DNA of 35,046 nt from a virus, in the IMG/VR virus record IMGVR_UViG_3300009085_000020, positions 1 to 35,046 of that record; one strand, written 5' to 3'. The translations under genes and the position numbers were made by a program. Positions within the stretch are counted from its first letter, which is position 1; the number at the start of each line of letters is the position of its first letter. Positions 1 through 35,046 of the stretch are shown piece by piece. Below the pieces are notes generated by a model. That model was not told the DNA's origin, did not search any database, and worked only from the letters and a program-made list of their open reading frames with translations.

Positions 1-123
1 ATATTTGACCACTTCCCCAAACTGATAGACACCTTGCTGAATGAGTAGTAGTGCCAGAACTCTTAGGTATTATGCAAGTATTATATGAAGTAGGTGTGAA
101 TACAGTTGTCTTTACTCCAGCAG
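1..123. repeat. Terminal direct repeat, left copy (circular closure)
   Basis: These 123 bases are identical to the last 123 bases of the window (34924-35046). A minus-strand reading frame runs through the join without interruption, so this is the overlap of a circular assembly, or possibly a short physical terminal repeat. An odd overlap of this size is typical of a k-mer assembly closing on a circular or circularly permuted genome. Confidence 0.95.
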
Positions 124-3100
124 TTATGGTTGTTCCATTTACTTTGAACGACTTAGAATATAAAGCATTGTCGTCGTCATCCCACCATATACAAACGAAA
201 TGAGAATAGGGCGCTATAGTTGTAATATAGGCGTGGCCATTATATTCTATATCTTCTGCTCCATAAGAATAAATCTCTACTGCAGAACCAAATGTAAGTG
301 TGTTTCCAGATATAGAAACTGCTGCAGCGGTAATCTTACTTGTGCCAGTATTCTGGTTTGATAATATAGCAACTGTTGTAGAAGATTTATCTACTGATAC
401 TATATTGCTCATAGCAGAAGAAGTTGCTGAACCAGAAGAAGATACAGTTGTGCCAGATAGAGTTATGCCTACTCCATAAACTGTTCCACTTCCTTTTGTG
501 TGCAAACACATAGCAGAAGTTGAGCCGAATACAACAACTCCCATAATATAGTTGTTGTTGAGACCATCGTCTATTTTAACAGCAGAGCCGCCATTTACTA
601 CAGCATAAACTTCTCCGAGTATATTGTTATAGCAAATCAAATAAGTAGTATCAGAAACCCTATCTATCTTAGAATAGATAGTCAAACCAGTTGAAGCAGA
701 GGTTGCTGTATAAACTGTAGTTGGAGAGCCAAATGATATAGTGTCTCCACTAAGTGTGCCCTCTATTTTCTTTATAGTATATGTAAGACCACCATTGCTC
801 AATTCCGTATAAGCAAATACAAAAGAAGTGTCGGATAACCTAACTACATTGCTTATAGTGAATACCTGATTAGAAGTAGAAGTTGCCATTACTTGAGTTT
901 GTAATACGCCTTCTTTTGAGCAAATGCCCATTACATAATAAGTGCTGCCACCACCATAATAACGATAGATAGACACTGAGTGAGTGGCATCAACCATTGT
1001 TGCAAAATCTTTGCTTGTATCATATCCAGTTGTTGATACACCAGTAGATTTGTATGACCAAGAAGTAGAGTAAGGAACAAAAGAGCCATCGTTGTTTTCA
1101 AGTTTCAAGATTTCTTCTGGAGTAGCGTTGAAAGAAGTATTATCCAGATAAGCACTTATACCAGCACCAGTAGAAAAAGTAAATCCTCTTGCTGTGCTAT
1201 CTATCATAGACATATCTACACCAGCGTCAGAAACTATACCATCGCCAAACTTTACAGGAGTAAATAGTTCGTTTGTAACTACCCAGTTGTCTGCATTATA
1301 CTGGTCTTTAGTGTCTCCCTCAAGGTCATAGAGATAAGAGAAGGGTGGTATCAAATCTCCAACTCCTATATCACCTAACTCTTGTGCAGCACCAGGTTTA
1401 GCAATACCTTTTAGTTGAGCATAGGGGAAAAAACCTCCATTCTCGTCGCCACCCAACTTACATACTGTAGTCCAAGCGCCACCAGTATAATACTCTATGG
1501 TCAATTCATTTTTATCTAACCTTGCTCTCTGTGCTCCTTCTATTTCTGTTGTAGTTGAACCCATATAACCAGAAGGAGAAACTTGTAGATACTCATTTAT
1601 CTGTGCTATCAAAGCATTTAGGAAACCAGTGGATACAGAGTTAGAGAATACAGCATTTACTGCTATATCTCCAGGGCCTATTGTTGCTGTAGTAGTTGAG
1701 CCAACTGGAGAAGAATAAGCACTCTCTGTTGTGTCTATGCAAACTCTTTTTACTCTATAATATAACAATCTACCAGTTGGGTTATCTACTGTTCCAGCAT
1801 TTGGTATATTGCTATGAATATAGGTTTCTATCTCTACTCTTGTTGAGCCATCGGGTGTTCCCTCTGTTATTTCTGAGCCATCGTTTGAAAGAGAATACCA
1901 GTTAGTGTTATCCTCAGAAACTTGTAGAAGATAGTGAGATAGATTTGTCAAATTGTATTGTCTATCCCATTCTATTTTAGTTGCTTTAGTTGCAACTGGG
2001 TAAGCATAAACAGTTGGGACCGTTGGTGTTGTAGTTCCACCGCCTGCTGTATATCCCGCTTGAATGTTAGCATAGGTTGCATAAGCAGTTGTATCTAATC
2101 CAACTACTTTCTTTTCAACAGTAAGAGAACTTTCTCTATAGGTAGCAGCAAACTCTGATACACCTACAAGAGTGTGTATTCTCTTGTTTATCCATTCGCC
2201 GTCTCTATAATACCAACTGTCTTTTGTCTCAGCAACTACGCCATAGACCCATCTATCTGGCTCTATGTCTGTCCCTACTTTGCTTACTCTATCTATAATC
2301 CTTACTATATCACCTATCTCATAAAGGTCATAATCGCTTGAAGAAGTTATAGTATATTGAAAGTCAGAGTATAGGTAGTATCTCATTAGAGCGTCAGCAA
2401 GACCAACTCCATCTGCGTGTGCTATAATATACTGGCTCTCAAAAGAATATATCTCTTCATCGCCAGAGTTGAACTTTGAAATCTCTATCGTCTTATCGCC
2501 TTTGACTACTACAGTGTCGCCTACTACATTGAACTTTGTAATATGGAATGGTAATAGATTGTCTGGGTTATAGACAGCAAATGTGCCGTGCTTGTAATGA
2601 TTTACAAATGTGCAAATGGTCTGGGTTATACCAGAAGCCATATCGGTATCCATATGTGCCGCAGTCGCTGCTATGATTTCTCTATTCTGGACTGTGTAAG
2701 TAATCTTAGTTGTGCTTTCGCCAGTGTCTTCGTCAATAGGGTCGTCTGTTGTATTGCCTGGATAATAACACAATGGCTGTAAATCAACACCAGCACTATC
2801 GTCGCTAAGAACCTGGTCTGTCAATACTTCGTGAGCCCACCAAGAAACCTTTGCTGCCTTATACTTCTCTTGAGTTTTCTTTATTCTTATTTCCCCAAGC
2901 ATATTACCTGGGTCAGTAGCATCTGTATAACTCTCGAATAGGCCTGCTCCTGCTACACTATCTACATTCCAGTCATAAGAGCATAGGTGCCCGTGGTTGT
3001 CAAAATAGAAGACATAATGAAACTCATAGAGAAGGTTCTCTAATACATCCCAATAAGTTTTATCATCGCTTCTATCTACTATGAAGAAGTCAATAGTTTT

Positions 3101-3604
3101 GTCTATCTGACTTGCTGCTGTGTCATCTACGTCGTCAATAGTAAGACCGTTTATATTAGCAAGAGCAAATAGTTGATGGACTATAGAAGCACTCTCGTTT
3201 GAACTGTCCCATACTTTATAGTTAGTCCAAGATATGTTGCTGTCTATTTTCTTCTTGAGTAAATAACCAGGGTCAATACACTCAATCTTTACTCCATCTA
3301 TAAGAATGGTAGAGCGTATCTCAAAGTTCTTCCTTATGAAGCCATTGAAGTAGTCATCTCCATTGTGGTCTTTAATAACTATGATATAATCTGTCTTATT
3401 GTTTTCTGCTCTTAGGAGTTTGCCGAGTATATCCCTGCTGTCTTGGTTATTAACTACTAAGTCGAAACTGCAACTATTGACCGATGGCTTCAAATCGTTG
3501 TAGAGTTGTTTAGTTGAGCGTAGTGTTTCTAATTTTACATAATCTGTTATATCGACTACAGGTTCGCCGTCATTAAAGTTTATAGTGAATAACCAATCTG
3601 CCAT
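1..3604 (-). CDS. Tail hub / receptor-binding protein, N-terminal 1,201 codons (continues at 35046)
   Basis: Translating the minus strand from the ATG at 3604 gives an uninterrupted frame to position 1. It continues across the circle junction to a stop at 34160, for about 1,455 residues in all. The start abuts the tape-measure stop. Residues 1-350 (MADWLFTINFNDGEP..., with the phrases YFNGFIRKNF and YWDVLENLLYEFHYVF) look like the hub domains of siphovirus tail-tip proteins of the gp27/Tal type. A fibronectin-like segment (EWDRQYNLTNLSHYLLQVS) follows. About residues 850-1,190 are repeats of the D.T.FV.AY...GTLSG..ISFG kind, a propeller-like domain related to those of the giant protein at 23741-33349. 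Position after the tape measure fits a hub that starts the baseplate. The hub role comes from order and general likeness; the propeller is inferred from repeat spacing. Confidence 0.85.
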   Translation of the reverse strand, partial: MADWLFTINFNDGEPVVDITDYVKLETLRSTKQLYNDLKPSVNSCSFDLVVNNQDSRDILGKLLRAENNKTDYIIVIKDHNGDDYFNGFIRKNFEIRSTILIDGVKIECIDPGYLLKKKIDSNISWTNYKVWDSSNESASIVHQLFALANINGLTIDDVDDTAASQIDKTIDFFIVDRSDDKTYWDVLENLLYEFHYVFYFDNHGHLCSYDWNVDSVAGAGLFESYTDATDPGNMLGEIRIKKTQEKYKAAKVSWWAHEVLTDQVLSDDSAGVDLQPLCYYPGNTTDDPIDEDTGESTTKITYTVQNREIIAATAAHMDTDMASGITQTICTFVNHYKHGTFAVYNPDNLLPFHITKFNVVGDTVVVKGDKTIEISKFNSGDEEIYSFESQYIIAHADGVGLADALMRYYLYSDFQYTITSSSDYDLYEIGDIVRIIDRVSKVGTDIEPDRWVYGVVAETKDSWYYRDGEWINKRIHTLVGVSEFAATYRESSLTVEKKVVGLDTTAYATYANIQAGYTAGGGTTTPTVPTVYAYPVATKATKIEWDRQYNLTNLSHYLLQVSEDNTNWYSLSNDGSEITEGTPDGSTRVEIETYIHSNIPNAGTVDNPTGRLLYYRVKRVCIDTTESAYSSPVGSTTTATIGPGDIAVNAVFSNSVSTGFLNALIAQINEYLQVSPSGYMGSTTTEIEGAQRARLDKNELTIEYYTGGAWTTVCKLGGDENGGFFPYAQLKGIAKPGAAQELGDIGVGDLIPPFSYLYDLEGDTKDQYNADNWVVTNELFTPVKFGDGIVSDAGVDMSMIDSTARGFTFSTGAGISAYLDNTSFNATPEEILKLENNDGSFVPYSTSWSYKSTGVSTTGYDTSKDFATMVDATHSVSIYRYYGGGSTYYVMGICSKEGVLQTQVMATSTSNQVFTISNVVRLSDTSFVFAYTELSNGGLTYTIKKIEGTLSGDTISFGSPTTVYTATSASTGLTIYSKIDRVSDTTYLICYNNILGEVYAVVNGGSAVKIDDGLNNNYIMGVVVFGSTSAMCLHTKGSGTVYGVGITLSGTTVSSSGSATSSAMSNIVSVDKSSTTVAILSNQNTGTSKITAAAVSISGNTLTFGSAVEIYSYGAEDIEYNGHAYITTIAPYSHFVCIWWDDDDNALYSKSFKVNGTTITAGVKTTVFTPTSYNTCIIPKSSGTTTHSARCLSVWGSGQI

Positions 3605-5776
3605 TTATACGGTTCCTTTAGCAATCAAACTTTCTGTTGTATCACTGATAAGTATGCTCAACTCCTCTATAGTCATTGTCCTATCTGTCATAACGCCAAC
3701 TCCGTTAAACACATTTACTGTAATATAAACGTCTGGTGCTTCAGTATATTGTGCTGCAGTTGAGCCACCACCGCCACTTGTAGTTGTCTCTGCTCCTGCT
3801 GCCGTAAGGTCTCCAGGTGTTATCTCTGCTATCTGTCCAGTGGTCAAATCTCTATATGTCATATGACCCATTTTAACAGTTCCTAAACTAAGAACTCTAA
3901 CTACATCTGATATAAAGTTGAATACTGCTGCGATTGCATTTGAAATAGCATTTCCTATGGCTATTAAGAAGTTAGCGACTGGTCTTATTACTTTATTGAA
4001 GAACCAAACGAATATATCCCCGAGCACTTTAATAATAGGTCCCAACATTTCCAATAATGGCATTAAAATAGCACCAAGAGTTTTTCCTATTATGTTTAGG
4101 ATACCAACCATTGGAGTAAGAAGATTGTTTATCACTGGCTCTAATACTTTCATCATTGCCGTTAGAATAGTTTGCATAGGGTTCATAAGTTGCATAACAG
4201 AACTTAGTTGCATAACCATTCCTATGAGAGGGCCGAAAGCATTTGCTACATTTGCTATGACACCAAGTATATCACCAAATATACCTAAGTCAAAGTTGAA
4301 GCCGCCACCACTACTTCCACCTGTTGAAACTGGAGCAGGCTTCTCGTCTGCCATAGGTGCTGCTTTATCTGTTGCTGCTTGATACTGTGGCTCAAGCGGT
4401 CTATTTACTATATCTGTTATTGCTTTCTTCAATCCCTCTAACTCTGGAGCGAGAGGGCCTAATACATCTCCGAGTAAATCTATAGCATTTACAAATGTGT
4501 CTTTCAGAGCAGTCGGAACCATCCCTAATGTCTTATTCCACTCTTCCCCCATCTTCTTTGTGTCTATTGGAATTGGCTCTTTTATTTCGTCTATTGTTTT
4601 CTGGTCAATCTTCAAAGTAAGCATTTCTATTTGCTTAGCATTCTTGAATAGACCTATCTTCTGTCCTGCTTCTAATACTTTGTTTATGCCTGTGAGTATT
4701 TGATTTATCATCCACTCTATAGGAGTTGATATAGCATTGAGTGTAGTAATAAGAGCATTGACTACTGTCTGCCAAGCAAACTTTATTCTGCCACCTATCC
4801 ATTCGAAAGCATATCTAAGTGGCTCCCAAAGTGTTATAGCAACTGACTTCAGTAGTTGCCACATTAGGTCAAGAGTTGTTTTCCATAGTTTTAATAAAAA
4901 CTCAAAGACAGATTTGGCTGCATTTGCTATAAACTCTAAAGAGAATACTTTCCTTATCATATTTCCTGCTGTAGCAAATGCTGCTGCTGCTACCTCTGGG
5001 AACCTAACAAAGAAAGCAACTACTTGGTCTCTATGCTCATCTAACCAACCAGTCATCTTCTTTATTATAGGTGCCATAGCAGTTGCTGCTGCTGAAGCAA
5101 GAGTTCCTAAGATACCACCTATACTTTCTTTGAGTGAGTTGAAGTTGTTCTTGAAAATTTCCATTGAGCCAGCAACACCCGAAGCAGCGGCTTCTGCCAT
5201 CCCTGCATAACCTTTCTTGATAACATCAACCGCTGCTCCTGCTTTTAGTTGTTCGGCTGTTAGTGTTTTTAGTTGTGGGAGCAACTCTCCGAGTTCTCCG
5301 GTCATACCAGCGTATGTCTTTGATATATTCTTTACTGCACCTTCTAAACTTATCATCCCTGTGGATGCTAAGTTGGTTGCTGCGTCCATTATGTTGTTTA
5401 TCTGTGCTTCACCCATACCAAGAGTTGCTAAGAATGCTTGCTGTTGTATAATCGCCTCGTCAGAGAAAATAGTAACCTTACTCATAGCCAATGCTGTTTG
5501 CTTTAAACTATTGACTGCTTTACCATTGATATAAGGATTATTCTTCGCTGCAGCAATCAACCTAAGTTCAGTTTTCTCTTGTTCTCCAAATGCTTTTATA
5601 CTTTCGCTAACACCCTTTACAACTGCACCTATAGAGAAACCAATACCGACTGCTTTCAGTATATTACCTAAACTCTTTGCTGCACCACCGAGTTTCTCAA
5701 GATTAGAAACAGCAGAGTTTGTTCCAGCCTTAGTATCATCAGTAGAAGTAATCCTATATTTAACTTCAGCAGCCAA
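3605..5776 (-). CDS. Tail tape measure protein
   Basis: A 723-residue protein rich in Ala, Gly, Ile and Met, with long amphipathic helices and several hydrophobic stretches (about residues 215-280, 330-400 and 530-650). This is the usual make-up of siphovirus tape measures, which set tail length and later help DNA cross the host envelope. At about 0.15 nm per residue it would fit a tail near 110 nm, an estimate from family behaviour. The start codon is TTG at 5776, preceded by AAGGAGAT at the right distance. The upstream chaperone frame stops inside this ribosome site (5780), and the stop codon abuts the next gene's ATG at 3604. A Gly/Ser linker near residues 485-495 separates the two helical halves. 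No peptidase or lysozyme motif was seen. Confidence 0.9.
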   Translation of the reverse strand: MAAEVKYRITSTDDTKAGTNSAVSNLEKLGGAAKSLGNILKAVGIGFSIGAVVKGVSESIKAFGEQEKTELRLIAAAKNNPYINGKAVNSLKQTALAMSKVTIFSDEAIIQQQAFLATLGMGEAQINNIMDAATNLASTGMISLEGAVKNISKTYAGMTGELGELLPQLKTLTAEQLKAGAAVDVIKKGYAGMAEAAASGVAGSMEIFKNNFNSLKESIGGILGTLASAAATAMAPIIKKMTGWLDEHRDQVVAFFVRFPEVAAAAFATAGNMIRKVFSLEFIANAAKSVFEFLLKLWKTTLDLMWQLLKSVAITLWEPLRYAFEWIGGRIKFAWQTVVNALITTLNAISTPIEWMINQILTGINKVLEAGQKIGLFKNAKQIEMLTLKIDQKTIDEIKEPIPIDTKKMGEEWNKTLGMVPTALKDTFVNAIDLLGDVLGPLAPELEGLKKAITDIVNRPLEPQYQAATDKAAPMADEKPAPVSTGGSSGGGFNFDLGIFGDILGVIANVANAFGPLIGMVMQLSSVMQLMNPMQTILTAMMKVLEPVINNLLTPMVGILNIIGKTLGAILMPLLEMLGPIIKVLGDIFVWFFNKVIRPVANFLIAIGNAISNAIAAVFNFISDVVRVLSLGTVKMGHMTYRDLTTGQIAEITPGDLTAAGAETTTSGGGGSTAAQYTEAPDVYITVNVFNGVGVMTDRTMTIEELSILISDTTESLIAKGTV

Positions 5777-5779
5777 AGG

Positions 5780-6139
5780 TTATCTCCTTCGTGGTCTTGA
5801 CATAGCACTGTTCTTCATTTTAGCAGTTTGTGCTTCTTGGTCTTTCTTTATCTTCTCCACATAGACATTCTGTAATATATCAAATACTACCATTGTCTTC
5901 TGTGGTTGGTCCATAGCACCTCCAGAATACGGCAAGTGAAGATACTCACCGTTTCTTTTGCTAACACACCTAAGGAACGTTTCAATCCAGGGCCACCACT
6001 TTACCCTAAGTTGTTTCAGTTCAGCAGGTATCCTTACGTCTCCGTTGAGGACGCTTCTTGCTGCTCTTTCAACATCTTCGCGTTCCTTACTACTAAAGGG
6101 AGTGATTTCTGCCATTCTCCCATAACATACATAAAGCAA
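5780..6139 (-). CDS. Tail assembly chaperone, frameshifted C-terminal frame (T part)
   Basis: This frame overlaps the end of the upstream chaperone gene and lies in its -1 frame. It stops just before the tape measure start. It has only a TTG at 6139 and an internal ATG at 6115, neither with a ribosome site. Expression is therefore best explained by -1 slippage at 6094-6100, giving a fusion of about 212 residues (108 from the first frame plus 104 from this one). The T part holds a compact helical stretch (RAARSVLNGDVRIPAELKQL) and a basic tail ending SRPRRR. In lambda-like phages the equivalent G-T fusion recruits tail tube subunits and the tape measure. The position between tail tube and tape measure genes is diagnostic; the sequence itself is not conserved enough to prove it. 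Confidence 0.75.
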   Translation of the reverse strand: MLYVCYGRMAEITPFSSKEREDVERAARSVLNGDVRIPAELKQLRVKWWPWIETFLRCVSKRNGEYLHLPYSGGAMDQPQKTMVVFDILQNVYVEKIKKDQEAQTAKMKNSAMSRPRRR

Positions 6140-6417
6140 GAAGACGAAGAGATTATCAACTTCGCTACTTCTTCATTAGACGCTTGCTCTTCACCACTTG
6201 TGAAGTTATGCTCAACTATCCACTTGGGAAGATTTGTCTTCATAAACTTCAGGTTAGCGTTAGCATCGCCTTGTAGTTGGTTGCTCTCATCTACAGTTGG
6301 CTCTCTCATTACGATAAAGACCTCTGCCTTATCATATGGCTCGCCATCATCCTTATAGAAGTTATCACCAATCTCAATCTTCTTTTTGAATAGCCCTACG
6401 CTCTTCTTCAAATCCAT
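6034..6417 (-). CDS. Tail assembly chaperone, upstream frame (G part)
   Basis: A 127-residue, largely helical protein directly downstream of the tail tube gene. The ATG at 6417 follows AAAGGAG with normal spacing. It starts with a basic segment (MDLKKSVGLFKKKIEIG) and contains YDKAEVFIVMREPTVDESNQ, a pattern common in siphovirus G-type chaperones. The 3' end overlaps a second frame by 106 nt and carries a canonical slippery heptamer, as in lambda gpG/gpGT. The short product and the fusion would both be made, with the fusion a minor product. Assignment rests on position, size and the frameshift geometry. Confidence 0.8.
   Translation of the reverse strand: MDLKKSVGLFKKKIEIGDNFYKDDGEPYDKAEVFIVMREPTVDESNQLQGDANANLKFMKTNLPKWIVEHNFTSGEEQASNEEVAKLIISSSSCFMYVMGEWQKSLPLVVRNAKMLKEQQEASSTET
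6094..6100 (-). promoter_or_regulatory. Programmed -1 ribosomal frameshift site CCCTTTA
   Basis: On the minus strand the heptamer reads C CCT TTA in the frame of the upstream chaperone gene, which fits the X XXY YYZ rule exactly. Slippage re-pairs as CCC TTT and enters the overlapping downstream frame. It lies inside the 106-nt overlap of the two frames, upstream of the first frame's stop at 6034. I did not find an obvious strong downstream stem-loop by eye. Confidence 0.7.
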
Positions 6418-6428
6418 ATTGTTCTCCT

Positions 6429-7439
6429 TTAGATATATTTCGCTGACCTACCATCTACTAATTCTATTGTGCAGGCCTCTAAAGCGCCTTCAAGTGCTCT
6501 TCCCTCTATGGTCATTGTTATTCTATCTGGGCCACCAACGTTTGGATTAGCAGAAGTGATAACAACCTTTGGTAGAGTAATAGTCATTTTGTAAGGCGTA
6601 GTTCCACTTACATATTCTGTGCTGGTGAAGGTAAGGACTACTGCTACTGTTGCGCCTGTCTTGAAGTATGTCTCCCTGAAGGTATTCAAGTCGGCATCGA
6701 ACAGAGTGTCCATTGAGATAGTTATATCTCTCTTCTGAACTTCTGGCTTTATCATATAAAGACCACTACCCATTGTCTGTTGTGGCTCTTCTATGTTGTT
6801 GCTGTAAGTGAAAGTGAAACCAGTTATAGCGTCAGAATAAGTTCCACCACCTGCTATTGACAAAGAGCCATTCTGGAACATAAATGGGATTTTATCATTA
6901 TATGCTGGTGTGCCGTGGATTTCTTTGTTGGTCTCTTCTGTCTTTGCTACAAAGGTGAAGGTGCCACGTAGATAATCTTTGGCTGCTGCTTCTAATACCA
7001 TCTGTGAAACTTCACAACCACAATAAGCGTGGGTGTCTGCCTTTCTATCTATAGCCATAGATATACTCGGTAGAGAAGTTAATACTCCGCCTGCTATTGG
7101 CTCCATAGTGTGAGTATAAACGTCAGAGGGGCTTTCTACTGGTGAAGACGGCTCACTGCCTAATGCACAAGCAATCAATAGAGAGCCAGCACCAGCGTCT
7201 CCATCTGCAGGTTTCATTATCATAGCCAAGTCGCCTGAGCCACTTACTGCTACAATGTCCATTCTCCTTGAGGTCTTTGCCCCAACGAGAACATCCTCTT
7301 CAACCATCTCTGGAACCCAGTTGATGCTCTCAGAGTTTAAATCTACTAACATCGCGTTTGCGTCCATCTCCTTGTAGGTGCCCCAAGCGTCCTCAAGGAT
7401 GACCTGAACTTTAGCGTCCTGTCCGGAAATAACAGCCAT
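6429..7439 (-). CDS. Major tail tube protein
   Basis: A 336-residue beta-rich protein with a good GGAGG ribosome site before the ATG at 7439. The opening (MAVISGQDAKVQVILEDAWGTY), the central SLPSISMAIDRKADTHAYCGCEVSQMV and the late block KRDITISMDTLF followed by FRETYFKTGATVAVVLTF follow the layout of siphovirus tail tube proteins. In those, subunits stack as hexameric rings. It sits between the tail terminator and the tail chaperones, the standard place. The C-terminal 60 residues (TMTIEGRALEGALEACTIELVDGRSAKYI) finish a second beta-sandwich half. No Ig-like decoration domain was evident. Confidence 0.85.
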   Translation of the reverse strand: MAVISGQDAKVQVILEDAWGTYKEMDANAMLVDLNSESINWVPEMVEEDVLVGAKTSRRMDIVAVSGSGDLAMIMKPADGDAGAGSLLIACALGSEPSSPVESPSDVYTHTMEPIAGGVLTSLPSISMAIDRKADTHAYCGCEVSQMVLEAAAKDYLRGTFTFVAKTEETNKEIHGTPAYNDKIPFMFQNGSLSIAGGGTYSDAITGFTFTYSNNIEEPQQTMGSGLYMIKPEVQKRDITISMDTLFDADLNTFRETYFKTGATVAVVLTFTSTEYVSGTTPYKMTITLPKVVITSANPNVGGPDRITMTIEGRALEGALEACTIELVDGRSAKYI

Positions 7440-7450
7440 TTTTGGCCTCC

Positions 7451-7936
7451 TTATACAATGTCTTTTCTAATAACTATCGTCAAACGGCAAGCCTTGAGGT
7501 CTGCTTGGCCTTGGACTTCTTGAAAATAAACTACACTCATTTCTGGAGATACTTCTAAGTTATGCCCAGAAACTCCCAGTGTATAATTCGCTGATAACAT
7601 ATTCCTCATAGCAGAAGCATATCTCAAAATCATATTTGATAGATAAGTTTCTCTATATCCACCTATGACTATTGTGATTTGAATACCACATTCAACTTGG
7701 TCTGAACCAGTTGTGAGTAGTTTCCAATCTTCAGCGAAAGGAATAATAGTCATATATGGCCACTTCTTTTGACTTTCTAAATCAATATAAGTGGTTGATA
7801 GGTTCTGTGTCTCTATCATAGGCAAAGGTATATCGTCTGCCTTCTCCGTAGTAATCTGAGCAAGGTAGGTGTTATAGTTTGCGAGTATGAATGCTTTGAG
7901 TGTTGCTATGGTCTCTTCTGTGTAACTATAAGCCAT
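7451..7936 (-). CDS. Tail terminator / head-tail joining protein
   Basis: A 161-residue alpha-beta protein. The ATG overlaps the stop of the preceding gene (ATAATGG arrangement), which indicates translational coupling. The N-terminal helix (EETIATLKAFILANYNTYLAQI), the stretch WPYMTIIPFAEDW and the C-terminal strand LKACRLTIVIRKDIV suit the tail-terminator fold that caps the tail tube and joins it to the head. The order connector, gpG-like, this gene, tail tube is the normal one. Sequence likeness to a named family is weak, so the call rests mainly on order and size. Confidence 0.65.
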   Translation of the reverse strand: MAYSYTEETIATLKAFILANYNTYLAQITTEKADDIPLPMIETQNLSTTYIDLESQKKWPYMTIIPFAEDWKLLTTGSDQVECGIQITIVIGGYRETYLSNMILRYASAMRNMLSANYTLGVSGHNLEVSPEMSVVYFQEVQGQADLKACRLTIVIRKDIV

Positions 7937-8433
7937 TATGTATTCTGCCTCACTTCTTGTGCAAGGTATTCTGACATTGCTTGCTCTGCTATTCTCATAG
8001 CCCTGCCAGTGCTAAACTCTCTATCAATCGCTGGCTTTAGATAAGGTCTTGCCGGCATCTTCACGTGTTTAGCAAATATGTCATTACCGTTTTCGTCTTG
8101 CCAATGTAGCGTCTTCTTATTCACTGGGTATATGTCTCCGCCAAACTCGTGTATCGCTGCATAAACTAAATCAGTGCCAATCTCCGCGTCCATACTACCT
8201 AATAGTTTATATGACAAACTGTTAGCGAGTTTTCCGCTTTGTCTTTGTATATGACCACCACCCTTTATTCTTGGACCATTCACATAATACGTCTGAGATA
8301 TAGCAATTATATCGCTACAGATTAAAGACAACATTCTTTTAGCAACAGTAGGCATATGAGTGCTTATACTCCTAAGAAGTGCTATGAGTTCCTTTCTGCC
8401 ACTTTCTTCAAGAGATATATTTACTCCACCCAT
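7936..8433 (-). CDS. Head-tail joining / virion morphogenesis protein (HK97 gp10-like or Mu gpG-like)
   Basis: A 165-residue protein with the signature order SGKLANSLSYKLL, AEIGTDLVYAAIHEFGGDIYP and MPARPYLKPAID. These are hallmarks of the phage virion-morphogenesis group (Mu gpG and HK97 gp10 relatives), which sit between connector and tail. Its start and stop codons overlap those of both neighbours by one or a few bases, so the three genes are translationally coupled. In HK97-like heads this protein belongs to the neck completion complex. The insert VNKKTLHWQDENGNDIFAKHV between the two conserved blocks is typical of the family. Confidence 0.8.
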   Translation of the reverse strand: MGGVNISLEESGRKELIALLRSISTHMPTVAKRMLSLICSDIIAISQTYYVNGPRIKGGGHIQRQSGKLANSLSYKLLGSMDAEIGTDLVYAAIHEFGGDIYPVNKKTLHWQDENGNDIFAKHVKMPARPYLKPAIDREFSTGRAMRIAEQAMSEYLAQEVRQNT

Positions 8434-9014
8434 TATGCTACTGACCTCACATATGGAGCTAAGTCGATAAAGATTTTGTATATGTCTGTCTCATAGAAAC
8501 TCTTTGAGCCACTCTCAAAACTCTGTGCAGATACACCAAGTAATCCCGTCTTGCCGTGCTCCTTATACATTATAGTAGCCGCCTTGCAACAGATTATAGC
8601 CATAAGGCCAAGAGCATTTGCTCCTGCTGCAGTAGTTGTTGCATACCCTGCTACATAAGTAATCTTATAGTTTTCTGGATAGCCAGTGTTGAAGATATAA
8701 GTTTTACCCTCTATGTAAGTATCCTTTAAAATCATTGCTGTAATAGTTGCTGCTGCAACTGCTACGTCTTCTTCTTTTATAGAAGTCAATGTAGTTATTG
8801 GTATTGCTCTCAGATATAATCTTGTAGTGCCGTCTCCAGTATATTGTTCGTCTGTGTAAGTTTGACTATGAGGGTCATATCCCAAATACTCAATCATCAT
8901 AGAAGAAGCCGCTTCTATGAAACTCTCGAGGAGACTGTCCTTATCGTTATCGCTTATGTCCAAATAGGACTTTAGCAATTCAAGTGTTGCTAACGCTCTT
9001 GATGACAGAGCCAT
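8433..9014 (-). CDS. Head-tail connector protein (HK97 gp6-like)
   Basis: A 193-residue protein whose start LATLELLKSYLDISDNDKD followed by LLESFIEAASSMMIEYLGYD is the classic helical opening of gp6-like connectors. These form the ring below the portal. TTRLYLRAIPITTLTSIKED and the C-terminal YETDIYKIFIDLAPYVR also fit. The ATG at 9014 has AAAAGGAGG upstream. It overlaps the 3' end of the small gene before it and couples to the next gene by an overlapping stop and start. Confidence 0.85.
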   Translation of the reverse strand: MALSSRALATLELLKSYLDISDNDKDSLLESFIEAASSMMIEYLGYDPHSQTYTDEQYTGDGTTRLYLRAIPITTLTSIKEEDVAVAAATITAMILKDTYIEGKTYIFNTGYPENYKITYVAGYATTTAAGANALGLMAIICCKAATIMYKEHGKTGLLGVSAQSFESGSKSFYETDIYKIFIDLAPYVRSVA

Positions 9015-9147
9015 CTTCAGCCTCCTTTTCTTTTAGAAGTGCTATGATTTTCTCTTTGCTCCAATGCTTATTGTCTTTGCTCTTTTTCAAGAGTGTCATA
9101 AGTTGTTCTTTAGAAAACTCAAACTCTTCTGTGTTCTTCAATCTCAT
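8980..9147 (-). CDS. Small helical protein, possible HeH/LEM-like motif
   Basis: A 55-residue frame between capsid and connector genes. The ATG at 9147 follows AAGAGGT with good spacing. The protein begins MRLKNTEEFEFSKEQLMTLL and contains KHWSKEKIIALLKEKEAE, a helix-extended loop-helix pattern like the small HeH/LEM/SAP-type domains often encoded beside phage capsid genes. It overlaps the connector gene start by 35 nt, so the connector's ribosome site lies inside it. Such proteins are usually unassigned and may bind nucleic acid or act in head assembly. The gene is well supported; its function is not. Confidence 0.65.
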   Translation of the reverse strand: MRLKNTEEFEFSKEQLMTLLKKSKDNKHWSKEKIIALLKEKEAEDGSVIKSVSNT

Positions 9148-9160
9148 AATACCTCTTAGA

Positions 9161-9188
9161 GTAGAGTAGGAGTTGCCCCCTACTCTAC
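9161..9188 (-). terminator. Intergenic hairpin downstream of the capsid gene
   Basis: A perfect 10-bp inverted repeat (GTAGAGTAGG / CCTACTCTAC, 8-nt loop) lies between the capsid stop and the next small gene. On the minus-strand RNA no T-run follows it. A partial terminator, RNA-processing site or mRNA stabiliser for the abundant capsid message is more likely than a strong terminator. Confidence 0.5.
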
Positions 9189-9220
9189 CACATTCTCATT
9201 TAGCAGGAAACTAAATGTTA

Positions 9221-10432
9221 TTAGCCAGATGCAGCACCGAACTTTAGGGCTCCGAGAGAACCAGGTATTCCAACTGCTACGGCCAATCTCTGGCGAGCAA
9301 GGAAAGTGGTCTGGTCTTCGCCGAAGCGATAGTCCTTAGAACTTTCGATTGATAATCCACCCATATCTCCAACGTAGATATACTTAGGATTGCCGAACAA
9401 TCCCCAAGCCTTCAACGCTGTTTCAGCGTGTGGAACCAATCCGTTAATATTTACTGGGAAACCAAACAGGTTAAACTTCCAAGGCTCATTGATTGCAACC
9501 TGTGGAAGGTTTGTGACAGCGGCCGTCAAACTTCTGATTGCTGCCCAAACTTGTGGAGCGAAGAACCACTCGGCTCCGATTAGATTTACCCAGTTAGCAG
9601 CCTCAAGAGCCGCTATTTCTGCGGTCAATATGTCGATAGTTGCTTCCTCAGCAATAGTTGGGCTGGCATCAACTCCAGGGCCATATCCTACTGTATTAGC
9701 AACCTTTGACCAACCGTCAAACTTGTGGTTTGAACTATCAGCACTATCTCCGTCAAGTATTTCTTCGTCAATCTTGAATGCGAAGGCCTCAGCGAACTCA
9801 TTGGCAAGTAGTGGAGCAATAGGTATTCCACTGTCTTGTAATAGTTCGTTAGGAACCAACGATAGAGCAACTAACTTCTCTGCGCTTAGGGAAACCTTAT
9901 TCACAGTAAGTTTGCTGTCAGTTACCTGAGTATTTATGGTGCCCCATCCAGCAGAGTATCCAGCAGTTACAGTTGGCAAATCCATCTTGCTAACTGGCAT
10001 TGGAACTATTGATACCTTTGGTAGCATCATTGACTTTTGATAGATAAGTCGAACGAGTTCTGGCTTGAAAATAGTAGGAACGAAATAACCACCAGCCGTT
10101 GTAGTCTCGGTATAAGCGTTATCTCCGAATGTCTTCTTTATCAAACCTACGTCGTTATTCTTTACCATATGGACCCATTCTACGAATTGGTCTTCGGTCT
10201 TCTCATCCCATAGTGGGACATTAGCGGTCTTGCCCTTATTGACTTCAGCTCTTGCTCCGAGATAACCCTTGAACTTCGCGGCTGCCTCTTTGCTATCTAC
10301 TATCATTGCCTTATCAACGTGGGCCTTCTCTTTTAGAATATTTTCTATCTTCTCGTCGTATGCCTTTTCTCTGGCCTCGAGAGAAGCAGCGAGGTCTTTT
10401 ACCTCTTTAGCGATTGCTTCTAAGTTTTCCAT
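9221..10432 (-). CDS. Major capsid protein, HK97 fold
   Basis: A 403-residue protein. The N-terminal ~45 residues (MENLEAIAKEVKDLAASLEAR...) form a charged coiled coil, as in the delta/scaffold segment that the phage protease removes from HK97-type capsid precursors. The body has typical landmarks: TTTAGGYFVPTIFKPELVRLI, then MLPKVSIVPMPVSKMDLPTV, EFAEAFAFKIDEEILDG and, near the C-terminus, WGLFGNPKYIYVGDMGGLSI. The ATG at 10432 follows AGAGGT located over the end of the protease gene. No separate scaffold gene was found, so the N-terminal coil probably does that job. The order protease then capsid is normal. Confidence 0.92.
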   Translation of the reverse strand: MENLEAIAKEVKDLAASLEAREKAYDEKIENILKEKAHVDKAMIVDSKEAAAKFKGYLGARAEVNKGKTANVPLWDEKTEDQFVEWVHMVKNNDVGLIKKTFGDNAYTETTTAGGYFVPTIFKPELVRLIYQKSMMLPKVSIVPMPVSKMDLPTVTAGYSAGWGTINTQVTDSKLTVNKVSLSAEKLVALSLVPNELLQDSGIPIAPLLANEFAEAFAFKIDEEILDGDSADSSNHKFDGWSKVANTVGYGPGVDASPTIAEEATIDILTAEIAALEAANWVNLIGAEWFFAPQVWAAIRSLTAAVTNLPQVAINEPWKFNLFGFPVNINGLVPHAETALKAWGLFGNPKYIYVGDMGGLSIESSKDYRFGEDQTTFLARQRLAVAVGIPGSLGALKFGAASG

Positions 10433-10435
10433 TAT

Positions 10436-11155
10436 TTACCTCTTTAGTGATTTATTTAGAACCTTCAAAGCCTCTAATAAAATCTCTGAAGATTTGGCCT
10501 CTGCTTTTTTTGTCTCTTCGAGTTTGACTTTTGTCGCTTCTCGTTCGACGTCTTTTGCTTGTGGCTTTATCTCTTCATCCTTAGTTATCAAAAGGTTTGA
10601 AATCTCTTTTTTATAAGATTTTGAAATTGCCAACGCTTTTGGATTGGCTGGTATTGAAACAGCAGATACTTCTAATAACTCCTGCTTCATATACGTAAGG
10701 CCACCCTTATCATTAGCCATAACATTTTGTTCTATAGGGTTCATAGGTCTAAATCCAACTGAGCAACCCTTTAGAATACCCTGTGAATATAACTCAAATG
10801 CTAAGTCAGCAACATCATATGTTCCCTTCTTAGCAAACTCTACTGTTCCATATAGTGCTTTATCCTTTATTGATAAATCTACAAACTTACCAACTGGGAA
10901 CTTATTCTTGTCGTGAGAAACTAAGAATACAGGGTTGTTCTTGAACTCATCCAAGACCCAGCCATCTTGCATTACTATATCATTATCTCTATCTGGCTCC
11001 TCATTAGATATGAGAAACTTTATTTTCCTATTCCCTTCAGAAACTTCTTCAGGCTCATTCTCTTCTTCAGCCTCAGGAGTAGGTTCATCCACTTCAGGCT
11101 TATCTTCGTCATCCATCGGTTCATTTAGTTTCTCCTCTAAAAGTGTGTCTTCCAT
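10436..11155 (-). CDS. Prohead maturation protease (HK97 family)
   Basis: A 239-residue serine protease. The first 40 residues are an acidic Glu/Asp/Pro-rich tail. The catalytic region shows NRKIKFLISNEEPDRDNDIV, VFLVSHDKNKFPVGK (putative catalytic His81) and ILKGCSVGFRPMNP (putative nucleophile Ser132), then VSAVSIPANPKALAI. These match the HK97 gp4-type prohead protease, which cleaves the capsid N-terminal segment during maturation. The basic C-terminal coil (residues ~190-239) may hold it inside the prohead. Its ATG overlaps the upstream stop codon (ATAATGG), so translation is coupled. Confidence 0.9.
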   Translation of the reverse strand: MEDTLLEEKLNEPMDDEDKPEVDEPTPEAEEENEPEEVSEGNRKIKFLISNEEPDRDNDIVMQDGWVLDEFKNNPVFLVSHDKNKFPVGKFVDLSIKDKALYGTVEFAKKGTYDVADLAFELYSQGILKGCSVGFRPMNPIEQNVMANDKGGLTYMKQELLEVSAVSIPANPKALAISKSYKKEISNLLITKDEEIKPQAKDVEREATKVKLEETKKAEAKSSEILLEALKVLNKSLKR

Positions 11156-11784
11156 TATGGTGCCTCCTCATATTCTGTAGCGGCTATACCACTTGACAGT
11201 GCTGAGCCACCTTCTATCGTTATCTCAAAATCTGCCGAGTATAACTCATATACTCCATTAGTAATAGCGTCAAACAAAGCACTGCCACTATCTATTGCTG
11301 CTATGAAATCTGCAGAGTATAACTCATAGGTTCCATTAGTTAGGCCATCGTATTGAACATAGCCATTCTCTATTTCCGCTATGAAGTCTGCAGAGTATAG
11401 TGAAGCAGAAGTATCTGATAGTGTTGCAGCACCTGAGCCGTCGTAGAACCTGTCTCTATAAGTATCGGCTGCTCCACCAAATGTGGTTGCCCCTGACATT
11501 GTTCTCTCTACCCATATTGTCTTGGAAGCACCACCGGCGTGTATTGCTCCACCACTACCAGAGTAGTTGGTTATATGGATTTCTCCAGTCAAATGACCAG
11601 AGGTAAGAATACCACCAGTTATAGTTCGTGGATAGATAGCGTCAAGTTTGTAAGCCGTCCAGGAGTTTCCACCATTACATCTATAAACTGTATTCGCAGT
11701 TGCATCATACCTTATTCGCCCAACAGTTGAAACAGTTGTTGGAACTCCTGTCAAAGGTATTACATATTGTCTTTTCCAACCCAT
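11155..11784 (-). CDS. Repeat-bearing virion protein in the head region
   Basis: A 209-residue protein between portal and protease genes, with GGGAGGAG before the ATG at 11784. The N-terminal half (VIPLTGVPTTVSTVGRIRYD...YRCNGGNSWTAYKL) resembles short phage fibre-attachment domains. The middle has SGGAIHAGGASKTIWVE and GGAADTYRDRFYDGSGAATL, clearly like the repeats of the giant protein at 23741-33349 (for example GISETVRDRFGN). The C-terminal 75 residues are three copies of a ~25-residue unit starting LYSADF. Such proteins near the portal can be head fibres or decoration proteins. That role is an inference; the repeat likeness is visible directly. Confidence 0.75.
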   Translation of the reverse strand: MGWKRQYVIPLTGVPTTVSTVGRIRYDATANTVYRCNGGNSWTAYKLDAIYPRTITGGILTSGHLTGEIHITNYSGSGGAIHAGGASKTIWVERTMSGATTFGGAADTYRDRFYDGSGAATLSDTSASLYSADFIAEIENGYVQYDGLTNGTYELYSADFIAAIDSGSALFDAITNGVYELYSADFEITIEGGSALSSGIAATEYEEAP

Positions 11785-11797
11785 TGGGCTCCTCCCT

Positions 11798-12034
11798 TTA
11801 CCTTGCTATAGTCAAGCGCCAAGCGGATGTTGCTGCTATGACTACTGCCGCGAATGGCTCAAAGTTGTCTTCAAATACTTCTCCGCTATAAACTGGTATA
11901 GCAGGCACATCGTTTATTGTTAGCGTTGCTGTGTTTGCTCCATCGTTGATAAAGCAAACTGTAGTTGGGTAGGGCTTCATCCCAGTATAGGTGTAAGTGA
12001 AGTTTCCGCTACCACTTGTGTAATCAACTGTCAT
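11798..12034 (-). CDS. Small beta-rich virion protein
   Basis: A 78-residue protein (MTVDYTSGSGNFTYTYTGMKPYPT...TSAWRLTIAR) made almost wholly of short beta strands. Its start overlaps the portal stop by four bases (ATGA-type coupling) and AGGAGA precedes it. Position between the portal and the repeat-bearing head protein suggests a small decoration or fibre-base protein. I do not recognise a named family. Confidence 0.65.
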   Translation of the reverse strand: MTVDYTSGSGNFTYTYTGMKPYPTTVCFINDGANTATLTINDVPAIPVYSGEVFEDNFEPFAAVVIAATSAWRLTIAR

Positions 12035-14151
12035 TTTGGTTCTCCTTGTTTATATGGTTCTTCGCCTTCTAATGGCAGCATAAGACCCAACTTATCATCT
12101 TCTAATATAACGGGTATAACTGAGCATCTGCAATTACAGGCCTCTTCAGGTGGGCCGTCGCCAGGATACATAACTTTGTTAGTTCCATTAGGTCCTGTCA
12201 AAGTAAATGGGTCTTCAACTGCAACCACTTGATTTGTCCTATGGCTTTCTCTGACCTTACTATCCTGACTGTGTATCCACTGCTTTCTCTTTATCCCTAA
12301 TCTTTCTATACCTCTAACTCTACCACCGTTGTAAGCAGCAGTGCTTTCTGTCCTTGCTATCACCTTGGCTCTTGTCTCTGCAGAGTTGAATACTCCCTTT
12401 ATGTCTTTCACAAGAGCATTTACTTTCTCTGCTGTTTCTGGTATAGTCGCTGTAGTTGCTATACTATCAGCGATTGTTTTCAGTAGTGCTTGCTTTATCT
12501 CTTCGCCTATGTCTTTTATCTTCAACCCTCTATTTGCTAAGTGCATTTCTGCGTCGTGAATGATTGTCTTAGGTTTTAGACCTACTGCAGAATATACTCT
12601 CTTTATCCCATCTACATAAGCCTTACTCATAACATCCTTGGCAGCATCCATAAGGCCATCACCAAAGGTAAGACGATTGACAAAGTTTGTTAATACTGCC
12701 CAAGCATCCTCTATAAGGCCTTTCTCTGTGCTCTTAGAGTTATCTTTCAACTCGTTTATGACTAAAGTGTATTGCTCTTTCCAATAGTTAGTAAGTTTAG
12801 CAGCCATAATCTTTTCATAACTAACCATTGTCTTTGCTGCTTTATTCTGCTCGTATATCATAGCGGCTTCAACCATAGGTATATTCGCTGCTTTCTCTAT
12901 GAGTTTCTTTCTATGTATCTTCTCGTAGATTTGCTCTTCACTGAATTGTGGAATAGCAGGTGCTCTATCTTCTGGGACAAACTCTTCAAAGCCAAACTTT
13001 AGTTTCTCATTGATAAGAGCAAAGGGAACTCCCATATTGTAGAGTTTCTCAGCCACTGTTGCTTTCTCCAACATATTCTCTTGGAGTTCTGGTATTCCAG
13101 TTGTATCAAACTCTAATCTATATGGCTTATTCAACTTCTTGAAGAAACCTACATATAGAAACTGCTCTATCATTTTCTGAATAGGTATTAGTTTAGAAGT
13201 CCAGAATGATTTCTTCGCTTCAGAGGAGTTGTTGAATGTTGCGTCAGTCAAACCTAATAGCGCCTTTGGCACTCTGAATACTTCGAGTATATTCTCCTTA
13301 GTCATTTTGGCCATCTCTATAAACTGTAGGTCTCTTGGAGATATGCCTACTGGTTGAAAACTAACTCCTTGTAATACCGGCGCCTTATTAGCATTCTGAT
13401 AACCCTTTCCTGCCTTCTGTTTCATAAGGTCGTCTAACTCTTTTTCATTACTTGGGGTTAGAGGTCGTGGTCCATCTGGCTTCCAGAAGCCAGAAATCAT
13501 AGGTCCGTCCTTAAACTGTCGAGTATTATACTGGTTGCTATACCATTGGAACATTACGTCAAGGCGAGCAGCAGTCAAAGGAGCGAGACCATCATATGGG
13601 TTATTGGGATGCCAGTATCGTAGAAATACTATCTGGTCTTTGTCGAACGTAGTTGTATTCTGTCCTTCTCCATATTTATATTCTTTTAATTCACCGTCTT
13701 CTATTATAGGTTTCATATACTGTGAGTTGCTTACCCACATAACAGAAGGCATAACTCCGACTGGTGAAGACCTGAACTGTTCCATTACAATATAGGCCTT
13801 CCCTGTGCATTCAAGGTTCTTCACAATAGCGTCAAAAAACATATACTGGTTCCAGTTCTTACAAGGATAAGCGAAGATACGATAGAGAGGGTGGTCTTTA
13901 GATACTGGTTCGTTGGTCTTTTCTTCTACTATTTGGAATGGTGTCTGAGAAATCATAGAACCTATTCTGTCTATAGCAGAATATACTGTTGCGTTGTTCT
14001 CAATGGGGTTGCCAACTTTGTTATAGTCAGACAACAAATCAGAAGACACATAACCTGGGTCGCCCCATATGGACGACGGAAAGAATGGTCCCCAGTCAGT
14101 TGTAGATTTAGTTATTTCTTTTGGTCTTTTGAACCTATCAAGTATTCCCAT
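12031..14151 (-). CDS. Portal protein fused to a MuF-like head morphogenesis domain
   Basis: A 706-residue protein, longer than a normal portal (400-500 residues). Residues ~45-400 are portal-like: NATVYSAIDRIGSMISQTPFQIV, YIVMEQFRSSPVGVMPSVMWV, KDGPMISGFWKPDG and ILEVFRVPKALLGLTDATF. Residues ~570-700 are a MuF/SPP1 gp7-type domain: ARTESTAAYNGGRVRGIERL, KQWIHSQDSKVRESHR, and a terminal PEEACNCRCSVIPV with paired cysteines. Portal-MuF fusions occur in several siphovirus groups. The portal forms the dodecameric DNA gate, and the MuF domain is usually packaged inside the head. A GAGGGG ribosome site precedes the ATG at 14151. Confidence 0.9.
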   Translation of the reverse strand: MGILDRFKRPKEITKSTTDWGPFFPSSIWGDPGYVSSDLLSDYNKVGNPIENNATVYSAIDRIGSMISQTPFQIVEEKTNEPVSKDHPLYRIFAYPCKNWNQYMFFDAIVKNLECTGKAYIVMEQFRSSPVGVMPSVMWVSNSQYMKPIIEDGELKEYKYGEGQNTTTFDKDQIVFLRYWHPNNPYDGLAPLTAARLDVMFQWYSNQYNTRQFKDGPMISGFWKPDGPRPLTPSNEKELDDLMKQKAGKGYQNANKAPVLQGVSFQPVGISPRDLQFIEMAKMTKENILEVFRVPKALLGLTDATFNNSSEAKKSFWTSKLIPIQKMIEQFLYVGFFKKLNKPYRLEFDTTGIPELQENMLEKATVAEKLYNMGVPFALINEKLKFGFEEFVPEDRAPAIPQFSEEQIYEKIHRKKLIEKAANIPMVEAAMIYEQNKAAKTMVSYEKIMAAKLTNYWKEQYTLVINELKDNSKSTEKGLIEDAWAVLTNFVNRLTFGDGLMDAAKDVMSKAYVDGIKRVYSAVGLKPKTIIHDAEMHLANRGLKIKDIGEEIKQALLKTIADSIATTATIPETAEKVNALVKDIKGVFNSAETRAKVIARTESTAAYNGGRVRGIERLGIKRKQWIHSQDSKVRESHRTNQVVAVEDPFTLTGPNGTNKVMYPGDGPPEEACNCRCSVIPVILEDDKLGLMLPLEGEEPYKQGEPK

Positions 14152-14163
14152 TTTGTTGTCCCC

Positions 14164-14238
14164 TCATATATTGAGTTCTCGCAACTCGGAAAACGTGATA
14201 GGTTGGTCGATATGTTTGTATGTAGTTATCTTATTCAC
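14164..14238 (-). CDS. Possible 24-residue leader peptide before the portal gene
   Basis: A GTG-started frame (NKITTYKHIDQPITFSEL...) follows an AGAGAGGAT ribosome site. Its TGA lies within the portal's ribosome-site region (ATATGAGGGG). It may be translated and couple translation from the methyltransferase gene to the portal gene. Its small size leaves the coding call uncertain. Confidence 0.35.
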   Translation of the reverse strand: MNKITTYKHIDQPITFSELRELNI

Positions 14239-14262
14239 TTATCCTCTCTTTTTTGATTTTTA

Positions 14263-14790
14263 TTAATCATTCCATTCCAAATAGTTTATACTACAATCTC
14301 CTGGCTCTATAGATATGTAAGAGCAGCCCAGTTGAAATGCAAACTGGGGCCATGGTCTTTTTGGTGTTTTATTTATTAGTAATAGTTCCCTTAGATAATG
14401 GCCACTTTCTTTCATAAGTTTCATTCTCTTTCTGGTGAATTGACCCTCAACATACCAAAGAAACACTATATTATCTGCTATAGATAAAGCGTGAGAATAC
14501 CAGGACGTTATATTGCTCCAAGGAGGATTTGTTATTATCCAATCAACGTGCTTAGTATAATCAAAGAAGTTTCTTCCCTCTTCTATTTCGCACCATTCTT
14601 TTGGCTCGGGAAACTGATTGTAAAAGTTTCCAGTTCCCTTGAATGGCTCTAATATAAGACCCCTTGGATTATAATGGTCTATTATGGCTTTGCATAATGT
14701 AATGGGGGTCATTATATCATCGGCTTTATCCTTGCTGTTATTATTAACTGGGACTTTTTCTTTCTTCCCTCTTCTTTCTTTACTTGCCAA
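14263..14790 (-). CDS. DNA N6-adenine methyltransferase-like protein
   Basis: A 175-residue protein with the two core SAM-methyltransferase motifs: ILEPFKGTGNFY (SAM-binding motif I) and WIITNPPWSN (catalytic NPPW, motif IV), separated by about 40 residues. DIMTPITLCKAIIDHY upstream is also typical of phage N6A enzymes. The frame starts at TTG (14790) with AAAGGAG six bases upstream. It lies between TerL and portal, an unusual spot for a modification gene and more often a site of inserted accessory genes. No distinct target-recognition domain is visible, so the methylated site is unknown. It may protect the phage from host restriction. An RNA or protein substrate cannot be excluded. Confidence 0.75.
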   Translation of the reverse strand: MASKERRGKKEKVPVNNNSKDKADDIMTPITLCKAIIDHYNPRGLILEPFKGTGNFYNQFPEPKEWCEIEEGRNFFDYTKHVDWIITNPPWSNITSWYSHALSIADNIVFLWYVEGQFTRKRMKLMKESGHYLRELLLINKTPKRPWPQFAFQLGCSYISIEPGDCSINYLEWND

Positions 14791-14804
14791 CTTTTACTCC
14801 TTTA

Positions 14805-16037
14805 TCATCTTATCACCTGGAAGTTATTTGCCGTTGCCTCTGTGAATATAGCATATCGCATACAGTCCATATTATGGTCATTCTCTTTTATTGGTCTGCC
14901 CTTATCGTCCCACCTATAAGAGTAAATCTCTGATAGTGTGTTTATGCAGTTGTCTTTCACAAAGAACCTTCTCTGCTCTATAAGAGTATTGATATAGTTT
15001 ATGCCCGACAGCACGTCGTTGTCTGCTTTGTAAGAGTAATACACTTCTTGTAATCTCTCGCCACCTGCAGGGTCGCAATATGCCACATAACCCTTATCTC
15101 CCACTATGTCTTTCCATCTCTTGTATATCTCTGCGTTGAATACACTCGTTGTATCTCCATATGAAGCATAGTCGTCAAGTAGATAGACATTGTCTCCAGC
15201 AAAGCCAACTAAGCAAGCAGCCATATTGAGCCCGAAGTCAAGGCCAACAGAGTATTTCTCCATAGGTGGGAGATTATAGTTGCCAGTGTCGTCTTTTCTC
15301 ACAACATAGGTTTCGTCAAACTTACCATAGATAGCACCCTCTTGGCTGACCCATTCGCCGTCCCTAAACCTTGCCCGTTGATAATCTGGTAGATAGTCAA
15401 GCGATTTGATATACTCTGCAGACAGATTTTCTAAGTTATCTGCTGGGTTCATTCGCAGACAAGCATAATCTTCTGGATTGGGTAGGTCCTTGCCACTTAT
15501 AGGGTCTCTCTTCTCTATGAATAGTTTGTATAGCCAATGTGCTTTAGGTGGCGGATTTGCGTCAAGAATAATCTTATTGGTTATGCCCTCTACTCTACGA
15601 GATAACCTTGTTTTACACAGCAAGAATACGTCATAGGATAACTGACTGCTCTCATTTAGGTATATTCTATTAGCACCACGGCCAAGTATCTTCTCTATTC
15701 GCTGTTGGTCGTCAAAGCCGACGAATGAGATATAGCCCTGTTGTTTGTTTATAGAAGTAGTTGCGAAATTCATATCACTGCCATATAGAATATAACTTTC
15801 ACGGGGGTATCTCTCTATAACGTCTTTCATTGTGTCATCCCAGAGAGACGCTCTTGCGTGAGATAAGTGAAGTCGTCCAACTATGTGTCTAACCTTTGGG
15901 TGTGTATAACAAGACGCAACAAGGTCTTCTAAGACAATCCTTGTCTTACCACTTCTTGAGCCACCGAAAAGTAATATGTTGGGTATATTAGAGTGTAGTA
16001 GTTTTAGTGCTTCCCGCTGCTTGAGTGTATATGTCAT
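14805..16037 (-). CDS. terL: Terminase large subunit (DNA packaging ATPase/nuclease)
   Basis: A 410-residue packaging motor. Walker A is GGSRSGKT (residues 25-32) and the Walker B-like IYLNE is at 125-129 with its catalytic Glu. The C-terminal RNase H-like nuclease shows YSVGLDFGLNMAACLVGF (about residue 268 on), YVAYCDPAGGERLQE (about 320) and NDHNMDCMRYAIF near the end, which supply the acidic residues. This is the Terminase_3/6-like architecture. The ATG overlaps the TerS stop (AATAAATGA), so the two subunits are translationally coupled. It drives ATP-dependent packaging through the portal and cuts the concatemer. Confidence 0.93.
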   Translation of the reverse strand: MTYTLKQREALKLLHSNIPNILLFGGSRSGKTRIVLEDLVASCYTHPKVRHIVGRLHLSHARASLWDDTMKDVIERYPRESYILYGSDMNFATTSINKQQGYISFVGFDDQQRIEKILGRGANRIYLNESSQLSYDVFLLCKTRLSRRVEGITNKIILDANPPPKAHWLYKLFIEKRDPISGKDLPNPEDYACLRMNPADNLENLSAEYIKSLDYLPDYQRARFRDGEWVSQEGAIYGKFDETYVVRKDDTGNYNLPPMEKYSVGLDFGLNMAACLVGFAGDNVYLLDDYASYGDTTSVFNAEIYKRWKDIVGDKGYVAYCDPAGGERLQEVYYSYKADNDVLSGINYINTLIEQRRFFVKDNCINTLSEIYSYRWDDKGRPIKENDHNMDCMRYAIFTEATANNFQVIR

Positions 16038-16459
16038 TTATTCTCTTGTGTTAGTTCCTTATCGATAACTACTGTAATGTTTCCCGTTATATCAGAGTGG
16101 TCTTTGAGTTTCCCTAAACCACGTAATACTTCTATCGCTGCTTTCAACCTGTCTGGTATCTTCCCATCAGACAAAACCTGCTCAAGAACCTCAATGCTTG
16201 CCAACTGGATGGCGTCGAGTTCCTCTTGTAGTTTTGCATATGCCTTTGCTCTTATCTCCTTGATTTTCTGTATTACTTCTGGCTGAGCCAAGAAGTCGTC
16301 CATAACTCTGCGAGACAGTTTGTATCTATCACAGAAGAACTTCAACGGCATACGCTTGAATGCTATCTCATAGATTAGTTCATTTAGCCAAGGTGGCCAT
16401 TCGCTTTGTGGCTTATTGATATATTGGTCAATGCTTATTTGATTACCTAAATTGGGCAT
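16034..16459 (-). CDS. terS: Terminase small subunit
   Basis: A 141-residue protein directly upstream of and overlapping terL. An N-terminal helix-turn-helix is seen at FKRMPLKFFCDRYKLSRRVM, followed by a long helical hairpin (IKEIRAKAYAKLQEELDAIQ...SIEVLEQVLSDGKIP), the usual oligomerisation core. The C-terminal segment (SDITGNITVVIDKELTQENK) probably contacts TerL. The ATG at 16459 has AAGGAG at optimal distance and is the first gene of the long minus-strand late block. TerS would recognise the packaging site, which is often in or near its own gene. Confidence 0.85.
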   Translation of the reverse strand: MPNLGNQISIDQYINKPQSEWPPWLNELIYEIAFKRMPLKFFCDRYKLSRRVMDDFLAQPEVIQKIKEIRAKAYAKLQEELDAIQLASIEVLEQVLSDGKIPDRLKAAIEVLRGLGKLKDHSDITGNITVVIDKELTQENK

Positions 16460-16520
16460 ATTGCTCCTTATCTGTTTGCATAAATAGGATATAAGTTATC
16501 TTATTTGAAAAAGGATGTTG
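16460..16520. promoter_or_regulatory. Divergent intergenic region between late and early blocks
   Basis: About 60 AT-rich bases separate terS (minus) from the first plus-strand gene. Each side carries an AAGGA-type ribosome site. Promoters for both transcription blocks are expected here or just inside the flanking genes, but I see no clear paired -35/-10 elements. No long inverted repeat stands out as an operator. Confidence 0.4.
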
Positions 16521-16682
16521 ATGATGAGCCCAAAAACTATTTCAAACATAATATATGCAAAAGAGCAAAGCAAAGAGAAAATGAGAATAGCAAAACTCGG
16601 AAAACCTCGACCCCAGTGGGTTAGAACGTCTATAGCGAGAGCAATGATAGGCAACCAAAATGCAAGAAAAAACAAAGATTGA
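16521..16682 (+). CDS. Small basic protein, NUMOD3-like
   Basis: A 53-residue frame, first of the plus-strand block, with AAAAAGGA upstream (start at ATG 16521 or 16524). It is strongly basic. The segment SKEKMRIAKLGKPRPQWVRT followed by IARAMIGNQNARKN resembles NUMOD3-type DNA-binding motifs found in homing endonucleases. It overlaps the next gene by 23 nt. It may be a remnant of such a nuclease or an early DNA-binding protein. The family likeness is by eye and moderate. Confidence 0.55.
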   Translation: MMSPKTISNIIYAKEQSKEKMRIAKLGKPRPQWVRTSIARAMIGNQNARKNKD

Positions 16683-17136
16683 AAAAAACCACGAGAAGTA
16701 TATTAGAGCAAAACTGAGAAAAGCCGATGGACTAAATACGGAAAAAACAAAGAGAACTTGCTTTAGTTGCCATAAAGAGTTTGAAGCACTATCTCCTCGA
16801 CAAAAGTTTTGCACACCTTCTTGCAGACACAAGTTCCTATATCCAAACGATAAAGAAATACCTGACTTCCCAGAAACACTAAAGAATGTGAAAAGGATAA
16901 ACGTCAATTTTGTTCTTGAGCAGAAAACTCTCGATGACTTCTCTGAATACTTACATAGTATGAACTGGGCTTTTGAGGATTTTGTGCAACACCAAATATG
17001 TTTGGGAGCCCTTGACTGGAGAAACAAGAAGGCAAGAGATGAAATGAAAGAGAAAATAGAAAAAGACCTTGAGATTATGAGAGACTTTGAATATAAAACT
17101 AATCAAATAATAGAGGGTAATAACAATGACCATTGA
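16660..17136 (+). CDS. Zinc-ribbon protein of unknown function
   Basis: A 158-residue protein with a Cys4 zinc-binding pattern: C34 and C37 (TCFSCHKEF), then C51 and C55 (KFCTPSCRHKF), the spacing CxxC-x13-CxxxC. A basic, helical N-terminus precedes the finger. The C-terminal ~70 residues are helical and end in an acidic/Asn tail. The finger type is common in small phage proteins that bind DNA or RNA. It overlaps both neighbours (23 nt upstream, 11 nt downstream), so it is part of a tightly packed early operon. No specific function can be assigned. Confidence 0.75.
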   Translation: MQEKTKIEKNHEKYIRAKLRKADGLNTEKTKRTCFSCHKEFEALSPRQKFCTPSCRHKFLYPNDKEIPDFPETLKNVKRINVNFVLEQKTLDDFSEYLHSMNWAFEDFVQHQICLGALDWRNKKARDEMKEKIEKDLEIMRDFEYKTNQIIEGNNNDH

Positions 17137-17362
17137 CAAGTTTGCTGAGGATAAAGAGATGGACTTAGTGGATAAAAGGTTCTTCGGGGAGTTATGCTCT
17201 GCTGTTGCAGGGTATCTACACTATCCTAAGATTTATGTTCAAGAAAGCAATCTACGAATGAGAGATTGGTCAGAGAGATTACTCAACGAGTTGCTACCCC
17301 TAATGAAAGTATTCAAATCTCGCAGGGGAATGAAGAAGAGGGTAGTTATACGAAGAAAGTAA
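17126..17362 (+). CDS. Hypothetical early protein, basic C-terminus
   Basis: A 78-residue frame with GAGGGT upstream of ATG 17126. It begins MTIDKFAEDKEMDLVDKRFF, contains a hydrophobic helix (LCSAVAGYLHYPKIYV) and ends in a strongly basic tail (KSRRGMKKRVVIRRK). It overlaps the upstream gene by 11 nt and the downstream frame by 97 nt. The unusually long overlap with the next frame suggests either two overlapping genes or a ribosomal frameshift product. Not recognised. Confidence 0.6.
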   Translation: MTIDKFAEDKEMDLVDKRFFGELCSAVAGYLHYPKIYVQESNLRMRDWSERLLNELLPLMKVFKSRRGMKKRVVIRRK

Positions 17363-17502
17363 AAGGGCAACAACATACTAAGAATGAAGTTATTTGGCTG
17401 CTGAAGAATGCCGGAAAACACATCAGTGTTGCTAATCTATTCGCCGCAATGCCGGGCTGTTATTCTTCGTTTGCTTCACCTAAGAAGAAGGAGACACAAT
17501 GA
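17266..17502 (+). CDS. Hypothetical protein, possible winged-helix, TTG start or frameshift product
   Basis: Up to 78 residues from a TTG at 17266. The C-terminal half (HTKNEVIWLLKNAGKHISVANLFAAMP) looks like a small helix-turn-helix/winged-helix segment. No ATG exists in frame. The stop overlaps the next gene's ATG (ATGA), a sign of real coupled translation. The candidate ribosome site before TTG (GAGAGA) is weak, so the product might also arise by frameshifting from the gene at 17126. Its coding status is likely; its start is not settled. Confidence 0.5.
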   Translation: MVREITQRVATPNESIQISQGNEEEGSYTKKVKGQQHTKNEVIWLLKNAGKHISVANLFAAMPGCYSSFASPKKKETQ

Positions 17503-17615
17503 ATGCTCTGCTAATAATAAGTTTATCTCTGAATGGTGCTTATCTACTAATCACTGCGCTTGCTATTTGGGCTTATCGTCTTGATAAGAAAAAGAAGATT
17601 TGGTCAAAAAACTAA
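17499..17615 (+). CDS. Small single-pass membrane protein
   Basis: A 38-residue frame with a strong AAGAAGGAG ribosome site, overlapping the previous stop by four bases. Residues 3-26 form one hydrophobic span (ALLIISLSLNGAYLLITALA), followed by a positively charged tail (RLDKKKKIWSKN). This predicts an N-out/C-in inner-membrane peptide. It is the only clear small transmembrane protein in the genome. It could be a holin-like or superinfection protein, but nothing beyond the topology supports that. Confidence 0.7.
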   Translation: MNALLIISLSLNGAYLLITALAIWAYRLDKKKKIWSKN

Positions 17616-17653
17616 ACAGATAAGTAGCATAATTGTTATTGTGAAAAAGACGG

Positions 17654-17698
17654 GAGAGCAAAGATTATTCCTGGCAAGGCGATAACACCTTTGCTCTC
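17654..17698 (+). terminator. Hairpin 1 of three after the early genes
   Basis: A 10-bp perfect stem GAGAGCAAAG / CTTTGCTCTC with a 25-nt loop, followed by TTCTTTTATG. It is a likely intrinsic terminator on the plus strand, ending the operon that begins at 16521. The long loop, which itself contains CCTGGCAAGG, is larger than usual and may be structured. Confidence 0.6.
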
Positions 17699-17722
17699 TT
17701 CTTTTATGCATAATTTTATTTA

Positions 17723-17762
17723 AGAGATAAGAAATAAAACTTACCCTTTATTCCTTATCTCT
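17723..17762 (+). terminator. Hairpin 2 of three
   Basis: AGAGATAAG pairs with CTTATCTCT. After one mismatch AATAAA pairs with TTTATT, with an 8-nt loop. A T-rich tail (CTTTCTTT) follows. It is terminator-like on the plus strand and lies 24 nt after hairpin 1. Confidence 0.55.
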
Positions 17763-17770
17763 CTTTCTTT

Positions 17771-17808
17771 GGGCTAACCAAATGGGTAAGATTTGGTTAG
17801 CCCTTTTT
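17771..17808 (+). terminator. Hairpin 3 of three, strong intrinsic terminator
   Basis: A perfect 13-bp stem GGGCTAACCAAAT / ATTTGGTTAGCCC with a 7-nt loop, followed by TTTTTG. It is a textbook Rho-independent terminator, yet the ribosome site of the next gene starts only a few bases later. It may act as a regulated terminator or attenuator in front of the replication genes. Confidence 0.75.
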
Positions 17809-17823
17809 GTTGAAGGAGTGTAA

Positions 17824-18003
17824 ATGGATAGTCAAGGAATAATAGATAGAGCGATAAAAGAACACCCAGAAATAAAAGAAGATATAGAAAAAGCATTGAA
17901 AATCTCTACTCCATTTAGAGTTTCTCTATCCTGTTTAAAACTGCGCCTAAATAAAGACATATCTATTTTTAGAGATACTATAAAGTCATTGCTAAAAGAA
18001 TAA
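17824..18003 (+). CDS. Small helical protein upstream of the helicase
   Basis: A 59-residue frame with GAAGGAG upstream of the ATG at 17824. It begins MDSQGIIDRAIKEHPEIKED and is helical, with a basic centre (CLKLRLNKD). Its stop codon forms part of the TAAGGAG ribosome site of the helicase gene, so the two are co-transcribed. A role as helicase partner or loader is possible from position only. Not recognised. Confidence 0.65.
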   Translation: MDSQGIIDRAIKEHPEIKEDIEKALKISTPFRVSLSCLKLRLNKDISIFRDTIKSLLKE

Positions 18004-18012
18004 GGAGTTAAA

Positions 18013-19125
18013 ATGGATGAAAAGATTACATTAGATGACTTCAAGAAAGCAGTAGAACAAAAAACAAACGACCAAAAAGAAAATAGAGTAATAGACATTG
18101 TAAAAGATATAGACGAATACCTAAAACACACAAGAGACGAACTTAAAGAAGAAAACTTTACTATAAGTGGATACGACAACTTAGATAAGTATTTGCTTGG
18201 TTGGAGAAAAAAGAGTTTATACACTCTTGTTGGAGGGGCTGGATTTGGGAAGAGTTTGTTCCTTTTAAATTTTGCTATACAAGCCGCCAAGCAAGGCAAG
18301 AATGTTATCCTATTCACATTAGAGATGGAGAAATATACTTACACCAGAAGAGCGTATTCTATTCTATTTGAAAAGCCGCTACAGAATATACTATTTATGG
18401 ATGAGAGCAAAATAAAAGAAAAACTTATTCTACACACTAAGCCAACAAGCATTACAAAGTTTGGGCGATTAAAGATTTTTGAGGGTGAGCCAAAAGAACT
18501 TTCTGTTTATGAAATGGCAAGAAACATAGAGCCAGACGACCAAATAGTAGTAGTTGATTATGCTGAACTATTGACAGCCGAGACAGATAGAAGAGATGCT
18601 TATTATTTAGAGATAAACGATATATTCTACCAACTAAAAGCAGTTGCTAAAATGTTAGACAAGCCAATAATAACTGCTGGACAAATGAATAGAGGCGGCC
18701 TTGGAGACAAGGGTGGAACTAAAGATTTCGTTGGACAACAACACGTTCAAGGTTCATTGGGAATAAACCAAATAAGCGATGTAGTATTATCAATAAAGCA
18801 AACTCCAGCAGACAAACAAAATGATGTAATTTGTTTAGATATAACTAAGAATAGAAGCGGCCCATCTTCTGTAGTTTTAGCATTTGACATAGAATATAAA
18901 TCTGGGAAAATAAAAGATGTTGGATTTCCAACTGGAGAAAGAATAGCAAAAGCAGTTAAGCCAAAGGACGGTAGAGATACAACAGATAAAGTAGTAGAAA
19001 AACCAGTGTATAATAAGAAAGGAGTTCAAACTGGTTATCAAACTGCCCCCTATGAGAAAGAAGACAAAGAATATAGTAAAGAAGAGTTAGAGGCAATACG
19101 TAAAGAAAATAGGAGGAAGTATTGA
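18013..19125 (+). CDS. DnaB-like replicative helicase
   Basis: A 370-residue protein that is mainly the RecA-like motor domain of the DnaB family. It lacks a full N-terminal primase-binding domain. Residues ~50-65 (ISGYDNLDKYLLGWRKKSLY) lead into Walker A GGAGFGKS (74-81). Next come FTLEMEKYTYTRRAYSIL, Walker B QIVVVDYAEL (about 178-187), the polar motif KPIITAGQMNRGG and the arginine-bearing DITKNRSGPSS. This order matches DnaB/gp41-type hexameric helicases that unwind the fork 5' to 3'. The C-terminus is a charged tail. The ribosome site TAAGGAGT is optimal. It overlaps the following RepO-like gene, forming a replication pair. Confidence 0.88.
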   Translation: MDEKITLDDFKKAVEQKTNDQKENRVIDIVKDIDEYLKHTRDELKEENFTISGYDNLDKYLLGWRKKSLYTLVGGAGFGKSLFLLNFAIQAAKQGKNVILFTLEMEKYTYTRRAYSILFEKPLQNILFMDESKIKEKLILHTKPTSITKFGRLKIFEGEPKELSVYEMARNIEPDDQIVVVDYAELLTAETDRRDAYYLEINDIFYQLKAVAKMLDKPIITAGQMNRGGLGDKGGTKDFVGQQHVQGSLGINQISDVVLSIKQTPADKQNDVICLDITKNRSGPSSVVLAFDIEYKSGKIKDVGFPTGERIAKAVKPKDGRDTTDKVVEKPVYNKKGVQTGYQTAPYEKEDKEYSKEELEAIRKENRRKY

Positions 19126-19457
19126 TGAAGTTGATTTTCCCACGACCAGAAACATTAGCAAGAGAAAGTGGAATAACTATGGTTCCCCATATCTTTTTCG
19201 ACAAAGTTATGTGTAATCTAAGTCATCCTACTTGGAAAGTATTGTGTGTGTTTATTAGAAAACTATATGGATGGCAAAAAGATGCGGACATTATCTCAGA
19301 GAGCCAAATCCACGATATGACTGGATTGGGTGAAAGGACTATAAGAAGGTCTATTAGCAGATTGCTGAAAGGTAGGTTTATATTGAGGCTGGGAGAACTT
19401 ACACCTAACGGTTGGAGATATAAACTAAACACGGACAAATGGATAACTCTACTATAG
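19125..19457 (+). CDS. RepO-like replication initiation protein, winged helix
   Basis: A 110-residue protein from ATG 19125 (TGATG overlap with the helicase stop, GGAGG upstream). MVPHIFFDKVMCNLSHPTWKVL followed by IISESQIHDMTGLGERTIRRSISRLLKG is the winged-helix signature of the lambda O-type N-terminal domain that binds the origin. It is about half the length of a full O protein and lacks the helicase-recruiting C-terminus. It may therefore act with the adjacent DnaB-like helicase directly. An origin with iterons was not found inside the gene. Confidence 0.8.
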   Translation: MKLIFPRPETLARESGITMVPHIFFDKVMCNLSHPTWKVLCVFIRKLYGWQKDADIISESQIHDMTGLGERTIRRSISRLLKGRFILRLGELTPNGWRYKLNTDKWITLL

Positions 19458-19460
19458 TGA

Positions 19461-19492
19461 TTTTTGAACGTAGCGAAAGCGAAGTTCAAAAA
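19461..19492 (+). terminator. Hairpin after the replication genes
   Basis: TTTTTGAAC pairs with GTTCAAAAA around a 14-nt loop that contains GCGAAAGC, a small GAAA-capped inner stem. It lies directly after the RepO-like stop codon. The A/T ends mean it could function as a terminator on either strand. No clear T-run follows on the plus strand, so strength is uncertain. Confidence 0.45.
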
Positions 19493-19517
19493 TATATATA
19501 CTATTGTATAGCGTATT

Positions 19518-19541
19518 TAGGCCTCCGGCAAATAGGCCTCC
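19518..19541 (+). repeat. Short direct repeat TAGGCCTCC
   Basis: TAGGCCTCC occurs twice, starting at 19518 and 19533, 15 nt apart, in the gap before the HNH gene. It could be a pair of protein sites. Two copies only, so the significance is low. Confidence 0.45.
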
Positions 19542-19565
19542 CCCTGAGTTTTAGAGGAAAAATCA

Positions 19566-19961
19566 GTGAGAGATAGAGCAAAGCAACGAGAATATAAGCG
19601 AAAGCGTTATCAACAACTCAAAGACGACGAGCGCTTCAAAGCAATGAATAGAGACAGAGTAAATCGTTATCATAAAACCGACAAGTGGGAGAAGTTATAC
19701 AACTCGGAGAAATATAAAGAGAATAGAAGAAAGTTATGGAGCGAAACATATTTTATTAAAGTTTCTCACAACGGTTATCAGTATTGGTATAAGGGAAACA
19801 AGAGATTGCATAGATTGATTTATGAGCGATATATTGGAAAAATACCTAAAGGGTTTGACATCCATCACAAAAATCACGATACTCTAAACAACTCTTTAGG
19901 TAATCTTATGCTTATTAAACATAGTGAGCATACTCGACTACACAAATTAGGAGAAATATAA
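19566..19961 (+). CDS. HNH endonuclease, free-standing homing type
   Basis: A 131-residue protein with a GTG start at 19566 and AGAGGAA upstream. The N-terminal half is a very basic helix (KQREYKRKRYQQLKDDER...). The C-terminal half holds the HNH core: RLHRLIYERYIGKIPKGFDI, then HHKNHDTLNNSLGNLMLI and KHSEHTRLH. These supply the His-Asn-His metal/catalytic residues and are typical of homing HNH enzymes. It is inserted between replication and glycosyltransferase genes and abuts the latter. It might mobilise itself or the group I intron at 33502-33731, which lacks its own nuclease. Confidence 0.85.
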   Translation: MRDRAKQREYKRKRYQQLKDDERFKAMNRDRVNRYHKTDKWEKLYNSEKYKENRRKLWSETYFIKVSHNGYQYWYKGNKRLHRLIYERYIGKIPKGFDIHHKNHDTLNNSLGNLMLIKHSEHTRLHKLGEI

Positions 19962-20732
19962 ATGGCACTAACAGAAGACGTAATAACTAAGAAAGCAAAG
20001 TATGAAATAGACCTTATGATTTGTTTGCCAGGTAGTGAATGGGACATCAATCAAGAAGTTTGCTTTGCAAGATTACAAGCGTGGCTAAATAACAAGGGTA
20101 TAAACTATATGGTGTCAAGAGAAGGTGGCAGCAATGTTTGCTTTGTCAGAGAGAGTTGCTTAGGGATACGAACTGAACAAGCCGTTAGCGAAGTAGGCGT
20201 CTTGACCAAGCCCTGGAATGGAGAGATTGACTATAAGCATATACTTTGGCTCGATAGTGATATAATCTTTGAGCCAGAGCAAGTTGGCTATTTGCTGGAA
20301 AGCGACAAATACATAGTAAGTGGTTTCTACAAGAAGGGCAAGGGAGTTTATACTTCTTCTCTATATCACAACGCTGATAACTCAGAAAAACTAAGAGCAA
20401 TGACAGACGAAGATTTTATAGTCCCCAGCGCTGAATACCAAATGGCGACTATGAATTATGGAACTGGTAATATAACAGAGCCCAAGAAAGAAGAAAGAAC
20501 TGGCCTAATAAGGTTGAAGACAAATGGGATGGGCTTTGTGCTATTCAAGAAGGGCGTATTCGAAAACATCCCAAGGCCTTGGTTTCAAACAACTACAATA
20601 GATTACGGTCAAGGCCAGAGATTTGTAGGTGAGGATACCTACTTCTTCTTAACTGCAGAGAAGTGTGGCTTTGAACTTTGGGGAGACCCACGTTGCAGAG
20701 TAAAGCATATGAAAAAGAGTTTGCTTTACTGA
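19962..20732 (+). CDS. GT-A type glycosyltransferase
   Basis: A 256-residue protein with a nucleotide-sugar binding fold. YKHILWLDSDIIFEP carries the metal-binding D-x-D (DSD at residues 98-100). The late RFVGEDTYFFLTAEKCGFELW is the acceptor-side ED motif, and the final RCRVKHMKKS gives the usual terminal His. This is the layout of small phage and bacterial GT2-like transferases. The acceptor is unknown. It could be modified phage DNA (no base-hypermodification genes were seen), virion protein or host surface sugar. The ATG at 19962 abuts the HNH stop, and a terminator at 20779 closes the unit. Confidence 0.8.
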   Translation: MALTEDVITKKAKYEIDLMICLPGSEWDINQEVCFARLQAWLNNKGINYMVSREGGSNVCFVRESCLGIRTEQAVSEVGVLTKPWNGEIDYKHILWLDSDIIFEPEQVGYLLESDKYIVSGFYKKGKGVYTSSLYHNADNSEKLRAMTDEDFIVPSAEYQMATMNYGTGNITEPKKEERTGLIRLKTNGMGFVLFKKGVFENIPRPWFQTTTIDYGQGQRFVGEDTYFFLTAEKCGFELWGDPRCRVKHMKKSLLY

Positions 20733-20778
20733 AAGATAAACAATGCATTATTCATTTCATTTATATACACTCCTATTG

Positions 20779-20804
20779 AGCCCCGAGAACACTCCCTCGG
20801 GGCT
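20779..20804 (+). terminator. Intrinsic terminator after the glycosyltransferase
   Basis: A perfect 9-bp stem AGCCCCGAG / CTCGGGGCT with an 8-nt loop, followed by TCTTGTTG on the plus strand. It closes the 17824-20732 unit. Confidence 0.75.
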
Positions 20805-20815
20805 TCTTGTTGTCT

Positions 20816-21073
20816 ATGAGTGAATATAAGAAAGCATTTACTATAGCCCTTCTTCAAGGGTGGAGTTGCTCTATCTGCTTGAATAGGGGCGAAGACGCTT
20901 TCACACATAAACTCATAGGTTGCACATTAGATAACCACGAGCCGCTACTGTCTGGCTACGAAGGCGTCAGACAACTACCCACCCTAAGATTATGCCCACT
21001 GTTTAGATTTGGCGAGCACAAAGACATTCTGCCAAACAACTCACCTAAACTCTTCAACAATAAACCCCTATAA
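20816..21073 (+). CDS. Hypothetical cysteine-containing protein (doubtful)
   Basis: An 85-residue frame from ATG 20816 with a CSIC pair and further Cys residues (LLQGWSCSICLNRGEDAF; LRLCPLFRFGEHKDIL). It begins only 12 nt after a terminator stem and has no visible ribosome site, so it would have to be leaderless or read from a read-through transcript. Composition looks protein-like, and no competing frame fills this 330-nt gap. Not recognised. Confidence 0.4.
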   Translation: MSEYKKAFTIALLQGWSCSICLNRGEDAFTHKLIGCTLDNHEPLLSGYEGVRQLPTLRLCPLFRFGEHKDILPNNSPKLFNNKPL

Positions 21074-21135
21074 TATAGAAGAAACTACAAGTTTCGAAAC
21101 CGTGGTATAGTGTATCTAAGAGGAGGAGACAACAA

Positions 21136-21330
21136 ATGGCAAAGAAGAACACTCTCAAGTATCGGCAGTTCAAGACGGCATACGGTGCAATCCTTGTTTA
21201 TGAAGATGACACCGTACAGTTCATCCCCAGCAATTGGGTTTCCGAGGCCAAGGGTTTCAATGACGACCTTGACTTTGACAACTTTGAAATTGCGGAACTG
21301 ATTGCCGAAGATGAGATAGAGGTAAAGTAG
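21136..21330 (+). CDS. Small acidic beta-rich protein, first gene of the array cassette
   Basis: A 64-residue frame with a very strong GAGGAGGAG ribosome site before the ATG at 21136. The N-terminus is basic (MAKKNTLKYRQFKTAYGAILV). The centre predicts strands (YEDDTVQFIP) and the C-terminal third is highly acidic (DDLDFDNFEIAELIAEDEIEV). It is followed at once by the first 5-nt-period array. Its size is close to that of ring-forming RNA-binding proteins such as TRAP, but the acidic tail argues for caution. No family recognised. Confidence 0.75.
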   Translation: MAKKNTLKYRQFKTAYGAILVYEDDTVQFIPSNWVSEAKGFNDDLDFDNFEIAELIAEDEIEVK

Positions 21331-21336
21331 AAACAA

Positions 21337-21386
21337 GGTAAGGTATGATATGGTGTGGTGAGGCTGGTCAAGTCCCGGCACGGGGG
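21337..21386 (+). repeat. Period-5 array A1 (10 units)
   Basis: Ten consecutive 5-mers in perfect register, each starting with G (units such as GGTAA GGTAT, ending GGCAC GGGGG). The array begins six bases after the stop codon of the 64-residue gene and runs directly into a GAAA-capped hairpin. Unit sequences vary while the 5-nt phase does not, so this is not a simple slippage repeat. Confidence 0.85.
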
Positions 21387-21404
21387 GCCAAGGAAACTTG
21401 GCCC
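21385..21404 (+). other. GAAA-tetraloop hairpin closing array A1
   Basis: A perfect 8-bp stem GGGCCAAG / CTTGGCCC capped by GAAA. The 5' arm starts inside the last array unit. No T-run follows, so it is not a clear terminator. The same design follows arrays B, C and D. Confidence 0.85.
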
Positions 21405-21422
21405 ACTTATTTAGGGTAGAAT

Positions 21423-21439
21423 AGTAGCCGTTGGCTACT
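21423..21439 (+). terminator. Weak hairpin between arrays A1 and A2
   Basis: A 7-bp stem AGTAGCC / GGCTACT with a 3-nt loop, followed by TTATATTAT. It may be a weak terminator or processing site. It lies about 10 nt before array A2. Confidence 0.4.
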
Positions 21440-21448
21440 TTATATTAT

Positions 21449-21498
21449 GGCGAAGCGCTGCCGGGCCTGTCAAGGCTTGGTATGGCGAGGCAAGGAGT
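21449..21498 (+). repeat. Period-5 array A2 (10 units), leads into a ribosome site
   Basis: Ten 5-mers in exact phase, eight starting with G (for example GGCGA, GGCTT GGTAT). The last two units, GGCAA GGAGT, form the ribosome-binding site for the ATG at 21504. An ATG at 21447 opens a frame through the array, but the array composition and the properly spaced site favour 21504. This is the only array without a following GAAA hairpin. Confidence 0.8.
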
Positions 21499-21503
21499 TT
21501 TCT

Positions 21504-22076
21504 ATGAAAACTATCTCATTCGTTCTAACTGGGACAAGGCCACTTATTCCTCATAATGGGCAGTTGGCCGACCCGCTGAACAAGTTCAGCAAGGCCTCTA
21601 AGTCAATCAGCGGAAAGAAGAATAAGACAGATGATGACTATGAGCAGTTGGCGAAACTTGAGTTTATGGGTAGTTTATACCTAAACGAAAACCTTGCTCC
21701 TTGTGTCCCAGGAGATAACGTAGAGGGAACTCTAAGGGAAGCCGCAAAGAAGAGTAAGAAGGGAAAGTCAGCCCTTAGTGGCATTATTTGCTCTGGTCTT
21801 TTCGACTTGGAATATAAGGGCAGCAAGAAGCCAGAGGAACTTTGGAAAGACAGAGAGAAGTTTGCTATCACTTGCGGAGTGAAAATCAAGAAGAGCAGGA
21901 TTATGAGAACTCGTCCAATCTTCAAGGAGTGGTCCTGCAAGGTTGAGGTCCAGTATAATGAGGGTCTTCTTAACCAGTCAGACGTTATCCAGTTTATGGA
22001 AGTTGCTGGTAAAGAGATTGGCCTTTGCGACTGGAGGCCTAAGTATGGTCTTTTCGACGCTAAGGTGGTGAAATAA
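21504..22076 (+). CDS. RAMP/Cas7-like phage protein of unknown function
   Basis: A 190-residue protein from ATG 21504 (AAGGAGT upstream, formed by the end of array A2). MKTISFVLTGTRPLIPHNGQ and ADPLNKFSKASKSISGKKNK open it. The middle has CVPGDNVEGTLREAAKKSKK and IMRTRPIFKEWSCKVEVQYN, and it ends AGKEIGLCDWRPKYGLFD. The ferredoxin-like strand order and the terminal glycine-bearing G-L-x-D-W-R-P-x-Y-G loop resemble RAMP/Cas7 RNA-binding proteins. Related hypothetical proteins are, to my knowledge, widespread in phages. It lies between arrays A2 and B, so it is a prime candidate to bind their RNA. The fold is inferred by eye, not proven. Confidence 0.7.
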   Translation: MKTISFVLTGTRPLIPHNGQLADPLNKFSKASKSISGKKNKTDDDYEQLAKLEFMGSLYLNENLAPCVPGDNVEGTLREAAKKSKKGKSALSGIICSGLFDLEYKGSKKPEELWKDREKFAITCGVKIKKSRIMRTRPIFKEWSCKVEVQYNEGLLNQSDVIQFMEVAGKEIGLCDWRPKYGLFDAKVVK

Positions 22077-22080
22077 ACCA

Positions 22081-22125
22081 GGCACGGTATGCCGAGGCAC
22101 GTTGCGTTGTGGTTAGGCAAGGGGC
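22081..22125 (+). repeat. Period-5 array B (9 units)
   Basis: Nine 5-mers, all starting with G (for example GGCAC GGTAT GCCGA, ending GGCAA GGGGC). The array starts four bases after the stop of the RAMP-like gene and ends in a GAAA hairpin. The start (GGCAC GGTAT) and end units match those of array C closely. Confidence 0.85.
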
Positions 22126-22144
22126 TCCCGGGAAACTGGGAGCC
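22123..22144 (+). other. GAAA-tetraloop hairpin closing array B
   Basis: A 9-bp stem GGCTCCCGG / CTGGGAGCC (one G-U pair) capped by GAAA. It overlaps the final array unit, and the ribosome site AGGAGAG of the next gene follows after about 8 nt. The stem sequence differs from the other hairpins while length and loop are kept. Confidence 0.85.
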
Positions 22145-22161
22145 AACTTTAGGAGAGTAAT

Positions 22162-22953
22162 ATGAAAAGAATGGTTGTAGTAAATGATACTCACTGTGGA
22201 AGTTATTTCGGCCTAACTCCCCCCGGATATGGCTTTAGCCAAGACACAGACGATGAGCGAGAAATAGCAATCAGTAAAACTACTGGTGCTATTTGGAACT
22301 TCTGGGAGAACACTATAGCAGCCCTGAATAAAGAAAAGCCAATAGACATTTTGCTTATGGACGGAGATATGATTGAGGGAAATGGAGAGAAGAATGGTGG
22401 AGTAGAGGTTTTCTATACCGACAGGATGAAGCAGGCAGAAATGGCTGCTAAAGCAATGAGTATAGTCGGGGCAAAGAAAAACATTCTTGTCTTCGGAACT
22501 CCTTATCATACGGGAACTGGGGAAAACTTTGAAGAGTGCTTGAGTAAGCATATGATTATACACTCTATGCACGATGCTCTTGACCTACGAATATACGACT
22601 TTATCTTCAACGTAAGACATAAGGTAAATAGCAGCAGCGTTCCCCACGGAAGAGCAACTGCCCTCGCGAAAGAGGCGGTTTGGAACTTACTTAAAGCAGA
22701 GAGGGAAACTGGAATAAAAGCAGATTTCATAATTAGAGCACACGTTCATTATCACATTGCTTTATCAGATGGCTATCAAACTTGTATAGCAAATCCCTGT
22801 ATGCAAGCGCCAGGGTCGAGATATGGTAAGAGGATTTGCTCTGGGATAACTGACATTGGCTTTTCTGTATTTGATATAGACAAGGAGGGAGTAAAGTGGG
22901 ACACGAAACTGTTTCAACTAAAATACTCTCCAGAACAACTTCTAAGCCTGTAG
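22162..22953 (+). CDS. Calcineurin-like metallophosphoesterase
   Basis: A 263-residue enzyme with the full metal-site order of the family: VVNDTHCGSYFG (D-x-H, residues ~9-11), LLMDGDMIEGNG (GD motif, ~66-75), LVFGTPYHTGTGEN (in place of the usual GNHE) and IIRAHVHYHIAL (GHxH-type, ~195-202). It is preceded by array B and a GAAA hairpin, with AGGAGAG before the ATG at 22162. Such enzymes cut phosphomonoesters or phosphodiesters, including nucleic acids and cyclic nucleotides. GTPYH replaces the canonical GNH(E/D), which may alter specificity. Its 3' end overlaps the next gene by 58 nt. Confidence 0.85.
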   Translation: MKRMVVVNDTHCGSYFGLTPPGYGFSQDTDDEREIAISKTTGAIWNFWENTIAALNKEKPIDILLMDGDMIEGNGEKNGGVEVFYTDRMKQAEMAAKAMSIVGAKKNILVFGTPYHTGTGENFEECLSKHMIIHSMHDALDLRIYDFIFNVRHKVNSSSVPHGRATALAKEAVWNLLKAERETGIKADFIIRAHVHYHIALSDGYQTCIANPCMQAPGSRYGKRICSGITDIGFSVFDIDKEGVKWDTKLFQLKYSPEQLLSL

Positions 22954-23120
22954 TATTTGTTCTGCCGTTTTCTAAGAGTTATTATGATAAGATTACTGAA
23001 GATTTAGATACTAATATTTGTATTGGCTTTCAGTCGTCTAATTATACAAAGAGGGAGATGAAATCTACTAAGGTAGATGTCCCAACTCTTGAGAAGACAA
23101 GAAGGGTTTTTGATAAATAA
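22896..23120 (+). CDS. Hypothetical 74-residue protein overlapping the phosphoesterase gene
   Basis: A GTG-started frame with a strong AAGGAGG ribosome site located inside the phosphoesterase gene (58-nt overlap). The protein begins MGHETVSTKILSRTTSKPVV, has a hydrophobic strand (VVFVLPFSKSYYDKI) and ends in a basic region (LEKTRRVFDK). It is the last plus-strand gene and array C starts six bases after its stop. No family recognised. A partner of the phosphoesterase is plausible from the coupling only. Confidence 0.65.
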   Translation: MGHETVSTKILSRTTSKPVVFVLPFSKSYYDKITEDLDTNICIGFQSSNYTKREMKSTKVDVPTLEKTRRVFDK

Positions 23121-23126
23121 AAACAT

Positions 23127-23176
23127 GGTTAGGTATGGCACGACGTGTTAAGGTGTGCCTATGCAAGGCAAGGGGC
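23127..23176 (+). repeat. Period-5 array C (10 units)
   Basis: Ten 5-mers in perfect phase, nine with G at the first position (for example GGTTA GGTAT GGCAC; ending GGCAA GGGGC). Follows the last plus-strand gene and leads directly into a GAAA hairpin. Confidence 0.85.
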
Positions 23177-23193
23177 CCATAGAAATATGGGCC
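23174..23193 (+). other. GAAA-tetraloop hairpin closing array C
   Basis: A perfect 8-bp stem GGCCCATA / TATGGGCC with a GAAA loop, overlapping the final array unit. Followed by ATTTATTT, so it may also slow or partly stop transcription before array D. Confidence 0.85.
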
Positions 23194-23200
23194 ATTTATT

Positions 23201-23260
23201 TGCACGGTGCGGCACGGCGGGGCTCGGCGCTGTATGGCGCGTTCTGGCACGTCGCGGCTT
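23201..23260 (+). repeat. Period-5 array D (12 units), no gene attached
   Basis: Twelve 5-mers, ten starting with G and the rest with T (for example GGTGC GGCAC GGCGG). It is the most GC-rich array and has no gene between it and array C. It runs into a GAAA-capped terminator. Confidence 0.8.
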
Positions 23261-23262
23261 TT

Positions 23263-23290
23263 AGCCCTTAGGAAACTAAGGGCTTTTTTG
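23263..23290 (+). terminator. GAAA-capped intrinsic terminator closing array D and the plus block
   Basis: A perfect 9-bp stem AGCCCTTAG / CTAAGGGCT with a GAAA loop, followed by TTTTTTG. It has the same design as the hairpins after arrays A1, B and C but with a T-run, and it ends the plus-strand transcription unit. Confidence 0.9.
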
Positions 23291-23304
23291 TTTGCACAAA
23301 AAGA

Positions 23305-23326
23305 AGGGCTGGATAAGACCAGCCCT
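23305..23326 (-). terminator. Terminator of the late (minus-strand) block
   Basis: An 8-bp stem AGGGCTGG / CCAGCCCT with a 6-nt loop. On the minus-strand RNA it is followed by TCTTTTTG, a standard intrinsic terminator. It faces the plus-strand terminator at 23263-23290, so the two blocks converge here. Confidence 0.8.
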
Positions 23327-23348
23327 CGTGGAGTATAAATGGATATAA

Positions 23349-23433
23349 GGTGTCTGAGCGTTAGGACACCCAACATAGATAGCGGGGCTCCGACCAACCT
23401 ATCACAGTAAGCCCTCACCCCACTATTCTATGT
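23349..23433 (-). ncRNA. Structured 3' end of the late transcript (candidate RNA element)
   Basis: Between the last late gene and its terminator, minus-strand RNA can form two stems. One is a 15-bp stem between 23418-23433 and 23373-23387 with one bulged base. The other is a 6-bp stem GGTGTC / GACACC at 23349-23354 and 23365-23370. One pair is G-U on the minus-strand RNA but A-C on the plus, which favours the minus strand as the structured product. It may be a stability element or a small RNA released from the 3' end. Confidence 0.5.
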
Positions 23434-23441
23434 CGTGTGTC

Positions 23442-23741
23442 TTACGTGCCCTCTACTTTTATATCCTTCTGACAAGCCCTACCCGGAGCAACTCTTCCGT
23501 CGTTGAATATGACATAACTCCATAGCGTCCAAATACCGTTTTCGTCGATTGACGTTGTAGCCAAATCGTAATAGATACGTGTTGGATATACAGGGTCTAT
23601 CGCTGCAGTCCAAGTGCCTGTTGCACCACTCGGCTTCTTATACTTTATCTGCAACGTAGTCGCTGTTGCTAAACTAATCTTCGTGTCCAGTCGTATTTTC
23701 AACGCTGTCTGATTTTTGTAAATGTAATCTTCTTGTGCCAT
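23442..23741 (-). CDS. Small beta-sandwich virion protein, BppU-like
   Basis: A 100-residue protein from ATG 23741, which overlaps the stop of the giant gene (TAATGG) and has AAGGTGG upstream. MAQEDYIYKNQTALKIRLDT, then TTLQIKYKKPSGATGTWTAA and IWTLWSYVIFNDGRVAPG match a common small phage structural protein with an immunoglobulin-like sandwich. These are often found near tail fibre genes and resemble the N-terminal part of baseplate upper proteins. It probably attaches to, or accompanies, the giant protein. It is the last gene of the late block. Confidence 0.7.
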   Translation of the reverse strand: MAQEDYIYKNQTALKIRLDTKISLATATTLQIKYKKPSGATGTWTAAIDPVYPTRIYYDLATTSIDENGIWTLWSYVIFNDGRVAPGRACQKDIKVEGT

Positions 23742-26700
23742 TATGCTACCCACCTTATTTGTGAAATCATATCTACTACATTAGAAACTATACTCTCAAG
23801 GTCCGCTGTAAGAGTTATATTGCTTATAGCGTCGAATACTAAGTTTATTTCTGAGACGCCTTCAAGGACTTCTATCTCTGATACGGGTGGCGTTGATAAT
23901 ACTATTGTGCCACTACCACTATAAACATAATGCTTGCTTACGGTTCCCGTAGCGGCCCCAGAAAGCACTATTGAGCCACCAACTATAGAAATAGATATAT
24001 GTTTTGTGTATAACTCATAAGTCGCTGCACCACCTAACTGTAGTGCGCCAAGTGTATGCGTGCTTACGTGTATTGAGCCAGATGCGTTACCAGATAAAAG
24101 AATGGTGCCGGTGGATGTTGAACTATACTTTTTCGATAGGAGATAAGTTGAGGAACCCGATATGGCAATCGGTCCGGCACCATCGTATAATACTATTTTA
24201 CTATATTGATAAGTCGCCCATCTACCCAACCTCACTGTCCCAGAGGCAGTGTAGTATCTATAACCAAACTTGTAAGCGACTGCTGCACCGCTAAGTGTTA
24301 TGCCACCAGATACAAATCTATATCTATAATTGTTGCTGTATTCTTCATAGGTTGCAGCACCAGAAAGTGTAATGCTACCGCTTACAGTCGGATAATACTT
24401 TCTGAGTTGCTTAGTTGTTGCAGCACCAGATAGAGTAATGCTACCACTCTCTATTACTGGCTCATACTCTGGCCCAGCCCAAGTATAGACAGTGTGGCTC
24501 AATCTTATTATGCCAGAGCCAGTGTAATAATGAGCAGAAGTTCCGCCAGTGTCTGCCACGCCAGATAGATATATCCAACCTCTACCTCTAAAGAACCTAT
24601 CTCTTACTGTCTCTGAAATACCAGATAGAGTTGCAGACCCTGAAGCATACCACCTAAATGAGGTTTGACCTATGCCTATACCGTTTATCTGTAAGCCACC
24701 AAGCATTGAAGAAACGAATACTCTTGAGTGAATAGTAATAGAAGCGCCAGATAGAGTAATAGAGCCAAATGTCGCATTTGATAAGAAGGAATAAGTGTAT
24801 GACTTAGTTGCTGCACCCGATAGAACAACCTGTCTGTCGTGGCCCCTTACTGAATAGGTGAAGTTGGGGATATAGTAATAAGAAGCACTACCAGAAGTGT
24901 GTATTCCACCGCTTACGTTTCTGTAAATCCAAATGTCTTTCAGATAGTAATAATGTGGATTTCCATATAATCTAAGTGTGCCAGTGGTTGTGTAATAAGT
25001 GTAAGCACTGCCACTTAGATAAATCATTGAAACATAGAAGTAAGGTGTGTAATATACAGAGACCCACATTGGTGGAACTGCACCGCTTAGAGTTATTGTT
25101 CCAGAAGAAGACGGTAGATAAACTAACTGCTTGCCACCAATACCAGATAAGTAAATAGAGCCACCAGCATTACCAAATCTATCTCTAACAGTTTCAGAAG
25201 CGCCACTAAGTAGAATACTTCCACCAGTTATAGAAGAGATATAGTCGTTGCTATATTCTTCATAAGCAGCGGTATCTCCGAGTGTTATATTACCAAGTCC
25301 GTCATATAAGTAAGTCCAAGTGTAATCACAGATGGCGCTGCCGGAGAATAGTATGGCACCTGCAGCAATGTATGAGATTTCAATGGTATTTTGAGCAGCG
25401 CCACTTATTATTACACTACCACCAGAATTTCCAAATCTGTCTCTGACTGTTTCGCTTATACCACTTAGTAATATAGAACCACTTTCAATAGAGCCGATAT
25501 AATCGTTGCTGTATTCTAAGTAAGAAGAAGCACCAGATAGTATTACTGAGCCACCAACTATTGAGGAGATATAGTCATTTGAGTATTCGAGATATACAGC
25601 AGAGCCAGATAATCTTGCTGTGCCAGACCCTCTGTAGTTTATAGAGAATGTCTTTGCTGCCGCTCCGCTTAGTGTTATACTACCAGAAGCGATATAGACG
25701 TGGCCAAGTGTGCTTCTTGCTACTCCAGATAGCAGAATAGAGCCACCACTTACTGTTGCTATATGGTGTTTAGAATATAATAGATAAGAAGCAGCACCAG
25801 ATAGAGTTATAGTTCCACTCGTATAGATTATTCTATCTACTTCTCTTATAGAAGTTCCAGATAGAGTTGTAGAGCCACTGCCGCTTGTTATTCTATGGAC
25901 TTCTACGCTTGCTGTGCCAGATAGATAAGCAGAGTGTGGAGGTTGAGCCCAATAAGAGAATGGAGAAGTATCAGCAACACCTCCCATTGTTATTGAGCCA
26001 TCTGCCCAATACTGTTGCTGTAGAGATATAGAGCCAACCTTTGTTCTTACATAATAAGGAGCAGCGTCATTATCATAAGCAATTACAAACTCTGTGTCTG
26101 TTATGTTTGACGTCTCTGGCAACATAACATAACTGTCGTCGAAGACATAACTATTTTCAAAATAAACTCTGTCGCCATTATGGACTATACCAACTCTTGT
26201 TCTGCCAGTGAAGTTAGTTGTATAAGGATAGGTGAGAGTATCTACATAGTTGATAACAAAGTAATAGTTGCCATATATGTTATCCATATAGGCCATTGTG
26301 AATGTGCTTATTCTATTAGTTTCACTGAATTTATATTCTGGCCCAAAGGTTATTACATTACCACTTGAAACTGTTCCTATTCTTACATATCCATCTTGGT
26401 AAGCGTAAGTGCCACTCCAAGCACCAGTGTGTCTATAAGCAACTGCAAAGTGTGTGTCGTCTATTCTGATAACGTTTGTGAAGTCAGTTTTCTTTGTTTC
26501 GTCAGAAGCAGAAGTTCCCCTCTTGAAGTCATAAGGTAAGCCGTTGCTTATCTCGTCTCCGCTTACTACAGTTGCAATATAACAAGAGCCACCATAACCA
26601 TAATCGCTGTCTTTGTTTGAAGAAGCAACTACAAAGTGAGTGGCGTCAAGAGCAGCAATACTTGGATAAGTTGCATTAGATAGAGTTCTTCCACTTGGGT

Positions 26701-29700
26701 TAGGTGCTACAGTTCCACTATGTGGGAAGTTTATAGCACTACCAGAAACTACTCCGATTATGCTCTTCTGGTCGCCTATCTCTTTATATGCAACCGCTAC
26801 GAGAGTAGAACTTAGTGTGTCTATACAATAATCGCTTGGATAAGTAGCACCGCTGCTACCAAACTGCCCCTCTTCTCCCCAAGTAATCTCGTCGCCATTT
26901 GCTATAGTTCCAACCTGTGCAGAGGTGTGGTAATCTGTAGTTGGGTAATTTCCATATCTGTGAATAGCAACTATTTTGTCAGAAGCCATTCTTGTAATAA
27001 GAATGTCTTTCTTGTGTGTATCACCACCAGTTGTAATATATTCTTCACCATAAGAAACTGAAGTGCCAGATACTGTGCCGATTATACCAATAGTGTTCTG
27101 TAAGCCAGTAGTTGGGTAATCTTCATTAGTCCAAGAAACTGCTATATGAGTATCATCTAATCTAACAACATCGTGCTGACCAGTTATTTCTGGGTCGAAG
27201 ATATATTCTCCACCCCAACCTATCGGGTTAGAAGATATACTATGACCAGATAGAGTTATGACACCCGATATAACAATGTTGATTGTTAGATAAGAAGCAG
27301 CGTGTCCATATAACTCTGCACCACCAGAAGGATTACCAAATCTATCTCTGACAGTCTGTGCTATACCACCAAGCAGTATAGTTCCACTTGTTGAGGTTAT
27401 TCTATTGACTTCTCTGATTACTGTGCCAGATATAGTAATAGAGCCACTACCAGATTTGCTAAATACCCTCGTATGAGTAGTAGTTGCTTCTCCATAGAAT
27501 GTTATATTACCAGAAGTTTCTCTCTCTAATACTAAGGTCTTTGCTGCTGCTGAAGCAAACGTCAAACTACCATAACCACTATAGATATAGAAGCAAGCGG
27601 TCTGCCAGTTTATTCTCCCAACTACTGCTGTTCCCTTGCTACCATTCGAGGCGTCAAGGTAAGAAACTACATAGTCAGTGTCGTTCATTTTCAACGCTTT
27701 GATATAGTTAGTTGTTCCAGCGTTGAATACATATTCTGAAGCAAATGATACTGTGCTACCACTTATAGTTCCAACTATGGTTGTGCCGTAAGAAGAGTTG
27801 TTGTCGTCTCTATAACAAATAGCAAAGTGAGTGGCGTCTAAAGCAAAGACCGACGTATAGGTTGCTAAGCCAGTATTGAAAGTAGTTGCCGAGTTGAAAG
27901 ATATAGAGTTTCCACTTATTGTTCCTATTACTGCTCTACCGTGTGTGCTGGTGAAAGCAACAACATAGTGTGTGCTGTCTAATAGGTAAGTAGATACTCC
28001 AATAGAATTCCCCGAATAAACTACATATTCTGAACCAAAGGATAAGGTCTTTCCAGATAGTGTTGCAACTATAGAAGTTGGATAACCATTACTGTCTGTA
28101 TAAGTAATAACAAAGTGTGTGCTGTCTATTTTTATGGCAGAGATATAGTTTGTTGAAGCAGCATTGAAAACATATTCATCGCCAAACTCTATCTCATTGC
28201 CGCTTATTACTGCTGCTCTTGCTGTTCCATAAGAAGAGTTGCCACCATCAGTATAACAGATTACTATGTGTGTGCTGTCTAAACTTATTGTCCATTGGTT
28301 AGAAGTAGTTGCTTCATTAAAGTTATACTCACTTCCATAACTGATAGACCTATCTACTGCTATATTACCAACTATACATTGGCCATAACTTGAAGATGTT
28401 GTATCTTGATAAGCGATAACAAACTTAGAAGAAGAAAGCATAGCAACAGAAGCAGAAGTAGTTGTGCCACTGTTGAATACATATTCTGAGCCAAATGCTA
28501 TATCGTCTATATTAGTTATAGTTCCAACTACTACTGTTCCTCTTGAAGAGTTTCCACCATCTCTGAATGCGACTATAAACTCGTCGTTATCTATTGGTCC
28601 AGAAGAGTTATGGTAAGCGATTGACTGTGCGTTGAATAAATACTCATCTCCGTAAGTGATTGAGCCGTCGCCAGTCAGCAACGACTTAGCAGAAGATACT
28701 CCAACTCCCCAAGTTTGTAGATAACCACTACCTGTATAAGCAAAGCCAAAACTATGTTCTGCTGCACCAGATAAGTGTAAATCGCCCTGTGTTGGCAGTG
28801 CTATATCTATAAAGTTTATAGAAGAGCCAGATAGAGTTATAGTTCCACTTGGTCTATAACCTGTTTCTATCTCAAATACAACAGTGCCAGATAGAACTAT
28901 AGTTCCACCAACAGTTGGAGATACTTCTATAATAAAGTCAGTGTAGTTTCCAGATAGAGTTGCAGAGCCAGAAGATATAAACTCATAGCCCTGATAATAT
29001 ACAGCAGAGCCAGATAGCGTTATAGACCCAGAAGAGTTATAGGTTATGCTGCTTATAGATAGTGCATTACCACTAAGTAATAGTTGCCCATTAGCATCAT
29101 ATAGCGACACTATAGTGAAGTTTGCTGCTCCACTTAGCGTTATATTACCAGCACTTTCAAATACAAACTCAGCACTACCTAACTCACAGATTGCAGACCC
29201 ACTGAACGTTATATCACCACTTGTATTGAACCTTATATCTACGAATGTATCTACGAGACCATATAATAGAATACTTCCGCTGCAAGTTGGCTCTACATTT
29301 ACTTCAGATACATATTCACCAGTAAGTATAACTGTTCCAGATACGTCTCCAAAATACACGACAGTGTAAATGCAAACTGAAGTGCCAGATAGCGAGACGT
29401 ATCCATCTGCAGAATAAGCATAATCATTAGCAAACTCACAGTTGCTGCTCCCAGTTAGAATAGCAGAGCCGCTTGTTTCAAACTCTAAGTTTGCTTCGGC
29501 TGTGTATTCTCCCGATAAGATTATCGACCCTGTTGCTAAACAAGAATACTGGTTTTCTATATTAGAAGATACGCTGCCAGATAGAGTTATGGTTCCACTT
29601 GCTAAATAACTAAAGTCGGGAGCATATTCACAAATTGAAGAGCCAGATAGAGTTGCTAACCCTTCGCCAGAATAACTATACTCATTGGTGTAAGAATGTG

Positions 29701-32700
29701 GCGCCTCGCCATTTACGACAATGACGCCATCGCCATTGAAGATATAAGAGTTGGTTTGAGATATAGTCGCGGCGCCACTGAGTTCAACGAACCCATCAGA
29801 ACCAAATATAATCTCTATTACAAATAAGGCGGAGTTAGATAAAGTTAGATAACCTTGTGCTTCATATTCAAAGTGTGTTTCTGATAAACTACATATAGCA
29901 GACCCACTGAATGTTATATCTCCAGTTGTATTGAATACTACTTCTACAAATGTATCTACAAGTCCAAGAAGAGTAATACTTCCAGACGACTGATAGACGA
30001 CGTTTATATCAAATGTAGTTTCGCCAGATAGAGTAATGCTACCAGAAGTAAGTGCCGATAACTCTATAGTAGAATAAGAAGAGCCAGTTAATAAGAGCGC
30101 CCCGCTTGTAAGAGGAATATAATCAGAGGTATAACTAAGCAGGGCGCCGCCAAATAAAGATATAGGACCACTACCAGAATAATCAAACTCTCTACTATGC
30201 TCACAACTTGAAGCACCAGATAGTAGAATACTACCAGTTGTTGTGGTAGAATAATCACTCAATTGCTCACAATCTGAAGACCCAGAAATAACTATTGAGC
30301 CAGAAGCAAGTGTTGATAACTCTATAGAAGAAGTGGCTCCACCTGATAATACTGGGCCCCCTTCTGTGTTAGTATAGTTGTTTTCTAATATAAAGGTAGA
30401 GCCACCAGATATAGTTATAGTTCCAGAAGAAGAGTATTCATAATACTCTATTGCATATTCATATAGAGCGCTTCCACCAAGCGTTATATTACCAGAGGTA
30501 ATCTCTATAAAGGAGACCTCAGTTTCGCAAGTCGCTTCACCAGATAGAGTAATTGTCCCAGAAGAAGCAATGACTACTTCAACTTCAGAAGAGTATGTTC
30601 CAGATAGAGTTGCTGTTCCAGAAGAATAAAGTATTACTTCAACTTCAGAAGTATGACCACCAGTTAGAGCAACGTTTGCTGCTTGTGCTTCACTAATAGA
30701 TACATTGTCTATGTAGTAATATAGTCCAGAAGAAGAACTCGGCTGATAACCAGCAGAAGCAACCATAGAAGTAGTTCCAACGGGAACAGTAAAATCTATT
30801 GTTATGGTTTGCCAAGCATCATAAGTATTTGCGGCTGACGATATAAAGAAAACTTCTTCAGAGCCAATATAGCACTGAACACCAACTATTATCTCTGAAC
30901 CAGTTATACCAGAAGCAGAGGGGATATATATTCTCTCACTAAATCTATAAGTTTTTCCAATCTCAAGAGGAGATAGTTCTGCAGTTTGAGGGTCGTTCAA
31001 TAATAAGTAAGAGAAACCAGTTTGAGTAGTTTCTAATCTATAAGAATAACTGCCACTATCTACATGGTCAGTGCTTCTTGCAACGTCTAATCCAACAATA
31101 AAACCAGTTGCTCCAAATAGATATGGAGCATCGTTTTCTTCACAATTTCCACCAACTACTAAGTTTTCTCCAAATATACCACTGCCAGATATAGTATAAA
31201 CAAACTCTATAGTTGTTATAGCACCTGAGCCCAACGTTATAGTGCCAGAGGCTGTAATAGTTATAGTGTTTTCTACTTCTGTTAGACAAGTGCCAGATAA
31301 GATTATAGAACCGGAGGTTGCTATTGATAACTCTATAGTATAAGTTGAAGACCCAGATAGAGTTGCCGTTCCATCTGTAGAATACAAATAGTCATTGCCG
31401 TATTCATAAGAAGAAGAGCCAGATAGAGTTATACTACCTGAGTTGATATACTCTACAACGACATAATACTCATTTGCAGAAGACCCAGATATAGTTATAC
31501 TACCTGAGCAACTATAAGCAAATGAACCCTCACACTCACATATTATTTCTCCAGATAGAGTTATACTACCTGAGCAGTCATAAGTGTAAATGTTTTCCGC
31601 TATTGTTATAGAAGACCCAGATAAGATTATTGACCCTGTTGCTTCATATATCCATTGAGGGTCAAAGTATTCTATGGCTGAAGAGCCAGATAAGATTATG
31701 CTACCAAGGCCAGTCCAATATAATGGACCAAGAGTAAATGCTGCTCCACCTAAAGTAAAAGCAGAGCCAGTAGCATCGTATAAATACAACACACCGCTGT
31801 ATTCATATAACGCGGCTGCGCTTACTAATAAGGAACCACTTGCAGTATATGGATAGACCTTTGAGTAAGCAGTGCTTGATATACCAGATATGACTAAGGG
31901 ACCAGCACCTGCATACGCTACCTCATAGTTAGTGCTTGCGGTTCCAGATATAGAGACAGAGCCAGAAGTGGCTCTGGAGAAATCTATAGTTTTATTTGCT
32001 GCACCAGATAAAGCAAATGAGCCAGCAGCCGTCTTAGAATAGTTATTAGTATAACTCTTAGCAGCAGAACCACTTGCCGTAGTTGAGCCAGAGGTGGCCC
32101 TGGTGAAAGATATAGTTTTGCTTGCTGCCCCGCTTGCTGTTGAAGAACCTGAGCCAGAGTAAGTTCCACCTGCTACTGCTTCTGCCCAATCTACTGTTCC
32201 ATATTGAGCGTAAGTGTAATCACCAACCTTTGAATATAGAATAATAATATGTGTATCATCTAAAAATGCTATGTGGTGATAAGCGGTTCTGTCTGTCGAG
32301 ATTTCTACATTTGCGTCAAAAGAAACTGTATTAGTGCTACTAATCTTTCCTCTGACTATAGATTTACTATAAGTAGTTGTGGCTCTATTCAAGAATACTA
32401 AGAAATCTTTTTTATCAGATGCTCTTGTTGCAGCGTGGGAACCATTTACATAGGGAAGTTGAGTAGAGAAAGCAACTGCAGTTCCAAATGTAGGAGTGTT
32501 AGTGCTTATTGTTGCTGCTATAGATTTATTTACTGCTGTAGAAGTATAGCCAGTAAATGTAATCATTAGTTTTCCACTGTCTATATCTACAGGAGTTATA
32601 TTCCTTGCACCAGATAATACATCTACATTTGTGGCATCTACTAAAGTTTCTGAGCCAGAAGTAATAGTAGTTCCACTGCTTACTGTGTGAATAAGACATT

Positions 32701-33349
32701 TTATTTTATAACTATCACCGAAGTCCTTATATGAAGTAGCAAACTTAGTAGAAGACAAGAAGCAGTTTCTCAATTGTAAATACTCTAAGCCATTGAAGCC
32801 AACTCCAGCGTAAATCTGCACTACGCTGTAAAGAGTATTTGCAGATGGAACATCAGAGGATATAGTTATTATAGTAGTATAAACATCTGTAGAACTTGAG
32901 GCCTCTCTAATATATGAGACGGCTATGTGTGTGCTATCTAAAACTGTCGCCCAAGCACCCGCTCTACCAGCATAGTTTCCGGACCCTGGAGCATCAACGT
33001 TTATAGGAGTGCCAAGTGTTATAGTGTTAGAAGAAACAGAGCCTACCACTGCTCTTAGGTCTGCACCAGTTTTTGTGTATAATACTAAGAAGTGTGTGCT
33101 ATCATAAGAAACTACATTATGGACTAAACAGTTATCAACTTCTTCTATTATTACTTCACTGCCAACAGATATGCTTGTTCCGCTTATACTACCTGCTTTT
33201 ACTCTTGCTCTATTTGATTTGCCAGAAGTAGTAGCAGTATAAGCGGCTACAAAATGAGTAGCGTCTAACTTACAAATACTATGAATAGTAGTTGCTGCTG
33301 TTCCAGTAATAACTGCTTCAGAGCCCCAAGTAAATGTAGCGTCAGCCAT
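23741..33349 (-). CDS. Giant 3,202-residue tail fibre-like repeat protein with three seven-bladed propellers
   Basis: The frame fills 9.6 kb, over a quarter of the genome. Residues ~1-391, ~1563-1916 and ~2045-2446 each hold seven ~50-residue units of the type (E)YVFNA...LDSTHFVICY.D...GTISG..ISFG, consistent with three seven-bladed beta-propellers. Dozens of ~20-residue units built on SGSITLSGSA separate and follow them (~392-727, ~887-1560, ~1917-2043, ~2447-3165). Residues ~727-887 (GNCEENDAPYLFG...STDHVDSGSYSYRLE...YYIDNVSIS) look like a CBM_4_9/jelly-roll sugar-binding domain. The last ~40 residues are a different, helical end. No signal peptide or membrane span is seen, so a virion fibre/adhesin encoded after the tail tip is the best reading. 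The ribosome site is AAATAAGGAT. Blade counts come from manual alignment. Confidence 0.85.
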   Translation of the reverse strand: MADATFTWGSEAVITGTAATTIHSICKLDATHFVAAYTATTSGKSNRARVKAGSISGTSISVGSEVIIEEVDNCLVHNVVSYDSTHFLVLYTKTGADLRAVVGSVSSNTITLGTPINVDAPGSGNYAGRAGAWATVLDSTHIAVSYIREASSSTDVYTTIITISSDVPSANTLYSVVQIYAGVGFNGLEYLQLRNCFLSSTKFATSYKDFGDSYKIKCLIHTVSSGTTITSGSETLVDATNVDVLSGARNITPVDIDSGKLMITFTGYTSTAVNKSIAATISTNTPTFGTAVAFSTQLPYVNGSHAATRASDKKDFLVFLNRATTTYSKSIVRGKISSTNTVSFDANVEISTDRTAYHHIAFLDDTHIIILYSKVGDYTYAQYGTVDWAEAVAGGTYSGSGSSTASGAASKTISFTRATSGSTTASGSAAKSYTNNYSKTAAGSFALSGAANKTIDFSRATSGSVSISGTASTNYEVAYAGAGPLVISGISSTAYSKVYPYTASGSLLVSAAALYEYSGVLYLYDATGSAFTLGGAAFTLGPLYWTGLGSIILSGSSAIEYFDPQWIYEATGSIILSGSSITIAENIYTYDCSGSITLSGEIICECEGSFAYSCSGSITISGSSANEYYVVVEYINSGSITLSGSSSYEYGNDYLYSTDGTATLSGSSTYTIELSIATSGSIILSGTCLTEVENTITITASGTITLGSGAITTIEFVYTISGSGIFGENLVVGGNCEENDAPYLFGATGFIVGLDVARSTDHVDSGSYSYRLETTQTGFSYLLLNDPQTAELSPLEIGKTYRFSERIYIPSASGITGSEIIVGVQCYIGSEEVFFISSAANTYDAWQTITIDFTVPVGTTSMVASAGYQPSSSSGLYYYIDNVSISEAQAANVALTGGHTSEVEVILYSSGTATLSGTYSSEVEVVIASSGTITLSGEATCETEVSFIEITSGNITLGGSALYEYAIEYYEYSSSGTITISGGSTFILENNYTNTEGGPVLSGGATSSIELSTLASGSIVISGSSDCEQLSDYSTTTTGSILLSGASSCEHSREFDYSGSGPISLFGGALLSYTSDYIPLTSGALLLTGSSYSTIELSALTSGSITLSGETTFDINVVYQSSGSITLLGLVDTFVEVVFNTTGDITFSGSAICSLSETHFEYEAQGYLTLSNSALFVIEIIFGSDGFVELSGAATISQTNSYIFNGDGVIVVNGEAPHSYTNEYSYSGEGLATLSGSSICEYAPDFSYLASGTITLSGSVSSNIENQYSCLATGSIILSGEYTAEANLEFETSGSAILTGSSNCEFANDYAYSADGYVSLSGTSVCIYTVVYFGDVSGTVILTGEYVSEVNVEPTCSGSILLYGLVDTFVDIRFNTSGDITFSGSAICELGSAEFVFESAGNITLSGAANFTIVSLYDANGQLLLSGNALSISSITYNSSGSITLSGSAVYYQGYEFISSGSATLSGNYTDFIIEVSPTVGGTIVLSGTVVFEIETGYRPSGTITLSGSSINFIDIALPTQGDLHLSGAAEHSFGFAYTGSGYLQTWGVGVSSAKSLLTGDGSITYGDEYLFNAQSIAYHNSSGPIDNDEFIVAFRDGGNSSRGTVVVGTITNIDDIAFGSEYVFNSGTTTSASVAMLSSSKFVIAYQDTTSSSYGQCIVGNIAVDRSISYGSEYNFNEATTSNQWTISLDSTHIVICYTDGGNSSYGTARAAVISGNEIEFGDEYVFNAASTNYISAIKIDSTHFVITYTDSNGYPTSIVATLSGKTLSFGSEYVVYSGNSIGVSTYLLDSTHYVVAFTSTHGRAVIGTISGNSISFNSATTFNTGLATYTSVFALDATHFAICYRDDNNSSYGTTIVGTISGSTVSFASEYVFNAGTTNYIKALKMNDTDYVVSYLDASNGSKGTAVVGRINWQTACFYIYSGYGSLTFASAAAKTLVLERETSGNITFYGEATTTHTRVFSKSGSGSITISGTVIREVNRITSTSGTILLGGIAQTVRDRFGNPSGGAELYGHAASYLTINIVISGVITLSGHSISSNPIGWGGEYIFDPEITGQHDVVRLDDTHIAVSWTNEDYPTTGLQNTIGIIGTVSGTSVSYGEEYITTGGDTHKKDILITRMASDKIVAIHRYGNYPTTDYHTSAQVGTIANGDEITWGEEGQFGSSGATYPSDYCIDTLSSTLVAVAYKEIGDQKSIIGVVSGSAINFPHSGTVAPNPSGRTLSNATYPSIAALDATHFVVASSNKDSDYGYGGSCYIATVVSGDEISNGLPYDFKRGTSASDETKKTDFTNVIRIDDTHFAVAYRHTGAWSGTYAYQDGYVRIGTVSSGNVITFGPEYKFSETNRISTFTMAYMDNIYGNYYFVINYVDTLTYPYTTNFTGRTRVGIVHNGDRVYFENSYVFDDSYVMLPETSNITDTEFVIAYDNDAAPYYVRTKVGSISLQQQYWADGSITMGGVADTSPFSYWAQPPHSAYLSGTASVEVHRITSGSGSTTLSGTSIREVDRIIYTSGTITLSGAASYLLYSKHHIATVSGGSILLSGVARSTLGHVYIASGSITLSGAAAKTFSINYRGSGTARLSGSAVYLEYSNDYISSIVGGSVILSGASSYLEYSNDYIGSIESGSILLSGISETVRDRFGNSGGSVIISGAAQNTIEISYIAAGAILFSGSAICDYTWTYLYDGLGNITLGDTAAYEEYSNDYISSITGGSILLSGASETVRDRFGNAGGSIYLSGIGGKQLVYLPSSSGTITLSGAVPPMWVSVYYTPYFYVSMIYLSGSAYTYYTTTGTLRLYGNPHYYYLKDIWIYRNVSGGIHTSGSASYYYIPNFTYSVRGHDRQVVLSGAATKSYTYSFLSNATFGSITLSGASITIHSRVFVSSMLGGLQINGIGIGQTSFRWYASGSATLSGISETVRDRFFRGRGWIYLSGVADTGGTSAHYYTGSGIIRLSHTVYTWAGPEYEPVIESGSITLSGAATTKQLRKYYPTVSGSITLSGAATYEEYSNNYRYRFVSGGITLSGAAVAYKFGYRYYTASGTVRLGRWATYQYSKIVLYDGAGPIAISGSSTYLLSKKYSSTSTGTILLSGNASGSIHVSTHTLGALQLGGAATYELYTKHISISIVGGSIVLSGAATGTVSKHYVYSGSGTIVLSTPPVSEIEVLEGVSEINLVFDAISNITLTADLESIVSNVVDMISQIRWVA
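23920..31990 (-). repeat. Degenerate ~60-bp coding repeats (SGSITLSG units)
   Basis: On the plus strand the phrase CCAGATAGAGTTAT and close variants recur throughout. It is the complement of the codons for ITLSG. Units are ~55-65 bp, in frame and diverged, and are interrupted by the propeller and sugar-binding segments. The near-identity of many units makes copy-number change by recombination, and assembly collapse, real possibilities. Confidence 0.85.
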
Positions 33350-33357
33350 TTGTATCC

Positions 33358-33447
33358 TTATTTAGAAGAAGTGGGCTGAGCATAAAGCCCAGCCCGTAAT
33401 AAACTTTTTGAATACCCCGTCATAGTTATACGCGGAGTAATCTTCAT
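33358..33447 (-). CDS. Possible 29-residue peptide upstream of the giant gene
   Basis: A short ATG frame (MKITPRITMTGYSKSLLRAG...) that stops just before the giant gene's ribosome site. Its opening MKITP resembles the VKITP of exon 2 immediately upstream. It could be a leader, or the remnant of a second copy of that C-terminus. No strong ribosome site precedes it. Confidence 0.3.
   Translation of the reverse strand: MKITPRITMTGYSKSLLRAGLYAQPTSSK
33373..33395 (-). terminator. Hairpin in the leader of the giant gene
   Basis: Minus-strand RNA forms a 9-bp stem GGGCTGGGC / GCTCAGCCC (one G-U pair) with a TTTAT loop, about 25 nt before the giant gene's start. It is followed only by ACTTCTTCT, so it may be a weak terminator or attenuator that tunes expression of the giant protein. 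Confidence 0.5.
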
Positions 33448-33458
33448 TGTGCCACTGC

Positions 33459-33501
33459 TCAGTCCAAACTGAGTTGGGGCGTAATTTTAACGGAACCACC
33501 G
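33459..33501 (-). CDS. Exon 2 of the intron-split virion protein
   Basis: After removal of the group I intron, one base of this exon completes the split codon and the frame continues GGSVKITPQLSLD to a TGA at 33459. This restores the kind of C-terminus expected after ...RFTDGPYAIP in exon 1 (compare endings such as G-x-I-x-V-T-P in related phage proteins). The exact 3' splice point is uncertain by 3 or 6 bases because GGC GGT GGT offers several in-frame G|N choices. Confidence 0.7.
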
Positions 33502-33731
33502 CCAGCAATTTGTTATCGTAATGGCTCTTTATCCATTACATCTTATGGTTTCTTTTCCCATAAGTTCAGACTATATCATAACCTCTTTCGAGGTCCCCGG
33601 CGTTCGTGAGAGGATTATTTCGCCTCTTAGTCGTTGAGCCTTCCCTCTTGTTAGAGGGCTTGGTTGCTGATTGCCATTTCAGGTTTCCAGCAATTAACCA
33701 GGTTTTCATAATTTCTTATGCCGCCATTTCC
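33502..33731 (-). ncRNA. Group I self-splicing intron, ~230 nt, no internal nuclease
   Basis: The minus strand shows the group I core in order. P1 is CCGUUG / UGGCGG with a GAAA loop and a U-G pair at the 5' splice site. P2 is CATAA-GAAA-TTATG. The P4-P6 region is TTGCTGGAAACC...GGCAATCAGCAACCAAGCC. The P7 strands are GGCTCAACGACTA (33628-33640) and GATATAGTCTGA (33566-33577), with a CCTC-GAAA-GAGG stem between them. Two further hairpins (CTTATGG / CCATAAG and GTAATGG / CCATTAC) follow as P9-type stems. Splicing joins exon 1 to an in-frame exon 2. Without splicing the protein would end LEMAA. The core matches subgroup IA phage introns such as T4 td. Confidence 0.9.
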
Positions 33732-34087
33732 AACGGTATAGCGTAGGGTCCATCAGTAAATCTTTCCGCCCAAAGCAATCCAGTGCCTGCACTGTCGGTT
33801 ACATAGTATCCATAGATACTTGCTTCCGCGCCAGTGAACGTGAATGTAACCTGAGCGTGGGAACCAGTAGTTGTTCCAGTAGAAGTTACTACTGTCCAGT
33901 TGGTTCCAGTTAGAGCGTTTGCAGTATAACCGTTGCCCGTGCTTTCTGTGTAAGAAGCAAGAGCATCACCCTCTGCGGGTGTTCTGTTATTGGTGAAAAG
34001 TTTTAACTTTACGTCTGAAGCCGTAGCAAAGTTTAGCATATACTTCAACATAAGAACTTCACCAACATCAGGGACTAATAGCGCCAT
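33732..34087 (-). CDS. Exon 1 of a small tail-associated virion protein
   Basis: Starting at ATG 34087 (optimal GGAGG upstream), this exon encodes about 118 residues: MALLVPDVGEVLMLKYMLNF, then LKLFTNNRTPAEGDALASY and YGYYVTDSAGTGLLWAERFT. This is a conserved small phage structural family with unknown exact role, often near tail fibre genes. The upstream ATG at 34141 lacks a ribosome site and is rejected. The unspliced frame runs 12 nt of intron and stops at 33716. Spliced to exon 2 it gives a protein of about 132 residues. Position after the receptor-binding protein suggests a tail or fibre accessory. Confidence 0.8.
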
Positions 34088-34098
34088 TGAAAACCTCC

Positions 34099-34139
34099 AA
34101 AATAAAAAAGAACATAGTTTTCTACCAACGGTAGATGTC
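34099..34139 (-). terminator. Possible terminator after the tail hub gene
   Basis: Minus-strand RNA can form CTACC-GTT-GGTAG within a wider ACAT / ATGT pairing, followed by TTTTTTATTTT. The inner stem is only 5 bp, so it is probably partial. It lies between the hub protein stop (34160) and the intron-split gene. Confidence 0.4.
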
Positions 34140-34159
34140 ATATCGGTATAGAGTTATCT

Positions 34160-35046
34160 TTATGCAGGCGAAAACTTTATGCCTGCCAACGACAATCTCG
34201 TGTTAGACGACGGCTTGACACTTCCGTCGTCCTCTATAATAACAGAGGCATAACCTCCATTGTTATCAGTTGCGAATACTAAATGTGCTGCTGGTCTATA
34301 TCCAACTGGCAAAGTGAAAGCAGATTGTCCAGCAGTTCCGTCTTTTATTACTCCCTTCAATTCTATATCTCCATCTGGGTTTATTCTATAAGCAGCAGTA
34401 TCATAACTACTTCCATAATCTACCCAAGAGTTTGTGAAAGAAGCAGGAGCAGTCCAATCAGAGTTTAGTCCTCTTACTTTACCTGTGCATATTATACTTC
34501 CGCCACTCTTTGGTATAATGAGCAAATCTAAGTCCTCATCTATAGAGACAGACCAAGGATTATCGCTGTTGTAATGTTCTATAAATGTTGTTTCGCTAAT
34601 ATAAGTGCCAGGATTGAATAATATGTCGTCCCACCATTGTCTCTGTGCCCTTGAGAATATAGTCATAGAAACTGGAGAAGAGTTTCTTGAAGCAACTGTT
34701 ATATCGCTTATAGTTGTATCATCGTCTATAGAGAACTCAAACTTCGCTGTGTCATAACCAATACCCAAGTGAATAAGACCAGTTGATAACACTGCAGAAT
34801 AAACACTGTCGTCTGATATAGATAGACCAGCGTTGTATAATCTAAACTGTAATTTGTTGTCTCCACTATATTGACCAGCATAAACGCTAAACTTCATATA
34901 AGAAAAATAAGCATAGAAAGAATATATTTGACCACTTCCCCAAACTGATAGACACCTTGCTGAATGAGTAGTAGTGCCAGAACTCTTAGGTATTATGCAA
35001 GTATTATATGAAGTAGGTGTGAATACAGTTGTCTTTACTCCAGCAG
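34160..35046 (-). CDS. Tail hub / receptor-binding protein, C-terminal part (continuation of 3604-1)
   Basis: This is the 3' end of the gene that starts at 3604. The frame reads GSGQIYSFYAYFSYMKF across the junction, so the ATG at 34897 is internal and not a true start. The first part (to about 34480) resembles a LamG/concanavalin-like sandwich, with KLQFRLYNAGLSISDDSVYS followed by WWDDILFNPGTY. The last ~100 residues match the common C-terminal phage receptor-binding module: W.D.GSSYDTAAYRINPDGD, then FTLPVGYRPAAHLVF, then the ending LSLAGIKFSPA. Such modules sit at the tips of tail proteins and bind surface glycans or proteins. The receptor cannot be read from sequence. Confidence 0.85.
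   Translation of the reverse strand, partial: AGVKTTVFTPTSYNTCIIPKSSGTTTHSARCLSVWGSGQIYSFYAYFSYMKFSVYAGQYSGDNKLQFRLYNAGLSISDDSVYSAVLSTGLIHLGIGYDTAKFEFSIDDDTTISDITVASRNSSPVSMTIFSRAQRQWWDDILFNPGTYISETTFIEHYNSDNPWSVSIDEDLDLLIIPKSGGSIICTGKVRGLNSDWTAPASFTNSWVDYGSSYDTAAYRINPDGDIELKGVIKDGTAGQSAFTLPVGYRPAAHLVFATDNNGGYASVIIEDDGSVKPSSNTRLSLAGIKFSPA
34924..35046. repeat. Terminal direct repeat, right copy (circular closure)
   Basis: Exact second copy of positions 1-123. Removing one copy leaves a 34,923-bp circle. The tail hub gene entering from position 1 continues in frame at 34923. Confidence 0.95.

Follow-up and report, generated by a model that had tools for sequence, protein, structure and literature searches.

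Five intergenic pentamer arrays around a Cas7-like gene very probably form a divergent VIPR system of a tailed phage

What reads five short arrays of G-anchored pentamers that lie between the genes of a virus? The arrays are found in the 35,046 nt of IMG/VR record IMGVR_UViG_3300009085_000020 (positions 1 to 35,046), hereafter called the window, for which no nucleotide match to known phages was found. A preliminary description of this DNA compared the arrays with the RNA sites of TRAP and of Cas7-type filaments, considered regulation or RNA packaging, and knew of no named element of this kind. Our analysis makes it very probable that the region 21337–23284 is a VIPR (Viral Interference Programmable Repeat) system of a tailed phage, in which the arrays are vrRNAs guiding a Cas7-like Vipr protein to DNA. 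The arrays thus have a name, and they are therefore neither the substrate of a TRAP-like ring nor elements of RNA packaging, a role for which we found no support. According to the main text of the VIPR preprint of April 2026 (PMC13142463), such systems consist of a Cas7-like Vipr protein and of vrRNAs with alternating GGY and NN motifs, arranged as 9–16 tandem YNNGG (GGY-NN) repeats. In the complex of Vipr and vrRNA it is the NN letters, and not GGY, that base-pair with double-stranded DNA; one base is skipped between dinucleotides, and the outcome is repression (PMC13142463).

The five arrays (Table 1) keep an exact 5-nt period from 21337 to 23255 without any slip of phase, as first described, and are unmatched elsewhere on either strand. 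When all 50-base stretches on both strands of the whole window were scanned, every ten-unit stretch with G at nine or ten of its unit starts fell inside or at the edges of the five arrays (starts 21322–23211, plus strand), and the minus strand contained none. Scoring for GGY units gave exactly five arrays above a score of 12, with the runner-up at 8.3. The coordinates in Table 1 refer to clean units; each array extends by up to three further units into the hairpin or ribosome site that follows. The arrays are indeed short, but the earlier counts of 9–12 pentamers included such bases, and the clean units number 8–10 (array B has 8, or 9 with the unit that enters its tail). Two positions need correction: A2 does not directly follow a stop codon but begins more than 100 nt beyond it, within the leader of the gene behind it, and D comes after the tail of C.

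Table 1 Features of the VIPR locus and its surroundings (window coordinates).
Feature	Coordinates	Strand	Remarks
vrRNA A1 repeat tract	21337..21381	+	9 GGY-NN units; guide letters AA AT AT GT GA TG AA CC AC
A1 tail hairpin	21385..21404	+	8 bp stem GGGCCAAG/CTTGGCCC, GAAA loop, terminator-like
Second small hairpin between A1 and A2	21423..21439	+	terminator-like
Array A2	21449..21498	+	9 units (clean 21449–21493) and GGAGT; guide letters GA GC CG CT AA TT AT GA AA
Weak hairpin holding vipr start codon	21496..21512	+	AGTTTTC-TAT-GAAAACT, −4.9 kcal/mol, z −1.84
vipr	21504..22076	+	Cas7-like RAMP protein, 190 aa, PHROG_4652; between arrays A2 and B
vrRNA B repeat tract	22081..22120	+	8 units; guide letters AC AT GA AC GC GT TA AA
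B tail hairpin	22123..22144	+	9 bp, GAAA loop
Metallophosphoesterase-like protein	22162..22953	+	candidate accessory (vap) gene; putative function
Small ORF	22896..23120	+	74 aa, unknown; precedes array C
vrRNA C repeat tract	23127..23171	+	9 units; guide letters TA AT AC GT AA GT TA AA AA
C tail hairpin	23174..23193	+	8 bp, GAAA loop, terminator-like
vrRNA D repeat tract	23206..23255	+	10 units; guide letters GC AC GG TC GC AT GC CT AC GC
D tail hairpin	23263..23284	+	9 bp, GAAA loop, then T run; terminator-like end of plus-strand gene block

Among the 45 clean units of the five arrays, G occupies position 1 in 41 and position 2 in 33, and position 3 is a pyrimidine in all 45, a feature that the preliminary description had missed. 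Positions 4 and 5 are nearly random (entropy 1.75 and 1.83 bits). The unit is therefore GGY-NN, although 16 of the 45 units depart from strict GGY, which we count against the VIPR reading. The view that the arrays are not a coding repeat is upheld. Compared with shuffled sequence, G is followed by G at a distance of five in clear excess in A1 and A2 (z 4.2) and in C and D (z 3.3), as predicted; the signal is weak for B alone (z 1.2), where a distance of ten gave z 2.4. For each of the three gaps, none of 1000 dinucleotide-preserving shuffles attained the best segment score. This result argues against a structural or packaging repeat that has no dedicated protein and against a low-complexity stretch that arose by chance, which the simple period and the G-rich DNA might otherwise bring to mind. 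The gene-array association described below, in which a search for arrays alone led to vipr loci, further disfavors such an origin, and we give it almost no credence.

The protein encoded between the arrays is 34.6% identical to its homolog in phiSUSP1 over the full length. Against the deposited structure of SUSP1 Vipr (36pp) it gave a full-length phmmer match with an E-value of 4.9e-34, and the profile of the Vipr family matched the same entry with 6.7e-42. The AlphaFold model has a pLDDT of 97.4, and its best matches in the PDB are nearly all Cas7/Csm3-type subunits of type III CRISPR systems (E 6e-6; Z 11.7 to Csm3). In the glycine-rich G-loop G169, G173, R178 and G182 are nearly invariant. 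In our tree the window protein and that of SUSP1 fall into one clade of 27 rows with 100/100, a figure that concerns clade membership and not the place inside the clade. Of the two protein analogies drawn previously, the Cas7-type reader is thus borne out by homology and fold, while the TRAP-like ring is not, the units being GGY and not G/UAG. PHROG_4652, a phage family without an assigned function, has relatives in 129 phage records, which extend from Felix O1-like phages of enterobacteria to actinophages.

The association of this family with arrays is conserved. A first relative (43% identical) has five GGC-NN arrays immediately upstream. In phiSUSP1, the model phage of the preprint, the PHROG_4652 gene is preceded by one array and followed by three, in agreement with the VIPR locus of this phage as reported in the main text (PMC13142463). 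A blind DNA pattern of seven GGC at 5-nt steps retrieved at least 120 stretches from viral contigs, most of them with several arrays on one strand. PHROG_4652 was present in 36 of the first 50 array contigs compared with 0 of 14 control genomes, and a profile built in the present analysis found a vipr gene in 83 of 120 array loci. For the 91 vipr loci that comprise these 83 and eight fetched by gene, the nearest array lies at a median distance of 82 nt, and on the same strand as vipr in 89. Related phages therefore do carry phase-conserved arrays beside one conserved gene family, as the search proposed earlier was meant to reveal. The VIPR reading is directly supported by this association together with the arrays, their GGY-NN code, the homology and fold of Vipr and the hairpin tails.

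Like the VIPR of Escherichia phage SUSP1 (PMC13142463, 36pp), as far as described in the main text, the window locus combines a full-length Vipr homolog with GGY-NN arrays on both sides of vipr, on the same strand and with a structured 3′ tail. In contrast to SUSP1, it lacks vap1 and a metallophosphoesterase-like gene follows instead, a vrRNA is located between vipr and the next gene, and the units are fewer (8–10) and less regular. The actinophages LittleE, MakoManhole and Trine have a Vipr of the same 27-row clade and arrays around vipr, but differ from the window by tails resembling the T arm of tRNA and by the presence of a vap1 relative. The RAMP fold and the G-loop are shared with Cas7/Csm3 of type III CRISPR-Cas, as is presumably the use of one subunit per RNA step. 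Unlike type III systems, the window has tandem 5-nt GGY-NN repeats and not spacers with repeats. A CRISPR array was rejected, as no identical direct repeats with unique spacers occur at 17000–23500, and Cas domains were found neither in ten genes with Pfam nor in seven genes with PADLOC. TRAP (MtrB, 11 (G/U)AG sites) resembles the locus in its 5-nt RNA step, in its roughly 10 units and in the vicinity of terminator-like hairpins. However, a TRAP ring needs (G/U)AG triplets, with which the invariable third-position pyrimidine is incompatible, and the protein linked to the arrays has a Cas7-like fold.

Four of the five arrays are followed by a structured 3′ tail, a hairpin of 8–9 bp with a GAAA loop and a fold z of −3.4 to −3.9. 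The four tails have a common shape and four different stem sequences, and three of them are terminator-like. In the SUSP1 clade, according to the main text of the preprint, the tail is invariable and contains a pseudoknot (PMC13142463). Among 360 arrays examined, only one outside the window has a long stem capped by a GAAA loop. Tails of variable stem were seen a second time in contig L077 with arrays around vipr on the minus strand of the locus, where each of five VIPR arrays is followed by a TCA-hairpin-TTGAC tail with stems that differ yet are complementary and with loops other than GAAA. Tails resembling the tRNA T arm (GGTTCGANYCC) follow 12 of the 360 arrays, at a background of 0.003 per 105 nt, and belong to six VIPR loci (L128, L129, L132, L010, L027 and L112) that include the three actinophages named above. 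ARAGORN reported tRNA-like genes in two of the six, and these observations suggest maturation by tRNA enzymes.

Array A2 has no tail of the GAAA kind. The AAGGAG ribosome site of vipr falls within its last units, and 5 nt separate the end of the array from the vipr start. Arrays that end at most 70 nt upstream of the vipr start were seen in 19 of 93 loci, and several loci have arrays that extend into the probable ribosome site of genes other than vipr; it is therefore possible that A2, tail-less and overlapping the ribosome site, lets Vipr control its own translation. These positions, together with the terminator-like hairpins that the remaining arrays precede and with the lack of targets for the window guides (see below), would also suit a purely cis-regulatory function of all arrays, in which Vipr or a TRAP-like protein binds the mRNA and controls the neighboring genes by attenuation or ribosome blocking, without any guiding. 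However, the guide letters are near-random and no two arrays share the same set, a pattern expected for guides but not for a constant binding site; GGY does not match the triplet of TRAP, and the vrRNAs of SUSP1 were demonstrated to direct DNA binding (PMC13142463, main text). We regard a cis-regulatory function of the whole set as very improbable; for A2 alone it could hold.

The gene behind array B may encode an accessory protein of VIPR. Its product matches Pfam Metallophos below threshold (E 0.013), with the motifs DxH, GD and HxH visible. It has a match in only 1 of 50,697 phage records, yet relatives directly adjoin vipr in the array contigs L094 (43% identity) and L063 (38%), and this suggests the accessory role, although both contigs were selected by their arrays and come from collections other than the phage-record set. 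An exclusive link to VIPR was rejected, as the methanogen virus vir555 has the gene with no vipr match in its record and no arrays in the stretch read. The structural model is of low confidence (pLDDT 51), and a profile search of the PDB returned nothing convincing. In VIPR of type II, the SUSP1 type, vipr is accompanied by vap1, a DNA-binding gene. A profile of the SUSP1 gene after vipr, which we took as vap1, found no vap1 in the window (best E 1.3); the same profile matched 28 loci at E ≤ 1e-3, among them many of the close relatives. Further downstream, an ORF of 3202 aa on the minus strand (23741–33349) contains many short repeats of the SGSITLSG type and probably encodes a tail fibre or surface protein of great length. 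Upstream of this ORF and near genes for minor tail proteins, a group I intron (RF00028) was detected at 33542–33741 on the minus strand (70 bits, E 1e-15).

By analogy with the published work on SUSP1, from which RNA binding, DNA targeting, the 1-nt skip and repression are carried over, the VIPR system of the window may function as follows. The arrays would be transcribed as vrRNAs with 8–10 GGY-NN repeats and a hairpin tail behind them, probably together with the operon because no promoter of their own was seen at the window arrays. Several Vipr copies, presumably one per pentamer, would hold GGY and display NN, and the NN letters would pair with double-stranded DNA under omission of one base between dinucleotides (N1N2xN3N4x...). 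The complex would then repress transcription at a target most likely located in a competing phage or a satellite; satellites, prophages and other competing elements are the natural VIPR targets given in the main text of the preprint (PMC13142463).

Exact scans of viral contigs with the 8-unit cores of the five guides under the 1-nt skip rule gave 9 (D), 17 (A1), 22 (B), 16 (A2) and 26 (C) matches. About 20 per guide are expected by chance, as estimated from the letters specified and an assumed collection size, so that none of the five cores revealed a target above chance, and the units flanking the matched cores showed no clear excess over 1 in 16. With all 10 units, guide D had three matches in a genome collection of 257 billion bases. 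Within the window no self-target exceeded shuffled guides. Read as N1N2x codons, most guides do not impose a stop codon, an agreement of little evidential weight. About 13–14 of the 22 contigs matching the core of guide B (among L159–L177) do so on a conserved ETIDTAVYN/K motif, in the wobble-correct frame, in one family of phage proteins of about 300 aa. We do not claim this motif as the target of guide B, as the unit preceding the core mismatches and the coincidence may be due to chance.

In conclusion, the locus is a divergent member of VIPR, a kind of system already named and explained by the preprint (PMC13142463); some of its traits are missing from the main text of that preprint, and the supplement may hold some of them. 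We speculate, as a tentative and rather unlikely proposal taken in all its parts, that it represents a distinct subtype in which Vipr binds the tail-less leader array A2 and stops its own translation whenever vrRNA is scarce, each vrRNA is both terminated and matured within the operon by a GAAA hairpin of variable stem, and a metallophosphoesterase nuclease replaces vap1 and turns target binding into cutting. VIPR has been put forward as ancestral to CRISPR and as a minimal programmable DNA binder. The window locus broadens the known variety of VIPR by the lack of vap1, other tails, another neighbor and an array within the leader at the start of vipr. The array search indicates that VIPR-like loci are common in environmental phages, and a DNA pattern of the arrays alone offers a cheap route to such loci, even where Vipr is too diverged for simple sequence searches.
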